Part shown: piece by piece, positions 1-64,000 of the stretch
How the letters are laid out: every line of letters starts with the position of its first letter
Position numbering within the stretch: the first letter of the stretch is position 1
NCBI GenBank assembly: GCA_017545185.1
Contig: JAFWQJ010000079.1
Coordinates: forward strand, 1 to 64,000
Length of the DNA: 64,000 bases
Source: Oscillospiraceae bacterium
GTDB lineage: Bacteria > Bacillota > Clostridia > Oscillospirales > Ruminococcaceae
Direction: 5' to 3'
Notes under the pieces: model-generated
The model's database searches: none
What the model saw: only the letters and a program-made list of their open reading frames with translations
Told to the model about the DNA's origin: nothing
Position numbers and translations under genes: made by a program

Positions 1-50
1 CAAATATACACAGTATTGCCCTGTTTGTTGAAATCGACGCGCATACGCAT
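1..50 (-). CDS. 5' end of an unidentified gene (partial, off left edge)
   Basis: An ATG at 50-48 on the minus strand opens a frame that reads MRMRVDFNKQGNTVYI up to the window edge. A purine-rich AAGGGGGAAG stretch lies about 10 bases upstream, and a consensus promoter sits at 89-117. Only 16 codons are visible, so no family can be assigned. The promoter and ribosome site make a real start likely. Confidence 0.5.
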   Translation of the reverse strand, partial: MRMRVDFNKQGNTVYI

Positions 51-88
51 AACTATGCTTCCCCCTTTTAAAGCAATTGATTGTTAAC

Positions 89-117
89 ATTATAGCATAT
101 TGAAAAGCACTTGTCAA
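89..117 (-). promoter_or_regulatory. sigma-A type promoter
   Basis: On the minus strand TTGACA (117-112), a 17-base spacer and TATAAT (94-89) form a consensus promoter reading into the partial gene at 50. Its -35 box directly abuts the stop codon of the truncated gene at 118. Confidence 0.75.
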
Positions 118-816
118 TCATATATCAGTAAATAACTTGTACGGATCCAGCAGAATACCGTGACCGCAGACTGTCACATCCTTTGTTTTCACGAACAAAC
201 GGCTGTACAGAACAGATCCCGGCGCAATATAGACGGTTTTGATATTCTCCGGAACGGTATAGACAGCACTGTTTTCATCAGGATCGTACCATTTCTCATC
301 GACATACAGAACAGAAGCGTCATGTTTGTCGATCTCATAATCCTCCGGAGCATCAGCAAAAACGGATAGAATGCTGTCGTCGTCATCATCAAGCCGGAGC
401 ATAAAACGGGTATCATTTTCATTGAGCCAGACAGAGATGATGCCGTCACGGTATTCGTTGCGGTATTCCTTCGCAGACGGAAGAATGCTGTACGATGAAA
501 AGTCGTGATACACCTCAATATCCACGCGCACCTCGCCCGTAAATGCAAACTCGCAGAATCTGCGGTTGAAATCCGGCTTCCGGCAGCGCAGCGTCATCTG
601 TTCGCCGCTCGTATTTCTGTTGTACACCGTCAGCTTTTCGCTTTGATCTCCCTGATGCACCGTGACGCCGTAATCATAGCATTTTGGGATCCTTTCATCA
701 TACTGCGGATAAACAATCAGTTCGGAATCCAAAGCGCGGCTCAGCAAAAACGCCTGATGCGGAACAAGCGTGAACATCAGTACACAGATGACCAGAACAG
801 ATATGATTTTTTTCAT
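118..816 (-). CDS. secreted protein, probably a truncated beta-helix glycosidase-like protein
   Basis: 232 residues. Residues 1-27 look like a signal peptide (MKKI start, hydrophobic core). The C-terminal part contains IKTVYIAPGSVLYSRL and VTVCGHGILLD, which resemble the opening turns of right-handed beta-helix enzymes (GH28, GH49 and relatives), where an N-terminal sandwich domain precedes 'V.I.G.G.LDG'-like helix strands. Here the chain stops just after the first such turn, so the catalytic helix is missing. The start is set by AGGAGCG nine bases before ATG. The stop lies one base from the next gene's promoter, consistent with a deletion removing the 3' part. Family placement is by motif resemblance only; it could also be an intact small secreted protein of unknown role. 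Confidence 0.55.
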   Translation of the reverse strand: MKKIISVLVICVLMFTLVPHQAFLLSRALDSELIVYPQYDERIPKCYDYGVTVHQGDQSEKLTVYNRNTSGEQMTLRCRKPDFNRRFCEFAFTGEVRVDIEVYHDFSSYSILPSAKEYRNEYRDGIISVWLNENDTRFMLRLDDDDDSILSVFADAPEDYEIDKHDASVLYVDEKWYDPDENSAVYTVPENIKTVYIAPGSVLYSRLFVKTKDVTVCGHGILLDPYKLFTDI

Positions 817-871
817 GGTAACGCTCCTTTTTTACGCATCACAGTCACTCCTTATTCGACGTTTTTTCTTC

Positions 872-900
872 ATTATAGCATAGGAAACATCAGAACGCAA
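872..900 (-). promoter_or_regulatory. promoter of the truncated secreted gene
   Basis: Minus strand TTGCGT (900-895), 17-base spacer, TATAAT (877-872), about 55 bases before the ATG at 816. Confidence 0.6.
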
Positions 901-925
901 GCCGAAACGATACACTTATACACTA

Positions 926-954
926 TTGACAAAGTGTTCTGAATCGGATATAAT
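926..954 (+). promoter_or_regulatory. sigma-A type promoter
   Basis: TTGACA (926-931), 17-base spacer, TATAAT (949-954): a perfect consensus 42 bases upstream of the ATG at 997. Confidence 0.85.
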
Positions 955-996
955 CATATCAGCACATACCTATTCTGATAACAGGAGGAAACCATA

Positions 997-1413
997 ATGG
1001 ATGTAACCGTGGAGAGAGACAGCGTCTGTATGGGAGATGATGTCAATGCACCGAACACACAGATCCTGCAGGTCAGCGGCGATATGTATATTTCGCAGTT
1101 TCTCAAGCAGCTGGCGAATGCGCTGCCGACTGTCGCAGATCCGGAGCCGATCGTGTGGTCGGTACATCTCGGTCATGAGAAAGGAACTGCAATCGGACTG
1201 ATCGAAACTGTATATCAGGTGCGCAGCAAAGTCACAGTATTCGTTTCCGACCTGAACATGCAGAACAGCGGCATCGGAAAAGTGTATTGCAGATATTTTT
1301 GCAGGAGCTCACTGATGAAACCCGATCAGAACGGTCGTCTGTGCATTCCGATGTATCCGGAATGCCCGACGCTGGCAGAAAAGGTCCAAAAGCATCTCAG
1401 CGCCGGCAAATAA
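997..1413 (+). CDS. small hypothetical protein, 138 aa
   Basis: I do not recognise the family. The start is supported by AGGAGG about seven bases upstream and a consensus promoter at 926-954, and a strong terminator follows. The protein lacks a signal peptide and membrane segments, so it should be cytoplasmic. It begins MDVTVERDSVCMGDD and contains a mixed alpha/beta pattern with several cysteines in the second half (VYCRYFCRSS, IPMYPECP), which are not spaced as a clear metal site. It is an independent single-gene unit with no operon partner. Confidence 0.75.
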   Translation: MDVTVERDSVCMGDDVNAPNTQILQVSGDMYISQFLKQLANALPTVADPEPIVWSVHLGHEKGTAIGLIETVYQVRSKVTVFVSDLNMQNSGIGKVYCRYFCRSSLMKPDQNGRLCIPMYPECPTLAEKVQKHLSAGK

Positions 1414-1430
1414 ACAACGAGGGAAACCGC

Positions 1431-1467
1431 AACGGGAACAGCCCACTCAGGGTTGCTCCCGTTTTTT
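1431..1467 (+). terminator. rho-independent terminator
   Basis: The stem AACGGGAACAGCCC pairs with GGGTTGCTCCCGTT around a short loop and is followed by a T run. It closes the gene ending at 1413. Confidence 0.85.
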
Positions 1468-1711
1468 ATATTCCGGATCGAAAATCATGCTGATGAATGT
1501 TCTGTTTTGCCGGGGATGATATCAGATCAGCGCATATCTTTTGAAAGATACCGCACCGTCTGAAAGCTGAAACGATCATATTTCCTTTCAGCAGCCCATT
1601 CAGTCAATTCTGATGTGCGCTGTCATCCTTGTGTAAATCGACCACGCATCACACAATGCGAATCATATTTTAGCCATTCTGCCTGTTTTGTAAAAACTAC
1701 ACGTTGTGCAC

Positions 1712-1740
1712 TTGACAAATGAGTTAGCGTATTCTAAAAT
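1712..1740 (+). promoter_or_regulatory. promoter of the decayed ABC locus
   Basis: TTGACA (1712-1717), 17-base spacer, TAAAAT (1735-1740). The surrounding gap 1468-1824 (about 360 bases) shows no other gene; it is AT-rich with short inverted motifs just after the promoter. The promoter remains consensus-like although the genes behind it are broken, so the region may still be transcribed. Confidence 0.65.
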
Positions 1741-1824
1741 GATAAGCGGATTATCGGGAACAGATATTTTAATTGTGATTTAACCGCGGAGCGATGCCAT
1801 TATGTTAAGGAAAGGAGCCTCATA

Positions 1825-3192
1825 ATGTTCAATAAGATCAAGCCTGATATGGGCAATTACATCCGGTACACCTATGCGGCACTCGCGGCGATGATGACCG
1901 CACTGATCGCCTACATGATACCGTTTTTTACGGTGCATCGTATCATCAAGCCGCTGATCGGCGGCGAAAGACTGTCGGCAGGTTAGTTTGCGATGCATAT
2001 CGCTGTTATTTTTGGATGCAAGTTAGTTTATGCTTACTTTATGTGCTGGGTCTGAAATTCTCGCATATCTCCGCGTTCAACACGCTGAAAAATCACCGCA
2101 TCTCCCTGCAGAAGAAGCTGGAGCGTCAGCCGCTCGGCACGATCCATGACATGGGAAACGGCAGGATCAAAAAGCTGTTCACCGATGATATTGAACAGGT
2201 CGAGCTGCTGCTGGCACACGCCATTCCGGAAGGCATTGCGAATCTGTCAATGGGGCTGATCGCAATTGTTTGTATGTTTTTTACGGACTGGAAGCTGGCG
2301 CTGCTGTCGCTCTGCTCTTTGCCGCTTGGTCTGTTTTGCAATGGGCATGATGTTTAAGTTCGGCATGGCAAAAATGAACGATTACTACACAGCTGCAGCT
2401 AAAATGAATGCGACGATCATCGAATATGTCAACGGCAAGGATGTCGTCAAGGTGTTCGGGCGGGACGGCGAATCCTACAGGCGCTACGAGAACGACATCA
2501 CAAGCTACCGCGATTTTACGCTTGAATGGTATAAGATCTGCTGGCCGTGGATGGCGCTTTACAGTGCACTGATCCCGTGCGTTGCACTTGTGATGTTGCC
2601 CGTCGGAACACTGATGGTGATAAACGGCACAGTCACGCTGGCTGATCTGGTACTGGTATTCTGCCTGACGCTGTCGATCGGCGTACCGCTGCTCAAGGCG
2701 CTGAACTTTGCCGGAAAGATCCCGCAGCTCAATTACAAGGTCGATGAGATCGAAAAGGCAATGGACAACGAGCCGCTGAAAACGAATAACAACGCATTTA
2801 CAGGCAATTCGCACAGTGTTACTTTTGATGATGTGCGCTTTGCTTATAAGGAGCAGGAAGTCCTGCACGGCGTTTCGCTGGAACTTGGCGAGGGTACGCT
2901 CACGGCGCTGGTCGGTGAATCCGGCAGCGGAAAGTCTACGCTTGCAAAGCTGCTGGTGCATTATTACGACCTGAACGGCGGCAGGATCACGCTCGGCGGT
3001 CAGGATATCACCGACATGCGCATTGAGGCGCTGAACGATCAGATCTCCTATGTTTCGCAGGAGCAGTTTCTGTTCAACACGACGCTGTATGAGAATATTC
3101 TGATCGGCAAGCCCGATGCGGCCCGGGAAGAAGTCATGGCGGCAGCCGAAAAAGCACAGTGCAGCGAATTTCTTGCGCGTCTGCCGATGGGC
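1825..3192 (+). pseudogene. broken ABC half-exporter (TMD plus N-terminal part of NBD)
   Basis: ATG at 1825 follows AAAGGAG and begins MFNKIKPDMGNYIRY, the usual start of a type I ABC exporter half. The frame is broken by TAG at 1984-1986, by an apparent one-base loss in the T run near 2038-2040, and by an apparent one-base gain in TTTT at 2334-2337. Beyond these, the transmembrane domain (KFSHISAFNTL, IKKLFTDDIEQVELL, MMFKFGMAKM) and the ATPase start are readable, including Walker A GESGSGKST and the Q-loop region YVSQEQFLF. The ABC signature, Walker B and H-loop are absent: the frame jumps at about 3190 (PMGF) into a second transporter. It cannot be a working ATPase. Confidence 0.85.
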
Positions 3193-3809
3193 TTTTTCAC
3201 AGAGGGCAACATCGGGCGCATCAGCTCGGTGCTGTCAACGGACATGGTGTTCATCGAGGAAAACTGCATGAGTGTCCTTGCGGATATGATGAGCTACCTG
3301 TTCTCGCAGATCATCATGATCGTGTTCATGTTTCTCTTTGACTGGCGGTTAGGCGCGGCTTCCCTTGCTGTCACGGGCCGCATGATTCTGCTCGGCGGAG
3401 GCATGATGAAAAGCGACCTTTCCCACTCAAAGGAACGGCAGGACGCCGCCGAGATACAGACCGAAGCGGTGCTCGATTTCACAGAGGGCATCGGCATCAT
3501 CAAGACATACAATCTGCTCGGGGAAAAGTCAAAGGAACTGACGGACAGCTTTGCACGCAACTGCAGGGTCAATCTTACATTTGAGGAAGAACACGCGCCG
3601 TGGGCACGCGGCGTGAACATAATCTACGCTGCGGGAACTGTACTGGTGCTGGCGCTTTCGACATTCCTGTATTTCAGGGGCGCGATGCCGCTGAATTATT
3701 ACATCGGTATGCTGCTGTTCCTGTTTGATCTGTTCGTACCGTTCAAGACCTTCTACGATCAGGAAGCAAGACTGACGGTCATGAGCGCCTGCCTGGACAG
3801 GATGGCTGA
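3193..3809 (+). pseudogene. transmembrane domain of a second ABC half-exporter, fused in frame
   Basis: Continuous with the preceding frame but belonging to a different protein: FTEGNIGRISSVLSTDMVFIEE is the intracellular-loop region of a type I exporter, followed by hydrophobic segments and ERQDAAEIQTEAVLDF. The N-terminal membrane segments are missing. The remnant ends at about LTVMSACLDRM, where an ATPase domain should begin, and none follows. In intact loci two such half-exporters sit in tandem. Here one deletion removed the end of the first and the start of the second, leaving the frame open. Confidence 0.8.
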
Positions 3810-4152
3810 TAAGCTGCGCATAGTTGAGGGAATCATAAAGCTTGCGGATTTCTTCGGGAAAGGCTACCGACTTTGCGGAAACTGGCTGGACAAGGACAAA
3901 AAGGCACGCGATCAGGACGGCTCGATCCTTTATGAATTCTATCATTATAATGAACATGAGCTGGAATACAAAATCCATACCTGCGCTTATGTCAAGCTGT
4001 TTGAGCATTATCATATCCGGAAATTCTGCAAAGCGTTCTTCAACAACGACCTTTGTATGTGCGTGCTGCACAGGAGTGCAAAATTCATCCGGTTTTCCGA
4101 CAGGGTTGACGGTGATTACTGCCATGACAAGCTGATCAACCTGTCACGATAG
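3810..4152 (+). pseudogene. C-terminal fragment resembling L-2-amino-thiazoline-4-carboxylic acid (ATC) hydrolase
   Basis: The last ~113 codons of the fused frame (KLADFFGKGY through VDGDYCHDKLIN) read like the end of the ATC hydrolase-like family, with conserved Cys pairs and a terminal G-D-x-C-x-D-like element. Such genes often neighbour ABC exporters in clostridia. The N-terminal half is missing; the join with the ABC fragment lies near 3801-3820. The assignment is from memory of the family pattern and is moderate. The whole 1825-4152 block is best read as a collapsed three-gene locus. Confidence 0.5.
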
Positions 4153-4196
4153 ACGAACGATCAACAGGATCAGGCACAGAAAGGAATTGAAAAGCT

Positions 4197-4451
4197 ATGT
4201 ATCAGACAACAGTAAAATTTGACGGCATGATATGCGGAATGTGCGAATCCCATGTCAATGACGCAATTCGCAACAACATGCCCGTGAAAAAGGTGTCATC
4301 TTCCCATAAAAAGGGTGAGACAGTCATTGTCAGCGAAAATAAACTGACCTCAGAAATGATAACTGCCGCGCTGGAAGGTTCAGGTTATACAGTTATGAAT
4401 GTGACCTGCGAACCGTATGAGAAGAAGGACTTTTTCAGAAAAAACAAGTGA
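4197..4451 (+). CDS. heavy-metal-associated (HMA) domain protein, CopZ-like
   Basis: 84 residues forming one ferredoxin-like HMA domain. The metal-binding loop is GMICGMCESH, giving the M-x-C-x-x-C signature with Cys13 and Cys16. Such small proteins bind Cu(I) or another soft metal in the cytoplasm and pass it to P-type ATPases or regulators. It lies 44 bases after the decayed ABC block and before a strong terminator, so it is probably the only intact gene of that unit. No copper ATPase or CsoR-type regulator is visible nearby, so the metal and partner cannot be told. A purine-rich AAAGGAATTG lies upstream of the ATG with slightly long spacing. Confidence 0.8.
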   Translation: MYQTTVKFDGMICGMCESHVNDAIRNNMPVKKVSSSHKKGETVIVSENKLTSEMITAALEGSGYTVMNVTCEPYEKKDFFRKNK

Positions 4452-4458
4452 AGATGCA

Positions 4459-4500
4459 GGCACCGCGCAGATTCAACGGTCTGCGCGGTGCCTTATTTTT
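4459..4500 (+). terminator. rho-independent terminator
   Basis: GGCACCGCGCAGA pairs with TCTGCGCGGTGCC around a short loop and is followed by TTATTTTT. It ends the HMA gene unit. Confidence 0.9.
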
Positions 4501-4527
4501 CCCCTATATTCATACGAACGAAGCACA

Positions 4528-6672
4528 TTACGTTCTCATCAGCACACGCTTCATCACGGAAAGATCGTCCGCACCGAGCCGGTTATCATCATTCATATCC
4601 CCTGCTCTCCAATCCGGAAGGACCGTATCCGGAACAGCAAGCAGCCACTTCTGCAGCAACACCGCATCAGCGATATTGAATACGCCGTCCGCATTGACGT
4701 CCCCCATTTCCGTCTGCGGCGCCCATTCGGACATTGCTTTGACATCCGGTGTCCATGCGGGCTGTGTTTCTCCCTGTTTCAGCGGAATGCAGGCAACAGA
4801 AATTGTCGCATCTTTCGTATCGGTCAGATGAATCGCGAGTTTTCTGTATTCACTGTTATCCGTCTGATTCGGTACAGCACGGGATGTCGGCAATAATTCA
4901 GCATCCATCGCGGTAAATTTCCCGCCTTCGCTGATAATGCCGACCCACATGTTCTCCGAACCGACAGTCACAACAGCGCTTCTGCCGTCATCCGCAACTG
5001 TGACCTGACCCTTTGTGTGCGCAAACCAGTAGATCTCACCGGGCGCATTCAGAGAGATCTCATCCTGAACGATGACGCATTCCCTGTCTTTTATCATTTT
5101 CAGCCCGCGGACAACGCTTTCTGCACCGCTCGGCTCGTATGCGGCAGTCAGATCAGTGACCGCAAAGGCTTCGTTTCCGCTGCCGAATCCGGTGATCAGG
5201 CATTCCGCGCCCTCCTGCTGATCGAGCTCTCGGGAAGGATTGATGACAAGTGTGTTATGGCCTTCCGCACGGATGCGGTATGCGTACTGCCTGTTTTCCA
5301 GTTCGTAATTCTCATTGCCGAGATCAGTAAAGAATCTGGCGCCGTTTGATTCGAGATAGAACGACCCCAAATCATAATGGCCGTGATACTTATAATTATT
5401 TGTACCGGCATGAAGCGCCGCTGCGATCCCGCTTTCCTCCCATGTATTCCGGAAGCTGGCATTGGATGCGCCGACCTCGCCCCAGTCCGTCGGACTGTCT
5501 GCCGATGAACCGGAAAGCTTGTCCTCATCAACCCAGAGCAGATCGAGATAATTGAAGCTGTCGCCTGGTATTTTCTTCATGCGGATCGCTGAAATATCCC
5601 TGTCCTGAAAATGCTCGCCCAGCCAAAGGAGCACCGCCCAGCCGGTATCGCGGCTGTCGCCGTCATCACCGAAGCTGAAGGATCTGGAAGTATTCGAGCT
5701 CATGTAGCGGATAAAATCGACAGATTTCCGGAGCCCGTCAAAATCCGCAAGGCCGTAATCGGTTCCCGCGGCACTTTTCAGCGCGGATGACTGCAGTCCA
5801 AGATAATATGTCGCATAGTCCCAATAACCGAGGCCCTCGCTGTATGTTCCGTCCTTGGCGCTGTATGCACGGCGGACGAAAGAATATGCTTCTTTGAAAG
5901 TATAGCCGAGCACCGCAGAAGCTATGTCCTCTGCATCCGCTTCATCGCCGAACGCAAGCGCCGCCATGCTCATGCTTCCGGTACAGACCAGCTTCCAGTT
6001 ATCGCCGGGATAATCCTGATACCACTTGTATGTACGGGTGCGCGGTTTGTCCTCAAAATCCTCCATGACCTGCTTGAAGCCTTTTTCGATCATATTCTGT
6101 CGGATCAATGCCCGCTGATCGTCGTTCAGCCAGTGATAGAGCCAGTCATAGCCGATCGCAAAGCCGGTGCTCATTTCAGCGGTATCGAGAAAATGACTCG
6201 GATTCCAGTCCTTGAAGCTGCAGGCTGCTTCCAGCTCCGCCCAGCATCGCTGCGCGTATTTTTCATCTCCGAAAATGTTGTAGGCAAGAGCCAGTGCCGC
6301 AACCCGCCGCTGGATCCGTTTGGATGTTTCGAGCAGACGGATGCCGTCCGGAATTTCATATTCACATACAGGCCGGCCAAGAACTCTGTCCGCTTCACCG
6401 CGCAGCTTCTCAAGCAGGATCGCCGTGACGGAATCATCCCCGATATGTGCTTTCAGATTCGCAAACTTCTCCTCCGACATGATGATGCGCGGATGTGCGT
6501 ACATTCCGTTTTTTCCGATCATATCACGGATAACCTGTTCCCCGTCGGTAAAGCTGCCGAAGCGTTCATCCTGTGAACTGTCGGCACCGGTATTCTCCGC
6601 AAACGCACTGAACGGCATCATGCCGATTATCATGACAAGCGCAAGCAGGAAACTGAACAGCTTTCTTTTCAT
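4528..6672 (-). CDS. secreted heparinase II/III-family polysaccharide lyase with C-terminal dockerin
   Basis: 714 residues. The ATG at 6672 is chosen because GGAGG lies eight bases upstream and a clean signal peptide (MKRKLFSFLLALVMI ... AFA) follows. The middle has the alpha-toroid features of heparinase II/III-like lyases (NWKLVCTGSM, EGLGYWDYA), then the beta-sandwich part with YKYHGHYDLGSFYLES and EGHNTLVIN, whose His and Tyr residues are typical of the active-site cleft. Residues about 656-714 are a type I dockerin with two calcium loops (DVNADGVFNIAD, DMNDDNRLGADD). The enzyme should cleave uronic-acid polysaccharide by beta-elimination while docked on a cellulosome scaffoldin; the substrate is not predictable. 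Monocistronic with its own promoter. Confidence 0.88.
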   Translation of the reverse strand: MKRKLFSFLLALVMIIGMMPFSAFAENTGADSSQDERFGSFTDGEQVIRDMIGKNGMYAHPRIIMSEEKFANLKAHIGDDSVTAILLEKLRGEADRVLGRPVCEYEIPDGIRLLETSKRIQRRVAALALAYNIFGDEKYAQRCWAELEAACSFKDWNPSHFLDTAEMSTGFAIGYDWLYHWLNDDQRALIRQNMIEKGFKQVMEDFEDKPRTRTYKWYQDYPGDNWKLVCTGSMSMAALAFGDEADAEDIASAVLGYTFKEAYSFVRRAYSAKDGTYSEGLGYWDYATYYLGLQSSALKSAAGTDYGLADFDGLRKSVDFIRYMSSNTSRSFSFGDDGDSRDTGWAVLLWLGEHFQDRDISAIRMKKIPGDSFNYLDLLWVDEDKLSGSSADSPTDWGEVGASNASFRNTWEESGIAAALHAGTNNYKYHGHYDLGSFYLESNGARFFTDLGNENYELENRQYAYRIRAEGHNTLVINPSRELDQQEGAECLITGFGSGNEAFAVTDLTAAYEPSGAESVVRGLKMIKDRECVIVQDEISLNAPGEIYWFAHTKGQVTVADDGRSAVVTVGSENMWVGIISEGGKFTAMDAELLPTSRAVPNQTDNSEYRKLAIHLTDTKDATISVACIPLKQGETQPAWTPDVKAMSEWAPQTEMGDVNADGVFNIADAVLLQKWLLAVPDTVLPDWRAGDMNDDNRLGADDLSVMKRVLMRT

Positions 6673-6718
6673 AATGTGACCTCCTTTATCAGCTTTCTGT
6701 GTCATTTCCGTTTATATT

Positions 6719-6747
6719 AGTATAACATACTGCCTGCTCTGCGTCAA
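6719..6747 (-). promoter_or_regulatory. promoter of the dockerin lyase
   Basis: Minus strand TTGACG (6747-6742), 17-base spacer, TATACT (6724-6719). The same TTGACG -35 variant precedes the dockerin genes starting at 41703 and 55540. Confidence 0.7.
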
Positions 6748-6810
6748 TACAAAATCCGATTTTGATATTCGGTGTACCGTCTGCACGCAATCAGCCGTAT
6801 ACACGAATTA

Positions 6811-6837
6811 CATTTGTCACAGCAGAAATGACAAATG
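6811..6837. repeat. inverted repeat CATTTGTCA-N9-TGACAAATG
   Basis: Two perfect 9-base arms (6811-6819 and 6829-6837) around nine bases, located upstream of a TATAAT box at 6866-6871 that would serve the gene at 6956. The half-site TGACAAATG recurs at 33733-33750. This may be a transcription factor site. Confidence 0.55.
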
Positions 6838-6955
6838 GCATCTTTCCGTTTCAAATGCTCCGTGCTATAATACAGACAACAGCAGATCAAACTGCGCCGT
6901 AAATTGAATGGAACACTCCCCTGCCGCAGAGCAAGGAAAGGATAAGGTGATAACG

Positions 6956-7639
6956 ATGATAAAAAAAGGTCTGATAATTGCGTTCGTTTTATTTCTCATT
7001 TCTTCTTTCTTCATTGAGAGTGTGTACTACGGAGACTGTCTGGTTCAAGAGTTCAAATTCACAGAAAGCATGGAAACGCTCCCTGTTGCTGAGATCAACA
7101 CATTCAATCCGAATGATTCAGACGGAATCTATCTGCGTTTCCTGTATCACGATCCCGAATCGGGGAAAGAGTATTCAAGCTTCTGGATTTACAGCTCCGA
7201 TGATTCTTATCAGGTCGGGGACATGGTCGATGTCGTTACACGAAACGGCTGCCCGTCCTCTCTGCTGTGCAGCACAAAAAGGAAAAGGCCGAGAACCGTC
7301 ATTGAAAGAGCGGCTGATGCCGGATATGACTGCGGTATGATCCTGCATATAATCATCACAGCGGTGCTCCTTCTGATCCTCTGGATCCCGAATCGGAAGA
7401 TGATCCCGGCGGAATGCCGGAAAAGAAAGAGATTCTTTGTCATTAGCACAAGCGTTTATGCGGTCATATCAGCTGCTGCCTGTGTTTTATGGATCATGGC
7501 TGTACATGACAGAACCTGGGATGCATTGGCATACGGATTTTTCAGTCTGGTATTGTATGCAGGCGGAGGGCTTGGATTGCTGATCTCCTGGCTTGTAAAT
7601 TCGGTCAGGCTCAAAAAGCGCGCGCCGCACACGATCTGA
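6956..7639 (+). CDS. hypothetical membrane protein, 227 aa
   Basis: ATG at 6956 is preferred over 6908 because an AAGGTG site lies upstream and the protein then starts directly with a membrane segment (MIKKGLIIAFVLFLISSFF). An extracytoplasmic domain of about 110 residues follows (LRFLYHDPESGKEYSS, SYQVGDMVDVV), with a beta-barrel-like pattern seen in DUF3592-type proteins. Three further membrane segments lie at about residues 128-145, 160-180 and 187-212. No catalytic motif is visible. It is a single-gene unit with a terminator at 7648 and an inverted repeat upstream that suggests specific regulation. Function unknown. Confidence 0.72.
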   Translation: MIKKGLIIAFVLFLISSFFIESVYYGDCLVQEFKFTESMETLPVAEINTFNPNDSDGIYLRFLYHDPESGKEYSSFWIYSSDDSYQVGDMVDVVTRNGCPSSLLCSTKRKRPRTVIERAADAGYDCGMILHIIITAVLLLILWIPNRKMIPAECRKRKRFFVISTSVYAVISAAACVLWIMAVHDRTWDALAYGFFSLVLYAGGGLGLLISWLVNSVRLKKRAPHTI

Positions 7640-7647
7640 TATGACCG

Positions 7648-7676
7648 GAGGGAGCCCGAAGGCTCCCTCTTTTTTA
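7648..7676 (+). terminator. rho-independent terminator
   Basis: GAGGGAGCC-CGAA-GGCTCCCTC tetraloop hairpin followed by a T7 run. Confidence 0.92.
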
Positions 7677-7691
7677 ATGTTGTCTGTAATT

Positions 7692-9266
7692 TTATCCGTT
7701 CGCTTTTCCGTAATGATATGCGTGATCAAAATCCTCGTCAATGTAAACATCAGCGGTAAACCTGTTCAGATTGTATACGCAGGACCATTCCGTATAATTC
7801 TCTTGTGCTACCTTGGCCAGAAGCTCTTTTGCCTGTTCCGGCGTCAGAATGCCGTCATGCCCGGAAAGACCTGCAAGGATCTCCGGAAGTCTGCTGTCAG
7901 CGCCCCTGTCATAATCATCGCCGGGCGTCAGCACCGAATTTGTGACGGCATCCAGCTCGTTGACATACATCTGATCATCAAACCATTCGACCACGACCGA
8001 ACGCCCGGACTGATCCGCGATGAACAGGTGCTGCCGGACATTGGCATGAGAATGGATATCATAGCATTCGAGCAGCTTCAGTGCCTCGTCCACATTGGCG
8101 CATCTGTCAAGCAGAACACGAATTGCCGAATAGATATACAGATCCGGCTTTCCGGTATCCTGATGGATCTCTCCGATATCAAGCTCCAGCGTACTGACGC
8201 CGAGCCCCGCTTCATTGATACCGTCACAGACTGCATAAGGCGCAGCAGTCATGAATATTCTTCCGGCAGGAGAATCCGGATGGATATTGCCCTGTTTGAC
8301 GCTGATGCCGAGCACTTCCAGATCAGCCATAGAATAGGATGCATAGCCGTTCTTCGGGGATGAGTAGATCATCAGCGCATCGGTTTCATGATAATCAAAG
8401 TTTCTGCCCATCAGCACATCGCCGTCCGGTGTCTTTGCTTTAAATGAGGAACATCCGAACCGCTTTGTATCAATCGGAACCGGCAGATTCCGGAATTCCT
8501 CCCTGCGCAGCCATTCGGAAAATTCTTCTACAGATGTAATATTTGCATTCAGCAGATCATCCAGCTTATAATCACCGATGTATTCCATATAGTACATACC
8601 GGCTCCGTCGCTCCGGATCGTGCACATGGTTCTGATTTTGTTGAAAAAGAGTGCGGCAATAATCAGAACGGGAATTGCGATCACAATCAGACTGACCAGC
8701 ACGGTTTTGCCGAAGCTTTTTTTCGACAAAACCGAGATCAGAAGAAGAATCGCGGAAAATAATAGGACGCATCCTGCGATCAATGCCGCTTTTTTCAGCG
8801 TCGGTATCAATCCGGTGCCGATATCCGTGGCTTCGATGCAATAGGGCGATAGACTCTTTTCGAGGAAAGCAGTATTTTGATCCGTAAGCGCATCGACCTG
8901 CGTGACCATTATAACGTAATCAGCCAGTGTCTGAAAGACTGCTTTCTGCATGTCCTCAGACTCCCTGCACAGGATGCCCGTGAGCGGTGTTCGGGAATCT
9001 ACGCACTGCAGGAACTCGCGTGAGAGTGCTTCATCCAGCCGGATCCGGACTTCAGACACGTTTCCTTCGCTGTCCTCAAAGCCCAGTATCCAGTTGCGGT
9101 CGTCGATCGGCAGCGGCTCTTTGATCTCAACCGTGACGCTCTTTCCGAGGTCGGCATCTGTGAGTGACATCATGTCCGTATACTTCGGCTTGCCTAAAAT
9201 GCCGAAAAGGAGCGCCCCGATGCCGATAAGCAAAATGATAATCAAAGCAATGACTTTCTTTTTCAT
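7692..9266 (-). CDS. membrane-anchored Ntn hydrolase (choloylglycine hydrolase / C45-type amidase)
   Basis: 524 residues. The N-terminal ~215 residues hold a first membrane segment (4-24), an extracytoplasmic stretch and two more membrane segments (about 158-180 and 189-208). The C-terminal domain starts at FGCSSFKAKTPDG, where Cys272 is the expected nucleophile, followed by GRNFDYHE and DGINEAGLGVSTLE, all typical of linear-amide C-N hydrolases (penicillin V acylase, bile salt hydrolase, C45 acyltransferases). In this superfamily the Cys becomes the new N-terminus after autocleavage, which would sever it here from the membrane domain. Topology suggests the catalytic part is extracytoplasmic. 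The substrate could be a bile conjugate, N-acyl amino acid or peptide amide and cannot be assigned from sequence. Confidence 0.8.
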   Translation of the reverse strand: MKKKVIALIIILLIGIGALLFGILGKPKYTDMMSLTDADLGKSVTVEIKEPLPIDDRNWILGFEDSEGNVSEVRIRLDEALSREFLQCVDSRTPLTGILCRESEDMQKAVFQTLADYVIMVTQVDALTDQNTAFLEKSLSPYCIEATDIGTGLIPTLKKAALIAGCVLLFSAILLLISVLSKKSFGKTVLVSLIVIAIPVLIIAALFFNKIRTMCTIRSDGAGMYYMEYIGDYKLDDLLNANITSVEEFSEWLRREEFRNLPVPIDTKRFGCSSFKAKTPDGDVLMGRNFDYHETDALMIYSSPKNGYASYSMADLEVLGISVKQGNIHPDSPAGRIFMTAAPYAVCDGINEAGLGVSTLELDIGEIHQDTGKPDLYIYSAIRVLLDRCANVDEALKLLECYDIHSHANVRQHLFIADQSGRSVVVEWFDDQMYVNELDAVTNSVLTPGDDYDRGADSRLPEILAGLSGHDGILTPEQAKELLAKVAQENYTEWSCVYNLNRFTADVYIDEDFDHAYHYGKANG

Positions 9267-9325
9267 AGGTATACCCTTCTGTATCTTTTTTTCGAGGAAT
9301 ATTGTCAGAAATTCTTCCTTTCAGA

Positions 9326-9354
9326 ATTATACCATATTATTCCGGAAAAAGCAA
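9326..9354 (-). promoter_or_regulatory. promoter of the Ntn hydrolase gene
   Basis: Minus strand TTGCTT (9354-9349), 17-base spacer, TATAAT (9331-9326). It partly overlaps the terminator of the upstream sortase unit. Confidence 0.6.
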
Positions 9355-9387
9355 AAGGCTCGCCGAACTGCCCGGCGAGCCTTTTGC
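9345..9387 (-). terminator. rho-independent terminator of the protease-sortase operon
   Basis: GCAAAAGGCTCGCCG pairs with CGGCGAGCCTTTTGC; read on the minus strand it is followed by TTTTT. Confidence 0.85.
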
Positions 9388-9422
9388 TGATACTGCAGTT
9401 TATTCGGTGTACTGACGGGATC

Positions 9423-9953
9423 TCAGCCGTTTTCCTTCTCAGGCTTTGCGATCACGATCCTGCGCTGTGTTCCGTCATCTGTACAGGTCACAAGTGTGAC
9501 GCGCACATCCTCTGCATCGTCAAGGATCCATGTTTCATCCGGTTCAACGATGAAGCTGTCCGTCACATAATAGGTATAAAGATTTTTGCTGACATCGTAA
9601 AGCCGCACCTCCATACCATTCTGAACGTCCCGGAGCGCATTGAAATACTCTTTGTAAATCGTGCTGCTGTGCGCGGCAATGCAATAGTTTCCCTCTCCCG
9701 GAGCCCCTGTGCCGGGGAAATGTCCGGCTGCCTTTGAGAGAACGTCATTTCCAGTTCCCTCAAGCACCGGCGCCTTGATGCGGAGTTCCGGTATCTCAAT
9801 GACAGCATTTTCTTTCATGAGCTGCCTGCGCCGGTAGTCACGCAGCAGCTTTCTGCCGACCAGAAACGAAAGGATGACCGTTCCGGCCAGTATCGCTGCC
9901 AGACCGAGAAAGAACATTACCTTGTTCGGCTTTGAATGCCCGTCTTTTTTCAT
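9423..9953 (-). CDS. sortase (class D-like), dedicated to the adjacent LPQTG protease
   Basis: 176 residues with one N-terminal membrane anchor (about 13-33) and a sortase beta-barrel. The catalytic set is visible: His in CIAAHSST, Cys in TLVTCTDDG, and the following Arg in TQRRIVIA. Sortases cut the LPxTG signal between Thr and Gly and join the protein to peptidoglycan. The start codon overlaps the stop of the upstream protease gene by one base (TGATG), so the two are translationally coupled and this enzyme very probably anchors that protease. Length matches small class D/E sortases; the exact class is not certain. Confidence 0.9.
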   Translation of the reverse strand: MKKDGHSKPNKVMFFLGLAAILAGTVILSFLVGRKLLRDYRRRQLMKENAVIEIPELRIKAPVLEGTGNDVLSKAAGHFPGTGAPGEGNYCIAAHSSTIYKEYFNALRDVQNGMEVRLYDVSKNLYTYYVTDSFIVEPDETWILDDAEDVRVTLVTCTDDGTQRRIVIAKPEKENG

Positions 9954-12900
9954 CAGCGTTTTTCCTTCCTGCGGAATGCGCCGGAAACCCAGACTGCTGC
10001 CGCACCGAAAAAGATCAGGATACCGGCACCGGCGGCTGCGCCGGCTGAACTGAGATCGTTGTTTCCGGTCTGCGGGAGATTGACCGCATTGCCGTTTTCA
10101 TCGGTGCCCTTGCCGGTGAAGCGGTCTACCTTGTACTCCGCACCGTCATCAAACTTGATCACAACAGTGCCGTCCTCAGAGCAGACTGTCTCGGAGACAG
10201 CGGCGGGCTTTCCGGTCTTTTTGCTGCGGTCGGCAGCAGCCATTTCCGTAAGCTTCTGATCGGTATAGAACGCAGTCTGACTAAGCGGCTTTTCACCTGC
10301 AAACGTCAGGATTTCGACCTGATCATCGGCTCTGCGGATCTCGATCGCTCTGTCATATTCTTCGGAGGTGAACGGCACAGCGATAACCGTTTCCGTCTGA
10401 TCTCCGGCGGTCAGTTCGACTGCCTTTGTGCCGATCCAATGATACTTGATCGTCTCCTCAGCGCCGTCGGAAGAATCGGTCACTGTGATAGTTCCTTTGC
10501 CGTCCGAGCTGTAGTATTTTATTTGTTCTCCGGTTTTGCTGCACCAGAGCCCCGCTTCAAAGATGTCGCAGATCTCGGGGAGATCAGTCAGTTCAAATCC
10601 GACCTGATCCTGATAATCAAAACCGGCTGCACCGAGCGGATCACCCGTGACGATTTGTCCGTCAGAAAACTCCATGCGGTAGCCATCATCATCAAACAAT
10701 GCCGATACGAGTTCAGGACGCTTGCCGTATGTACGCTCGCAGTAGTCTGCTGCCATTTTTTCGAGCTCCGAAGTCGAATACACCCGGAAATTATCAGCGG
10801 TGATATTCGGATCATAGAAAATATAATACTCACTTCCGTCCCCGAGTGTCACAGTGAATGTGCTGAGGTTATCATACGTCACACTGACTTTCAGTTCATC
10901 GGCATTTCCCTTGCTGCAGGTAATCACATTGCCGCCGTATTCGACGGGGCGGTCCCATTCCAGACCTTCCTCTGCAGAATACAGAACAGCTCTGCCGTCA
11001 TCCGTAAAGAGGATATAATAATGCTTTTCGCTGGTTTCCGGATCCTGGAATACCCGGTATACGCCCTTTCTGATATATTCAAATTTCACGGGCTTGCCTT
11101 CAGGGTCAACAGCGGTATTCTCAAATCTGTCGAAGCCGGTATACTCTGCGATCAGTCTGCCGGTTTGATCGAGAATCCGCACGATGCCAAGGCCGTTTTC
11201 ATCGTATGCGACCTCTGCCGATGCCGCTTTGGCCTGATTGTGCGCATTGTGGTACGCCGTTACGATTTCCTTCATTTCCGGTGTGGTGATATAATTGAGC
11301 CCGGCTATTCCGTCCGGAGAATAATAGAAAAGTTTTTCGGTAACGCCGTTATCCCATGCGATCACCGCATTTTTCTTATCGGTAAAGGAGAGCGTGCCTG
11401 TCCGGGTCTCAGAGGATGTTTCGCTCATGACCTCCATGGTAATGGTATCGCCGTCCAGCGTAAACGTAAAGTTCTTTTCCGGTGCGCCGCTCTGGTAATA
11501 GATATTGCCGGACATGACATCCCAGAAATTGTAGTAAGCATCGTCCGTGCCGCCGTTCTTTGCCCACCACAGACCGGCTCTCAGATGCGCAGAATCACGG
11601 TCATCCGACATGATCTCTGCGGCATTGAACGCCTTGTCCATTGCTGTGACGGTATATTCTTCAAGATCGGTCACATCGTACGTCACGGAAACACTGCCGT
11701 CCTCACCCTGATATTTGTATGCAGGAAGGATATCCGAGAAATTATACGAACCCAGAATGTTCTGTTCGTAAGCGTCGGCAGATTTCATAATGGAATTGAT
11801 GACGAGCACATCGGAATGGACAGGGTTGATGTATTCCATGATCGGAAGATGAATACCGTCGATCACAGACATAAAGTTCGTCATCTCTGCGAGCTGCGGG
11901 CTTTCTGCCGAATATTCACCGGCAATACCGCCGTTGCCTCTGCCCATGATGTAGATGCCGTCAAGATTGTCATCAGAGGAAGTGATCTCGAGCAGCTTTC
12001 TGCCGTTTTCTTCCTTTGGATTGACCGAAAGTGCCGGCGCCGTTCTGTCGATCACGATCGGGAACTCATAGGTCTGGGGGTTCTGATCGGCACCGTCATA
12101 GTAGACATACGCTTCCAGCACGCCCTTGTACATGCCTTCCGGACAATCCTTGAGCTCCGCCTCCGAGAAGCAGCCCATGATCATGTGCGCAGGCTGACCC
12201 ATTTCATCTTCCGGTGTTTCGCTGATCAGCTTGCTGCTGCTGTCATAGATCTTAATGCCGGAGACATGTGCGGAACGCTGCAGGCTGTACATGATCGAGA
12301 CCTGCTCCGCCATGCCGTCGCCGTCCGGAGAGAGATAAACACCTTCGCTGGGACAATCCAAAAGTGCATCAAAGTATTCATCGTCATAATACATGAGAAG
12401 GCTGTACGGTTCCGCGCTCAGCTGTTCAGCATCCTCTGCCGGGAGTCTGTCGATCAGCTGGGCTAAAGCCTCCGCAACACCTGCGAAAGAATTGGAAGCG
12501 TCAAATGTTCCTTCACCGGCTAATATATCGAGCCGGTACGGTTCAAGGTACTGCGTACCGTTGTGGAAGATCGGCACCTTCGCCCAGTCACCGTAAAAGC
12601 CCATGACCGGGATCGAAATATCGCAGCAGTTTTCCGCACCGCTGAGAATCAGGTATCCCTCCACAAAGAAACCGTTGGGGAAGATCGTTTCGCGTGCTTC
12701 CAGATCGGCAGCGGAAAGCTGTGCATTGACCGTCACAGTCCGTGTCTCCTGCGCTTTGGCATTCAGCAGAGCGGAAAGGTCTGCCGTGACACCGATATTG
12801 CTTGCGCCGCAGATCGTCATCTGTCCGGATTCGTCGCCTTCGATCAAGCCGCCGTCCTCTGCCGTCAGGATCAGCTTCGCTTCGCTGAATGCAACGTCCT

Positions 12901-14935
12901 CATCGGTGAAGTTCCGGATATCCACATCAAAGCTGAGCTGATCTGTGATCTTATCCCTGAGCTCGACCTTTGCAAGACCGGTCACACCCGTGAGGATCAC
13001 TCTGTCATTCAGCACGTTTTTCAGATTCACAAGTCCGGCGCCCTGCCGTCTCGGGCTCTCGTACACATCGCCGTTCGTATACAGCACAGCGGCATTCATC
13101 ATCAGATTTTTGATGAATGCAGTCTTTTCAGCACCCGTGAGCTCGACGCCGTTTTTCCGGATATACTGATCCAGAATCGCTGCACAGCCCGCAACATACG
13201 GTGATGCCATGGAAGTACCGTCAAGCTGCTTCAGCTTGTTGTCGTATGCAGCGGATGAGACCGAACCGCCGATGCCGGTGATATCAGGCTTGAGCGTCAG
13301 ATCAGATGCCGGCCCGAAGGAACTGAACGCGCAGATCCAGCCGTCCAGCGGGGTAACGACACTGATCGTGCTGTCCAGGCGGATCTTCCCGGATTCAGCC
13401 GCTTTCATTTTTTCGCCGTCATTCAGTGAGATAAACACGGAAGGAATATTCAGACCGTCCATGACCATTGTCACAAGCGTCTCCTCATCGACGTCATTGC
13501 AGACGATCATGGCGATCGCGCCTGCCGTCTGTGCATTGAAGCCCTTTTCCCAGAATTCAAGGTCCCCTCTGTCAACGAGCGCAATCTTTCCTGTGAGATC
13601 CTTGCCCTCAAAATCCTCCGGCAAACCGGTGCCGCAGCAGACATATTCATAAACGTCATCCGGCAAAGAATCGCTCAATGACTGGCCTTCGGCCTCACAG
13701 AAAGGGATCTCATCTTCAAGTCCTTCGATCAGGAAGCAGGGGTCCCGGCGGAACGAGTTGTTCGCCGCGGCGACGCTCAGAGCCTCCCTGAACGCGGACG
13801 GCTCTCCGACCGTATGGGTATCCGGTACGGACGTGTCCATGTTGTAATAAACACCCGATTCGATCAGGTTATTGCTGTTATTGCCTGCTGCAGCAACAAC
13901 CATGATTCCGGCGTTGTTGAGTGCTGTGATCGTATCCTTATACAGAATGCTGTCAAGATCAGGCTCGTCACTTCCGAGGCTGAGATTGACCACATCCGCT
14001 TTGAGTTTTGCAGCATCCTCCAAAGCAGCAAGAAGCACATTCGACTCAACCGTGCTGAAATACATCCCGCTCTCCTCGTCAGTGACGATCTTCTCAAACA
14101 CCTTCATCAGGACAAGCTGTGCGTCTCTTGCAATACCGGAAAGCTCGTTGCCTTCCGCATCACTGATCTTATCGCCGGCTGCGATACCGGCAACATGCGT
14201 TCCGTGATACAGCTCCGGGGAGGCGTATTCATAGGGTGTATCGTCGGCATAGTCGATCACATAGGGCAGCTTGCTGCTGATATATGCCTTGTCCGGATCG
14301 ACCGCGACATTCAGATCGCCGGATACAGCACGGATGTCCTCCTTGGTGAGCTTGTTCTCCTTGTCGTCGATCGGCGCAAACATACTGTGGGTGATATCAA
14401 ATTCGGAATCCAGAACCGCGATGACCTCGCCCTCTCCGAAATAGCCGGTCGTCTCTCCGAAATAGCCGACCTCAGCGAGATCAGGCGCCGTGTAGAGTTC
14501 GGGCTTCAGGACATTCACCGTCTCAACCTTTGTGATGCTTTCGACCCACCGGCAGGATTCTGCTTTGTCCAGAAGGCCGGCCGGCAGTTCGCACGAAAAG
14601 CCGTTCATGAGCAGGTCATACCGGTAGCAGATCTCCAGACCGGGATAGAGTGCCCGGAGGGAGGCTTCTGCTTCGCTGCTGATCCGACGGAGTGCAGCAC
14701 TCTTTGCGTCCGCTTCAGCGGTGTCAAGAAAATCCGTTCCGAGCTCAGCTGCTTCTGCGCCGGCAAGCACAGCCTCACCGCTGAGCCTGACGATAACAGG
14801 AACAAGCTTTCCTGCTTCCTCTGCTTGATAAGCAGCTGCCGACAATTCAGCGGGAAGTCCGCAGTTCAGGACTGCGGTGCATCCGACCACAGCAGCGGCT
14901 GTTATGCTGATCAGATTGCGTGTAAATCGCTTCAT
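9953..14935 (-). CDS. giant LPQTG-anchored subtilisin-family (S8) protease
   Basis: 1660 residues. A signal peptide covers about 1-34, then an inhibitor-like propeptide, then the S8 catalytic domain with Asp176 (VIAVLDSEFD), His244 (YHGTHVAGIAAG) and Ser in GTSMASPYVAG. A protease-associated (PA) insert sits between His and Ser (GKIALVDRGDLEFWEKGF). Long fibronectin-like domains follow, of the C5a-peptidase/lactocepin type, then repeated beta-rich modules. The C-terminus carries LPQTG, a hydrophobic stretch and RRKEKR, the cell-wall sorting signal. It should be a surface protease that digests host or dietary protein. It forms a two-gene operon with the sortase; the start follows AAAGGA about 11 bases upstream. 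Confidence 0.92.
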   Translation of the reverse strand: MKRFTRNLISITAAAVVGCTAVLNCGLPAELSAAAYQAEEAGKLVPVIVRLSGEAVLAGAEAAELGTDFLDTAEADAKSAALRRISSEAEASLRALYPGLEICYRYDLLMNGFSCELPAGLLDKAESCRWVESITKVETVNVLKPELYTAPDLAEVGYFGETTGYFGEGEVIAVLDSEFDITHSMFAPIDDKENKLTKEDIRAVSGDLNVAVDPDKAYISSKLPYVIDYADDTPYEYASPELYHGTHVAGIAAGDKISDAEGNELSGIARDAQLVLMKVFEKIVTDEESGMYFSTVESNVLLAALEDAAKLKADVVNLSLGSDEPDLDSILYKDTITALNNAGIMVVAAAGNNSNNLIESGVYYNMDTSVPDTHTVGEPSAFREALSVAAANNSFRRDPCFLIEGLEDEIPFCEAEGQSLSDSLPDDVYEYVCCGTGLPEDFEGKDLTGKIALVDRGDLEFWEKGFNAQTAGAIAMIVCNDVDEETLVTMVMDGLNIPSVFISLNDGEKMKAAESGKIRLDSTISVVTPLDGWICAFSSFGPASDLTLKPDITGIGGSVSSAAYDNKLKQLDGTSMASPYVAGCAAILDQYIRKNGVELTGAEKTAFIKNLMMNAAVLYTNGDVYESPRRQGAGLVNLKNVLNDRVILTGVTGLAKVELRDKITDQLSFDVDIRNFTDEDVAFSEAKLILTAEDGGLIEGDESGQMTICGASNIGVTADLSALLNAKAQETRTVTVNAQLSAADLEARETIFPNGFFVEGYLILSGAENCCDISIPVMGFYGDWAKVPIFHNGTQYLEPYRLDILAGEGTFDASNSFAGVAEALAQLIDRLPAEDAEQLSAEPYSLLMYYDDEYFDALLDCPSEGVYLSPDGDGMAEQVSIMYSLQRSAHVSGIKIYDSSSKLISETPEDEMGQPAHMIMGCFSEAELKDCPEGMYKGVLEAYVYYDGADQNPQTYEFPIVIDRTAPALSVNPKEENGRKLLEITSSDDNLDGIYIMGRGNGGIAGEYSAESPQLAEMTNFMSVIDGIHLPIMEYINPVHSDVLVINSIMKSADAYEQNILGSYNFSDILPAYKYQGEDGSVSVTYDVTDLEEYTVTAMDKAFNAAEIMSDDRDSAHLRAGLWWAKNGGTDDAYYNFWDVMSGNIYYQSGAPEKNFTFTLDGDTITMEVMSETSSETRTGTLSFTDKKNAVIAWDNGVTEKLFYYSPDGIAGLNYITTPEMKEIVTAYHNAHNQAKAASAEVAYDENGLGIVRILDQTGRLIAEYTGFDRFENTAVDPEGKPVKFEYIRKGVYRVFQDPETSEKHYYILFTDDGRAVLYSAEEGLEWDRPVEYGGNVITCSKGNADELKVSVTYDNLSTFTVTLGDGSEYYIFYDPNITADNFRVYSTSELEKMAADYCERTYGKRPELVSALFDDDGYRMEFSDGQIVTGDPLGAAGFDYQDQVGFELTDLPEICDIFEAGLWCSKTGEQIKYYSSDGKGTITVTDSSDGAEETIKYHWIGTKAVELTAGDQTETVIAVPFTSEEYDRAIEIRRADDQVEILTFAGEKPLSQTAFYTDQKLTEMAAADRSKKTGKPAAVSETVCSEDGTVVIKFDDGAEYKVDRFTGKGTDENGNAVNLPQTGNNDLSSAGAAAGAGILIFFGAAAVWVSGAFRRKEKR

Positions 14936-15028
14936 TTTTCTTCGATCCTTTCTGTAATATTTACGGGTATCGGACTTCGGATGTACGGATTGAATAGTTT
15001 TCGCCGCTTATTCCAATCCGTATACACC

Positions 15029-15057
15029 ATTCTATCACATTCTTGACACAAAGTCAA
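15029..15057 (-). promoter_or_regulatory. promoter of the protease-sortase operon
   Basis: Minus strand TTGACT (15057-15052), 17-base spacer, TAGAAT (15034-15029), about 95 bases before the ATG. The rest of the gap 14936-15285 holds the hairpin at 15124 and the divergent promoter at 15226. Confidence 0.7.
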
Positions 15058-15123
15058 TTACATATCGTTTACAATTCAGCAATAAAAGAGGAACAAACAC
15101 AATAGAGAACAAAAAAGAACCCG

Positions 15124-15160
15124 GCATTCGGCGGCAAAGTCTCCCGCCGCGATGCTTTTA
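15124..15160 (+). other. imperfect GC-rich hairpin followed by TTTTAT
   Basis: GCATTCGGCGG can pair imperfectly with CCGCCGCGATGC and is followed by TTTTAT. No gene ends upstream on this strand, so it is not an ordinary gene-end terminator. It could be a remnant or a small RNA end. Confidence 0.3.
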
Positions 15161-15225
15161 TAAAAAGGCGGTGCGTTCCATGTCATTCTCCGTTCGCACA
15201 GCTATCCGGTCAGGGGCCGCTTCGC

Positions 15226-15254
15226 TTGCAATCACTGCAAAAGTATGCTATACT
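15226..15254 (+). promoter_or_regulatory. promoter of the DUF5131-DUF4186 gene
   Basis: TTGCAA (15226-15231), 17-base spacer, TATACT (15249-15254), 31 bases before the ATG at 15286. Confidence 0.65.
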
Positions 15255-15285
15255 ATATATATCAGACTGAAAAGGAGCAAAAACC

Positions 15286-16395
15286 ATGGCGATCTGGAAT
15301 CCGTGGCACGGCTGCCGCAAAATCAGTCCCGGATGTGCAAATTGCTACGTATACCGCCGGGATGAGAGCATCGGCAAGGATGCATCGGTTGTCTCCAAAA
15401 CCGGCGACTACGATCTGCCGCTGAAAAAGAACCGGCAGGGGCAATACAAGCTGACCGCTGACGACGGCATCGTTTTCACCTGCATGACATCCGATTTCTT
15501 TCTGGATACGGCAGATGCATGGCGGGCGGGCTGTTGGGATATGATCCGTTCACGGCGCGATCTGCAGTTTCATATCATCACCAAACGGATCGACCGCTTT
15601 GCGGACTGTCTCCCGCCGGACTGGGGCGACGGCTGGGATCATGTGACGATCTGCAGCACCTGCGAGGATCAGGAGAGAACCGATCACAGACTCCCGATCC
15701 TGCTTTCGCTCCCGATCAGACACCGCGAAGTGATCTGTGAACCGCTGCTCGGTGAGATCAATCTGGAAAAGTATCTGGCGGGCGGCCTGATCGAACAGGT
15801 CACCTGCGGCGGAGAATCCGGCGATCCGGCGCGGCCCTGCGACTTCCGCTGGGTCCAGGAGCTCCGCAGAGAATGCATCCGCTGCGGCGTGCCGTTTTAT
15901 TTCAAGCAGACCGGCGCTGTATTCATCAAGGACGGCAAAGTCTATCATATCCCACGGAAGCTCCAGATGCCGCAGGCGAAAAAATCCGGATACAGCTATA
16001 TTCCCGGAACAGGCTCTGCAGATGCGATCCGGTATCAGCTGCCGGAACGCCGCGACCTGTTCGGCAGACTGCACAAGTCCGGTTTCAGGAGCCGGTTTCA
16101 CCTGACAGAAAAGGAAAGAGACTATATCGCGGAAAAAGGGCTCTCCGTGATCCGCAGCCATGCACAGGATCTTGTCGCCAAAAGGCTTTCCGCGGAAAAT
16201 CCCGAACATGACGGAAAGCAGACCCCGATGAAAGGGCATCCCGTATTCATTGCCCAGCACGCGACCGCCTGCTGCTGCCGCGGCTGCCTCGAAAAATGGC
16301 ACAGCATCCCCGCCGGGAAGATACTGACCGAGAATGAGCAGGCCTATATCGTCGATGTGCTGATGCAATGGATCGGAACCGAAATGGAACGATAA
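15286..16395 (+). CDS. DUF5131 (phage Gp37/Gp68-like) fused to DUF4186
   Basis: 369 residues, no signal peptide. Residues about 1-235 are the DUF5131 family, originally noted in phage Gp37/Gp68: it opens IWNPWHGCRKISPGCANCY, with Cys10, Cys17 and Cys20 in a C-x6-C-x2-C cluster that could bind iron-sulfur or zinc, and includes FHIITKR and CGGESG. Residues about 255-365 match DUF4186 (SRFHLTEKERDYI, PVFIAQHATACCCRGCLEKWH), with a second Cys/His-rich cluster. DUF4186 is usually a free-standing protein, so this is a two-domain fusion. The iron-sulfur or radical SAM idea for DUF5131 rests only on the Cys pattern. AAAGGAG lies upstream of the start. Confidence 0.8.
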   Translation: MAIWNPWHGCRKISPGCANCYVYRRDESIGKDASVVSKTGDYDLPLKKNRQGQYKLTADDGIVFTCMTSDFFLDTADAWRAGCWDMIRSRRDLQFHIITKRIDRFADCLPPDWGDGWDHVTICSTCEDQERTDHRLPILLSLPIRHREVICEPLLGEINLEKYLAGGLIEQVTCGGESGDPARPCDFRWVQELRRECIRCGVPFYFKQTGAVFIKDGKVYHIPRKLQMPQAKKSGYSYIPGTGSADAIRYQLPERRDLFGRLHKSGFRSRFHLTEKERDYIAEKGLSVIRSHAQDLVAKRLSAENPEHDGKQTPMKGHPVFIAQHATACCCRGCLEKWHSIPAGKILTENEQAYIVDVLMQWIGTEMER

Positions 16396-16463
16396 ACAAG
16401 CAGCAGGAACTGACAAAACTTGCTTATACACATCCGACCGACATACAAAGGAGGAATCTGTTT

Positions 16464-17165
16464 ATGATGACATGTAAAAAACACATTGCCTGTTTCATCA
16501 GCGCAGTGCTTGCAGCATCCATGCTGCCGGCATATCCTGTTTATGCCGGAAATGCGGTGGAAACGCCCGGTTATCAGCTCCAGACCCTGCTGATCGACAA
16601 CGACGGCAAAAATCTCTGGACGACAGAAAGCTGGGGCGGCGCGAATATCCTGCCGAATACAAGCTGGACAACGACCGATGCCTCCGATTATTATTACAAC
16701 GGCGTGCTGTCCTTTGAGGCCAAAAGCAATGCGTCAGAGCCGCTGAACTTCTGGATCGGATTAAGCTCGCACTATCATGCCGATACGATCTCTCTTTATT
16801 GGACGGATCTTTCGCAGTATAAAGGAAAGCTGATCGCAGGCACGGACTGGACAAGCTATTCGCTGCGGATCAGGGAGCTGCTCGATGCGAACCCCGACAG
16901 CGGCTTTGACCTTGCGAATCTCTGGAAAATCTGTGTATCCGCTGTCAAAAAGGGCGAGACGGTGTCTTTCCGCAATGTGAAGATCACCTCGCCGGACGAT
17001 GAGCGGCAGTATCCGTTTATCAAGGTGAATCAGGTCGGCTACAGCACGCACGGTGCTAAAACCGCCCGCATCAGCTATTTTGCGAAATTCGGTTCGCTGG
17101 ACGGCAAAACATACGATTATTCTCAGTTTTTCACAAAATCTATTGACTTTGATAAAAATGTATGA
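16464..17165 (+). pseudogene. 5' stump of a secreted family 9 glycoside hydrolase (cellulase)
   Basis: 233 codons starting after AAGGAGG with a signal peptide (MMTCKKHIACFISAVLAAS ... YAG). A jelly-roll carbohydrate-binding module of CBM4/9/30 type follows (LLIDNDGKNLWTTESWGGA, RNVKITSP), then the beginning of the Ig-like domain that precedes GH9 catalytic domains (FIKVNQVGYSTHGAKTARISYF). The chain ends some 30 residues later in unrelated sequence; the stop codon lies inside the promoter of the glutamine synthetase gene. The whole (alpha/alpha)6 catalytic barrel and any dockerin are missing. It is best explained by a deletion joining the GH9 gene to the glnA promoter. Confidence 0.8.
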
Positions 17166-17171
17166 TAAAAT
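17143..17171 (+). promoter_or_regulatory. glnA promoter, inside the end of the GH9 stump
   Basis: TTGACT (17143-17148), 17-base spacer, TAAAAT (17166-17171). The GH9 stump's reading frame terminates within it. Confidence 0.75.
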
Positions 17172-17254
17172 AGAATCAGCACCCTGCAAAAATCAGACTT
17201 TTCAGGCTGCAAAGCGGCCTGATCAATCAATCATATGCAAAGGAGGATTCGGCA

Positions 17255-18679
17255 ATGTTCAAAAGCACAGCAGAGGTTATGGAGTTTATCCGGGAGAACG
17301 GCATCAAAATGGTGGACTTCAAAATGGTGGACATCAACGGTGCATTCCGTCATGTCACGATTCCGGCATCGGGGTTTTCAGAGGATCTTCTGAAAGACGG
17401 TGTCGGTTTTGATGCCTCCAACTACGGCTACGCAGTTGTGGAAAAGAGCGACATGGTCTTTATTCCGGACATCGCATCGGCAATGGTCGATCCGTTCTGT
17501 GAGATCCCGACACTGTCCATGTCCGGAAATGTGATGATCATTGATTACCCGAATAACCGTCCGCTTCCGGAATATCCGAGAAATATTGTGCAGGCCGCGA
17601 TCCGGTACATGAAGGATACCGGGATCGCCGATACCATGCTGATCCTTCCGGAATTTGAGTTTTATCTTCTGGATTCTGCCGGCTGGAAGCTGGAGGGCAG
17701 ACGGCAGGAAGCGCATGTGGATGCCGAACAGGCACACTGGAACAGTGAGACACAGGGCGCCGGCAATATCGTCCCGCTGCAGAAGAATTATCATATTGCA
17801 AAGCCCTATGATACCGCCTACGACTGCCGCAGCGAAATGGTGCTCCGGATCGAAGAAGCCGGCATTCCGGTCAAATATCATCACCCGGAGGTCAGTGCAA
17901 GCGGTCAGTTTGAGATCGAGCCGATGCTCGGCGAGCTGCTGAAAATGGCAGACGCAACGATCATGATCAAGTATATTATCAAGAACGTCGCACGGAAATA
18001 CGGCAAATGCGCTACCTTTATGCCGAAGCCGGTGTACGGCGAGGCCGGAAGCGGTATGCATGTGCACATGCTGCTGATGAAGGGAGACAAGCCGGTCTTT
18101 TCCGATGACAAGGGCTATTCGCACCTCAGCAAGACCGCACATTATTTCATCGGCGGCCTTCTGAAGCACATCGCTTCGCTTTGCGCACTGACCAATCCCA
18201 GCACCAATTCATTCAAGCGGCTGGTTCCGGGCTTTGAGGCGCCTGTCACTGTCGGCTATGCCACATCCAACCGCAGTGCGGTCATCCGCATTCCGGCTTA
18301 TGCCAAAGCACCGAACAAGCGGCGTTTTGAGCTGCGCAATCCCGATGCGACATGCAACCCCTATCTGGCCTATGCTGCAATTCTGATGGCAGGTCTGGAC
18401 GGCGTGAAGAATAAGATCGACCCGCACAAGAACGGCTGGGGTCCGTTTGATGTGAACCTGTATCACCTGCCGGAAGAAGAAAAAGCCAAGCTGACATCCC
18501 TGCCCGCAAGCCTCGGCAGAGCGCTGGATGCACTGGAGGCAGACCATGACTATCTGACCGCAGGCGGCGTATTCCCGGAGCACATGGTACTTGACTATAT
18601 CCGGAACAAGCGCAGCGAATGTGCAGAGATCGCAAAGATCCCGACTGTACCGGAATTTGAGAAGTATTTTAATTGCTGA
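17255..18679 (+). CDS. glnA: glutamine synthetase, type I
   Basis: 474 residues, usual length for a class I (GSI) enzyme that makes glutamine from glutamate, ammonia and ATP as a dodecamer. Visible signatures are MVDINGAFRHV in the N-terminal beta-grasp domain, ILPEFEFYLLD (metal-ligand Glu), GSGMHVHMLL (ATP/metal His region), NPSTNSFKRLVPGFEAP (glutamate flap) and RFELRNPDATCNPYLAYAA (Arg/Glu at the active site). The adenylylation-site Tyr region typical of enterobacterial GlnA is not clear at the C-terminus. AAAGGAGG sits about eight bases upstream and a strong terminator follows. It is a single-gene unit; no glnR or glnK is nearby. Confidence 0.95.
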   Translation: MFKSTAEVMEFIRENGIKMVDFKMVDINGAFRHVTIPASGFSEDLLKDGVGFDASNYGYAVVEKSDMVFIPDIASAMVDPFCEIPTLSMSGNVMIIDYPNNRPLPEYPRNIVQAAIRYMKDTGIADTMLILPEFEFYLLDSAGWKLEGRRQEAHVDAEQAHWNSETQGAGNIVPLQKNYHIAKPYDTAYDCRSEMVLRIEEAGIPVKYHHPEVSASGQFEIEPMLGELLKMADATIMIKYIIKNVARKYGKCATFMPKPVYGEAGSGMHVHMLLMKGDKPVFSDDKGYSHLSKTAHYFIGGLLKHIASLCALTNPSTNSFKRLVPGFEAPVTVGYATSNRSAVIRIPAYAKAPNKRRFELRNPDATCNPYLAYAAILMAGLDGVKNKIDPHKNGWGPFDVNLYHLPEEEKAKLTSLPASLGRALDALEADHDYLTAGGVFPEHMVLDYIRNKRSECAEIAKIPTVPEFEKYFNC

Positions 18680-18701
18680 CGAAAACCGTTTATCAGACAC
18701 G

Positions 18702-18736
18702 AAAGGACGCCTCGAAAGAAGGCGTCCTTTATTTTA
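18702..18736 (+). terminator. rho-independent terminator of glnA
   Basis: AAAGGACGCCT-CGAAAGA-AGGCGTCCTTT hairpin followed by ATTTT. Confidence 0.9.
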
Positions 18737-18873
18737 TACATCATTTTTCCGGCAGGATTCACGGATTTGTCCACATCATATAATATAGTATAACATAGCT
18801 GAACGCTTCCTGTCATTACGCACGGAACCCTGCACAGGGCCGCAGCAGGAGATAAAAAATTACGAAAACAGGC

Positions 18874-18902
18874 TTGACTTTTGATAGTAAAGCTGTTATA
18901 AT
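18874..18902 (+). promoter_or_regulatory. promoter of the KAS III-ACP-GNAT operon
   Basis: TTGACT (18874-18879), 17-base spacer, TATAAT (18897-18902), giving a leader of about 115 bases before the ATG at 19026. The gap 18680-19025 otherwise holds the glnA terminator and the leader hairpin at 18955. Confidence 0.85.
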
Positions 18903-18954
18903 AATATGGAATTTACAGTACCATTGTTATCCGGATGTTAGAAGCTTCCGCCGG

Positions 18955-18981
18955 AAAATGCCCATAAGCAAGGGCATTTTT
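18955..18981 (+). terminator. leader terminator-like hairpin (possible attenuator)
   Basis: AAAATGCCC-ATAAGCAA-GGGCATTTTT lies between the promoter and the KAS III start. An upstream TCCGG...CCGGA pair (18931-18954) ends right next to it and could form a competing stem. This fits an attenuator, but the T run is short. Confidence 0.5.
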
Positions 18982-19025
18982 GACAGATGCTTTTGAAAAA
19001 AGGATACATATCAAGGGAGATTTTT

Positions 19026-20114
19026 ATGGCATTTTTCACAAACAAAGGCATTCAGATCGCTGGAATCGCAGCTGCCGTACCGGACAATTTTGTACCGGCT
19101 TCCAGCTTTCAGGAAAGATTCGGAGAGGAAGCCGTACAGAAGTTTTCGGAAAGCACCGGCATCCGCTCGATCTACAACGCGCTGCCTGACCAGACCGCTT
19201 CGGATCTGGCTTATGCCGCTGCTGAGGAGCTGTTCAGAAGAACAGGCGCCGATAAGGAAAAGATCGGCGTTATGGTTTTTGTAACGCAGTCTCCGGATTA
19301 CAGACGGCCGTCATCGGCATGTGTGCTGCAGAAGCGTCTCGGGCTTCCGGTGGACTGCGCCTGCGTCGAAGTGGAGCTTGGCTGTTCCGGCTTTGTCTAC
19401 GGAATGCAGACGGCGCTTTCCCTGATGGCATCCGGCGATGCGGAATACGGTCTGGTCATGATCGGTGAAACTGCCTCCAAGCTGGTCGATCCGATGGACA
19501 AGTCCATTGTAATGATGTACGGCGACGGCGGTGCAGCGGTTCTTCTGAAAAAGGAAGACGGCGGCGTCATCCGGACGCTCCTGAAAAGCGACGGTTCGCG
19601 CTATAAAGCGATCGTGCTTCCGGCAGGCGGCTTCCGCGATATGAACCCCGGACATGAGCGCTTCGTCTGCAGCGACGGCATTGAGCGTTCGCTCTACGAT
19701 ATTTTCATGGACGGCACCTCGGTATTTTCCTTCTCCATTACGGATGTACCGCAGACGATCAGGGAGTATCTTGAAAAAACGGAAACCGCTGCCGACGATT
19801 ACGATGTGATCGTGCTGCATCAGGCCAATCAGTTTATGCTCAAGCAGATCGTCAAGCGGATCAAGGCGCCGAAGGAGCGCGTCCCTGTCTCGCTTGACCG
19901 TTACGGAAATACAGGCGGCATCTCGATCCCGCTCACATTATGCGACAAATACGGAACGGAAAAAGCCGGCACCGTGCGCGCACTGATGAGCGGTTTCGGT
20001 ATCGGACTGTCATGGGGTGTCTTCTCTGCAGCGATTGACACCGAACGGGTATACCCGGTCATCCAAACAAACCACTGCTATACGGAGGGCAGATTCGAGC
20101 CGGGAAAATACTGA
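19026..20114 (+). CDS. 3-oxoacyl-ACP synthase III (FabH-like)
   Basis: 362 residues; the ATG at 19026 is preferred because AAGGGAG lies upstream and homologous chains begin near here (an in-frame ATG exists at 18987). The thiolase-fold triad is complete: Cys120 (VELGCSGFVYG), His265 (VLHQANQFM) and Asn295 (RYGNTGGIS). Such enzymes condense an acyl-CoA or acyl-ACP starter with malonyl-ACP. The C-terminus has about 25 extra residues (DTERVYPVIQTNHCY...). Its only partners are an ACP and a GNAT acetyltransferase, with no fabD, fabG or fabF, so it probably serves a specialised acyl product rather than bulk fatty-acid synthesis. Confidence 0.88.
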   Translation: MAFFTNKGIQIAGIAAAVPDNFVPASSFQERFGEEAVQKFSESTGIRSIYNALPDQTASDLAYAAAEELFRRTGADKEKIGVMVFVTQSPDYRRPSSACVLQKRLGLPVDCACVEVELGCSGFVYGMQTALSLMASGDAEYGLVMIGETASKLVDPMDKSIVMMYGDGGAAVLLKKEDGGVIRTLLKSDGSRYKAIVLPAGGFRDMNPGHERFVCSDGIERSLYDIFMDGTSVFSFSITDVPQTIREYLEKTETAADDYDVIVLHQANQFMLKQIVKRIKAPKERVPVSLDRYGNTGGISIPLTLCDKYGTEKAGTVRALMSGFGIGLSWGVFSAAIDTERVYPVIQTNHCYTEGRFEPGKY

Positions 20115-20216
20115 TGCGGCTCCATTTCGGAACAACTCCGCAGCCGAATCCCGAACCTGCCGGAAACGGCCTGACGGCTGCGGGTTCACAATAATTCAAA
20201 ATCGGAGGAAAAGAAT

Positions 20217-20435
20217 ATGAACATCAATGAGAAGATCGCACTGTTTGCGGAAACCTTAGACGTTGAAGCGGATTCTGTCAGCGCAGAAACTGTGCTTGCA
20301 GATCTACCTGAGTATGATTCCATGGCAAAGCTGTCCCTGATCGTCATGTTCGATGAGCAGTTCGGAAAAAAGGTGGACGGCGAAACGGTCAAGGGCTTCC
20401 AGACAGTCGGAGATATCCTGGATCTGATGGACTGA
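20217..20435 (+). CDS. acyl carrier protein
   Basis: 72 residues, four-helix ACP pattern. Ser35 in PEYDSMAKLSL replaces the usual DSL and is the phosphopantetheine attachment site. It follows the KAS III gene by about 100 bases and precedes the GNAT gene by 13, in the same direction. A GGAGG site precedes the ATG. It is acidic, as carrier proteins are. DSM is the form common in ACPs of dedicated acyl-transfer pathways, supporting a specialised role. Confidence 0.88.
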   Translation: MNINEKIALFAETLDVEADSVSAETVLADLPEYDSMAKLSLIVMFDEQFGKKVDGETVKGFQTVGDILDLMD

Positions 20436-20448
20436 GGAGGAAGTATCA

Positions 20449-21024
20449 ATGGTTTATGACGGTATCATTGAAGGAATCGGCGTGAATCTTCGTCCGGTGA
20501 CGGAGGATGACGCGGAATTTACCTACCGGCTTCGTCAGGATAAGGAACGCACCAAGTTCCTTCATTCGGTCAACGGAACGGTGGAAGATCAGCGTAACTG
20601 GATCAGAGCGCAGCGCGCCAAAGAGGGTGACTACTTCTTTGTGGTGGAGGATAAGAACGGCAAGCCGTTCGGAACTGTTGGCTATTATGATCTTGAGGGC
20701 GTAAACGGCGAGACCGGGCGTGTTGTCATCAACGGCAGCACCGCACAGAACTGCGATGCCATTCTGCAGCTAAGACGTTTCGCATTTGAGATCATCGGCG
20801 CAGAATATATCAAATGCAGAACCGTCAACGGCAATAAAACGATGATGGCACAGCTCAAACGGTTCGGCGCTGAACAGGTCGGTACTGAGATCGACGAAAA
20901 GGACGGCTTTGAGCAGCTGGTTTACCGTGTCACCAGAGAAGCCTATGAAGCAGGAAAAGAAAAGTACAGAAAGCTGGTAGAAAAGAGCTATCAGCTGCAG
21001 GAACAGAACGATTCCGCAGAGTGA
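20449..21024 (+). CDS. GNAT-family N-acetyl/acyltransferase
   Basis: 191 residues. The GNAT fold is seen in LRPVTEDDAEFTYRLRQD at the start, the central strands FGTVGYYDLEG, and NCDAILQLRRFAFEIIGAEYIKCRTVNGNKTMMAQLKRFGAEQVG, the RimJ/RimL-like end. A charged, probably helical tail of about 35 residues ends the protein. GNAT enzymes move an acyl group from CoA, or sometimes from ACP, to an amine. With the KAS III and ACP genes just upstream, this enzyme may take an acyl-ACP as donor, a reasonable inference that is not shown by the sequence. Confidence 0.82.
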   Translation: MVYDGIIEGIGVNLRPVTEDDAEFTYRLRQDKERTKFLHSVNGTVEDQRNWIRAQRAKEGDYFFVVEDKNGKPFGTVGYYDLEGVNGETGRVVINGSTAQNCDAILQLRRFAFEIIGAEYIKCRTVNGNKTMMAQLKRFGAEQVGTEIDEKDGFEQLVYRVTREAYEAGKEKYRKLVEKSYQLQEQNDSAE

Positions 21025-21061
21025 TCTTCCGGATCTGGTCAGATACTGCACATAACAAACA

Positions 21062-21092
21062 GAAGCCCGAGGCAGACGCCTTCGGGCTTCAT
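21062..21092. terminator. bidirectional terminator
   Basis: GAAGCCCGAGGC-AGAC-GCCTTCGGGCTTC lies between the convergent GNAT and protease genes, with T-rich sequence on both sides. Confidence 0.8.
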
Positions 21093-21096
21093 TTGT

Positions 21097-23499
21097 TTAT
21101 TGTTCTTCGCGCTGCCTGATTTTCTCACGAACCGGATACCGTGCGAGCAGCTCCGAACCGCTGCCGTGGTCGCTGTATGATGACAGATTCGCAAAATCGG
21201 ATGCTGTGAACATCGCCCAGACCTCGACGATCGTCTTTCCGGCGAGCTTTGTTCCGGCAAACACTTCTGTCCATGCGCTTTCCCATTGCGCGGAAGGGAT
21301 TTTTCTGTTCCGGCAGACGTCAAGGAAATTGCGCAGGATATCCGCATTTTCATCGGTATAGTTGTAATCCAGCCAGACAAGGAACCGGACGGATGTGCTG
21401 CGCGTTGATTCATCAGCAACGGTCTGAAGTCCCCATTCACCGTCGTTGTAATAGCCGTTGTCGATCGCATATTCATAGCGGCTGCAGTCGGCGAATCGTT
21501 CGATATACCCGCTGTCCTCGAGATAATCGCTGTCCCAGCCGTTCTGTATGACATGCGCAAGCTCATGCGTGATGCAGTCGTAATCCTCCGGATACCGTTC
21601 GAGCCACTGATCGTGCAGGTGTACAAAATTGCCGCCCGCGGACGCGACCTCGTAGCCTTCGTTCTCGACCGCAAGCGTCACCTCTGACGGTGCGCCGGAG
21701 ATGTCGGCATACCGCGCCCACATTCTCGGATAGCACTGCCAGAACAGACGCGAGAGCGTCACAAGCTGCGCGGGGGTCGTGTGCTTCTCCCATTTTGAGA
21801 GGCTGAGCGTCAGCGTATAATCCTGCCCGTTGACCTTGCCCTTTTGCAGTACCTTGTCCCCGCTGACCGTGACCTCAACACCGGGCAGTGCCGCCGAAAA
21901 CTTTTCGGGTCTCAGTTCAAAGGCTGTCAGCAGATAGTTCAGCAAACCGTGTGCATCTTCGGCGTTAATCTCGTCGTCGCCGTTCCAGTCTGCGGCAGGC
22001 TGATACAGGTCGGAGCGCTCCGGCGTGCGGATCGCCTGCTTCATCAGCGAGAGGTCAGCGGCAGTCAGCCTGCCGTCTCTGTCCATGTCACCGGGGAGTA
22101 TCTGCGCAGTTTCACCTTCGTATTCTGTGTATGCATGGACGCAAACATCGCCGTAGCTTTCGTCATAGCAGTCCCTCCAGACCGGCGTTTCCCTGTTTTT
22201 GGCCGTATAAAATCCAATATAGGAAACACCTTTTTTGTAGCATTTTAAATCCATATAAAATTTATCGTTTTGCTTCGGCGGAGTCTCTATCACGACAGAA
22301 TACATCTGTCCCTGATCAACTGCATAGCTCTGCGGCAGCTTCACCGTATGGAAACCTTTATATTCCGCGATTCCCTCAACTGTTTCAATCAGTGTTCCGT
22401 CCTGCGGATTGGTGAAGCCGGGTTCCAGCGCATAGACCGAAATTTCATACGGTTCAGAAGGTGCCTCAGTAAATAAACCGACTGCCGCAATCTTTTCAGG
22501 CTTTTCCGCTTCAAATACATTTGCGACCAAAAAGCCCAAATCATAAGTGGATTTCAGTGATTGTACACGAAGCTGCGAACTGTTATAATGATGTACTTCA
22601 CCGTAATTTGTAATCGGCTCAAAATCGTAATGCGAGATGTAACTGAGCGAAGGTTCATAATAGCTGATATAGATATAGCCATGGTCGGAATTCTTATAGT
22701 TTTCTCCGTAGCTGTTCCGGATGATCCACGCGCCGTCTTCCGGCGGAACATTCGTGAAATTTTCTTTCTGGAAATTGTCATCCCATCCGACCAAAACCAC
22801 GGAATGCCAGCCGCCCGTATATTTTCCTTCCGACAGCTCTTCCCTCGAAAAATCCGGAAAATAATATCCGCCCTGCTCTGAAAGAGGATGCTTGTGACTA
22901 ACGTAAAATCCCCAGCGCAGCGGCCCTCTGTTCATCAGCTGTGTCTTGGTATTCTGTGTATCGGTTTCATCAAAATAATCCACATTCTGCAAATGCGCGA
23001 TCGACTGATAGCGCAGGGATTCATCCAGAGGCTCTTTGGCAGAATGCGGCGCGGCATCACTTTCCGGAACAACGCCCTGCCATGCCGCAAGACTGGCATC
23101 CACGGGATCATAACCACCTAAGCCCGGAACCGTCGTATAGGCTTTGGTGCCGTAAGGATTACTGGTACAGCCATAGCACGGATCATCCGGATCGGTCGGC
23201 GCGGGTTGTCCGCTGCAAAACCACATCAGATGTGTTTCCGAGAGATCAAGATCGCTGTCAGCAAGACCTTTTTTGATAAGATCGGATTCCGCACAGGCGA
23301 TTACCGAGTATGCCCAGCAGGTGCCTTCGATCTGCGTTTTCACCGGTGTCAGGATCTCCGGTGCTTCCTCGCGCCAGTCAAAGCGTGCGGGCAGCTCGGT
23401 ATCTTCTGCTGAGATCGCAGGAACCGTCATGCCGGTGCAGCAGAGCGTGCAGGACAGCAGCGCGGATGTCATCCTGCGCAAAAAAGATTTGTGTTTCAT
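21097..23499 (-). CDS. secreted dual protease: papain-like (C1) domain, dockerin, and HExxH metalloprotease domain
   Basis: 800 residues with a signal peptide (1-30). The papain-like domain at about 35-285 has Cys61 (GTCWAYSV), His232 (GWHSVVLVGWDD) and Asn262 (WIIRNSYGENY). A lectin-like beta domain spans about 300-465. A type I dockerin (DMDRDGRLTAAD, DWNGDDEINAED) lies internally at 469-526. Residues about 535-780 resemble the plant and bacterial basic secretory protein peptidase family, with the zinc motif HELAH at 645-649 and ERFADCSRYEYA downstream. Two proteases of different mechanism on one cellulosome-docked chain is unusual. The second assignment is moderate. Confidence 0.85.
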   Translation of the reverse strand: MKHKSFLRRMTSALLSCTLCCTGMTVPAISAEDTELPARFDWREEAPEILTPVKTQIEGTCWAYSVIACAESDLIKKGLADSDLDLSETHLMWFCSGQPAPTDPDDPCYGCTSNPYGTKAYTTVPGLGGYDPVDASLAAWQGVVPESDAAPHSAKEPLDESLRYQSIAHLQNVDYFDETDTQNTKTQLMNRGPLRWGFYVSHKHPLSEQGGYYFPDFSREELSEGKYTGGWHSVVLVGWDDNFQKENFTNVPPEDGAWIIRNSYGENYKNSDHGYIYISYYEPSLSYISHYDFEPITNYGEVHHYNSSQLRVQSLKSTYDLGFLVANVFEAEKPEKIAAVGLFTEAPSEPYEISVYALEPGFTNPQDGTLIETVEGIAEYKGFHTVKLPQSYAVDQGQMYSVVIETPPKQNDKFYMDLKCYKKGVSYIGFYTAKNRETPVWRDCYDESYGDVCVHAYTEYEGETAQILPGDMDRDGRLTAADLSLMKQAIRTPERSDLYQPAADWNGDDEINAEDAHGLLNYLLTAFELRPEKFSAALPGVEVTVSGDKVLQKGKVNGQDYTLTLSLSKWEKHTTPAQLVTLSRLFWQCYPRMWARYADISGAPSEVTLAVENEGYEVASAGGNFVHLHDQWLERYPEDYDCITHELAHVIQNGWDSDYLEDSGYIERFADCSRYEYAIDNGYYNDGEWGLQTVADESTRSTSVRFLVWLDYNYTDENADILRNFLDVCRNRKIPSAQWESAWTEVFAGTKLAGKTIVEVWAMFTASDFANLSSYSDHGSGSELLARYPVREKIRQREEQ

Positions 23500-23564
23500 A
23501 GTAACCTCCCCTTTTCGTGTAACCAGTCAGATTCCCCCAAAGTCCGGTATCGCCGTTTTTTCTT

Positions 23565-23593
23565 ATTCTAGCACAGATTCGGGGAAAATGCAA
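23565..23593 (-). promoter_or_regulatory. promoter of the dual protease
   Basis: Minus strand TTGCAT (23593-23588), 17-base spacer, TAGAAT (23570-23565). Confidence 0.6.
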
Positions 23594-23638
23594 CGGTATC
23601 AGTGAAAATTATCTGCCTTTGAACGGAAAATGCGGCTA

Positions 23639-23667
23639 TTGACTTTTTGCTGTCCCCATGCTATAAT
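23639..23667 (+). promoter_or_regulatory. promoter of the HEAT/DUF1848/LRR/MBL operon
   Basis: TTGACT (23639-23644), 17-base spacer, TATAAT (23662-23667), divergent from the protease promoter. Confidence 0.85.
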
Positions 23668-23721
23668 TCTATTAAATCATCGTATTAGCATCATTATCAC
23701 AAAAACAGAAGGAGAACTGAT

Positions 23722-25293
23722 ATGACAGAACAGAAAAACGAACGCGTACAGTGCATGATCGAACAGTATCAAAAGGAGATTTCCGGAGAAACCGACTGGT
23801 ATTTCAGGGCGGCCATCCGCAGAATTGACAAAGACCTGATACGCCGCTATTGCTTTCCCGTGCTCTTTTCCGCGCTGTTTTATGACCCGACACCGGAACA
23901 GCTCCGCTATATCGCCGGAGAGGCCGAACGAATGGTATTAAACTACAGAAGGTTCATCGAAAAAGACGCGAAGCGAAACAAGCTGCTGCGCGTCCAGAAC
24001 ATGATGAAGCTTGCTGCCTATGAGGCCGGAAAACCGGATTTTCAGTACTGGCGGGAGACGCTAAGGAAAGACAGCGGGTTTTACCGCGCACTGCTGATCT
24101 GCGGTTCCGTACATCCGAACGGCTATCTCCGGGAACAGTGTCTGCTGCATTTTCCGGAAACGGATATGTGGAGACTGCTGGAATTTGCGTACCCCTGCCT
24201 CGCGGATCCGGTGCCGGCGGTTCGCCGTGCAGCATGGAATGTGATCGCAGAGCGGATGCAGAGACCGGACGCCGCAACGCCCTTTATTGATGCGATGCCT
24301 TATGCAGAGCTTGCGCGGCAGAGCGAACGGGCACACCGGAACGCAGACTTTTCCATAGATGCACTGGATCATATGCTGATCCGATTCTTTGAGAAAGATC
24401 CGCAGCGTGTGCTGCAGCGTGCATCCGGACTGTGCTACAAGGTGTTCGCGCAGCATCCGGATCCGAAATACCGCGGGCTGATCCTGCATTTCTACCGGAG
24501 AGAGCATTCCGGTGAGCTCCGCTGTCTGCTGATGCGCATCTATATGCGGATGACGGATGCGCCGCTCCCTGCAAATGTTCTGGAAATGTTCATGCAGGAT
24601 CATTATGCAAAAGCGCGCCTCATTGCGTATGAATACAAATTCGCGCAGGAGGGTATCCGGGACGGCTTTGAACAGCTGCTGCTCTCCCCTTCCCGCCGGA
24701 TCCGTGATTATGCCGCAAACAAACTGAAAGCGCGCGGATTTGATTTCCTTGCCTATGCGCGGGAGCATCTGCCGGAATCGCTGCCGCTGCTCGGGAATTA
24801 CGGTACCGAAGCGGATATTCCGCTTGTCCGGCAGTATCTGGAAACGCACCCCGCGCAAGCGATGTATGCGCTGGCAAAGCTCGGCGCACCGGATATCAAG
24901 ACGATCATCCTGAACAAGATGCTGGGCGACAATAAAAGGCTGGCCAAGACCGCATACCGTCTTGCGCGGTCGCTGAAATGCTTTGACACCGACGAGCTGC
25001 TGCCGCTCATCCGGGACAATCCCGACAGCGTACAGCGGTACCGGCTGACGCTGCTGCTCACCAAAAACGGCGTCTGGTCAGCCATGCCCTATCTGATCCG
25101 TGCACTGAAGGACGACCTGAAAAACTACCAGAATTTCCTTTATATAATCCAGAAATATATCGGTCTAAAAGCGTATGTGACGGAAGATCAGAAGAAGGAG
25201 ATCATTACCGCACTTGCATACGTCAGAGCAGGCAATAATCTCCCGAGTCAGGTCAACAATCAGATCATTTACGATATGTCAATCCGTTATTAA
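23722..25293 (+). CDS. HEAT-repeat-like alpha-helical protein, 523 aa
   Basis: No signal peptide or membrane segment. The sequence is nearly all helix, with repeated two-helix units such as WRLLEFAYPCLADPVPAV and DADIPLVRQYLETHPAQAM-like modules spaced 30-40 residues apart, in HEAT/ARM style. Basic patches are frequent. Such solenoids act as scaffolds or bind nucleic acid; DNA glycosylases of the AlkD type also have this fold, but I see no clear active site. It is the first gene of a five-gene operon that also holds DUF1848, an LRR protein and an MBL hydrolase. The start follows AAGGAG. Confidence 0.75.
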   Translation: MTEQKNERVQCMIEQYQKEISGETDWYFRAAIRRIDKDLIRRYCFPVLFSALFYDPTPEQLRYIAGEAERMVLNYRRFIEKDAKRNKLLRVQNMMKLAAYEAGKPDFQYWRETLRKDSGFYRALLICGSVHPNGYLREQCLLHFPETDMWRLLEFAYPCLADPVPAVRRAAWNVIAERMQRPDAATPFIDAMPYAELARQSERAHRNADFSIDALDHMLIRFFEKDPQRVLQRASGLCYKVFAQHPDPKYRGLILHFYRREHSGELRCLLMRIYMRMTDAPLPANVLEMFMQDHYAKARLIAYEYKFAQEGIRDGFEQLLLSPSRRIRDYAANKLKARGFDFLAYAREHLPESLPLLGNYGTEADIPLVRQYLETHPAQAMYALAKLGAPDIKTIILNKMLGDNKRLAKTAYRLARSLKCFDTDELLPLIRDNPDSVQRYRLTLLLTKNGVWSAMPYLIRALKDDLKNYQNFLYIIQKYIGLKAYVTEDQKKEIITALAYVRAGNNLPSQVNNQIIYDMSIRY

Positions 25294-25317
25294 CACACGC
25301 AAAAAAGAGGGAACATA

Positions 25318-25407
25318 ATGGCAATGGACTTCATATCCGTCTGTCAGTGCATCAGTCATCCGCAGGGATTCATCCTGCCTGATGCGTCCGGGGCGGTGCT
25401 GCTATGA
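25318..25407 (+). CDS. 29-aa small ORF coupled to the DUF1848 gene
   Basis: ATG at 25318 follows AGAGGGAACATA, and the frame (MAMDFISVCQCISHPQG...) ends in TGA overlapping the DUF1848 ATG as ATGA. The layout is typical of translational coupling. Whether the peptide itself does anything is unknown; it contains a C-x-C pair. It could be only a coupling leader. Confidence 0.4.
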   Translation: MAMDFISVCQCISHPQGFILPDASGAVLL

Positions 25408-26330
25408 TCATCAACACCGGAATGCGGACGGATATCCCCGCATTTTATTCCGAATGGTTCATGAACCGGATCCGCGCAGGCTTTGTGCTCGTGCGGAACC
25501 CTTACCGCCCGGACTGGATCACGCGCTATGACCTGGATCCGGATGTCGTGGACTGCCTTTGCTTCTGCACCAAGAATCCCCGTCCGATGCTGAAGCATCT
25601 CGGTGAACTGAAACCGTTTCATCAGTATTGGTTCGTCACGGTCACGCCCTACGGCAGGGATATTGAGCCGAATGTGCCGCCGAAGGAAGCCGTCATGCAG
25701 GACTTTATCACGCTGTCGGAGACCGTCGGAGCGGCGTGCACCGGCTGGCGTTACGACCCGATCTTTATTGACCAGAACTATCCCGCCGAACGGCATATAC
25801 ACGATTTTGAACAGATGTGCAGCACGCTTTCCGGCTATACGAATGTCTGCGTCATCAGCTTCATTGACCTGTACGACAAAGTCCGTCGCAACTTTCCGGA
25901 GGCGCAGGAGGTCACCGCGCATCAGCGCATCACGATCGGCAGGGCTTTTGCGGAGATCGGCAGACGGTACGGCATTACAGTCAAGGCATGTGCCGAGGGA
26001 ACGGAGCTTTCGCCTTACGGCGTGGACTGCGCTGGCTGCATGACGCAGCAGACCTTTGAGACAGCGATCGGCAGCCGCCTGACCGTTCCGAAACGGAAAT
26101 CCCAGCGCGCGGAATGTGCCTGCGTGCTCGGGACGGACATCGGCGCATACGATACCTGCGCGCATTTCTGCCGGTACTGCTATGCAAACTACAATCATGA
26201 GAATGTCAGGCGGAATATGCAGCAGCATCATCCGGATTCGCCGCTCCTTGTCGGGGCACTGCGGGAAGGCGAGATCATTCATCCCGCGAAACAGGAAAGC
26301 TGGATCGACAGCCAGCTCACATTGTTCTGA
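25404..26330 (+). CDS. DUF1848 family protein
   Basis: 308 residues, cytoplasmic. The family is recognised by MIINTGMRTDIPAFYSEWF, CFCTKNPRPML and the C-terminal Cys cluster. That cluster, TCAHFCRYCYAN with Cys252, Cys256 and Cys259, is a C-x3-C-x2-C motif like the iron-sulfur site of radical SAM enzymes but placed near the C-terminus rather than the N-terminus. More cysteines occur at 51/53/55 (CLCFC), 209/212 and 238/240. The biochemical role of DUF1848 is not known to me. The gene is coupled by ATGA to the upstream small ORF and followed 54 bases later by the LRR gene. Confidence 0.85.
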   Translation: MIINTGMRTDIPAFYSEWFMNRIRAGFVLVRNPYRPDWITRYDLDPDVVDCLCFCTKNPRPMLKHLGELKPFHQYWFVTVTPYGRDIEPNVPPKEAVMQDFITLSETVGAACTGWRYDPIFIDQNYPAERHIHDFEQMCSTLSGYTNVCVISFIDLYDKVRRNFPEAQEVTAHQRITIGRAFAEIGRRYGITVKACAEGTELSPYGVDCAGCMTQQTFETAIGSRLTVPKRKSQRAECACVLGTDIGAYDTCAHFCRYCYANYNHENVRRNMQQHHPDSPLLVGALREGEIIHPAKQESWIDSQLTLF

Positions 26331-26384
26331 TCCTGCCGGACGGAGCAGGCGGACCGATCTGTAAAGCAGGAAGGAGAGAAACAT

Positions 26385-27743
26385 ATGGAGCATACAGAAG
26401 CTTTTACAGTCCGTGACGGAATGCTGGTATCCTATCCCGGAAATGCACCGGAGGTACAGATCCCCGAAGGCATCACCTGCATCGGCGTCGGCGCATTTGA
26501 AAACAAAGCAAATCTCCGCAGCGTAACGGTTCCCGAAGGCGTCACGGAGATCTGCAGCAAAGCATTCAAAGGCTGCTACAATCTGACGGCGGTTTCCCTG
26601 CCGAAAAGCCTGACCTATATCGGCAGCCGCGCATTTGAATACTGCAAGCGGCTGCAGGAGATCAAACTGCCGTATCATCTGCTGGAGATCGGCGGCCATG
26701 CATTTGAAGATTCCGGTCTGCAGGAAGCTGAATTCCCCGGAACGCTGAAAAAGATCGGGGAATACGCCTTTTGCGGACTGAATGAACTGACCGAACTCAG
26801 CTTTTCGGCAAGGCTGAGCGTAATCGGCGACCATGCCTTTGCCGACTGCAAAAAGCTCCGCAGCATCTGGTTCAGCGGAAACTGCCGGACAATCGGTGAC
26901 AGAGCGTTTGCCGGCTGCACAGAGTTGAGCGACGTATATTTTCTGCCGCGTGTGCAGGATGGACCTTTCTGTTCCCCCACAGCCTTTGAAAATACACCCT
27001 ATCAGAAAAAAGCCGGCAGAACGAAAATATCCGGCGAAAACCAGCCGGTTCTGGGGCTCAGCGGCTGGATAAAGGAAACAGACGGCAGTCTGTTCCTCGA
27101 CAGCCGCGGAATTGAAGGCTGGATCAGTGCCAACGGCGGCACGGTCCTGATCGACCATAAGACTGCTTTCATCGTAAAGTTTGCAAAAGCAAGCAGACCG
27201 AGTTGTTATATCAGCTTTTATTATCATGTTCCGTGCGAACGCATCGAAAACGGCGTGTTCAGACGCACCGCAGAACGGCACGGCGGCCTGATATATCTGT
27301 GGGATGATGCTGCAGCGGAGCTTGCCGCGGATCCGGACAAGGCGCTCAAATGGATCATGGATTACATACGAAGCAACGAGTCCGTTCCTGCAGAAGCCGT
27401 CTCCCCCGATATCATTGAGGAACGCGATACCTCAGAAGCAGCACTGACGGCATTCCGGACATCCTACAGAAACGCATATATTCGGATCCTTGCAGCAGCA
27501 AAGAAATATTACATCATCTGTGCACAGTGGCCGACAAGTGACTTATACTGCGAAGTGAAACCAAAACGGGAGCAGAAAGGTGCGCATCCTGTGTATGACC
27601 CCACCCCGATCGAGAATTATCGGATATATGAGATTTCGCAGCTGACAAAGCAGCAGGCGGATATCAGACTGGATATGGAAGACCCGGAAAAGGTAACCCG
27701 AATGATGGAAGAAGACAGACTGAGGGATCTGGGACTGCTGTAA
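26385..27743 (+). CDS. cytoplasmic leucine-rich repeat protein (BspA/LRR_5 type)
   Basis: 452 residues. Residues about 20-210 hold roughly seven BspA-type repeats of about 23 residues, for example ITCIGVGAFENKANLRSV and LTYIGSRAFEYCKRLQEI. BspA proteins are usually secreted adhesins, but no signal peptide is present, so this one should act inside the cell. The remaining 240 residues are a unique alpha-rich region without recognised motif and with several Trp/Tyr clusters. GGAGAG lies before the ATG. It sits in the HEAT/DUF1848/MBL operon, where it may serve as a protein-interaction module. Confidence 0.82.
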   Translation: MEHTEAFTVRDGMLVSYPGNAPEVQIPEGITCIGVGAFENKANLRSVTVPEGVTEICSKAFKGCYNLTAVSLPKSLTYIGSRAFEYCKRLQEIKLPYHLLEIGGHAFEDSGLQEAEFPGTLKKIGEYAFCGLNELTELSFSARLSVIGDHAFADCKKLRSIWFSGNCRTIGDRAFAGCTELSDVYFLPRVQDGPFCSPTAFENTPYQKKAGRTKISGENQPVLGLSGWIKETDGSLFLDSRGIEGWISANGGTVLIDHKTAFIVKFAKASRPSCYISFYYHVPCERIENGVFRRTAERHGGLIYLWDDAAAELAADPDKALKWIMDYIRSNESVPAEAVSPDIIEERDTSEAALTAFRTSYRNAYIRILAAAKKYYIICAQWPTSDLYCEVKPKREQKGAHPVYDPTPIENYRIYEISQLTKQQADIRLDMEDPEKVTRMMEEDRLRDLGLL

Positions 27744-27786
27744 CCGGATACAGCTGTTTCAGACAAACAGAAAGGCAGGTTCTCAC

Positions 27787-28419
27787 ATGAAGCCGGAAAT
27801 CACAGTCAACACGCAAAGCAGCATCCGCATTCAGACCGCAGAAACGGTTATTCGGTTTGACCCGTTCAAAATCGCAGGCGAACCGCATGATGCGGATATC
27901 ATCTTCATCACGCACGATCACTACGACCATTTCTCTCCGGAGGATATCAGAAAGGTCAGCAGGCCGGACACCCTGCTGGTCGCGCCGAAAAGCATGAAAA
28001 AGGCACTGGCAAAGCACGGATTCACCGATCCTGTTCTGCTTGCGCCCGGCGAATCGGCGGAAGTACGGCATATCCCGGTTGAAGCCGTAGCATCCTATAA
28101 TCTCATGAAGCCGTTTCATCCGAAGTCAAACGGCAATCTTGGCTATGTCATCACCGCGAACGGCCGGCGGATCTATGCTGCCGGCGATACCGACGCGGTC
28201 AGGGAAGCAGCGGCTGTCAGATGTGACATTGCATTTGTGCCGATCGGCGGGACCTTTACCATGAACGCCAAAGAGGCTGCAGAACTTATCAATACGATCA
28301 GACCCGAAATCGCGGTCCCGATCCATTACGGCTCGATCGTCGGCAAAATGAGCGACGGTGACGTTTTCCGCTCGCTCGTGGATGCAGACATCAAAACAAC
28401 GCTGCTTCTTACGGAATAA
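27787..28419 (+). CDS. metallo-beta-lactamase-fold hydrolase (UlaG-like)
   Basis: 210 residues. The metal-binding motif is THDHYDHF (His43, His45, Asp47, His48), with further ligands expected at the Asp of YAAGDTDAV and the His of VPIHYGSI. This short form resembles UlaG-like lactonase/phosphoesterase proteins rather than true beta-lactamases. It probably binds two metal ions and cleaves a small ester or phosphodiester; the substrate is unknown. It is the last gene of the five-gene operon. Confidence 0.87.
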   Translation: MKPEITVNTQSSIRIQTAETVIRFDPFKIAGEPHDADIIFITHDHYDHFSPEDIRKVSRPDTLLVAPKSMKKALAKHGFTDPVLLAPGESAEVRHIPVEAVASYNLMKPFHPKSNGNLGYVITANGRRIYAAGDTDAVREAAAVRCDIAFVPIGGTFTMNAKEAAELINTIRPEIAVPIHYGSIVGKMSDGDVFRSLVDADIKTTLLLTE

Positions 28420-28434
28420 CGCACCCATTCTAAA

Positions 28435-28472
28435 AAACAGGACGGCTCACCGAACCGTCCTGTTTCCTTTTT
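28435..28472 (+). terminator. rho-independent terminator
   Basis: AAACAGGACGG pairs with CCGTCCTGTTT, followed by CCTTTTT; it closes the MBL operon. Confidence 0.88.
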
Positions 28473-28502
28473 CCGGCTCCGCAAGATAACGCAAATTATG
28501 AC

Positions 28503-28532
28503 TTGACAAGCTGATTCCGCGTTTGTTATAAT
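28503..28532 (+). promoter_or_regulatory. promoter of the MutS-like gene
   Basis: TTGACA (28503-28508), 18-base spacer, TATAAT (28527-28532). Confidence 0.8.
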
Positions 28533-28573
28533 GAAAAAGCCGTTTAATACCGCAAAAGAATTGAGGTGCTGCC

Positions 28574-30208
28574 ATGCAAAAGATCAGTCTGTTGGCGCCG
28601 GATGATTCCGCTCACAGCTTTGAGATCAGCGGGACGACCGCAGGCGATCTGTCGCTCGCATTTCTGGCGGAGCAGGTCACGGAAAATACGCCGGAACGGG
28701 ATGCGATCCACAAGATCCTGATGAAAATGCCGGTCGGTACGGGTCATGTCCGCTACCGCAGAGAGATCTACACAGAGCTTCGCGGAGACAATGCACTCTG
28801 CAAAGAGCTGTTTCATGTCTGTGATTCGCTGCGTTTTTCGTTCAATGACCGCCCGATCCAGATCGGCAGTCAGTCCACGATCTGGGAGCTGATCCAGCGG
28901 TTCCGCTCTCTTGAGCATTATATCCGCTCCGTGCTGAAGCTGCGCGATCTGTTCGCGGAGCGCAGTTTTCAGTCTGAGGGCATGAAGCGCTTTGCCGCAT
29001 TTGTCAGGGAGATCAGCACCGACAGCGGCTTTGATGAGCTGATGAAGGATATCTCCGTGCTGGATGACGATGTTTACAGCATCCGCAGCATTACGCTCGG
29101 CGTCAATCTCAATCCGGATTATTATCCGGAGGAGGTCGGCATTGTGTCCCTGAACCGGTTTGCTTACGGCGAACAGACCGTCCTGCAGAATTTCATGGCT
29201 TTTCACCGGAAGGATCATGTCTCTGACCGCGACCTCTATCCGTTTACCATGGAGAAGCACTGGGACGGCTGGGACTGGTTCGAGAAGCACTGCTACGGCA
29301 TCCAGACGCCGCACCGCGCCTCTGACAGCGTCCTCATCAATAACCTGACTGCGATCGTTGAGAAAATGCTGCCCAATCTGACGGCAAAGCTCAAAAAGGT
29401 TCTGGATAAATATGTACATGTCAGCGGCAGGGCACTGGCCGATCTCGCAGACGAGCTGCTGTTTTATCTGCGCTTCATCCGATTTGAGCAGAAGCTGAAG
29501 GAGCACGGTTTCCCCGCCTGCGATGCTTCGGAATCCGACGGCGACACAACCCTGAACGATCTCTATAATGTCAAGCTGGCCGTGCTCTCCATGCGCGGCG
29601 AGCTGGAGGAAACAGTCGTTTGCAACGATATTGCGTTCACCAAAGAGCAGACCGTCCAGATCCTGACAGGACCGAACCGCGGTGGAAAAACGATCCTGAC
29701 GCAGGGCATCGGGCTCGCATTCCTGCTGTATCAGAGCGGCGTGTTCGTTCCGGCATCCGCGGCAAGTATGCGCTTTTGTGACGGGATCTTCACGCATTTC
29801 CCGGTCGAGGAGGAACGCACCGTTTCACTCGGACGGCTCGGCGAGGAGGCTGAACGCTGCCGGGAGATCTGCAGTCGGGCAACCGCGGACAGCCTCCTGC
29901 TGTTCAATGAATCCTTTGCAACGACCAGTCATACGGAATCGTTGTATATTGCTGAAGATGTGCTCAAATATCTCTGCTGCCTCGGCGCAAGAACCTGCTT
30001 CAATACGCACATGCACGAGCTGGCAGAACACTGCGGCAGCCTTTCCGATACGGAATCCGCAGTCTGCGGTGCTGTCAGCATTGTTATGGAGAACGGCACG
30101 GACAACAAGTACAAGATCAGCCGCAGAAAGCCGGACGGCAAAAGCTATGCGCATATCATTGCACAGAAATACGGCATAACCTTTGAACAGCTCAGCGAAA
30201 ACCTTTGA
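28574..30208 (+). CDS. MutS-family ATPase without mismatch-recognition domain
   Basis: 544 residues. The C-terminal half is the MutS ATPase: Walker A TGPNRGGKTIL, then SLGRLGEEAERC, a Walker B-like LLLFNESFATTS, and THMHELAEHC. The N-terminal half has the helical core/lever region, but the DNA mismatch-binding domain I (F-x-E motif) is absent. The Walker B Asp is Asn (FNE), and the usual DELGRGTS is NESFATTS, which I recall as a common variant of this clostridial subfamily. Such proteins probably act on DNA or RNA structures other than simple mismatches, as MutS2 does. There is no Smr nuclease domain. Monocistronic, with its own promoter and terminator. Confidence 0.85.
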   Translation: MQKISLLAPDDSAHSFEISGTTAGDLSLAFLAEQVTENTPERDAIHKILMKMPVGTGHVRYRREIYTELRGDNALCKELFHVCDSLRFSFNDRPIQIGSQSTIWELIQRFRSLEHYIRSVLKLRDLFAERSFQSEGMKRFAAFVREISTDSGFDELMKDISVLDDDVYSIRSITLGVNLNPDYYPEEVGIVSLNRFAYGEQTVLQNFMAFHRKDHVSDRDLYPFTMEKHWDGWDWFEKHCYGIQTPHRASDSVLINNLTAIVEKMLPNLTAKLKKVLDKYVHVSGRALADLADELLFYLRFIRFEQKLKEHGFPACDASESDGDTTLNDLYNVKLAVLSMRGELEETVVCNDIAFTKEQTVQILTGPNRGGKTILTQGIGLAFLLYQSGVFVPASAASMRFCDGIFTHFPVEEERTVSLGRLGEEAERCREICSRATADSLLLFNESFATTSHTESLYIAEDVLKYLCCLGARTCFNTHMHELAEHCGSLSDTESAVCGAVSIVMENGTDNKYKISRRKPDGKSYAHIIAQKYGITFEQLSENL

Positions 30209-30242
30209 ACCCGCAGCGCCTTACATTTCTGCATGAAACAGA

Positions 30243-30281
30243 ACAGCCCCTGCCGATGATTCGTTCCGGCAGGGGCTGTAT
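30243..30281. terminator. terminator between convergent genes
   Basis: ACAGCCCCTGCCG pairs with CGGCAGGGGCTGT. It can serve both the MutS-like gene and the antiporter operon. Confidence 0.75.
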
Positions 30282-30294
30282 TTAACGGATTCGG

Positions 30295-31956
30295 TTACGC
30301 GGTCTGGTCTTCTGCTTCCTGCTTCCCGGCTTCCGGCTTCTTCGCACCCGAAATAAGACGGATCAGGAACAGCACACCGATCATCATCACAATGCTGGCG
30401 CCGAGCACGACAAACACATTCTGCACAAAGCCCGCCAGCAGATAGCCGAGGGCACAGACACCGGCAACGGTAAATGCATACGGCAGCTGCGTGGACACAT
30501 GATTGACATGGTCGCACTGCGCACCGGTCGAGGCCATGATCGTCGTATCGGAGATCGGCGAGCAGTGGTCGCCGCAGACCGCGCCGGCCAGACATGCGGA
30601 AATACAGATGATCACCATCGGCGGGATCGTCACGCTGTCGCCCGTCCGGACAAGCTGCGACGAGAACACGCCGGTCACGATCGGGATGAGAATGCCGAAG
30701 GTACCCCACGAGGTACCGGTCGCAAAGGCCAGCCCGACTGCCACAACGAACAGGATCATCGGCAGCAGAATCTGCATGGCACGGGCACTTTCGACCACGC
30801 CGGAGACAAACTCGCCCGCCTGCAGCAGACCCGTCATCGTTTTCAGCGTCCATGCAAAGGTCAGGATCAGGATCGCGGGGACCATTTGCTTGAAGCCGTC
30901 CGCGATCGAATCCATACATTCGGTAAAGGTCAGCACACGGCGCACAAGGAAATAGAGGATGATCACGATCAGGGCACCGAGCGAGCCGACCGCAAGGCCG
31001 AACGAAGCATCGCAGTCCGCGAACGCATCCATAAAGCCGGCACCGTCAAACAGGCCGCCGGTATACAGCATACCGAGCACGCAGAGCACGATCAGGATCA
31101 CGACCGGCAGGATCAGGTCAATGACCTTGCCTCTGGTATGTGCAGGTTTTGCATCCTCCGGATAGACCTTGCTGCGTGTCGTGAACAGGTCGCCCTTTTT
31201 CGCGTTATCCTCATGACGCTTCATCGGGCCGTAGTCCACATCGGACAGCGCTATAAAAACGACCATGAGCAGCGTCAGCAGCGCGTAGAGGTTATACGGG
31301 ATCGTCCGGATGAACAGCGAAATGCCGTTGACGCCGTCAACCGTACCTGCAACGGCTGCCGCCCATGAGGAGATCGGCGCAATGATGCAGACCGGCGCGG
31401 CGGTCGCGTCGATCAGGTACGCGAGCTTTGAACGGGAGACATTGTGCTTGTCCGTGATCGGGCGCATGACGGAGCCGACCGTCAGACAGTTGAAATAGTC
31501 ATCGACGAAGATCAGAACGCCGAGCAGGAACGTCGAAAGACAGGCACCGGCGCGGGTCTTGATGTGCTTGGATGCCCATTCGCCGTAGGCACGGCTGCCG
31601 CCTGCCTTGTTCATCAGCACGACGATCGTGCCGAGTACGACAAGGAACAGCAGAATGCCGACATTATACGCATCCGCGACATTCGCAATGATGCCGTCTT
31701 TGACGACCGCATTGAACATGCCGGAAAAGCCGCTTTTTTCGGTGATCGCATACAGACATCCGCCTGTCAGCACACCGATAAAGAGCGAGGAATAGACCTC
31801 CTTCGTGATCAGTGCAAGGCCGATCGCAACGATCGGCGGGAGCAGCGACCAGAGCGAGCCGACCGCATTGCTGACCGGGGACTGTATCATGCAGCATATT
31901 CCGAATACCACAACGATCAGTCCGAAAATGATCTTACTGACATACTTGTTCTTCAT
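30295..31956 (-). CDS. NhaC-family Na+/H+ antiporter
   Basis: 553 residues with about 12 membrane segments. Family features include LLPPIVAIGLALITKEVYSSLFIGV near the start, FVDDYFNCLTVGSVMRPITDK in the first half, and GTSWGTFGILIPI plus GDHCSPISDTTIM in the second, all hallmark repeats of NhaC. These proteins exchange protons for Na+ or for small organic acids; some members are amino-acid or lactate antiporters, so the substrate is not certain. The C-terminal tail is short and charged (GAKKPEAGKQEAEDQ). The ATG overlaps the stop of the upstream EamA gene by four bases, so both are co-expressed. Confidence 0.92.
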   Translation of the reverse strand: MKNKYVSKIIFGLIVVVFGICCMIQSPVSNAVGSLWSLLPPIVAIGLALITKEVYSSLFIGVLTGGCLYAITEKSGFSGMFNAVVKDGIIANVADAYNVGILLFLVVLGTIVVLMNKAGGSRAYGEWASKHIKTRAGACLSTFLLGVLIFVDDYFNCLTVGSVMRPITDKHNVSRSKLAYLIDATAAPVCIIAPISSWAAAVAGTVDGVNGISLFIRTIPYNLYALLTLLMVVFIALSDVDYGPMKRHEDNAKKGDLFTTRSKVYPEDAKPAHTRGKVIDLILPVVILIVLCVLGMLYTGGLFDGAGFMDAFADCDASFGLAVGSLGALIVIILYFLVRRVLTFTECMDSIADGFKQMVPAILILTFAWTLKTMTGLLQAGEFVSGVVESARAMQILLPMILFVVAVGLAFATGTSWGTFGILIPIVTGVFSSQLVRTGDSVTIPPMVIICISACLAGAVCGDHCSPISDTTIMASTGAQCDHVNHVSTQLPYAFTVAGVCALGYLLAGFVQNVFVVLGASIVMMIGVLFLIRLISGAKKPEAGKQEAEDQTA

Positions 31957-32867
31957 ACCTGTTCCTTCCTCTCATTTTTGGATTGCTCCGCGGCAGTCAG
32001 CAGCTGTGCAGCCGTTACTGCCGTAAAGACCAGAATACAGCCTGCGCCCTCGCGCAGAGTGAGCCGCTCATGCAGGATCAGCCAGCCGGACAGTGCCGCA
32101 AAGACCGATTCCAGACTCATCAGCAGCGTGGCAAGCGTCGGCGGCGTTTCCCGCTGACCGAGGATCTGCAGCGTATACGCCACACCGCACGACAGAATGC
32201 CGGCATAAAGAATAGAGACGCCGGCAGAGCGGATATCCGGCAGATGCGGTGCCTCAAAGAGCAGCATCCCGATGCCGAGCAGAAGCCCGGCAGTAAAAAA
32301 CTGAATGCACGACATCATCATCGGATCGACCGCACGCGCACAGAAATGATCGACCGTCATGATGTGCACCGCAAAAAAAAGCGTACAGCAAAGAACGAGC
32401 AGATCGCCTTTTCCGAGCGTGAGCTGCTCCTTCATGCAGAGCAGCCAGAAGCCTGCGACCGCACAGGCCACGCAAAGCCAGATCTTCCGCGGCGGCTTTT
32501 TATGCATCAGCAGACCGAGCAGCGGTACAAGCACAACATACAGTGCCGTGATAAACCCCGCTTTTCCGGCAGTGGTATACTGAATGCCGACCTGCTGAAA
32601 GCCGCTTGCAATACAAAGAATAACACCGCAGCAGATCCCGCCCTTCAGCGTCATACTGCGGTCAGAATGCTGCGGCGGCCGCCCCTTTTGCAGCAGCCGC
32701 GCCCCGCATATCACGGGAATCAGGACAATTCCGCCGAGCAGCGTGCGGATGCAGTTGAAGGTAAAGGGGCCGATGTGCCGCATCCCTTCGCTCTGCGCGA
32801 CAAATGCAGAACCCCAGATCAGCGCGGTCAGCAGCAGCAGAAAGCAGCCCCGAAATCGTTTCAGCAT
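31953..32867 (-). CDS. EamA/DMT-family transporter
   Basis: 304 residues, start at MLKRFRGC chosen for CGGAG nine bases upstream (an in-frame ATG lies seven codons earlier). Ten predicted membrane helices occur in two EamA repeats: GCFLLLLTALIWGSAFVAQ opens the first and GDLLVLCCTLFFAVHIMTVD the second, with the usual LLMSLESVFAALSGW near the end. Members export amino acids or other small metabolites. It is the first gene of a two-gene operon with the NhaC-type antiporter, so together they may handle efflux and ion balance. The substrate is unknown. Confidence 0.88.
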   Translation of the reverse strand: MLKRFRGCFLLLLTALIWGSAFVAQSEGMRHIGPFTFNCIRTLLGGIVLIPVICGARLLQKGRPPQHSDRSMTLKGGICCGVILCIASGFQQVGIQYTTAGKAGFITALYVVLVPLLGLLMHKKPPRKIWLCVACAVAGFWLLCMKEQLTLGKGDLLVLCCTLFFAVHIMTVDHFCARAVDPMMMSCIQFFTAGLLLGIGMLLFEAPHLPDIRSAGVSILYAGILSCGVAYTLQILGQRETPPTLATLLMSLESVFAALSGWLILHERLTLREGAGCILVFTAVTAAQLLTAAEQSKNERKEQV

Positions 32868-32902
32868 AAAACATACTCCGTTTGACAAAAATCAGCAATT
32901 TC

Positions 32903-32931
32903 ATTTTAGCATATATTTACAAAAAAATCAA
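32903..32931 (-). promoter_or_regulatory. promoter of the EamA-NhaC operon
   Basis: Minus strand TTGATT (32931-32926), 17-base spacer, TAAAAT (32908-32903). Confidence 0.65.
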
Positions 32932-33072
32932 TAGCAATGCAATATTTTAATTTCGTGTATCCATTTTTGATAAATGCTGTATCATTTTTGCGGAAAGACA
33001 GCGCCCCCCCTCACCCGGGGAGCGGATGAAGGGGATCGCCTTCAGAAAGGAAGTATAGAAGGATTTAAGAAA

Positions 33073-33612
33073 TCAGCGAAAGAAAATTGTATAGATCAGG
33101 TCAGCCGTCATCACCGTGACGATCACGGCAGCAATGATATGCAGCGGCTTGTCTTTCAGCTTTGCTGCAAGCTTATCGAGAAGCGGCTGGATCACGTACA
33201 GGAACACGACGCCGCCGATGCCGAACCGGATGCTCGGGCTCAGTGCGATCCGCGCCTGAAAGTTGATTTTGTAGTCTGCGTAGGTCTGCCAAGGCCACGA
33301 GCCCATGATCCATTCGCAGAGGTAGCTTGTCATCAGTTCGATCATCGTTGCCGTTGCCATCGTCAGCAGGAAGATCACCGGCAGCATCAGGAGCTTTCGC
33401 TTCATCGGCTTATCCTTGATCAGGCGGTACCAGAGGATCAGAAATACGGTCGCGCCGAAGCCGTATACCGGCAGCCACGGGCCGAACAGTACGCCGCGGT
33501 TGCTGAATCCCCAGCGGTAGATCACGGTTTCCAGCGTGACCTCATACAGCCAGCCAATCACCGCATAGATCCAGAAAAACAGGATATGTTCCGAAAGCCA
33601 TCTCTTTTTCAT
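33073..33612 (-). CDS. CmpB-like putative ABC-transporter type IV membrane protein
   Basis: 179 residues with about five membrane segments. FFWIYAVIGWLYEVTLE and NRGVLFGPWLPVYGFGA are the hallmarks of the ABC_trans_CmpB family (PF06541), found widely in Firmicutes. Despite the name, transport activity has not been shown to my knowledge, and no ATPase is encoded beside it. A GGAG-like site lies before the ATG. A perfect inverted repeat (33733-33750) lies about 20 bases upstream of its weak -35 box and may be an operator. Confidence 0.85.
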   Translation of the reverse strand: MKKRWLSEHILFFWIYAVIGWLYEVTLETVIYRWGFSNRGVLFGPWLPVYGFGATVFLILWYRLIKDKPMKRKLLMLPVIFLLTMATATMIELMTSYLCEWIMGSWPWQTYADYKINFQARIALSPSIRFGIGGVVFLYVIQPLLDKLAAKLKDKPLHIIAAVIVTVMTADLIYTIFFR

Positions 33613-33683
33613 GATGATAACCGCCGGGCAGAGACCCGGCTCTCCTTTCTGCTGTATTCCGGTCGGTTTTCCGATCTGTCTGT

Positions 33684-33712
33684 ATTATAGCATATCCCGG
33701 CGCCTGACTGAA
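33684..33712 (-). promoter_or_regulatory. promoter of the CmpB-like gene
   Basis: Minus strand TTCAGT (33712-33707, weak), 17-base spacer, TATAAT (33689-33684). A weak -35 box suggests dependence on an activator. Confidence 0.5.
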
Positions 33713-33732
33713 GATGTCATCCGTCATTCCGA

Positions 33733-33750
33733 CAGTGACAAATGTCACTG
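33733..33750. repeat. perfect inverted repeat CAGTGACA-AA-TGTCACTG
   Basis: Eight-base arms around AA, upstream of the promoter at 33684-33712. It contains TGACAAATG, the same half-site as the repeat at 6811-6837. Confidence 0.6.
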
Positions 33751-33761
33751 TTTTCGCGCGG

Positions 33762-33801
33762 CAAAAAAGAGCCTCCGTATCCTGCCGGTACGAAGGCTCT
33801 C
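33762..33801 (-). terminator. terminator of the two-component operon
   Basis: On the minus strand AGAGCCTTCGTA pairs with TACGGAGGCTCT and is followed by TTTTTT. Confidence 0.8.
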
Positions 33802-33807
33802 TGTTAT

Positions 33808-35781
33808 TCAGCGGAATCGTCTGCGTTTCAGCTCAACGGTGAAGATGCCGTCTTTCGCGGTCACACGCAGACGGAGCTTATGCAGTGCCGCGATCTGCTG
33901 CACGATGCTCAGCCCGAGCCCGCTGCCGGACTGACTGCCGCGTGCCGCATCACCGCGTTTGAACGGCTCACAGAGGGTTTTGGTATCCAGCTCGCCGGTA
34001 TACGGATTGCTGATGCGGAGGCTGCGCTTTTCTGCGGTCACGGTGACCGCGCCGCCCTCCGCCGTATGCTGTACGGCATTCGCTGCGAGATTCTCGCAAA
34101 GCTGCGCCAGCATATCGGGATTGCCCTTCACGGTCAGCTGCCCGGATTCCGTCAGTGTCAGACCGCGCTGCTCCATAAGAGCCGCGTTTCTGAGAAATGC
34201 CGCGTGCAGCAATTCCGTCAGGTCAAGCTTTTCCTTCATGGCCGGTGCGGCTCTGCCCTCCAGTTTGGAAAGATCGAGCACGCCTGCGATCATCTCATCA
34301 ATATGCGTGACGTTCTCCATGATGCAGTCTGCGTATTCGTCCACGGATTCCGGATGCGTATGCGCCCGGATATTCTCCGCATGGCCGTAGATCACGGCAA
34401 GCGGCGTTTTCAGGTCATGCGCAAGGGCGCCGGTCAGGTTTCTGCGGTATGCCTCGATATCATAGCGTCTGCTGTAGAGCAGATACGCGATGACCGACCA
34501 GACCAGTGCCGCACCGGTGACCGCGATCAGAAACGGCAGGATCATGAGCGGAACCGCTGCCAGCACCAGATAGCCGAAAAGCTTTTTCGGCTCCACATAC
34601 TGAAAATGAAACAGCAGCCATGTCTCACCGCGGAACTGCACTTCTTCCGTGCCGGCTTCATAATTGCCGATCGCCTCATATCTGCCGTTGATATACCCGC
34701 GCCTTTTTTCCGTATACAGTGTCGGCTTGAACTCGCTGTAGATCTTCATCGGCTGCTCCAGCAGCAGCGCATCATAATGTTTCCGCAGACTCAGAACGAG
34801 CTCCTCCCGGGTTTCGGCGTTCCACGATTCCATATTAAAATGCGTCTGAACATCGCCGTAGATCGCCTCGTGAATATCCTCGTCCCGGCTCTGTACCAGC
34901 TCCTTTACACTTCCCGGCAGCTCGGCTTTCATCCGCGCGATCAGTTCCTCAGCGCGCGGTGCATCCGGGTTTCCGTACAGAAACACCTGTCCGATATGCG
35001 GCTGCCCATCCGTGCTCAGCTTCTTTGCAAGCTGCTCCGGTTGACGGTTCTCATCATCGGCGCTGCTGTATTTATGAAAGACAGACAGATATTCCCGGCT
35101 TCGGTCGCCTTCGATCTTCGTCCAGCCGGACTTGCCCGCCGGTGACTGATCAACCCATTCTCCCCGGAGCCGTCCGCCGTCTCTCCGGAAATAGTCGTGC
35201 GGAAAAATACTGTCCTCTGCAACAAAGACCTCACCCGGAACAAACTGATCGTCCTTCACGTAAATGCTGTAAATATGGTCAATACAGTAATTGCCGCTGT
35301 CGGAATAATCAAAAGCATTTCTACCCGCTGCCAGCTGTTTCAGAAGAGCCTGATCCCGCAGATAATAATACTTTTTTTCTTCGTTCTGCCAGATCTCTGC
35401 GATCGCATAGGGCGCACCGGCAATGATCTCGCCGGTTTCCGGATGACAGAGCATCACGGCGCGTTCCGACGATTCCTCCGCGATACTGCCGCCGGTTTCG
35501 GTCATCCAGGTCAGGTAATCCGCCGCGCATGTAATTAACGGGCTTGTTCCCGCATCCGCTAACTGCAGTCGGCTCTCATGCTTGTTTTCCGGTTCCTCTT
35601 GCCAGGAATCGTCCGATCTTCTCTCTGTAAAATCGCGCGGATTCCGATTGGTACAATCCTCCCAGCTCGGCCGGAATACAAACCAGCCGAGCAAAGCAGC
35701 AGCAGCCGGCAAAGTAATGAGAAACCGTCGCCGGAAAAATCTGCCGAATTTCTTTTTTTCCTGTTTGTTCTGTTTCTTCAT
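33808..35781 (-). CDS. sensor histidine kinase with large extracytoplasmic domain
   Basis: 657 residues. The ATG at 35781 (MKKQNKQ) lies nine bases from GAGGA; the in-frame GTG at 35790 is too close to it. A first membrane segment at about 25-38 and a second near 385-420 enclose about 340 residues outside the membrane, an unusually large sensor part. A HisKA domain follows with the phospho-acceptor His in TGALAHDLKTPLAV, then a HATPase_c domain (ENLAANAVQHTAEGG, SGLGLSIVQQIAAL). It phosphorylates the OmpR-type regulator encoded 12 bases upstream. The signal is unknown. Confidence 0.9.
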   Translation of the reverse strand: MKKQNKQEKKKFGRFFRRRFLITLPAAAALLGWFVFRPSWEDCTNRNPRDFTERRSDDSWQEEPENKHESRLQLADAGTSPLITCAADYLTWMTETGGSIAEESSERAVMLCHPETGEIIAGAPYAIAEIWQNEEKKYYYLRDQALLKQLAAGRNAFDYSDSGNYCIDHIYSIYVKDDQFVPGEVFVAEDSIFPHDYFRRDGGRLRGEWVDQSPAGKSGWTKIEGDRSREYLSVFHKYSSADDENRQPEQLAKKLSTDGQPHIGQVFLYGNPDAPRAEELIARMKAELPGSVKELVQSRDEDIHEAIYGDVQTHFNMESWNAETREELVLSLRKHYDALLLEQPMKIYSEFKPTLYTEKRRGYINGRYEAIGNYEAGTEEVQFRGETWLLFHFQYVEPKKLFGYLVLAAVPLMILPFLIAVTGAALVWSVIAYLLYSRRYDIEAYRRNLTGALAHDLKTPLAVIYGHAENIRAHTHPESVDEYADCIMENVTHIDEMIAGVLDLSKLEGRAAPAMKEKLDLTELLHAAFLRNAALMEQRGLTLTESGQLTVKGNPDMLAQLCENLAANAVQHTAEGGAVTVTAEKRSLRISNPYTGELDTKTLCEPFKRGDAARGSQSGSGLGLSIVQQIAALHKLRLRVTAKDGIFTVELKRRRFR

Positions 35782-35793
35782 GACAGTCACTCC

Positions 35794-36477
35794 TCAGACA
35801 TGGTCTTTCAGCTGATATCCCTTGGAGATGACGGTCCGGATCTGCTTTCCCGCACGGCCGAGTGCCTTGCGCAGCTTCTTGATATGCGTATCAACGACGC
35901 GATCACTGCCGAAAAAGTCACTGCCCCAGATTCTGTCAAGGAGCTGATCGCGCGAGACGACCCAGTCTTTATGTTCCATTAAAAATTGGAGCAGCGCAAA
36001 TTCCTTTGCGGGCAGCGTGACCGGCTGACCGTCTGCCGTGACGTCCAGTGTCACCGGGTTCAGCGTGATCGCGCCGCAGACAAGCTCCCGCTTTAAGACC
36101 GTTCCCTTCGCGCGTTTGAGCAGAGCCTGCGTCTTGGCATAGAGCATGGCGAGCGAAAAGGGCTTGACCACATAATCGTCGCAGCCGAGCGTATAGCCGT
36201 AAAGCACTTCCTCCTCGCGGGTGCGCGCCGTCAGAAACAGCAGAGGCACATCCGATACCGCGCGGATGCTCCGGCAGATCGAAAAGCCGTCCAGACCCGG
36301 CAGCATGACATCCAGCAGGATCAGATCGTATTCGCCGCTGCGCGCAGCTTCCAGACCGTCCGCGCCGTCATGCACGGTGTCGATCGTACAGAGACAGTCG
36401 GTCTGTGCGGAGTAATAATCGCAGATCATTCTGCAGATCTGCACATTGTCCTCCACAAGCAGGATCCTGTATGTCAT
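35794..36477 (-). CDS. OmpR/PhoB-family response regulator
   Basis: 227 residues. ATG at 36477 is chosen for GGAGGTGAGG upstream and because REC domains start MTYRILLVEDN. The receiver domain has Asp9-Asp10-type acidic pocket residues (VEDN), phospho-acceptor Asp56 (LILLDVMLPG), Thr in FLTAR and Lys in VKPF. The C-terminal winged helix (LPAKEFALLQFLMEHKDWVVSRDQLLDRIWG, VDTHIKKLRKALG region) binds DNA. It pairs with the histidine kinase directly downstream. Its leader contains a terminator-like hairpin at 36582-36604. Confidence 0.93.
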   Translation of the reverse strand: MTYRILLVEDNVQICRMICDYYSAQTDCLCTIDTVHDGADGLEAARSGEYDLILLDVMLPGLDGFSICRSIRAVSDVPLLFLTARTREEEVLYGYTLGCDDYVVKPFSLAMLYAKTQALLKRAKGTVLKRELVCGAITLNPVTLDVTADGQPVTLPAKEFALLQFLMEHKDWVVSRDQLLDRIWGSDFFGSDRVVDTHIKKLRKALGRAGKQIRTVISKGYQLKDHV

Positions 36478-36552
36478 TTGCCTCACCTCCGGTATCTTCA
36501 TGTTAGCAGAAAGATGTGTCCTCCATATGTCCTTCCCGTGAATTCGCCGCAC

Positions 36553-36581
36553 TTGCTTTTTCGGCCGGATTGCTGTATAAT
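36553..36581 (+). promoter_or_regulatory. promoter reading toward the DUF434 gene
   Basis: TTGCTT (36553-36558), 17-base spacer, TATAAT (36576-36581). It faces the minus-strand promoter at 36637-36665, so their transcripts would overlap. Confidence 0.6.
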
Positions 36582-36604
36582 AAAAAACATACCCGAAGGT
36601 ATGC
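36582..36604 (-). terminator. terminator-like hairpin in the response-regulator leader
   Basis: On the minus strand CATACC-TTCG-GGTATG is followed by TTTTTTATT, between the promoter at 36637 and the ATG at 36477. This suggests attenuation of the two-component operon. Confidence 0.55.
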
Positions 36605-36636
36605 GGTGATTGAATATGATGCCTGCCGATGCTCCT

Positions 36637-36665
36637 ATTGTAGCATATCTTCACAGTCTTGTCAA
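36637..36665 (-). promoter_or_regulatory. promoter of the two-component operon
   Basis: Minus strand TTGACA (36665-36660), 17-base spacer, TACAAT (36642-36637). Confidence 0.75.
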
Positions 36666-36685
36666 GATTTTTATGAGGTGAATGT

Positions 36686-37402
36686 ATGTCAGTTCAGGCA
36701 AAGCGCGGCTTTCTGCCGTCAGATGCGCGGGATTTCAGCACAGAAAGTCTCCCGAAGCTGAAAAAGGCCGCAGAGGAGGTCTGCTATCTGCTGGACCGCG
36801 GCTATCCTGTCACGCCGGTCACGCGCTTTGTCGGTGACCGGTATCAGTTCTCTGAACGCCAGCGTCTGGCACTGGCGCGCACGCTCTCTCCGGAAGCGGC
36901 AGTACACGCACGCAAAAGCCGCGAGGTGACCGATATTGCCGGCGAAACGCTCTGGATCGACGGATTCAATGTCATCATCGGACTGGAGATCGCTTATTCC
37001 CAGTCGATGCTGTTTCACTGCATGGACGGCACGATCCGTGACCTTGCAGGGCTGCACGGAACCTACCGGCTGATCCCGCAGACCGATTCCGCGATCACCG
37101 CACTGCTCAGGACACTGGAAACGAGCCGGACCGCAAAGGCCGTGATCTGTCTCGATCAGCCGGTCTCCAATTCCGGCAGACTGAAACAGCGCATCCTTGA
37201 ACTGGCAGAGCATATCTCCTTTGATCTCGATGTGCTGATCGAGAATCCGGTCGATGCGCTCCTGAAAACAAAGCCGCTCATTGCCTCCGGCGACGCGATC
37301 ATTCTCGATGAATGCAGCCGCTGGTTCAATCTGGCGCGCACGGTCATTGCACAGCAGATCGGAGATTATCCGTATATTGATTTTACGCCGGAGATTCCAT
37401 AA
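36686..37402 (+). CDS. DUF434 / DUF5616 family protein
   Basis: 238 residues, cytoplasmic. The N-terminal DUF434 part includes RGFLPSDARDF and LKKAAEEVCYLLDRGYPVTP; the C-terminal DUF5616 part has LWIDGFNVIIGLE, TAKAVICLDQPVSNSG and SGDAIILDECSRWFNLA. The Asp-rich motifs (IDGFN, CLDQP, LDEC) resemble a PIN/NYN-type nuclease fold with a conserved acidic centre; this is my inference. GAGG lies seven bases before the ATG. It is monocistronic and lies just upstream of the rtcB unit, which suggests, weakly, a link with RNA processing. Confidence 0.8.
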   Translation: MSVQAKRGFLPSDARDFSTESLPKLKKAAEEVCYLLDRGYPVTPVTRFVGDRYQFSERQRLALARTLSPEAAVHARKSREVTDIAGETLWIDGFNVIIGLEIAYSQSMLFHCMDGTIRDLAGLHGTYRLIPQTDSAITALLRTLETSRTAKAVICLDQPVSNSGRLKQRILELAEHISFDLDVLIENPVDALLKTKPLIASGDAIILDECSRWFNLARTVIAQQIGDYPYIDFTPEIP

Positions 37403-37449
37403 GCTGTATACCGACCCGCTACAAAACGGTTACAATTCAGGAATACCGC

Positions 37450-37478
37450 TTGACAAATCTGCGGAAAGCGCATATAAT
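37450..37478 (+). promoter_or_regulatory. promoter of the rtcB leader
   Basis: TTGACA (37450-37455), 17-base spacer, TATAAT (37473-37478): a perfect consensus. Confidence 0.88.
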
Positions 37479-37511
37479 AAACACAAATTCTGAGAAAGGC
37501 AGGTGAACCCC

Positions 37512-37586
37512 ATGAAATATCAATATCTGACAATTCCATATCAACAACCGAACTGCATGAGGAGTTTGCCCGCGTACACGGCCTGA
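37512..37586 (+). CDS. 24-aa leader ORF upstream of rtcB
   Basis: ATG at 37512 follows GGCAGGTG and the frame reads MKYQYLTIPYQQPNC... to TGA at 37584. An overlapping frame (ending TGA at 37598-37600) encodes TTELHEEFARVHGLTVYS, so the stretch could also be a frameshifted gene remnant. It sits between a consensus promoter and a terminator in front of rtcB. Confidence 0.4.
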   Translation: MKYQYLTIPYQQPNCMRSLPAYTA

Positions 37587-37610
37587 CTGTGTATTCATGA
37601 CGATCGTCAA

Positions 37611-37643
37611 AGCATCTCTGCACCGGCAGGGATGCTTTTTTTT
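37611..37643 (+). terminator. terminator / attenuator before rtcB
   Basis: AGCATCTCTGC-ACCG-GCAGGGATGCT followed by eight T. No full-length gene ends here, and rtcB starts 26 bases later without a clear promoter of its own. Confidence 0.75.
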
Positions 37644-37668
37644 GCGGGCACTCCGGAAAGGACAATTC

Positions 37669-38877
37669 ATGTTTGAAATTCAGGGCAAATACGCTTCTGC
37701 AAAGGTTTTTGCGGATATCGCAGAGGAAAGCGCCGTCGCGCAGATCCTGTCCCTGTGCAATCAGCCGGTGAGTGCCGGTGCAAAGATCCGCATCATGCCG
37801 GATGTCCACGCCGGTGCAGGCTGCACGATCGGCACGACCATGACAGTCACAGACACCGCGATCCCGAATCTCGTCGGTGTCGATATCGGCTGCGGCATGG
37901 AGACCGTCCGGCTCAAAGAAAAGCATATCGAGCTGCAGAAGCTCGACAAGCTGATCTACCGGAGCATTCCGTCCGGATTTTCCGTCAGGGAGACGCCGCA
38001 CCGGTTTGCATCGCGCTTTGCACCGGAACTGCTTTACTGCGCCGATAACATTCACGTTCCGCGCATGATGCTGAGCATCGGAACGCTCGGCGGCGGCAAT
38101 CATTTCATCGAGGCCGATCAAAGCGAGGACGGCAGCATTTATCTGGTCATCCACTCCGGCTCACGGCATCTCGGCGTCGAGGTCGCAAAATACTATCAGG
38201 AGGAAGCCTACCGGCAGCTGAACGCAGCCTCAAAGGACGAGGTCGATGCGCTGATCGCGTCGCTGAAAGCACAGGGGAAGGAAACGCAGATCCAGAAGGC
38301 ACTGAAAAAGCTGAAAGCCGAAAAGCGCACCGATGTCCCGAAGCATCTTGCGTATACCGCAGGCAGACTGTTTGAACAGTATATCCACGACATGAAGCTG
38401 ACGCAGGAATTTGCAATGCTCAGCCGGAAAGCCATGATCGACGAGCTGATCCGCGGCATGGGGCTGCATATTGCGGATCAGTTCACGACGATCCACAATT
38501 ATATCGATACGGAGCGCATGATCCTGCGGAAGGGCGCAGTCTCTGCACGGGCAGGCGAAAAGCTGCTGATCCCGATGAATATGCGAGACGGCAGCCTGAT
38601 CTGCACGGGCAGGGGCAATGACGACTGGAACCAGTCCGCTCCGCACGGCGCAGGGAGACTGATGTCCCGCGCCGATGCAAAGGCGTCGTTCACGGTCTCC
38701 GAATTCAAAAAGCAGATGGCCGGCATCTATACCACATCCGTCGGGAGCGGCACGCTGGACGAATGCCCGATGGCCTATAAGCCGATGGAAGCGATCACCG
38801 GATGCATCGGTGATACCGTCGAGATCAATGAGATCATCCGGCCGATCTACAACTTTAAGGCAGGTGCAGAGGAATGA
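37669..38877 (+). CDS. rtcB: RNA-splicing ligase RtcB
   Basis: 402 residues; ATG at 37669 follows GGAAAGGA. RtcB joins RNA 2',3'-cyclic phosphate (or 3'-phosphate) ends to 5'-OH ends using GTP and Mn2+. Core motifs are visible: IMPDVHAGAGCTIGTTM (metal/His), VGVDIGCGMETV (metal Cys and Asp), LGGGNHFIE, VIHSGSRHLG (His) and APHGAGRLMSRADA, where the C-terminal HGAGR His is guanylylated. Length fits the short bacterial class. Expression probably depends on readthrough of the terminator at 37611. It overlaps the next small gene by four bases (ATGA). Confidence 0.95.
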   Translation: MFEIQGKYASAKVFADIAEESAVAQILSLCNQPVSAGAKIRIMPDVHAGAGCTIGTTMTVTDTAIPNLVGVDIGCGMETVRLKEKHIELQKLDKLIYRSIPSGFSVRETPHRFASRFAPELLYCADNIHVPRMMLSIGTLGGGNHFIEADQSEDGSIYLVIHSGSRHLGVEVAKYYQEEAYRQLNAASKDEVDALIASLKAQGKETQIQKALKKLKAEKRTDVPKHLAYTAGRLFEQYIHDMKLTQEFAMLSRKAMIDELIRGMGLHIADQFTTIHNYIDTERMILRKGAVSARAGEKLLIPMNMRDGSLICTGRGNDDWNQSAPHGAGRLMSRADAKASFTVSEFKKQMAGIYTTSVGSGTLDECPMAYKPMEAITGCIGDTVEINEIIRPIYNFKAGAEE

Positions 38878-39146
38878 AGGATTTTGTACCCTACGAAAAA
38901 ATGAGCAAGAAGCAGAAGCGCGAACAGGACAAAAAGAAGCGCGGCACATGGACTTTTTCGCCTGTGACACGCATTGCGGATACGGATAAGAAAAAGTATT
39001 CGCGCAAGACAAAGCATAAGAACAGCGGCGGGGATGATTCCCTGCCGCTGTTTTTTGTTATCCGAGCAGCAGCCGTTTCAGCAGCGTCAGATCGTCCGCG
39101 CCGAGCCTGCTGTCTGCATTCAGATCTCCCGCCTGCCAGTCCGTGA
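38874..39146 (+). CDS. small basic protein coupled to rtcB, reading through the operon terminator
   Basis: 90 codons. The first ~50 residues (MKDFVPYEKMSKKQKREQDKK..., PVTRIADTDKKKYSRK) look like a genuine short, Lys-rich protein. After KHKN the frame runs through the terminator hairpin (39021-39056) and continues antisense to the next gene's dockerin, giving a low-complexity tail. The natural product was probably about 50 residues and the stop codon has been lost. ATGA overlap with rtcB shows translational coupling. The role is unknown; binding to RNA is a guess from its charge. Confidence 0.55.
   Translation: MKDFVPYEKMSKKQKREQDKKKRGTWTFSPVTRIADTDKKKYSRKTKHKNSGGDDSLPLFFVIRAAAVSAASDRPRRACCLHSDLPPASP
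39021..39056 (+). terminator. rho-independent terminator of the rtcB operon
   Basis: AACAGCGGCGGGGA-TGAT-TCCCTGCCGCTGTT followed by TTTT. Confidence 0.9.
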
Positions 39147-41703
39147 CGCTGCCTTCTCCGGTCAGATACCGGCAGAGCATGACCGCATCCGCGACGGAAA
39201 CCTTCCCGTACGCGTTGACATCGCCGCGCAGCGGGGCATTGTCTGCCGGTTCGCTGCCGGTATACCGGATCTGAGGCTCCGCAGTCTCCTGATAGCTGAA
39301 CCGGATATCATCCAGCGCCCCGCGGAATCCCTTTCCGACCACGGCAAGATCCGATTCCGCCGCACACATCACATCCAGCGGCGTGACGCTGCAGGCTTTG
39401 CGGTCTGCCTGCTGACCGTCGATCAGCAAAGATGCTGTCCCGTCAAGGAAACGCAGCGTAACGCGGTGCCATTCGCCTTTGGAGAGTGCCGGTGCTGTCA
39501 GAGAATATGTATCCCTGCCGTCCGAAACGGTCAGGCGCGTTTTTCCGTCCGCATCGGAAGGCGTCAGCATCAGATACGCACGGTCATCTCCGAAATGCAG
39601 GAGCTCCTGTCCATTCTGTCCGCCCTTCCAGAGCACCCCGAGACTGATCTGCAGATCATCGGTCATCAGGATGCCGCTGTCAAGCTGCAGACAGCCGCCG
39701 CCGTCAAAGCTGACGACGCCCTTTGCAGAGGTACGCTCGGACACCCATTCTGCGCCGTTCAGGCGGATGCCGGTCGCGGTATAGGCATCCGCGCCCCAAA
39801 AGCCTGTCCGGTCAGCAAAATCATAAGAAGCAAGATGCCCTTCCGCCGTCTGATGCCAGCCGCCCTCATCCAGCCAGCCGAACCCGACGCCGCTGTTTTT
39901 CTGCTCCTCATTCGCGTAATCGCCGTCCGTGATCGCCTGCCCGGAATATACGCCGCTGCCGGTCAGATACGAGGTACCCTTTGCACAGGCGCGGTCTTTC
40001 AGCGTGACCGCATCACAGACATAGGCCTTCTGCATGACGGACGCATTGCCGGAGATGCTGCACATTCCGGTGACGACCGCGTTGCCGCTCACGACGGCAT
40101 TGCCGATGATCGTCACGCTGCCCGTTTTCCAGCCGCCGTCCGCATAGACCCAGCCGCCGCCGTGCACGCAGGCATGTCCGGAAATGACCGCATGATCCTG
40201 CACAACGGTATCACCCGCGACCACTGCATGACCCGTGATCCTTGCTTCTCCGGAAACCTTCGCATTGCCGAGCACCATTGCCTCCGGGCCGACATAAACG
40301 GAATCGGCGACCTTAGCAGTATCCGCAACCCAGCCGCCGCCGTTTGCATGGATATGGCCGTTTCCTTTCTGATACCCGCCGGACTGCTGCACCGACGCGC
40401 CGGTCAGCCGGATCTCATAGGGATACCGTCTGCGCTCGTCGCCGGTGCGGTAGGGCGAATCCTTTTCCTTATGGAACGCGTTGACCGGATAAAGCTTTTC
40501 CGGCATGGCGGATACGGTCAGATACGCCTTTGCCATGCCCGCAGCAGAGACCCCTGCCGTCTCCCCGCTGCCGAACAGATCGGAATACCGCACATTACCG
40601 GACGCATCCTCCGTAACAATACATGCCTGCCATGCCGCATTCGGATCATCCGAAAGACCGCGCAGCTCTGCGGTGATCTCTCCGCCCGTGATCTGAAGCG
40701 GGATCACATTGATGCCGCCCTGCATCGGTGCTTCCCACTGCGGTGCCTGCAGCCAGCCGCTGCCGGTATCCTGCGGGACTGTATAAAACAGGTTCCGGTA
40801 ATACGGCGCATCCTTGCACTTCTGCGCAAATTCTGCGCGGTAGGCTTCTCTCGCGCCGAGATCAAAGGTCGCCATGCGCTTGGCATAATGCCCGAACACG
40901 GTCTGCACATCCGTCCCGAACAGCCGCGTGATCGTATCAAACGGATACTCCCCCGGCTTCGCCTCGGAGATCAGCCGTTTGACCGCAAACTGCCCGAGCC
41001 TCGGCAGATCATCCGGATTCGTTTCCAGATACACAAGGAACGGCCAGACCTCGTAATAATCGCGGCCGTGCGGATAGGCCATGTTCAGATTGCGGATATA
41101 CGGCTCGAACCAGCAGGTCCTGACTGTTCCGGTATAATAGCTGCTGCTTAAATACATCTCGCGGAACCAGTTTGCAAGCGGCTCCCACCATGCGCCGGTG
41201 ATCTCCTGATCGACCCAAGCCTTCTGCTGCATCGTCACGACATGACCGAACTCATGCGCGATCGTCAAGTCATCGAGCATCGCCTCCGGACTGATGATCT
41301 CAATGCCGTAACCGTCCTCCGCGCTCATGAACGCCCACCCATCCGGATACTGAGCCAGTCCGGTATTGGTCAAATAGACATTCGTTTTGTATTTCTGCGT
41401 GCTTCTGCCGTAGATATCGACATTCATATCCGTCATGCCGAGGAACTCGCCGTAGCATTTCCAGAGCTTTTCGTAATCGGCAAGATTGCGCTGCAGAAAC
41501 GCATCGCTGACCTTTCCGGTCGTGTCATTGTTCCCGTAGAAAATGACAAAATGCTCCGATTCCGCATAATGCGCCGTCTGACAGTAGCCCCATTTGTCGC
41601 GGATGCGGTATTCCTCCGCTGCAAGCGCATGTTCCGGCAGCAGATCAAGCATCGCAGAAGCTGTTGCCGCAGCCGTCAGCAATGCCGCTGTTTTTCTGTT
41701 CAT
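39058..41703 (-). CDS. secreted DUF6055 protein with hexapeptide helix, LamG domain and dockerin
   Basis: 881 residues; the start MNRKTAALL at 41703 follows GGAGGGG. Signal peptide 1-29. Residues about 40-330 form a DUF6055 metallopeptidase-like domain with the zinc motif HEFGH (150-154) and EPLANWFREM downstream. About 460-640 holds left-handed beta-helix hexapeptide repeats of the acetyltransferase type (VSGEARITGHAVVAGDTVV). A LamG/concanavalin-like domain follows (about 650-800), then a dockerin (822-881). The first dockerin calcium loop reads DVNAYG, with Tyr replacing a coordinating Asp. It should be a cellulosomal hydrolase or protease; its substrate is unknown. Confidence 0.82.
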   Translation of the reverse strand: MNRKTAALLTAAATASAMLDLLPEHALAAEEYRIRDKWGYCQTAHYAESEHFVIFYGNNDTTGKVSDAFLQRNLADYEKLWKCYGEFLGMTDMNVDIYGRSTQKYKTNVYLTNTGLAQYPDGWAFMSAEDGYGIEIISPEAMLDDLTIAHEFGHVVTMQQKAWVDQEITGAWWEPLANWFREMYLSSSYYTGTVRTCWFEPYIRNLNMAYPHGRDYYEVWPFLVYLETNPDDLPRLGQFAVKRLISEAKPGEYPFDTITRLFGTDVQTVFGHYAKRMATFDLGAREAYRAEFAQKCKDAPYYRNLFYTVPQDTGSGWLQAPQWEAPMQGGINVIPLQITGGEITAELRGLSDDPNAAWQACIVTEDASGNVRYSDLFGSGETAGVSAAGMAKAYLTVSAMPEKLYPVNAFHKEKDSPYRTGDERRRYPYEIRLTGASVQQSGGYQKGNGHIHANGGGWVADTAKVADSVYVGPEAMVLGNAKVSGEARITGHAVVAGDTVVQDHAVISGHACVHGGGWVYADGGWKTGSVTIIGNAVVSGNAVVTGMCSISGNASVMQKAYVCDAVTLKDRACAKGTSYLTGSGVYSGQAITDGDYANEEQKNSGVGFGWLDEGGWHQTAEGHLASYDFADRTGFWGADAYTATGIRLNGAEWVSERTSAKGVVSFDGGGCLQLDSGILMTDDLQISLGVLWKGGQNGQELLHFGDDRAYLMLTPSDADGKTRLTVSDGRDTYSLTAPALSKGEWHRVTLRFLDGTASLLIDGQQADRKACSVTPLDVMCAAESDLAVVGKGFRGALDDIRFSYQETAEPQIRYTGSEPADNAPLRGDVNAYGKVSVADAVMLCRYLTGEGSVTDWQAGDLNADSRLGADDLTLLKRLLLG

Positions 41704-41749
41704 CGTAACCCCTCCCCTTTTCTCCGCAGTCCTGCGGGAATCTGCTTTC

Positions 41750-41778
41750 ATTGTACTATAGATTTCCGGCCGCGTCAA
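41750..41778 (-). promoter_or_regulatory. promoter of the DUF6055 dockerin gene
   Basis: Minus strand TTGACG (41778-41773), 17-base spacer, TACAAT (41755-41750) in the context TATAGTACAAT, shared with 55613 and 57921. Confidence 0.75.
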
Positions 41779-41907
41779 TGAACAATCCTGCAAAAAGGCT
41801 GCGGCTTTGTCAGAAATGCAAAACTGTACAGTCCGCGGCGGCAAAAAAGACAGCCGGAATCAAACACGATCCGCACCGAAATTGTATACAATTATGATTA
41901 TAATGCC

Positions 41908-41936
41908 TTGACTTCATGCCCGTTCTGTGCTATGAT
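41908..41936 (+). promoter_or_regulatory. promoter of the zinc-ribbon/VWA/PurA-like operon
   Basis: TTGACT (41908-41913), 17-base spacer, TATGAT (41931-41936), 35 bases before the ATG at 41972. Confidence 0.7.
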
Positions 41937-41971
41937 AGTATCATACAAACGCGATCAAGGGAGGGCAGAAT

Positions 41972-42940
41972 ATGAAGAACCTGAACTGCAGAAACTGCGG
42001 CGGTCCGATGCTGATCGACCCGTCCGGCACGACGGCGCGTTGTCCGTACTGCCGCACGGATTATGTGCTCGATCACAAGGACACGGACTACTACCGCGAA
42101 TTCTACGCACGCATGAAAAGCTTTTTCCGGCTTTCCGCGGACGGTCAGGAGCGCAGACGCCGTGCAGACGAGCTATGGAAGCAGGCCGAGCAGGAGACCT
42201 TTTCCTGCAGCGACGGCAGACAGATCAATGTCGCGAGCCTGCACCGGTACAGCGACCGCGTCATGACCGCCTATACCGCAAGACAGTCTGTTATCTTCCG
42301 GTTTGAGCCCGGTCAGACGGAAAATGCAGACAAATACCGCAGGGCCGTTTCCATGCTCGACTATCCGTCCGCCGATGTCAGAAATCTCTCCCGGTTTTTC
42401 CCGGTCATCAGCGGCGGGTTCTCCCTTACCGACGATTCCGTGCTGCTCGCCGTCAAAAAGAGCGAGGACGAATATCCGCTCCGGCTGTTCGGAAAGCTCT
42501 CCGGCCGGCATACGGCATGGCTGATCGGGCGCATGGAAAATCTCTGCTGCGTGCTGGAATACAGCAGCATCGTGCACCCGGATTTCGGCATAGACACGAT
42601 CTATATCGACCCCTACGATCATCAGGCAAGCCTGTACGGCGGCTGGTGGAATGCGGTGCGGAATCATACGGCCGTCAACGGCAAAGTGCTGACCACACGC
42701 CATAACCTGACAGCGCTGCGTGAAACCGCCGCACAGGTGCTCGGATTCCCGAATGCTGCAGCGGCAAAGGAAACAGACGATATCCCCAAGCCGTTTGCGG
42801 ATTTCCTGAAATCGGAGCCGGAAAGCAATGCCTACGACGATTTTGCAAAATGGGACGATGTACTGATCCGCTCCTACGGTGAACGCAAGTTCATCACAAT
42901 GGATACCGACGATGAGCAGATCTACGGCAAGGGTACATAA
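41972..42940 (+). CDS. zinc-ribbon protein of unknown function, first gene of the VWA/PurA-like operon
   Basis: 322 residues. The N-terminus is a zinc ribbon (CRNCGGPM ... ARCPYCRTDY, two C-x2-C knuckles). The rest has no recognised family: an amphipathic helical stretch at about 45-80, then an alpha/beta part (VIFRFEPGQTENADKYRRA, LYGGWWNAVRNHTAV). There is no signal peptide, so it should be cytoplasmic. GGAGGGC precedes the ATG. It lies two bases upstream of the first VWA gene, so the products are probably partners. A role as adaptor or regulator is a guess. Confidence 0.75.
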   Translation: MKNLNCRNCGGPMLIDPSGTTARCPYCRTDYVLDHKDTDYYREFYARMKSFFRLSADGQERRRRADELWKQAEQETFSCSDGRQINVASLHRYSDRVMTAYTARQSVIFRFEPGQTENADKYRRAVSMLDYPSADVRNLSRFFPVISGGFSLTDDSVLLAVKKSEDEYPLRLFGKLSGRHTAWLIGRMENLCCVLEYSSIVHPDFGIDTIYIDPYDHQASLYGGWWNAVRNHTAVNGKVLTTRHNLTALRETAAQVLGFPNAAAAKETDDIPKPFADFLKSEPESNAYDDFAKWDDVLIRSYGERKFITMDTDDEQIYGKGT

Positions 42941-42942
42941 TT

Positions 42943-43842
42943 ATGGGACAGGGAAGCTATACGGCGAGTGACTGGAACAGGCTGAGAAGCAGTTTCGGCA
43001 CCGAAAAGAAAGCAGAGCAGATCTTCAAAGGCAGCAGCACGCAGAACGCCTCGCTGAAAAACGTGTTCCGCGAAGCGCGTGACAATCCCGATTCCCCGCA
43101 GTCCACGCCGGTCATCATCGGCTTCGACGTAACGACGTCCATGGGATTTCTTGCGGAGGAATTGGCGCTCCGTGCGCTGAACCGTTCGGTCATGTATCTC
43201 TACGAGCACAAGCCGATCACCTGTCCGCAGGTGCTCTGCTGCGCGATCGGCGACAGCAAAACCGACAAAGTGCCTTTTCAGGTAACGCAGTTCGAGAGCG
43301 ATATCCGCATCATCAAACAGCTGACCGCACTCTATCTTGAAGGCGGCGGCGGCGGAAACGGCGGCGAATCCTATCATCTTGCATGGTATTTCGCGGCGCA
43401 CCGCACCCGGACAGACTGCTGGGAGAAACGCAGACAGAAGGGCATCCTCATCACGATCGGTGACGACCGCTGCCACAGGCTGCTCACGCGGAATGAGATC
43501 GCGCGCGTATTCGGCGACACCGCGGAATACGATCTGTCCGATTCCGAGCTGCTCGCTGCCGCAGAGGAAAAATACCATGTATTCCACATTTCCATTGACA
43601 AGGGAATGCCCGGAGACGACCGGATCTCCGCGGACTGGAACGCACTGATGCCCGGCAGAGCTGCGGTCATCGGCAAAAAGAATATCGCCTGCCTTGCGGA
43701 GCTGATCTTTGCACTGATCTCCGTGGCAGAGGGCAGAACGCAGAACGAAGCGCTGCGGGCCGTTGACCAGCGTGCCGCCGAGATCATCGCGGACGCACTC
43801 GCACCGATTCGCATGGCCGATCAGAATATCATTTCTTTTTAA
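42943..43842 (+). CDS. VWA-like protein 1
   Basis: 299 residues, no signal peptide. After an N-terminal extension (MGQGSYTASDWNRLRSS) comes a von Willebrand A-type fold with the metal (MIDAS) motif FDVTTSMGF: Asp62, Thr64 and Ser66, the Ser/Thr variant of D-x-S-x-S. A Gly-rich loop (LEGGGGGNGGESYHLAWY) and ILITIGDDRC supply the later MIDAS elements. Cytoplasmic VWA proteins act as Mg2+-dependent protein-interaction modules, often beside ATPases. It is a clear paralogue of the next gene and is probably a subunit of one assembly with it. Confidence 0.8.
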   Translation: MGQGSYTASDWNRLRSSFGTEKKAEQIFKGSSTQNASLKNVFREARDNPDSPQSTPVIIGFDVTTSMGFLAEELALRALNRSVMYLYEHKPITCPQVLCCAIGDSKTDKVPFQVTQFESDIRIIKQLTALYLEGGGGGNGGESYHLAWYFAAHRTRTDCWEKRRQKGILITIGDDRCHRLLTRNEIARVFGDTAEYDLSDSELLAAAEEKYHVFHISIDKGMPGDDRISADWNALMPGRAAVIGKKNIACLAELIFALISVAEGRTQNEALRAVDQRAAEIIADALAPIRMADQNIISF

Positions 43843-43854
43843 GGAGGTTCAAAC

Positions 43855-44733
43855 ATGGGACACGGAAGCTACAATGCAGCAGACTGGAGCCGTCTGAAAA
43901 GCAGCAAGGGCATCAGCAGCAGTTCGACTGCAAATGACATTTTCAGCGGCAACAGCGCACAGGAAAAGTATCAGCCGCGGTTCATTTCCGTCCGCGAATC
44001 CAGAGACAGCGAGGACTCGCCGGCATCCACGCCGATCATCATCGGCTTTGATTCGACCGGCTCCATGGGCTATCTGGCTGCGGAGATCGCAAAGAACTCG
44101 CTCAACAAGACCGCGACCATGATCCTTGAAAAGCGGCCTGTCACCGACCCGCACCTGATGTGCGCGGCCTTTACGGCACCGAACAGCTCGATCCCGATGC
44201 AGGTCACGCAGTTTGAGGCGGATATCCGCGTCGTTGAACAGCTGCTGGACTTCGTACTCGGCGGCGGCAACCGCTACAGCTATGATGCCCTCGTCTGGTA
44301 TTTTGCGCTGAAACACACTTCGACGGACTGCTTTGAGAAGCGCGGCAAAAAGGGGTTCATCTTCTGCATCGGCGATGAGGTCGGTGACGACGGGAATGGG
44401 AACATTCTGTCGGAAAAAGAGATCGCGTTCGTGTTCGGCGACGAAAACGCGAAGGACTACAAAACGAAAAAGCTCGCCGCACTGGTCAGCGAGAAATACG
44501 AGGTGTTCCACATTGTCACCGGCAGCCGCACGGTTTCTTCCCTGCGGACATGGGAACCGCTCCTGCCCGGACGCAACGCTGTCATTGAGCCTGAAAACAT
44601 CGAATATCTGGCTGAGGTCATGATCTCTTTGATGCAGGTCGCAGGCGGCATGTCCAAGGAGGATACGCTTTCCCAGTGGACAGACCCGGCAAAAGCTGTC
44701 GTCGCAAAAGCACTTTCGACGATCAGCCTGTAA
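43855..44733 (+). CDS. VWA-like protein 2 (paralogue of the previous gene)
   Basis: 292 residues sharing the N-terminal signature MGHGSYNAADWSRLKSS, the MIDAS motif FDSTGSMGY (Asp66, Thr68, Ser70), the T-D-C-F-E-K-R stretch and FIFCIGDE with VWA-like protein 1. It clearly derives from an old duplication, since the two are similar but not near-identical. A strong AAGGAGG site lies upstream, 12 bases after the previous stop. Keeping two diverged copies side by side suggests a heteromer. Confidence 0.8.
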   Translation: MGHGSYNAADWSRLKSSKGISSSSTANDIFSGNSAQEKYQPRFISVRESRDSEDSPASTPIIIGFDSTGSMGYLAAEIAKNSLNKTATMILEKRPVTDPHLMCAAFTAPNSSIPMQVTQFEADIRVVEQLLDFVLGGGNRYSYDALVWYFALKHTSTDCFEKRGKKGFIFCIGDEVGDDGNGNILSEKEIAFVFGDENAKDYKTKKLAALVSEKYEVFHIVTGSRTVSSLRTWEPLLPGRNAVIEPENIEYLAEVMISLMQVAGGMSKEDTLSQWTDPAKAVVAKALSTISL

Positions 44734-44742
44734 CCGCGCACC

Positions 44743-45987
44743 ATGTCTGTTACGATCGTAATCGGCAAGAATTTCGGGGACGAGGGAAAAGGACTTGCCG
44801 CAGATCATTTTGCACTGAGAAGCAGAAATGCCGGAAAAGCGGCAGTCTGCGTGCGGCATAACGGCGGTGCACAGGCCGGACATACCGTGGATTTTCCGGA
44901 CAGGCGGTTCGTGTTCTCGCAGCTGTCATCCGGTTCCTTCCGCGGTGCGGATACATACTGGGCAGACAGCTTCCTGCCCGATCTCTATAAGCTTTCGGAG
45001 GAAACGGAACGGTTCCGCATACTTGCGGGAGCCGTCCCGCAGATCTATGCATCCCCCGCCTGCCGCTGCACATATATCGGCGACATTCTGCTGAATATGC
45101 TGCTGGAAACGTCCCGCGGCAAAGAACGTCACGGCTCCTGCGGCATGGGCATCAATGAAGCCGTTGTGCGTTCGGAACACTTCCCGCTGCCGCTCGGTGA
45201 GATCGCCGGAGCCGGTGCGGAAGCGCTGTACCGGAACATGCGCAGGATACAGCAGGAATATCTGCCGGTTCGGCTCACTGCACTGAACATTAACCTGAAT
45301 GCTGCGGGTGAATACGGTGCGCTGCTGCAAAATGACAATGTGCTCCGCAATGCAGCGGAGGTCATGGCAAGGAATGCTGAATCCGTGACGCTCCGCGAAA
45401 CTGCGTTTTTACGGGAATACGACGATATCCTGTTTGAAGGCGCACAGGGGCTGCTGCTCGACGAACTGTATACGAAATTTGCACCGCACCTGACGGCCTC
45501 CCGCACGGGACTGACAGAGCCGGCACGCATCCTGCGGGCACTGTACGGTGACAGTTCCGCGCAGCCGGAAACGAAGATCGTTTACATCACGCGGTCGTAT
45601 GTCACGCGGCACGGGGCGGGGCCGCTCCCGCATGAAAACCCGGAGCAGCCGTATCCATTCGGCAGCAGTGACCGCACAAATGTACAGAATGAATGGCAGG
45701 GCACGATCCGCTCCGCGCCGCACGGCAGTCCCGAAGAATTTGCGGAGGCTGTCCGCGCCGATCTTGCAGAAAGCAAGCTTCCGGCAGACGTATCGCTGTT
45801 TGTCACGCATCTGAACGAATCGGACGGATGCATCATAACGACAGACGGCAGAATCCCCGTCACGGATTACTGCGCCGGACTAAACGGACTGTTCGGAACG
45901 CTGTACTGCTCTGCCAGCCCTTATGCAGAGGATGTCCGCGCTTTCCGTCTCCGACGGTTCCGCTGCAGCATCTCACAAAAAACATGA
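44743..45987 (+). CDS. divergent adenylosuccinate synthetase (PurA)-like protein
   Basis: 414 residues. PurA features are present: GKNFGDEGKGLAAD (P-loop and catalytic Asp), HNGGAQAGHTV (catalytic His; PurA has GGNNAGHT), HGSCGMGINEA in place of the GIGP loop, DILFEGAQGLLLDE, and TRHGAGPLPHE as in TR-x-G-x-GP. The IMP-binding TTTGRxRR element is replaced by SSDRTNVQNEWQGTIR, so the nucleotide substrate is probably not plain IMP. It lies in an operon of zinc-ribbon and VWA genes, not with purine genes, so housekeeping PurA is unlikely. The ATG is nine bases after the previous stop and lacks an evident ribosome site, suggesting coupled translation. Confidence 0.8.
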   Translation: MSVTIVIGKNFGDEGKGLAADHFALRSRNAGKAAVCVRHNGGAQAGHTVDFPDRRFVFSQLSSGSFRGADTYWADSFLPDLYKLSEETERFRILAGAVPQIYASPACRCTYIGDILLNMLLETSRGKERHGSCGMGINEAVVRSEHFPLPLGEIAGAGAEALYRNMRRIQQEYLPVRLTALNINLNAAGEYGALLQNDNVLRNAAEVMARNAESVTLRETAFLREYDDILFEGAQGLLLDELYTKFAPHLTASRTGLTEPARILRALYGDSSAQPETKIVYITRSYVTRHGAGPLPHENPEQPYPFGSSDRTNVQNEWQGTIRSAPHGSPEEFAEAVRADLAESKLPADVSLFVTHLNESDGCIITTDGRIPVTDYCAGLNGLFGTLYCSASPYAEDVRAFRLRRFRCSISQKT

Positions 45988-46002
45988 AAGGAACAGATTG
46001 CA

Positions 46003-48237
46003 ATGAAAAACCGCTGCATAGCTGCACTGCTCAGCGCTGCATCGCTGCTGCTGACCGGTGTGCTGTCCGCTGTGCCGGTCTCTGCAGACCGCACGGCCTT
46101 CACAGTCGGATTTGATGCGGAATTTCCGCCCTACGGCTATCAGAATGAAGCCGGTGAATACGTCGGCTTTGACCTCTCGCTCGCAGAGGAGGTCTGCGAA
46201 CGCCGCGGCTGGGAGCTGAAAAAGGTACCGATCGACTGGAACTCCAAGGATATGGAGCTGAAAACCGGCGCGATCGACTGTATCTGGAACGGCTTTACGA
46301 TCAACGGCCGCGAAAACGATTACACATGGACAGTGCCCTATGTCGATAATTCGCAGGTCGCGGTCGTCCGGAGCGATTCGGATATCCGGGCGCTCTCCGA
46401 CCTCTCCGGCAAGATCGTTGCCGTGCAGGCGGACAGCTCCGCGCTCGCTGCCTTTACCGGTGACGATGCCGAGGAAGCGAACAAAGAACTCGCAGAGACA
46501 TTCAAGGATCTCCGGCAGGTCGGTGATTATAACAGCGCGTTCATGAATCTTGAAAGCGGCGCGGTCGATGTGATATGCATGGATATCGGCGTCGCGAATT
46601 ATGAGATCGCCGCTCGCAGCGGGAAATTCACGATGCTTGATGAGCATATTTCCTCTGAGGAATACGGCGTCGGCTTTCTGAAGGGCAACACGGAGCTGCG
46701 CGACGAGGTACAGGAGACCCTGTTTGAAATGGCGGCGGACGGTACCTTTGAACGCATCGCAAAGGAATGGGAGCTCTCCGACTGTGTCTGTCTGACTGCA
46801 CCCGCCGATGCGCAGCTGGAGGACGGCAGAGAGACCTTCACCGTCGGATTTGACGCGGAATTTCCGCCCTACGGCTATCAGAACGAGGCCGGTGAATATG
46901 TCGGCTTTGACCTCTCATTGGCGGAGGAGGTCTGCAGCCGACGCGGCTGGACACTTGTCAAGCAGCCGATCGACTGGAACTCCAAGGATATGGAGCTGAA
47001 AACCAGCGCGATCGACTGTATCTGGAACGGCTTTACGATCAACGGACGCGAAAACGATTACACATGGTCTGTGCCGTATGTCGATAACTCGCAGGTCGTC
47101 GTCGTGAAGAAGGGCTCCGATATCACCGCACTAAACGATCTGGAAGGAAAGGTCGTGGCTGTTCAGGCGGACAGCTCCGCACTGGCCGCCTTTACCGGCG
47201 ACGATGCAGAGGAATCCAATATCGCACTTGCCGCATCCTTCCGCGATCTGCAGCAGGTCGGCGATTACAACACGGCATTCCTCAATCTCGAAAGCGGCGC
47301 TGTGGATGCGGTCTGCATGGATATCGGCGTGGCCAATTACGAGATCGAAAAGCGCGGCGATCAGTTCGTCATGCTTTCAGAGCATGTTTCCTCGGAGCAG
47401 TACGGCATCGGCTTCCTGAAAGGCAACACGGCGCTGCGCGATTCCGTACAGGAGACCCTGTTTGAAATGCTCGACGACGGCAGCTTTGCCCGCATTGCTG
47501 ATGAATGGGGGCTTTCCGGCAGCGTATGCCTGAGCCGCGAAACGGAAAACAAGGCTGAAACCGCCGCCGAGACCGTTTCCTTCGGTGAAAAGCTCGGCAG
47601 CATCTGTATGCAGCTGCTGAAAGGTGTCGGTGCATCGCTTGCGATCTTCTTCCTGACGCTGCTCTTTGCGCTGCCGCTCGGTCTGCTGATCGCAGCGGGC
47701 AAAATGAGCAAATTCAAGCCGCTGAGCTGGCTTATCACGGTGTATATCTCGATCGTCCGCGGTACGCCGCTGATGCTGCAGCTTCTGGTCGTTTTCTTCG
47801 GCCCGTATTACCTCTTTGGCATCCAGACCTCGGCTGCTTACCGCTTCTATGCGGTCATCATCGGGTTTACGCTGAATTATGCCGCGTATTTCGCGGAGAT
47901 CTACCGCTCGGGCATTCAGGCCGTTCCGGTAGGACAGCACGAGGCCTGCGAGATCCTCGGATATTCCAGAACGCAGAAGTTCTTTAAGATCGTTTTCCCG
48001 CAGATGGTCAAGAACATCATCCCCTCGGTGACGAACGAGGTCATCACGCTGGTCAAGGACACCTCGCTGGCATTCGCGATCTCCTATACGGAGATGTTCA
48101 CGCTGGCCAAGCAAGTCGCGGCGGCACAGGCAACGATCCTGCCGCTGTTCATCGCGGGCGTGTTCTACTACATCTTCAATGCAGTCGTTGCATTTGTCAT
48201 GGACCGCATTGAAAAGAAGCTCAACTATTTCAGATAA
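46003..48237 (+). CDS. amino-acid ABC transporter: two substrate-binding domains fused to permease
   Basis: 744 residues. Signal peptide 1-29, then two SBP_bac_3 domains (about 32-265 and 278-511) and a HisM/GlnP-type permease (about 530-744) with the EAA-like loop of PVGQHEACEILGYSRTQ. The two binding domains are nearly identical (both TVGFDAEFPPYGYQNEAGEY), indicating recent duplication. Fused two-SBD transporters such as GlnPQ take up polar amino acids and can bind different ligands with each domain. The gene starts 15 bases after the PurA-like gene with no terminator between, so it may be in the same operon. Its ATPase follows directly. Confidence 0.92.
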   Translation: MKNRCIAALLSAASLLLTGVLSAVPVSADRTAFTVGFDAEFPPYGYQNEAGEYVGFDLSLAEEVCERRGWELKKVPIDWNSKDMELKTGAIDCIWNGFTINGRENDYTWTVPYVDNSQVAVVRSDSDIRALSDLSGKIVAVQADSSALAAFTGDDAEEANKELAETFKDLRQVGDYNSAFMNLESGAVDVICMDIGVANYEIAARSGKFTMLDEHISSEEYGVGFLKGNTELRDEVQETLFEMAADGTFERIAKEWELSDCVCLTAPADAQLEDGRETFTVGFDAEFPPYGYQNEAGEYVGFDLSLAEEVCSRRGWTLVKQPIDWNSKDMELKTSAIDCIWNGFTINGRENDYTWSVPYVDNSQVVVVKKGSDITALNDLEGKVVAVQADSSALAAFTGDDAEESNIALAASFRDLQQVGDYNTAFLNLESGAVDAVCMDIGVANYEIEKRGDQFVMLSEHVSSEQYGIGFLKGNTALRDSVQETLFEMLDDGSFARIADEWGLSGSVCLSRETENKAETAAETVSFGEKLGSICMQLLKGVGASLAIFFLTLLFALPLGLLIAAGKMSKFKPLSWLITVYISIVRGTPLMLQLLVVFFGPYYLFGIQTSAAYRFYAVIIGFTLNYAAYFAEIYRSGIQAVPVGQHEACEILGYSRTQKFFKIVFPQMVKNIIPSVTNEVITLVKDTSLAFAISYTEMFTLAKQVAAAQATILPLFIAGVFYYIFNAVVAFVMDRIEKKLNYFR
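46099..47530 (+). repeat. tandem duplication of the substrate-binding domain
   Basis: Copy 1 begins at 46099 and copy 2 at 46837, an offset of 738 bases (246 codons). They are highly similar at nucleotide level over most of their length, for example GATCGACTGGAACTCCAAGG in both. Confidence 0.85.
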
Positions 48238-48250
48238 GGAGGTGCAGACG

Positions 48251-49009
48251 ATGAACCTGCTGGAAGTCAGCAATATCAAAAAAAGCTTTGATGATTTACA
48301 GGTGCTCAAGGACATCAGCCTGCAGGTCGGTGAAGGCGAGGTCGTTTCGATCTTAGGGCCGTCCGGCTCCGGAAAATCGACGTTTCTGCGGTGCATCTCC
48401 ATGCTCGAAACGATCGACGCAGGCAGCATGACCTACTGCGGCAAATCTGCCGTGAAGCAGGTGGACGGCAAGCCGGTCTATGTTCCGAAAAACGAGCTGA
48501 ACGAGATCAAGCACACATTCAGCCTTGTATTCCAGAACTTCAATCTGTTTCCGCATTATACCGTGCTGAAAAATATCACGGATGCGCCGATCCATGTGCT
48601 GAAGCGGAATAAGGATGAGGTCATTGCAGAAGCAGAGGTCCTGCTGAAGAAAATGGGGCTCGGCGACAAGAGCGGCTACTATCCCTATCAGCTGTCCGGC
48701 GGTCAGCAGCAGCGCGTCGCGATCGCGCGGGCACTGGCCATGAAGCCGAAGATGCTCTTTTTCGATGAACCGACCTCCGCACTCGATCCCGAGCTGACAG
48801 CCGAGATCCTCAAGGTGCTGAAGGAGCTCGCAAAGGAAAAAATGACCATGCTGATCGTGACGCATGAGATTGACTTTGCGCGCAGCGTCTCAAATCATGT
48901 GGTGTTCATGGACGGCGGCGTAATCGTCGAGCAGGGCGACCCGAAGGATGTCATTGACAATCCCTCGAACGAGCGCACAAAGGCATTCCTCAAAAAGCTT
49001 GAACAGTAA
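48251..49009 (+). CDS. amino-acid ABC transporter ATP-binding protein
   Basis: 252 residues, start at MNLLEVSNIKKSF after AAGGAGGTG. Walker A is GPSGSGKST, the signature LSGGQQQRVAIARAL, Walker B MLFFDEPTSALD, with a switch His in VTHEIDFA. It is the HisP/GlnQ type that drives polar amino-acid uptake, and pairs with the fused binding/permease protein encoded 13 bases upstream. A long insertion (EVNELN-like region between the A-loop and Q-loop, VPKNELNEIKHTFSLVFQ) fits this subfamily. Confidence 0.95.
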   Translation: MNLLEVSNIKKSFDDLQVLKDISLQVGEGEVVSILGPSGSGKSTFLRCISMLETIDAGSMTYCGKSAVKQVDGKPVYVPKNELNEIKHTFSLVFQNFNLFPHYTVLKNITDAPIHVLKRNKDEVIAEAEVLLKKMGLGDKSGYYPYQLSGGQQQRVAIARALAMKPKMLFFDEPTSALDPELTAEILKVLKELAKEKMTMLIVTHEIDFARSVSNHVVFMDGGVIVEQGDPKDVIDNPSNERTKAFLKKLEQ

Positions 49010-49011
49010 CA

Positions 49012-49050
49012 AGCAGCCGCACGGAACAGATCCCGTGCGGCTGCTTTTTC
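49012..49050 (+). terminator. rho-independent terminator
   Basis: AGCAGCCGCACGG pairs with CCGTGCGGCTGCT, followed by TTTT. It is the first clear terminator after the promoter at 41908. Confidence 0.92.
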
Positions 49051-49054
49051 ATAT

Positions 49055-51814
49055 TCAGTTCAGGCAGATCATCGAGAAATCGGAAATGCGGTAGGTACCG
49101 GTGCCCTTGTCCAGACCGATCAGGAATTTGACATTGTCATCCGTCTCGGTCATCGTGACCGTATCGGTAATGGTCTGGGCATTCGGCGTGAAGGTGTGAT
49201 CCTGATAGTAGTAGCTCTTGTAATCGCCTGTCCCCTGCTGGAACATCGCGTAGGAATTGATATTCTGGCTGGTGCTGATCTTGTAGGTCATGCGGTAGGT
49301 CTTGCCGGCCTGCAGCGAGACCGTACTGCTGCTGACCTGCGCATACTGACCCGTGCGCGTGACATTGACAGTCACGCTGCCGTCGTCGTTGTATTCGATC
49401 GAGCCGGCGCCGTCATTCATCCAGATGCTCCAGCCGAACTGGTCGATCATGTTCGGGTCATCCTGCCAGTTGTCCTGAATGCCGTACAGCAGATTCAGAT
49501 GATGCATCGCATATTTCCCGCGCTTATTGTAGAAGTTCCGGATGATGCGGACATTGCTGTCAAACAGCGCGCCGATGCTGAATCTGCGGTAGGTGTCATT
49601 CGCTGCGTCCTTCGTTGCTGCGGCATAAGCGTCAATCTTTTCGCTGACCTTTGCGGCATCGAAGTTCTCCTGCATGACCGTCTGATACCGTGTGAAAAAC
49701 TGCTCCTTGAACGATGCGTTGTTCATCAGCTTAAAGAACAGCGACGCGATGCTGGTCTGCTTGCCGGAACGGTCCATGTGCTTGAAATAATCCTTATTGA
49801 GCGGGCACTGGCCGTCATAGCCGGAGGAATACTCCGTATCAAAGAGCAGGAACCGCCATTTGCCGTCCGCATAGGGATTGGAAGCGTCCGGTTCATCTGC
49901 GCGCCAGATCAGCCAGTTGTTGTTGTTCAGCATACAGTCCCAGTTGACGATGTAGCTTTCAAACGCCACAAAGTCCATAAAGCCCGGTACGTCGATCGTA
50001 TCGCAGACGCGCTTGTAATTCTCTGCATTGGCCATATCCGCCGACATCGCCCAGTTCCAGAACTGCTTGTAATCCTGATACACGGCATCAACGCCATCAA
50101 ATTCCTTGCCGTTCTTCAGCATACTCACATTGTCCGCATCGACATGATAATGCGACTCGACATAATTCTCGTCGAGCTTTTCCTGCATCGAATAGGCACC
50201 CCAGAACTCGCCGTCCAGAAAGACGATGTAGTCCTGCTTGGCCTGCTTTCCGAGTGCAAGTCCCTCTGCAAGCGACTGGTTCAGGTCATCGCGGAAGCGG
50301 CAGTTGTCGTAGCCGTTGCCGCCGTTGCGGATCGTGACCTTTTTGTACTCCTTGATCTTGGCGCCCTCGGTATCGCGCGCGCCGCCCTCGAAGAAATCAT
50401 GCTGCATTTTGTTGGAGCCGTACTCCTTCCGTGCATAGAACGTCATGCTTTTCTGCGGGAAGGCGGTCGTCCAGTTGCCGGAAATGCGCACGCCGACATC
50501 CTCGGTATATTTCAGCTTTCCCTGCTCGAACACCTGAATATTGCAGGGACGCTCCCATTCCTTGCCCTCCATGTTGTAATTCGTGGGATTGTCGCAGCTG
50601 CCGAGGTCAAGCTTCGGATCGAAATTCCCGCTGTTCTTCCAGCGGTCATACTGGTTTCCGATCATGTAAATGCCGGTTTCCCTGTCAAAGAAATTGCTGC
50701 TGTCCGTAGAGATCGACAGCACCTTCATGTCCTTGTAATAGGACGCGGTCTTGCCGACAAAATAGCTGTTTGTCGCAACGGCGCTGAACTGCCCGCTGCT
50801 GTCCCTGCAGACCGCCCGGACGATCATGCCCTTATCGACATTGTAATCGGGCGGGGTATATCCGCGCAGGGAGATCTCGCGGACGGAAGCCAGCTTGTTC
50901 GGGTCACTTGTATTGTTGCGGATGCTGATGCCGCTCTGATACTGCTTCGCCGAGGAAGAAGTCCGCGGGTCGGAGCCGTCCAGCGTATACAGCACCGTGC
51001 AGCCGTCTGCGCCCGAAAGCGTCAGATCAAACGCTGAATCGTAGAATCCGCCCTCAGAGGAAAACACCGGCTTCTCCACGCGGTAGACCGGTTCTGCCGT
51101 ATCATTGGATTTCCCCGGCGTCGCGTTCAGCAGCGCAAAGCTGCCGTCCGCCGTTCTGCCGTAGGTCACATCCGGATCAAGCTCCGGCAGTGCGACGCGG
51201 TCAAGCTCCGTGCCGTCCGCTGCGGTCAGGTAGATCGTTTCCCCTGCTGCGCTGATCTTGAACGCGGCATGCAGCTCACCGGTTGTCACATCGGTATCGT
51301 CACAGAAAATGATGAGATAATCCCCTGCCCCGAGCTTCGTCCCCTGCGGGAACGTGAACTTGTAGCGGTTTTTGTCACCGTCGGAAACGCCGACGCCGCT
51401 CAGATCACAGGCAGCGGTTCCGGCATTGTAAAGCTCGATCCAGTCCGGCGAGCTGCCGTCAGCAGCCTTCAGCGATTTCTTATTCGTGGAGCAGACCTCG
51501 CTGATGACCAGCCCCGATGCGACTGCCGGTGCGGCTTCGCCGGAAAGCAGCTGCCGTTTCAGCACTGTCAGGTCTTTTGCATTGACCGTGCCGTCATTGT
51601 TGACGTCGGCACCCATTGCGCTGCTCTGCTTCGTCAGAAGCCAGCCGGTCAGTGCAGCGGCATCGGCTGCATCGCGCGTGCCGTTCCCGTCAATGTCTCC
51701 GAGCACGGCTGCCTGTGCCGGGATCCGTGCATAATCCGTCATAGGCAGCACTCCGCCCGCCGCGGACAGTGCTGTCCCGGCCGCACAGAATCCGGCAATC
51801 AGTTTTCTCCTCAT
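49055..51814 (-). CDS. secreted CotH-kinase-like protein with N-terminal dockerin and lamin-tail domain
   Basis: 919 residues; start MRRKLIAGF at 51814 follows GAGGGGG. Signal peptide 1-35. A type I dockerin occurs at residues 38-92 (DIDGNGTRDAAD, DVNNDGTVNAKD), next to the N-terminus rather than at the end. A lamin-tail domain (about 100-215, LVISEVCSTNKKSLK), a chitobiase-type beta domain (225-330), then the CotH domain (about 345-745, VRISGNWTTAFPQKSM, GEFWGAYSMQEKLDENYV, RFLLFDTEYSSG) follow. A CenC-like carbohydrate-binding domain ends the chain. CotH proteins with dockerins are known in ruminococci and may phosphorylate or bind other cellulosome parts. Confidence 0.88.
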   Translation of the reverse strand: MRRKLIAGFCAAGTALSAAGGVLPMTDYARIPAQAAVLGDIDGNGTRDAADAAALTGWLLTKQSSAMGADVNNDGTVNAKDLTVLKRQLLSGEAAPAVASGLVISEVCSTNKKSLKAADGSSPDWIELYNAGTAACDLSGVGVSDGDKNRYKFTFPQGTKLGAGDYLIIFCDDTDVTTGELHAAFKISAAGETIYLTAADGTELDRVALPELDPDVTYGRTADGSFALLNATPGKSNDTAEPVYRVEKPVFSSEGGFYDSAFDLTLSGADGCTVLYTLDGSDPRTSSSAKQYQSGISIRNNTSDPNKLASVREISLRGYTPPDYNVDKGMIVRAVCRDSSGQFSAVATNSYFVGKTASYYKDMKVLSISTDSSNFFDRETGIYMIGNQYDRWKNSGNFDPKLDLGSCDNPTNYNMEGKEWERPCNIQVFEQGKLKYTEDVGVRISGNWTTAFPQKSMTFYARKEYGSNKMQHDFFEGGARDTEGAKIKEYKKVTIRNGGNGYDNCRFRDDLNQSLAEGLALGKQAKQDYIVFLDGEFWGAYSMQEKLDENYVESHYHVDADNVSMLKNGKEFDGVDAVYQDYKQFWNWAMSADMANAENYKRVCDTIDVPGFMDFVAFESYIVNWDCMLNNNNWLIWRADEPDASNPYADGKWRFLLFDTEYSSGYDGQCPLNKDYFKHMDRSGKQTSIASLFFKLMNNASFKEQFFTRYQTVMQENFDAAKVSEKIDAYAAATKDAANDTYRRFSIGALFDSNVRIIRNFYNKRGKYAMHHLNLLYGIQDNWQDDPNMIDQFGWSIWMNDGAGSIEYNDDGSVTVNVTRTGQYAQVSSSTVSLQAGKTYRMTYKISTSQNINSYAMFQQGTGDYKSYYYQDHTFTPNAQTITDTVTMTETDDNVKFLIGLDKGTGTYRISDFSMICLN

Positions 51815-51886
51815 TGTAATGAACCCCCTCTTAAAAACACCGCGTATACACCAAAACAGCGTACCGCTATCCATCCTGTAATTCTT

Positions 51887-51916
51887 ATTATAGCGTTTCT
51901 GATTCAGGCTGCGCAA
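51887..51916 (-). promoter_or_regulatory. promoter of the CotH dockerin gene
   Basis: Minus strand TTGCGC (51916-51911), 18-base spacer, TATAAT (51892-51887). Confidence 0.6.
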
Positions 51917-51969
51917 TGTTTTATCATCCGGATTATATGATATTTTGTGCAAACTTGTCCGCATACAAA

Positions 51970-52020
51970 TGAAAACGGACATCCGTCCGCGCGAAGGGGA
52001 TGCGCGAATGAATGTCCGAT
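51970..52020 (-). terminator. terminator of the xylanase gene (second hairpin)
   Basis: On the minus strand CGGACAT...CGCGC pairs with GCGCG...ATGTCCG, followed by TTTTC. Confidence 0.6.
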
Positions 52021-52034
52021 ATCATCAGAAATCA

Positions 52035-52080
52035 GAATATGCGGGATCTCTCTCCTTGCGGGAAAAGACCCCGCATATTC
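52035..52080 (-). terminator. first hairpin downstream of the xylanase gene
   Basis: GAATATGCGGG pairs with CCCGCATATTC around a 24-base loop, right after the stop at 52097. It may act as an RNA-stabilising or termination hairpin in tandem with the one at 51970. Confidence 0.55.
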
Positions 52081-52096
52081 CAAAATTAGGGGGAAC

Positions 52097-55000
52097 TTAA
52101 CTCATTTTCCAGCTGTCAACGGAAGTCGTATTGTTGAATACGAAATACAGATCAACCGTGCCGGAGCAATCCTTCACCGGAGAAGTGACCTCCTGCATGG
52201 AGCTGCCTGCCGGGATCTCAATGTAAGAGACAACGTCACCGGTTGCGCTCCCCTTGCAGACCTTGATGATGCTGCCGCTCTGCGAAGAAGCCTTGACCGT
52301 GATCGCAGACACGCTTGCGCATTCCACACCGGAAACGCGGAACCAGTCGCCCTTGTCCGCCTTGACGGTCGTATTGCCTCTGCCTTCGATCTCAATGCCG
52401 CCCTGATGCGACAGCGTCGCTGCGCGCACCTCCCCGGTCGGATCGAGCGTCTTGATCTGGGAAATGCCCTTCTTGGTGCCGGTCACCTGCTGCATGGAAC
52501 CGTCTGCATTGACGGTCAGCTTGTCAATATGCGTGCTTCTGTAGCCGCCCTTGATGCCCATGCTGTCCTGCAGATACTGCGCGTGATAGAACAGGTAATA
52601 CTGACCCTTGAACTGCATGATCGTGTGGTGATTGTTGCCGCCGGTGCCGAAGAAGGTACCGATGCCCTTGAACACCTCGCCCTTGTAGGTGAACGGGCCG
52701 AGCGGGCTGTCACTGACCATGTAGTCGATCGCACCGCTGGTCAGACCGTACTGGTTGCCGCTGGTGTTGAAGTTGGTGCAGTAGCTGTAATAATACTTGC
52801 CGTTGTACTTGTGGATGCCGCTGTCCTCGAACAGATACGGCGGGTCGATCGAAACCGGCGTGCCGACGATCGAGGTCATGTCATCGCCGAGCTGTACCGC
52901 TCTGGCAGTTTTCGGGTGCGCGTTCTGACCCTGCGGGACGCCGCCGCCGAAATAGAGATATGCTTTGCCGTCGTCATCGACAAGCACAGCCGGGTCAAAC
53001 AGCCATTCGACATTGCCGCAGTTCGGCGTCTGGCGGGAGATCAGTGCCTTGCCGATCGGATCGCTCCACGGACCGATCGGGCTGTCAGCGGTCATGACCG
53101 CGATGCCGTTGCCGCCGTTCGCGAAGTACAGGAAGAATTTTTCCTTGCCGTTGATTTTCTTGTGGCAGGCGGTCGGTGCCCATGAGTTGCCGCCCCATTT
53201 GCAGATGCCGTTGTTGCCCGCTGCATTAATCAGGCCGTGGTCTGTCCAGTTGACGAGGTCATCGGACGAGATGCAGCGCAGGCAGTTGATCGTGGAATAC
53301 TCAATATCCTTGATGCTGTTGCCGTTATAAAGCAGATGATCGTCTGTCATGTAAATGTAGACTCTGCCGTCATACTCCATGACGCCGGGGTCTGCGCCGA
53401 AATACTGTGAGATGAGCGGATTGTGCTCGTCGTCCTTTTTATAGGATCTTGCAAGATTCACGGAGCCGAACTTCCGCTCCATTTCAGAGAAATCGACCTC
53501 CGGGACAGGACGCTCCGCGACCGGGAACTCCTTGATCTTTCCGAGCACGAAATCGCGGATCAGCTTCACATCGTCCGCATCCGCAGTACCGCTCTGGTCG
53601 GCGTCTGCTGCACGCTTAGCCGTGGAATCGGTCAGCTTACCGGAACCGACCTGCTTTGCAAGCGACACATCCGCCGCATTGATCACACCGTCGCTGTTGA
53701 CGTCGCCGCGCGTGAATACGGTCTGCTTCGGACCGGTGACAGCCGTGCCTGCGACCGCGCCAATCGCTTCGTCGATCGTGAGATCGCCGGTACCGGTCTC
53801 GGTCTCAACATACAGGATCAGCGAGCTTGCACCGGCAGGGATCTTGAAATTCGGATTGGAAAGCAGCACGAAACCGCCTTCCGAAACGCCGTTCGCGATA
53901 TGCGCATACTGCGTATCGCCTGCGGAATCGGTATACTGCATGGAGAGCATCACATTCTGCGAGGATGCACTCTTGGCAACGACGCTGAAGCTGTATTCCT
54001 TGCCGGCCTCAAAGGTCGCGCTGTTCAGCGTTTTCTGTGCGCCGTTCCATGCCGATTCACGGCCGGTCACGGCCAGACCCTTGCTGCCTGCATAGGCATC
54101 GCTGCCGGTCGATGCGGAAGCGGAGCCTCTGCCTTCCCAGCTGCAGCTGCCGTTCTCAAACGTATCATGGAAATAATAACCGTTCTCGTCCGGCTGTTCC
54201 GGCTCGGCGACAACAGGCTGATTCGGATTCTCCGGAACCGCGACGCCGTCGCTTTCCAGCGAGATCACAAACGTGGAGACGCTGTTTCCGGGGAGCGATG
54301 CCCAGTAGCTGGACGTCTCATGCTCCATGTTCTGCGTCCGTGCGATGTTCTCGCTGCCGGTCGTGCGGTAGCGGTCAACATTCGTGATCGTTCTGCCGTC
54401 CACGGAGAACTGCTGCGAGACTTCGCTGCTGCCCTTGTTGACTGCCACAACCGTGATCTGCTTGTCGCTGTGCTTATAAGCAGAGACAAGGATATTATTG
54501 TTCGGCTGCTCGGTCGCGTCGATGCGGACGTCGCCCGGGCGCACCCACTTGGAATACTGTGCCATCATATAGCCGCGCTTGGAGATATTGCCGTTCTCCT
54601 TCATCGGGCCGTAGCTGCGGCGAATATACCACCAGACGTATGCGTTCATGTTGCCGACGACCAGACCGTTGTGGATATTCTCCGCGACCTGGATCGCCTG
54701 CGGCCATGTATCGGCATCGGAATTGGAATCCGGGACATAGACCTCGGTCATCCAGATATCCTTGCCGGAGTTTTCCAGCGCGGAAAAGTCCATCTGGTTG
54801 CGCTGCGTGCCGTAGAAATGCGTGCCGAACAGGTCGATATTGTTCTTCGCCTGCTGATTATTCAGGATCGCGTTGTAGATGTCCTTGCGGTACTGGAAGC
54901 TCTCCGGCGACATCAGCTTCGCATTTGTGCCGTTCGTAACCGCCTTGCCGTACTGCGCCGCAAAGGATGCGAGGTCATTCGCAGACCAGTATGTCCAGTC

Positions 55001-55540
55001 AGCCGCATAGTCCGGCTCGTTCTGGATCGAAACGGAATACAGGTTGACGCCCTGTCCCTCCATGTACTTGACATAGCTGTTCAGATGCTGTGCGTATTCC
55101 GCCCACTTGTCCTTTTTCAGCTGATACTTGCCGCCGGAATTGCCGCCGTTGACCGTGTTGCGGATCGCGGCAGGCGGGTTCCACGGCGTTGCAAAGACCG
55201 TCGCGCCGAGGCTCTGCGCGGCCTTAGCCGTCGGGACGGCACGCGACCATGAATTGCTGTCATCGCTGACATAGATGCGGAGAACCGTCAGTCCCATTTC
55301 GTCCGCGCCGTTTCCGAATGCCTTCTGCACCTGTGCAGAGGTCATATCGGAGCCCATCCACTCCGGCAGGTTCATGCCGCCGAAGCCGCGGATCATCTGA
55401 TAGGTCTTGTTCGTGTTGATCGTACATGCGCCGGCTGCATCGGCAACCGGGACCGGCATGAACGATGCCGTCTGCACCAGCATCGCGCCTGACAGCACGG
55501 ATGCGAGCAGATGCTTCAGGATCCTTTTTTTCCTCATCAT
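52097..55540 (-). CDS. cellulosomal bifunctional xylan-degrading enzyme: GH30-CBM-dockerin-GH43-CBM
   Basis: 1147 residues; start (MMRKKRIL) at 55540 follows GGGGGAAA. Signal peptide 1-37. GH30 catalytic domain about 38-430 with acid/base Glu175 (SIQNEPDY) and nucleophile Glu266 (WMTEVYVP), typical of subfamily 8 glucuronoxylanases. A CBM22-like module spans about 455-595, a type I dockerin 611-670 (DVNSDGVINAAD, DADQSGTADADD), GH43 about 705-1010 with Asp717 (GADPGV), Asp in FDPAV and Glu in FEDSG, and a CBM6-like module to the end. The dockerin lies between the two catalytic domains. It would cut xylan backbone and remove arabinose or xylose side groups on the cellulosome. Confidence 0.93.
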   Translation of the reverse strand: MMRKKRILKHLLASVLSGAMLVQTASFMPVPVADAAGACTINTNKTYQMIRGFGGMNLPEWMGSDMTSAQVQKAFGNGADEMGLTVLRIYVSDDSNSWSRAVPTAKAAQSLGATVFATPWNPPAAIRNTVNGGNSGGKYQLKKDKWAEYAQHLNSYVKYMEGQGVNLYSVSIQNEPDYAADWTYWSANDLASFAAQYGKAVTNGTNAKLMSPESFQYRKDIYNAILNNQQAKNNIDLFGTHFYGTQRNQMDFSALENSGKDIWMTEVYVPDSNSDADTWPQAIQVAENIHNGLVVGNMNAYVWWYIRRSYGPMKENGNISKRGYMMAQYSKWVRPGDVRIDATEQPNNNILVSAYKHSDKQITVVAVNKGSSEVSQQFSVDGRTITNVDRYRTTGSENIARTQNMEHETSSYWASLPGNSVSTFVISLESDGVAVPENPNQPVVAEPEQPDENGYYFHDTFENGSCSWEGRGSASASTGSDAYAGSKGLAVTGRESAWNGAQKTLNSATFEAGKEYSFSVVAKSASSQNVMLSMQYTDSAGDTQYAHIANGVSEGGFVLLSNPNFKIPAGASSLILYVETETGTGDLTIDEAIGAVAGTAVTGPKQTVFTRGDVNSDGVINAADVSLAKQVGSGKLTDSTAKRAADADQSGTADADDVKLIRDFVLGKIKEFPVAERPVPEVDFSEMERKFGSVNLARSYKKDDEHNPLISQYFGADPGVMEYDGRVYIYMTDDHLLYNGNSIKDIEYSTINCLRCISSDDLVNWTDHGLINAAGNNGICKWGGNSWAPTACHKKINGKEKFFLYFANGGNGIAVMTADSPIGPWSDPIGKALISRQTPNCGNVEWLFDPAVLVDDDGKAYLYFGGGVPQGQNAHPKTARAVQLGDDMTSIVGTPVSIDPPYLFEDSGIHKYNGKYYYSYCTNFNTSGNQYGLTSGAIDYMVSDSPLGPFTYKGEVFKGIGTFFGTGGNNHHTIMQFKGQYYLFYHAQYLQDSMGIKGGYRSTHIDKLTVNADGSMQQVTGTKKGISQIKTLDPTGEVRAATLSHQGGIEIEGRGNTTVKADKGDWFRVSGVECASVSAITVKASSQSGSIIKVCKGSATGDVVSYIEIPAGSSMQEVTSPVKDCSGTVDLYFVFNNTTSVDSWKMS

Positions 55541-55612
55541 GATTTTCCCCCTTGTATCGTATACATCGGAATTTGTATTGACAACCCGTTTCCCATTCGG
55601 ACTGCCAATTCT

Positions 55613-55641
55613 ATTGTACAATACAAGGGGGTGTTCGTCAA
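55613..55641 (-). promoter_or_regulatory. promoter of the GH30/GH43 gene with palindromic -10 region
   Basis: Minus strand TTGACG (55641-55636), 17-base spacer, TACAAT (55618-55613). The -10 lies in the perfect palindrome TATTGTACAATA (55612-55623), a possible operator. Confidence 0.75.
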
Positions 55642-55677
55642 CTCATAAAATCCGTAATAGGTGGACAATATCTGCAT

Positions 55678-57882
55678 TCATCTCAAATAATTCCGGATCA
55701 TCTGCCGGTATTGTTTCGGAGAGACGGCAGTTTCCGCCGTAAACTGCCGGATAAAGTATTTGCTGTCGGTATAGCCGCAGGCCTCTGCGATCTCCGCGAC
55801 GGTGCGGTCTCCGGAGATCAGCAGATGCTTCGCCATGCGCAGCCGCGCAAGGATATGATCCTGATGAAAGCTAACCCCGAAGCTGCGGCCGTATATGCGG
55901 TTAAAATGGTTGATGTTCATGTGCAGCGCCTGCGCTGCGTCAGACAGGCCGGTCTCGCAGAGCGGTTCCCGATGCAGGCGGTCGTGCAGCGCTTTCAGTT
56001 CATGATAATGCGGCTGATTCTCGCGCTCGTCCTGCGTATTCTGGATGCTGTCGAGCTGCTCCGTCATCCGCTCTAGGATTCGCGGCAGATCAGCCTCATC
56101 CGGTGCAAACTCATCGCTGCACATCAGACAGGTTTCCGGCAGAGAATACCGGATAAAATCCGCATTATACATCATTTCCGTATAAATAGAATCTGCAAGC
56201 AATTCCGCAGGAATCTCGCACCCGCAGAACAGCAGCAGAAACTCAAATTCCGATATGCGTCCGATGATGCCGCCGCTGCCGTGAAAACGTTTGACCGTCC
56301 CTGCTGCCACCATCAGGCTGCTGACAGTTTCCCGCGCCTGTACGGTCGAGCTGCGCGCATTCTGTCCGTACCGCAGGCGGAATGCAACTGCCGTAACGCG
56401 CTGCGGCTGCTGCGCATTCAGCATCAGCTGATAGGCATCCCGCAGGCCGTCTGCGCTGAACATGCCGGTCAGGCTGTCGTAGGACTGCGAAAGCGTCCGG
56501 CACTGCAGCAGGAACCGGACATCGCCCTTGAGCCGCAGAAATTCAAGGCCGTTCGCGACCGTTTTCAGCCAGTGCAGATAGATCTCATCATACGTGTCCG
56601 GCTTGTCGTACCACACCATGCAATAGCCGAGCAGACGCTCCTTGAAACAGATCGGATTGATATATCCGACAGCAGCTTTTTTGTACTGCCGGATCATCCC
56701 GGGCAGCGCCATCCGGTCAACCGTAAAGACGGTATGATCCGCCCACGGATTGATGTTCCGGCATACAAGCTTTCCGCTTTCGTCGTCCGCATGTCTGTAC
56801 CAATCCTCAAACAGGCATAGTACAACATCGACCGCATCGCGCACCAGATACAGAAATTCTCCCATGATCTCCGCAAACTGCTCAATGTTTCTGCATTCGG
56901 TCAGCCGGTACTCCATACCCGAGCCGAGATTCCACTCCGCGAACTTCTGCGTCAGCCGGGCAGCCGCAAGCTCCTCATGCTGCCGGATCAGAGCCGGGTC
57001 ACAGGGACAGCTGAATCCGCCGATCAGCGAACCGGTCGGGGGTTCAAACGGGCGCTGCGGTTCCTCGCTGAGCTGCCGCAGCAGAATATCCGCAGCAGCC
57101 GCACCGAGCCCGATCCGGTTCCGCCGGTAGGTCATCAGCAACGGCGTATGCAGATTGCGCTCCGGAATGAACTCATAGCCGATGACCGCTATATGTGAAG
57201 ATATATCTTCGCCGGCATCTGCAAAGGCATCCAGCAGGCCGAACGCCATATAATCATTGGAGCAGATCACGGCCTCCGGTTCCCGGCGCGCGCCGCGGAG
57301 ATATTCCTGTGCGAGCTTTTCTCCGGCATCATACCAGAAATTGCCCTCGATCACCAGATCACTTTCATACGGGATCCCGTGCTTTTTAAGAGATTTCCGG
57401 TATCCGCCGATGCGGACATGCGATATATCAAGCGAAAGCGGTCCTGTCAGCAGCGAGATCTGCCGGAAGCCGCACTGTTCGATCAGATAGTCCGTGATCG
57501 CTTCCAGATCATTTTCGTCGCTGGTATTGATCTGCGGAAAATGCGCTTCTTCAAATTCCGGAAGACTTGCGCCCACAAGGATCAACGGCACCTGCGCAAG
57601 CTTCAGAAGCTGCTCCCGGATCCGCCTCCGCAGAACGGGATTGACGAAGCATTCCGACAGAACGATCAGTGCGTCAAACCTATCCCCGGTAATCAGCTCA
57701 TAGATCCGGTTTTCGGCGGATGCTGCCTGATCCTCGTCAAACGGGTTATACAGATTCGAGAGCACCACGGTCTGCGCGCCCGCTTCCTGTGTGCGCCGGA
57801 TAATCCCTGACAGGATCCGCCGCTGCTCAATGCTGCTGACCTCCGCGCCGATGACGCCGATCAGACAGGTACCGTTTTTCAT
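55678..57882 (-). CDS. AraC-type regulator with LacI-like sensor domain (XylR-like)
   Basis: 734 residues. N-terminal ~300 residues form a periplasmic-binding-protein/LacI-like sugar sensor without a LacI helix-turn-helix (IGVIGAEVSSIEQRRILSGI, VICSNDYMAFGLLDAFADAG). A middle region of about 320 residues includes a GAF-like part and a degenerate GGDEF-like stretch (YDSLTGMFSADGLRDAY) lacking the GGDEF motif. The C-terminal ~100 residues are two AraC helix-turn-helix units (GLSDAAQALHMNINHFNRIYG; TVAEIAEACGYTDSKYFIRQF). It lies directly upstream of, and in the same direction as, the xylanase gene, so it is likely its activator, binding a sugar or oligosaccharide. Confidence 0.88.
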   Translation of the reverse strand: MKNGTCLIGVIGAEVSSIEQRRILSGIIRRTQEAGAQTVVLSNLYNPFDEDQAASAENRIYELITGDRFDALIVLSECFVNPVLRRRIREQLLKLAQVPLILVGASLPEFEEAHFPQINTSDENDLEAITDYLIEQCGFRQISLLTGPLSLDISHVRIGGYRKSLKKHGIPYESDLVIEGNFWYDAGEKLAQEYLRGARREPEAVICSNDYMAFGLLDAFADAGEDISSHIAVIGYEFIPERNLHTPLLMTYRRNRIGLGAAAADILLRQLSEEPQRPFEPPTGSLIGGFSCPCDPALIRQHEELAAARLTQKFAEWNLGSGMEYRLTECRNIEQFAEIMGEFLYLVRDAVDVVLCLFEDWYRHADDESGKLVCRNINPWADHTVFTVDRMALPGMIRQYKKAAVGYINPICFKERLLGYCMVWYDKPDTYDEIYLHWLKTVANGLEFLRLKGDVRFLLQCRTLSQSYDSLTGMFSADGLRDAYQLMLNAQQPQRVTAVAFRLRYGQNARSSTVQARETVSSLMVAAGTVKRFHGSGGIIGRISEFEFLLLFCGCEIPAELLADSIYTEMMYNADFIRYSLPETCLMCSDEFAPDEADLPRILERMTEQLDSIQNTQDERENQPHYHELKALHDRLHREPLCETGLSDAAQALHMNINHFNRIYGRSFGVSFHQDHILARLRMAKHLLISGDRTVAEIAEACGYTDSKYFIRQFTAETAVSPKQYRQMIRNYLR

Positions 57883-57920
57883 GCATACACCTCCCCTCTG
57901 ACAGTTTTCCTTCTGTCCTT

Positions 57921-57949
57921 ATTGTACTATACAAAACCGCAGCCTGCAA
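57921..57949 (-). promoter_or_regulatory. promoter of the AraC-type regulator
   Basis: Minus strand TTGCAG (57949-57944), 17-base spacer, TACAAT (57926-57921), in TATAGTACAATA, an 11/12 match to the palindrome at the GH30/GH43 promoter, as expected for autoregulation. Confidence 0.65.
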
Positions 57950-58013
57950 TGCATTATGATACCGAATGTATGCCGCATTGTCTGATTTCTGCATTTTTCA
58001 CCCGGAAAGTGCC

Positions 58014-58053
58014 AAAAATAAACAGTCTCCCCGTTACCCGCAGGGAGACTGTC
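58014..58053 (-). terminator. terminator of the hybrid-kinase operon
   Basis: On the minus strand ACAGTCTCCC pairs with GGGAGACTGT, followed by TTATTTTT. Confidence 0.85.
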
Positions 58054-58075
58054 ATGCTTATGCACAGCCGGTATC

Positions 58076-60763
58076 CTACTCTGTTCCCGGATCCGCATCG
58101 CGCACCAGAAGCCCGAAGGTCCCGCTGCCGCAGTTCACGGCAATAACAGGCGATGCCTGCTGAAAATAGATATTCTCAAACTTCGCGCGCTTCTCCACCT
58201 GATTCCGGATCCATTCCATATCCCGGCCGGTAATGCCGACATACGTCACGAACAGAATGCGGCGGTCAATGGACGACGGCGACCGCAGCACACTCCGGAT
58301 GTACTGCTTCCAGACATTTTCGCGTGCACCGAAAAACACCTTTCCGACTCCCATTTTTCCGTGCTTCAGAACCAGCACGGGCTTTGCCATGAGTGCCTTT
58401 GTCACGCCCGCGACCCGGCTGCTCACCTGCTCTGCACGCGCAAGGAAATCAAGGCTGTCCACGACAAAGCTGGTATGGATCCGCGATTTCATGTGCTCCA
58501 GATGCTCCCTTATCTCCTCGGGGCTTTTGCCGTCCTCTGCCATGCGGCAGGCCTCAATCACCATAAGCCCCTGTCCGCTGGAGAGATGACCGGAGTCAAT
58601 GACCGTCACATTGTTGAAGGCTCTTGCCGCCTCCTGCGCGATCGTGCAGCCGCTGTTCGTCAGCGCACCTGAAATGGAGATATGGATGATATTATTCGCC
58701 GTGGTCAGCTGCTTCGCGAAAAACGCTTCGACCGTCTGGACATCCGGAATACCGGTGCGTACCTTCCGCTCCCGGTCATTCATATAGTCCAGCAGACCCT
58801 TCGTTTCGATCTCAACACCGTCCAGAAAATCGCCCTCTGCCGTGCAGACCATGTGCGGCAGAACAGCGATGCCGTAACGCTCGATGATCTCCTGCGGCAG
58901 ATCGGCAACGCTTTCCGTCGTGATCGCGACGGTCTTTTTGCGCTGCTCCTTCTTCATCCACGAGACGGTCTCTTTCAGGATATCCTCGCCGTTGCCGGTC
59001 GCAAATGCCAGATTCCGCGGCAGCAGCCGGTAGAGCTCCTTCTCCAGAATGTCGCCGGTGATCGGCTTCGTCAGATAGCCGTCAAAGCCTGCCTTTTCAT
59101 ACAGCACCTTGTTTTCGTTGCCGGCATTGGCCGTCAGCACAACGATCTTCGATTCCTTGCTCTGGCCGCCGATCTGCGAACGGATCGCTTTCAGGCACTC
59201 GATACCGTCCATCTCGGGCATCAGATGATCCATAAAGATCACATGATAATGCTGATTCAGCGTGCGCTTCAAAGCGTCCTCACCGCAGGAAACAGTCTCG
59301 ACCTGCACCTTTGTTTCGCGCAGCAGCTTGGAGACGACCAGCAGATTCGATGCGTTGTCATCGACGACCAGAACCTTTGCCTCCGGTGCCTCAAAGCCGG
59401 CAATGTGTTCCCTGCGCTGACCGGGCGCGGATTCGCTGTCTATGCGGATCTCGCCGATCTTCTGCGTTGTCACGATCTTCTGCGGGATCTCGATGATAAA
59501 GGTCGAGCCCTTCGTATAAATACTGTTGACCGTGATCTTTCCGCCCATCAGATCGACAAACTGCCGGACAATCGAAAGCCCGAGACCGGTGCCTTCGATA
59601 TGCCGGTTCTTTTCCTCGTCCACGCGCTTGAACGCGGAGAACAGATACGGGATATTCTCCTTCTTGATGCCGATGCCGGTATCGCTGACCGAATACACGA
59701 CATTCAGGCTGCCGTTTTCGGTCTCGCCGGGCTCGATCGTCAGGGAGACGGAGCCCTGCTGTGTATACTTGATCGCGTTGTTCAGCACATTGATCAGGAT
59801 CTGCTTGATGCGCACCTCGTCGCCGAGCAGCTCGACCGGGATATCCGGCGAGACATGCACCTGAAAATCAAGACCCTTTTCCTTTGCACGGATCCAGAGC
59901 ATTCCGACGATCTCTGAGAGCATGTCGCCCGGATTGTATACGACAGGCGTCAGCTTCATCTGACCCGATGCAAACTTGGACATATCCAGAATATCGTTGA
60001 TCAGATGCAGCAGCATCTTACTGGCGGACTGGATATTCGCCGCATCCTCCGCGACCTCGTCGTTGATGTTCTCGCGCAGGATCATTTCATTCAGCGCGAT
60101 GATCGTATTGATCGGCGTGCGGATCTCATGGCTCATGCTCGAGAAAAAGTGATTCTGCGCCTCGTTCAGCGCTTCGATCTCCTTTTTCTGCCCGATCGAG
60201 CGCCGGACCTCCTGCCGGTAGAGCAGATTCCGGTAGCCGACCGTAATGCTGACGGTCATGCCGGTGAGGATCAGCGCAATGAGCGAGAAGGTATGCGCCG
60301 AAAAAAAAGACTCCTTTACGACCATCTCCGGGAATCGGAGTGAGCAGTACCAGCAGCCGAGTGCCTCGGCCAGTTCTGCAGCAAGATAAATGATCATGGT
60401 CCTGCCGCTGAGACAGGTGCTGATAAAAAACACGCTGAACAGGAACCAGATCGGCGCCTCGCCGTAAATGCCGCCGTCATGGAAAAATACATTCGGCGTA
60501 TACACAAGGCAGACAATCAGCGCGACCGCCGACGCCCCCAGTTTTCCGCGTCCGGTCCGGATCGCGTGGATCATGACCGCGGCAATCAGAACCATACTGA
60601 AAACCAGGAACAGAATGTGATAAAACGGCGCCTTAGCAATGATGATCTCCGCGAGCTTCACTGCCCACGCAAACAGCGTCAGACAGGTGATCAGAATGAA
60701 CAGTCTGTCCTTCTGCGGATACCGGTCGCTGAACAACAAGCCCTTGATCTGTAAAGAACTCAT
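58076..60763 (-). CDS. hybrid histidine kinase with C-terminal DegV (fatty-acid-binding) domain
   Basis: 895 residues; start MSSLQIKG at 60763 follows AGAGGAG. Six membrane segments lie at about 20-180. HisKA follows with His212 (SSMSHEIRTPINT), HATPase_c (LNNAIKYTQQGSVS; GTGLGLSIVRQF), a receiver domain (VLVVDDNASN) with Asp512 (VIFMDHLMPEMDG), and from about 610 a complete DegV domain (TTESVADLPQE, ISISGALTNSG, NVTVIDSGHLSSGQGL). DegV/FakB proteins bind fatty acids. Joined to a sensor kinase this could couple lipid sensing to phosphorylation. The gene starts one base after the end of the next kinase gene, so they are co-transcribed. Confidence 0.88.
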   Translation of the reverse strand: MSSLQIKGLLFSDRYPQKDRLFILITCLTLFAWAVKLAEIIIAKAPFYHILFLVFSMVLIAAVMIHAIRTGRGKLGASAVALIVCLVYTPNVFFHDGGIYGEAPIWFLFSVFFISTCLSGRTMIIYLAAELAEALGCWYCSLRFPEMVVKESFFSAHTFSLIALILTGMTVSITVGYRNLLYRQEVRRSIGQKKEIEALNEAQNHFFSSMSHEIRTPINTIIALNEMILRENINDEVAEDAANIQSASKMLLHLINDILDMSKFASGQMKLTPVVYNPGDMLSEIVGMLWIRAKEKGLDFQVHVSPDIPVELLGDEVRIKQILINVLNNAIKYTQQGSVSLTIEPGETENGSLNVVYSVSDTGIGIKKENIPYLFSAFKRVDEEKNRHIEGTGLGLSIVRQFVDLMGGKITVNSIYTKGSTFIIEIPQKIVTTQKIGEIRIDSESAPGQRREHIAGFEAPEAKVLVVDDNASNLLVVSKLLRETKVQVETVSCGEDALKRTLNQHYHVIFMDHLMPEMDGIECLKAIRSQIGGQSKESKIVVLTANAGNENKVLYEKAGFDGYLTKPITGDILEKELYRLLPRNLAFATGNGEDILKETVSWMKKEQRKKTVAITTESVADLPQEIIERYGIAVLPHMVCTAEGDFLDGVEIETKGLLDYMNDRERKVRTGIPDVQTVEAFFAKQLTTANNIIHISISGALTNSGCTIAQEAARAFNNVTVIDSGHLSSGQGLMVIEACRMAEDGKSPEEIREHLEHMKSRIHTSFVVDSLDFLARAEQVSSRVAGVTKALMAKPVLVLKHGKMGVGKVFFGARENVWKQYIRSVLRSPSSIDRRILFVTYVGITGRDMEWIRNQVEKRAKFENIYFQQASPVIAVNCGSGTFGLLVRDADPGTE

Positions 60764-60764
60764 A

Positions 60765-63308
60765 TCATTGCTCCTCTCTGTCCGGCTCAAATTCCGTCAC
60801 GGCGCCGTCCTCCGGCAGAAACTCCATGACTTCATCTTCCTCATCTGTTTCTGCGCCGCCGAGCATCCGCAGAAGCTCTGCCGCAAGGCTCTGACAGTCC
60901 GCCGCGAGCGCACCGTGCTTTTCTCCGATCAGAGTCTCATTGCCGTCCTTTGCCGCAAATTCCAGCTCCTTTGCACGTTCGGAAAGTGACTCGCTGCCGA
61001 GCATTTTCAGATTGCTTTTCAGCGCATGAACGAGGATCTCATAATTTTTCAGGTCATGCGCTGCGAGGAAACCCTGCATTTTTTCCGCACGCTCCGGATA
61101 TTCCGCGGCAAACTGCCGCAGCAGTGAGAAATAAAAATCCTCGTCGCCCGCGCAGTATTTCAGGCCGTCAGACGTTTTCAGGCCGCAGCCCTCCAGCCGC
61201 TGCAGAACCGGTATCTCCTGCGGCCCGGAGCTTTGCGCAGGCTCCGGCTGCTCCTCCGGCACATCCGAACGGTTTGTCACGAGCGATTTGCGCAGCACCC
61301 TCCGCAGGACGCGCTCAAGCTCGATCAGCTCGATCGGCTTGCTGACAAAGCCGTCAAATCCGGCAGCTAAGAAGGTTTCCCTTGCCGTACTGACCGCATT
61401 GGCTGTCAGTGCAACGACCGGAACCTCCGCGTATCTCTTGCCGGAGCGGATCCGCTTCATCGCCTCGACGCCGTCCATGCCGGGCATCATGTGATCCATA
61501 AAGACAATGTCAAAGCTGCGCTCCCTGCACAGATCGACCGCTTCACTGCCGGAACCGGCCGTCGTCACCTTCATGCCGTAGCGCTTAAAAATGTTCTGCG
61601 CGACCGTCAGGTTCATCGGCTCATCATCGACAACAAGTGCGCGTGTCCCCGAGAAGCTGATCCGTTCATCCAGCACGTTCATATCCCGTTCGGCATTCAG
61701 CACCGCGGCCACAGGGAAACAGTAGAACGGCTTGACCATGATCCGCGCCTTTGAACCCTCCGGGAGACGGAAATCGTCATTCGCGACCACAACCGTCACG
61801 ACCTCCGCGGCAATTGATTCGATCAGCTCAGGTGCCGTCGCATATTCCTCCTCCGCAATGAACAGATGCGTCAGCTGCACGGAGGCCAGCAGCTTTTTCA
61901 GATTGGCAACATTGTCTACGCGGTGCATCTGCACGCCGAATCCCTTGACGATATTGTGGATCATCATGTTATAGTATTCGCGGACATTCGGATTCGCGTA
62001 CTTGTCCAGATGCAGGAACGCACCGAGACAGAGCTTCTCCGGCTTCGAGATCGACATGCAGCTCGCCGGCTCGACGACCTTCTGTGGAAGGCTGACCGTG
62101 ACCGTTGTGCCCTCTCCGGGCTTGCTGCTGACGGTGATGAAGCCGCCGAGCGATGCCGTAAACCCCTGCACGATCGTCATGCCGAGGCCGAGACCGCCGC
62201 CCTGCCGGTTCCGGCCGGAATCCGCCTGATAATACCGCTCGAAGATGCGCTCCTGTTCCTCCGCCGTCATGCCGATGCCGGTGTCTGTCACCTTGATCAG
62301 CAGATTGACGCCGTAGGTCTCCGGGATCGAATACAGCCGGACATACACACCGCCCTCATGCGTATATTTCAGGCCGTTCATGATCAGATGCCGCAGGATC
62401 TTCCGCAGCTTGCTGATATCTGTATTCATCACTGACGGGATCGCCGGATCAACGTCAATGACGAGCTCCAGCTCCTTCGGCTTAAACGGACGGAGCTCCT
62501 CAGCCAGATCGTTCAGCACCGAGGACAGCATATAATCCTCATAATGATTCGTCAGCTTTTTCCGGTCGATCTCCGTAAAATCGAGAATATCGCTGATCTG
62601 CTCCGCGACGCGCCGGCCGGCCTCCCGCACGGAAACCAGATTCGCGCGGCGCTCCGCGTTCTCCTCCTCGTCAATACAGATGCCCGTCAGACCGATGATC
62701 GCATTGATCGGCGTGCGCGTTTCATGGGAAACATTCGCGAGAAAATCGTTCAGACGGTCGGTCGCGTCCGTCAGCTTTTCGATCTCATCATGCGAGTGGT
62801 CTACCACATCTGTCCATTTGTCGATGATCGTCCGCGAAATAATGCCGATCGCGGTGATCACGGCGGCATTCATCAGCGCACGCGACCAGAGCAGCGTATC
62901 AAATTCCGCGCCCGCCTGATGCAGCATCAGCAGTCCGTAGCCAAGCGTCAGATAATAGATCAGCTGCAGGAATGTGATGAGCGGCTTGATACAGACCATG
63001 GTGTACAGGATCATGATCATCGCCATGACCGCGACTGTATCAAATACACTTGTGCCGTGACTGCCGTAATAGAAGAACGAAAACATCACAAAGGTCGAAT
63101 ACAGCCAGAGGCGCTGCCGGTCCGTCAGGCGCTGCTGGATATGCATCATCCATGAGACCACAAGCCCGATCATGATCGGGATCAGCGGCCAGAGCTCCCA
63201 TGACATCAGACAGGCTTCCACGGCAAGGATCACGGAAAAAACGGACAGGCTCACAAGAATGGTCAGCTGTGATGCCTGAAACAGTTTGCTTTTTTCAAGA
63301 TATTTCAT
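60765..63308 (-). CDS. membrane hybrid histidine kinase with receiver and Hpt domains
   Basis: 847 residues. Six membrane segments lie at about 16-165 (LTILVSLSVFSVILAVEA ...). HisKA has His195 (FLANVSHETRTPINAI); HATPase_c shows MNGLKYTHEGG and GGLGLGMTIVQGF. After a degenerate receiver-like region comes a true receiver (ALVVDDEPMN; IVFMDHMMPGMDG), then an Hpt domain with the acceptor His in LVHALKSNLKML. This tripartite phosphorelay resembles BvgS/ArcB. It is encoded just before the DegV-fused kinase and after a receiver protein, so the three probably act in one pathway. The output regulator is not in the window. Confidence 0.9.
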   Translation of the reverse strand: MKYLEKSKLFQASQLTILVSLSVFSVILAVEACLMSWELWPLIPIMIGLVVSWMMHIQQRLTDRQRLWLYSTFVMFSFFYYGSHGTSVFDTVAVMAMIMILYTMVCIKPLITFLQLIYYLTLGYGLLMLHQAGAEFDTLLWSRALMNAAVITAIGIISRTIIDKWTDVVDHSHDEIEKLTDATDRLNDFLANVSHETRTPINAIIGLTGICIDEEENAERRANLVSVREAGRRVAEQISDILDFTEIDRKKLTNHYEDYMLSSVLNDLAEELRPFKPKELELVIDVDPAIPSVMNTDISKLRKILRHLIMNGLKYTHEGGVYVRLYSIPETYGVNLLIKVTDTGIGMTAEEQERIFERYYQADSGRNRQGGGLGLGMTIVQGFTASLGGFITVSSKPGEGTTVTVSLPQKVVEPASCMSISKPEKLCLGAFLHLDKYANPNVREYYNMMIHNIVKGFGVQMHRVDNVANLKKLLASVQLTHLFIAEEEYATAPELIESIAAEVVTVVVANDDFRLPEGSKARIMVKPFYCFPVAAVLNAERDMNVLDERISFSGTRALVVDDEPMNLTVAQNIFKRYGMKVTTAGSGSEAVDLCRERSFDIVFMDHMMPGMDGVEAMKRIRSGKRYAEVPVVALTANAVSTARETFLAAGFDGFVSKPIELIELERVLRRVLRKSLVTNRSDVPEEQPEPAQSSGPQEIPVLQRLEGCGLKTSDGLKYCAGDEDFYFSLLRQFAAEYPERAEKMQGFLAAHDLKNYEILVHALKSNLKMLGSESLSERAKELEFAAKDGNETLIGEKHGALAADCQSLAAELLRMLGGAETDEEDEVMEFLPEDGAVTEFEPDREEQ

Positions 63309-63341
63309 TGCTTGATCCCTCTGATATTCTGCTGCGGCAGA

Positions 63342-64000
63342 TCAGTTCCGTGCACGGATAATACCCTTCCGTGCAGCGATCTCAACCGTATTTTGTATTC
63401 TGTGGAGCAGGAGCTCCGGCAGAAGCGGCTTCCGGATGATCTCCGCCGCACCGAGCGAAAGACATCCGGAAACGGTATCCGGTTCAGCATCATCCGTCAG
63501 GAAAATGACCGGGATATCCGCAGCGCCCCGGATCTCACGGAGCTGCTTCAGCGTTTCAAAGCCGTCCGTCTCCGGCATCTGCGCGTCGAGCAGGATCAGA
63601 TCCGGCGTCTGCTCCGACAGATATTTCAGAAGCGCCCGCCCGGACTTCATCGCCGAGACCCGGAATCCTGCTTTGCTGAGCGTATTGCCGAACAGGCGCA
63701 GAACCGTCTCATCGTCATCCGCTGCGGCGATCCGGATCTCGTCGGTGCGCTTCGGCACCGTCAGATCGACGCAGACAAATTCCGTTTCGTATCCGACCGA
63801 AAGCCCGGAGCCGCCGTTCATCCGCCACCTTTTCATGATGTTGCCGGTCACGATATCAATATCATTCCTGCGGATATCAGTCAGCAGCACAAAAAACTGA
63901 TTGAACCGGTTGCGCATCAGGATATCCGTTTTCCGGAGCGATGCGCGGATGTGGCTTCCGAAGGCATCGCAGTTTGCCTTATAATCACGTTCGGGCGTGC
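63342..64000 (-). CDS. GGDEF-like/receiver protein (partial, N-terminus off right edge)
   Basis: The minus-strand frame is open to the window edge, so the ATG at 63917 is probably internal. The visible start (ERDYKANCDAF, then RKTDILMRNRFNQFFVLLTD) reads like the second half of a GGDEF domain, in which the signature is replaced by RNRFNQFF, so cyclase activity is unlikely. A receiver domain follows (IAAADDDET, LILLDAQMPETDG, FLTDD, IRKPL). It lies 33 bases upstream of the first hybrid kinase gene, in the same operon, and may be the phosphorelay's receiving partner. Confidence 0.72.
   Translation of the reverse strand, partial: TPERDYKANCDAFGSHIRASLRKTDILMRNRFNQFFVLLTDIRRNDIDIVTGNIMKRWRMNGGSGLSVGYETEFVCVDLTVPKRTDEIRIAAADDDETVLRLFGNTLSKAGFRVSAMKSGRALLKYLSEQTPDLILLDAQMPETDGFETLKQLREIRGAADIPVIFLTDDAEPDTVSGCLSLGAAEIIRKPLLPELLLHRIQNTVEIAARKGIIRARN

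Follow-up and report, generated by a model that had tools for sequence, protein, structure and literature searches.

The four co-directional genes described here would represent the form that a mobile cassette takes in Ruminococcus. They lie in a window of 64,000 nucleotides, by which we mean the whole stretch of Oscillospiraceae DNA that was analysed. As judged from gene neighbourhoods and protein comparisons, the VWA and PurA-like genes of this cassette form a conserved, co-inherited pair in bacteria, plasmids and phages. The full cassette appears to comprise one or two VWA proteins bearing a MIDAS, a PurA-like enzyme and, in the majority of bacterial copies and some of those in phages, a pseudokinase-like protein with a J domain or a Zn ribbon. 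We tentatively propose, at somewhat less than an even chance, that the PurA-like enzyme activates a hypoxanthine-type nucleotide and couples it to some amine that is not free aspartate, the VWA protein acting as its partner. The operon looks undescribed; a literature search confined to a PMC library returned no paper on the module.

The genes and their motifs are collected in Table 1. As originally predicted, the genes are tightly packed on one strand, with intergenic gaps of only 2, 12 and 9 bases, and a ggagg is located ahead of the ATG at 41972. The proposal that they share one promoter agrees with the sigma-70-like site upstream, but a scan of both strands from 41700 to 46250 yields four promoter-like sites against 2.1 expected from shuffled sequences, so this claim is no more than consistent with the sequence. 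Rfam models, applied at the gathering score, gave no riboswitch upstream of the genes in the window or at four further loci (L035, from a culturable R. flavefaciens, L038, L044 and L056). The window copy is surrounded by cellulosome and transporter genes and does not lie within a phage.

Table 1. Features of the four-gene cassette in the window
Feature	Position	Strand	Evidence or remark
Four co-directional genes	41972-45987	+	ORF list
ORF 1, Zn-ribbon and kinase-like (pseudokinase) protein	41972-42940	+	322 aa, CxxC...CxxC ribbon
ORF 2, VWA protein 1 (VWA1)	42943-43842	+	299 aa
ORF 3, VWA protein 2 (VWA2), VWA1 paralogue	43855-44733	+	292 aa
ORF 4, PurA-like enzyme	44743-45987	+	414 aa; PF00709 match, AlphaFold model
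Sigma-70-like promoter TTGACT-17-TATGAT	41908-41936	+	Consensus match only; TG precedes second hexamer
Zinc ribbon CxxC...CxxC (residues 6-27)	41987-42052	+	Weak Pfam ribbon match below cut-off
VWA1 N-terminal M-G-x-G-x-aromatic	42943-42960	+	Conserved among 232 sequences
MIDAS DxTxS of VWA1 (D62, T64, S66)	43126-43140	+	Each in ~99% of 232 sequences
MIDAS DxTxS of VWA2 (D66-S70)	44050-44064	+	Sequence and alignment
GDEGKG loop with catalytic Asp13, Lys16	44776-44793	+	Asp and Lys in 205/205
GGAQAGH motif with catalytic His47	44863-44883	+	His in 205/205
Family-specific His290	45610-45612	+	His in 205/205; invariant Val in 17/17 ordinary PurA
Segment replacing aspartate-binding TTTGRPRR loop	45667-45714	+	N313, Q319, R323 conserved

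When loci were collected with the VWA protein alone and the best 80 were kept per scan, all 80 bacterial loci and 77 of the 80 viral loci had a PurA-like gene downstream of the VWA gene. A scan with the PurA-like protein added 78 further viral loci, of which 74 have a VWA gene. These counts bear out the prediction of a conserved module in which the two genes travel together; the homologues are not scattered without their partners. A single VWA gene is the rule in viruses (80 of the best 80 loci) and is found in 57 of the best 80 genome loci. Phage records show the same balance, 208 having the PurA-like protein and 206 the VWA protein, in the same host groups. The J-domain or Zn-ribbon (J/Zn) gene adjoins in 76 of 83 bacterial loci. 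It is adjacent in 61 of 159 viral loci, another 72 of which have neither a recognised J/Zn gene nor a known substitute, so this third component is not universal. Co-inheritance is evident from the correlated divergence of the proteins: PurA-like against VWA gives a Mantel r of 0.784 (110 loci drawn from 176; permutation maximum 0.11), and J/Zn against VWA gives 0.892 (84 loci; permutation maximum 0.071). The cassette occurs in 4 of the 197 genomes of the family and, among 398 genomes of the phylum searched at E <= 1e-70, only in the window's own genome. It is also carried by plasmids, and the tree requires at least seven changes between phage and bacterium. Its rarity in the sampled bacterial group, together with its carriage by phages and plasmids, makes a stress- or conflict-related role the most likely one.

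The PurA-like protein scores above the Pfam cut-off of PF00709 (97.2 bits vs 27) but falls far short of the two that NCBIfam sets for PurA, with 80.1 bits against 402 and 61.1 against 395.55. Its AlphaFold model has a pLDDT of 94.0, and a fold search of the PDB returned 39 matches at E <= 0.001, every one of PurA or PurZ type (1cg3, for instance, at E 4.3e-20). A separate, normal PurA (513.5 bits) is encoded on another contig of the same genome. This sustains the original view that the operon is not a purine locus, and a housekeeping identity was rejected on this ground.

The equivalents of the PurA catalytic residues Asp13, Lys16, His41 and Gln224 are kept in all 205 PurA-like sequences; His47 of the window protein corresponds to His41 by E. 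coli numbering. The Gln column discriminates little, since only about one-third of 17 ordinary PurA sequences have Gln there. Where ordinary PurA has an Asn, 203 of the 205 have Gln (Gln44). In one viral member an intein-like insert sits at the catalytic-His motif, which agrees with a conserved active site. By alignment, the enzyme has retained the residues needed to phosphorylate a purine nucleotide at its 6-oxo group.

The acceptor side is another matter. The TG[RK]PR loop occurs in 17 of 17 ordinary PurA and in 0 of 205 PurA-like sequences. The gene had been predicted to lack TTTGRxRR, as it does; the same prediction called the replaced element IMP-binding, and we would rather name it the aspartate-binding loop. 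Within this motif, R303 contacts both the aspartate substrate and the O2' of IMP, according to PMC8342488. In the replacement segment, N313 is conserved in 205, Q319 in 204 and R323 in 203 of the 205 sequences, R323 being the Arg that aligns after the lost loop. This change is read from sequence comparison rather than from a ligand-bound model, and His290, Asn313, Gln319 or Arg323 could constitute a new aspartate site. The protein might in that case be a divergent adenylosuccinate synthetase that binds aspartate through new residues and serves simply as a source of AMP for phages or stressed cells. The fold and catalytic residues shared with PurA are compatible with such an enzyme, as is the retained R323. 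We nevertheless consider it unlikely: the TG[RK]PR segment is absent from all 205 sequences, the host has a PurA already, and the near-constant VWA partner would be left unexplained.

The prediction of two paralogous VWA proteins with MIDAS motifs proved correct (43% identity, E 3e-74; DxTxS in both), and VWA2 matches phrog_2971 at 1.4e-25. Searches against PDB sequences found no VWA match, the single match being at chance level (E 0.38), and a comparison with a TROVE profile aligned the MIDAS segment alone, at low probability. The identity is settled through the predicted fold, the modelled domain having both the VWA fold and the DxS/TxS motif. At the N-terminus, 97% of 232 sequences have Gly2 and about 95% have an aromatic residue (W, Y or F) at position 6. 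In the predicted structure, residues 1-10 of VWA1 (mean pLDDT 65) belong to a tail of low confidence that lies beyond the VWA fold.

In the coupling reaction that we favour, the PurA-like enzyme would take a hypoxanthine-type nucleotide, presumably IMP-like because Asp13 is kept, activate its 6-oxo group at the expense of GTP or ATP, and couple it to an amine that is not free aspartate. The VWA protein would be the partner, dependent on Mg, by which this acceptor is presented or regulated, and the J/Zn pseudokinase-like protein an adaptor, leading to Hsp70 in its J-domain versions. The original suggestion that the set makes or senses a modified nucleotide survives in part: 'makes' fits the kept phosphoryl-transfer residues and the lost aspartate loop. 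A bolder proposal, which we regard as a long shot, is that the PurA-like enzyme acts as a ligase of nucleotide to protein, joining the purine 6-oxo position, activated by GTP or ATP, to the N-terminal glycine amine of the VWA protein. The glycine amine would replace the alpha-amine of aspartate and give an N6-(glycyl-protein)-purine. Such a ligase would explain the near-constant gene pair, the loss of the aspartate loop from all members compared and the kept phosphoryl-transfer residues, as well as the M-G-x-G-x-aromatic N-terminus on its low-confidence tail.

The product of the first gene was predicted to be a zinc-ribbon protein. The ribbon is present, but the protein is more than this, as its family consists of a Zn ribbon or a J domain fused to a kinase-like domain. 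Against the PDB, the family profile matches the kinase STK33 (7e-6) and J domains (1.1e-5); the STK33 match stops just past the HRD loop, and the kinase similarity is at the level of sequence. Of 110 aligned members, 19 have Asp at the HRD position and 1 has it at the DFG position, which was mapped by eye; the kinase-like domain thus aligned mostly lacks its catalytic aspartates. The HPD motif of J domains occurs in 54 of 110 aligned sequences, a set that includes the window protein, which has a Zn ribbon instead of a J domain and no HPD.

An NrtR-type regulator, in varied orientations, flanks 27 of 83 bacterial loci, and such neighbours occur on two of three plasmids examined. No NrtR gene adjoins the cassette in the window; the two that its genome encodes sit on other contigs. 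Where the regulator does flank the cassette, an ADP-ribose- or NAD-related signal would probably switch it. Beyond NrtR, no Pfam family was found in more than two of the bacterial flanks (59 of 135 ORFs at 20 loci; the first 25 of 88 families, by number). In 49 phage records, with VWA positions accurate to about 1 kb, NAMPT lies within 10 kb of the cassette in 9 of 19 cases (2.4 expected) and within 5 kb in 7 of 19 (1.25 expected), and phage NADAR lies within 10 kb in 6 of 15. A DNA-ligase control is nearly as close (6 of 16 within 10 kb, 2.3 expected; 4 of 16 within 5 kb, 1.16 expected), and the idea of a strong NAD-salvage neighbourhood in phages was dropped for this reason. The observed proximity, not far above the control, lends weak support. 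Together with carriage by phages and plasmids, the NrtR-type neighbours and the NAMPT and NADAR genes near some phage copies might suggest a phage-defence or counter-defence cassette acting on NAD or ADP-ribose chemistry. This seems to us quite unlikely, given that the distances of phage NAD genes resemble those of the ligase control and that none of the four window proteins matches a PADLOC model at E <= 0.1. The latter result also led us to reject a known defence system.

If the proposed coupling to another amine is right, PurA paralogues in about 200 phage records and in plasmids, labelled 'adenylosuccinate synthetase' in the annotated records compared, make something else. The cassette, whose members had no assigned function as a set, would then put the chemistry of purine 6-oxo activation to a new use, give VWA/MIDAS proteins as well as J-domain pseudokinases a new role, and offer a clue to what large phages gain from it.

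Among known systems, PurA (PF00709) has the same fold and the same catalytic Asp, Lys and His. The PurA-like enzyme differs in having no TG[RK]PR, in its invariant His290 and Asn313 and its Gln319 (204 of 205), and its gene differs in sitting with VWA and, here, pseudokinase genes. The PurZ and PurZ0 enzymes of Z-genome phages, with which the original prediction drew a comparison, are likewise PurA paralogues occurring in phages, and the PurA-like protein matches a PHROG named '2-aminooxy adenylosuccinate synthetase'. A PurZ-type enzyme that modifies phage DNA with 2-aminoadenine or another base would suit this name and the carriage by phages, but we give it very little credence. Phage PurZ has its catalytic aspartate changed to serine, as described in PMC12884076, and this hallmark is absent from all 205 sequences, which keep Asp; the comparison is therefore unsupported. 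The score of 29.5 bits against the NCBIfam PurZ cut-off of 300 (NF038379) and the cellulosome and transporter genes, rather than phage genes, around the window copy also speak against it. A PurZ/Z-DNA identity was rejected on the kept Asp and the score.

The TerY-P triad consists of a VWA protein, a PP2C and a Ser/Thr kinase with a C-terminal zinc ribbon, as defined in PMC11090510. In both systems a VWA protein with a MIDAS is accompanied by a kinase-like protein that bears a zinc ribbon. In the cassette, by contrast, the ribbon is N-terminal or swapped for a J domain, the kinase-like domain is mostly without its catalytic Asp, and the core is the PurA-like enzyme. The resemblance raises the prospect of a signalling triad in which the PurA-like protein, loaded with IMP or GTP, is a nucleotide-sensing switch that relays purine or NAD status through the VWA MIDAS to the pseudokinase. 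The largely lost catalytic residues of the kinase-like domain and the NrtR-type neighbours would accord with this, as would a TerY_C match in 1 of 61 J/Zn family members. The kept catalytic Asp, Lys and His (205 of 205), however, would be needless in a pure sensor, and a scan of eight window proteins, those of the cassette plus four from its flanks, found no PP2C, so that we think such a triad rather doubtful.

The Bixzunavirus mycobacteriophages carry relatives, their kinase-like (J-domain), VWA and PurA-like genes being ordered as in the window; in I3, a small ORF lies ahead of the PurA-like gene. Gene-by-gene annotation of two Bixzunavirus records gives 'PurA-like adenylosuccinate synthetase', with the VWA protein as a hypothetical protein. 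These copies reside in phages of Mycobacterium smegmatis, which makes the proposed reaction directly testable.

The four ORFs lie on the + strand at 41972-45987, separated by 2, 12 and 9 bases. A ggagg stands upstream of the first ATG (41972), and a TTG 'ORF' from 41908 begins at the sigma-70-like promoter. The flanking genes, encoding a DUF6055/dockerin protein (upstream, opposite strand) and an ABC transporter (downstream), are unrelated to the operon. In the transporter protein, a single chain combines a permease domain with two solute-binding stretches. Upstream of the operon, at a distance of 3 kb, is a gene for an RtcB-family RNA ligase; RtcB-like genes near the cassette are clustered in 3 loci only. 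More dockerin proteins occur elsewhere in the window, and such proteins are compatible with a cellulosome-bearing Ruminococcus. Among named relatives, a Ruminococcus MAG is the closest (locus L031; VWA 98% identical).

Coordinates of features in the window and at individual loci (L-numbers)
Feature	Source	Coordinates	Strand	Basis
RtcB-family RNA ligase gene	window	37597-38877		
Sigma-70-like promoter	window	41908-41936		sequence match
Zinc ribbon, kinase-like gene	window	41972-42940	+	
VWA1 gene	window	42943-43842	+	
VWA2 gene	window	43855-44733	+	
PurA-like gene	window	44743-45987	+	
ABC transporter	window	46003-48237		
Small protein	L169 (viral)	8875-9555		
Small protein	L026	6489-7097		
Small protein	L028	11497-12057		
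J/kinase-like protein	L025 (mycobacteriophage I3)	5460-6590		
Cassette	L274 (Allorhizobium plasmid)	7408-10801		
PurA-like gene	L166 (viral)	3403-5925		

The original prediction treated the VWA and PurA-like genes as one set, and neighbourhood scans begun from either gene do recover the other partner. With the VWA protein alone as query (A3), a PurA-like gene was found downstream on the same strand in 80/80 genome loci (the best 80 of at least 313 confirmed in genome_contigs) and in 77/80 viral loci (from viral_contigs, the best 80 of at least 356), mostly directly after VWA and 1 to 6 kb off in some viral loci. The three exceptions, L114, L154 and L164, have 3.3, 2.0 and 0.4 kb of sequence past VWA. 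The scan with the PurA-like protein (A4) gave 80 viral loci. Of these, 78 were new (some on contigs seen before), and 74 of the 78 contain VWA; among those lacking it, L237 and L246 are close to contig ends, and L254 shares a contig with L125, where VWA is ~6 kb away. The sole otherwise unexplained viral PurA-like locus, L226, is amply flanked and lacks VWA within 6 kb. The PurA-like protein occurs in 208 phage records and VWA in 206; compared by group, the two share phages of Mycobacterium, Rhizobium and Vibrio plus one gut phage; the Mycobacterium carriers are Bixzunavirus in the records opened. VWA also occurs on 21 plasmid records, and each of the three plasmids opened has J/kinase-like, VWA and PurA-like genes, with TG[RK]PR in 0/3. 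Downstream of the cassette on the Allorhizobium plasmid come genes for an AAA ATPase and a DUF5682 protein. Among the best 80 loci of each VWA scan, two VWA genes are found in 23 genome loci (L031-L051, L053, L055), from Ruminococcus, Lachnospiraceae and other Clostridia, and a single one in the other 57 genome loci and all 80 viral loci.

By clustering, the first gene of the operon falls in the slot of a family drawn from 109 loci (72 bacterial, 37 viral), in which a J domain or zinc ribbon is fused to a kinase-like domain (J/Zn). By profile, a J/Zn gene is directly upstream of VWA in 76 of 83 bacterial loci; of the other seven, four are at contig ends, L028 and L029 have a different protein in that position, and L100 has none. 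Of the 159 viral loci, 61 have a J/Zn gene next to VWA and 3 have one at another position, the remainder having another small family (16), a contig end (7) or none of these (72). In a second clustering, 44 of 123 deduplicated viral loci had a member of the J/kinase-like family and 39 one of an unnamed ~226-aa family. In many phages, and in the genomes of two bacteria, the J/Zn pseudokinase place is taken by proteins of 186-226 aa with no significant Pfam match, directly upstream of VWA (small proteins in the table). Across 110 aligned J/Zn sequences, the window's included, 54 have HPD near the N-terminus, 46 a zinc ribbon, none both and 10 neither; a looser motif scored both in 4/115. In the PDB, the family profile hits J domains as well as the kinase STK33, and Pfam DnaJ is found in 27/61 proteins. 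Since Asp occupies the HRD position in 19/110 and, in a mapping done by eye, the DFG position in 1/110, most members are expected to be pseudokinases. At these positions the member from phage I3 has HGA and DWC; it matched many PADLOC kinase models (PD-T4-6, MkoA) despite the missing HRD aspartate. In L068, L072, L075 and relatives, a few Lachnospiraceae loci, dnaK/dnaJ/grpE-like genes (clusters C22, C23 and C38, named from our reading of the sequences) lie within ~6 kb of the cassette, a proximity of note because other cassette forms have their own J domain.

An NrtR-type NUDIX protein, called by cluster HMM at >= 80 bits, flanks the cassette in 27/83 bacterial loci, from Ruminococcus, Lachnospiraceae, Desulfosporosinus, Massilia, Competibacteraceae/Contendobacter and Pseudoroseomonas; its gene is divergent, co-directional upstream, or downstream. 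NrtR regulators react to ADP-ribose and NAD metabolism. Among the five scanned, Pfam support for NrtR is above cut-off in L028, L029, L030 and plasmid L274 and below it in plasmid L273. The 17 viral matches of this HMM are 288-407 aa long, and L169, the only match scanned, is of the NMNAT-NUDIX type. For phage cassettes, closeness to NAMPT/NADAR does not clearly exceed that of a DNA-ligase control. The window genome's two NrtR genes are on other contigs than the operon.

The cassette is rare: 4/197 genomes in a family survey matched at >200 bits, the window's own counted, and only the window's own among 398 in a phylum survey reached the strict limit of E <= 1e-70. In a FastTree of 133 PurA-like and 17 ordinary PurA sequences, rooted on the latter, the PurA-like proteins form a single clade, supported at 0.98 and set on a long branch, with several deep nodes weakly supported. 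Phage/bacterium labels change at least 7 times, versus a shuffled-label mean of 40 and lowest of 30. Identities of VWA correlate with those of the PurA-like protein (Mantel r 0.784; 110 loci drawn from 176) and of the J/Zn protein (r 0.892; 84 loci). This pattern fits a mobile cassette inherited as a unit.

A separate contig of the same genome carries a normal PurA (513.5 bits, versus 96.6 for the operon's PurA-like gene). The AlphaFold model of the PurA-like enzyme (pLDDT 94.0, 67 sequences) matched 39 chains at E <= 0.001, all PurA or PurZ-type entries. We set 205 PurA-like sequences, left after deduplication of 240, against 17 ordinary PurA, every one of the latter from the bacterial family to which the window belongs. 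Much of the machinery that activates the nucleotide is kept: in 205/205, GDEGKG has its catalytic Asp and Lys, GGxQxGH its His and EGxQG its Gln; among the 17 comparators, only about one in three has Gln at that column. In viral L166, as we read the frame, an intein-like insert directly follows the catalytic His of GGSQAGH. The original prediction held that an 'IMP-binding element' was replaced. The loss stands, with TG[RK]PR in 0/205 versus 17/17, but not the name; in PMC8342488, loop residue R303 of PurA touches both aspartate and O2' of IMP, so 'aspartate loop' fits better. His290 (205/205) is Val in the comparators; Asn313 (205/205), Gln319 (204/205) and Glu139 (191/205) are newly conserved; Gln44 replaces Asn (203/205), Cys133 replaces Thr (183/205), and at the position of Arg143 (201/205) ordinary PurA has an acidic residue.

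A conserved, mobile module built on a PurA paralogue with a changed acceptor site is well supported; its reaction, acceptor and biological role are matters of inference. The libraries and papers searched hold no known kind of system with a PurA-paralogue core and a VWA partner. Mycobacterium, Rhizobium and Vibrio phage records give the family's genes the product name '2-aminooxy adenylosuccinate synthetase'. PurZ has Ser at the site of catalytic Asp13 (PMC12884076), whereas the PurA-like family has Asp in 205/205; this argues against PurZ identity, would disfavour dGMP-type substrates, and probably makes that product name misleading.
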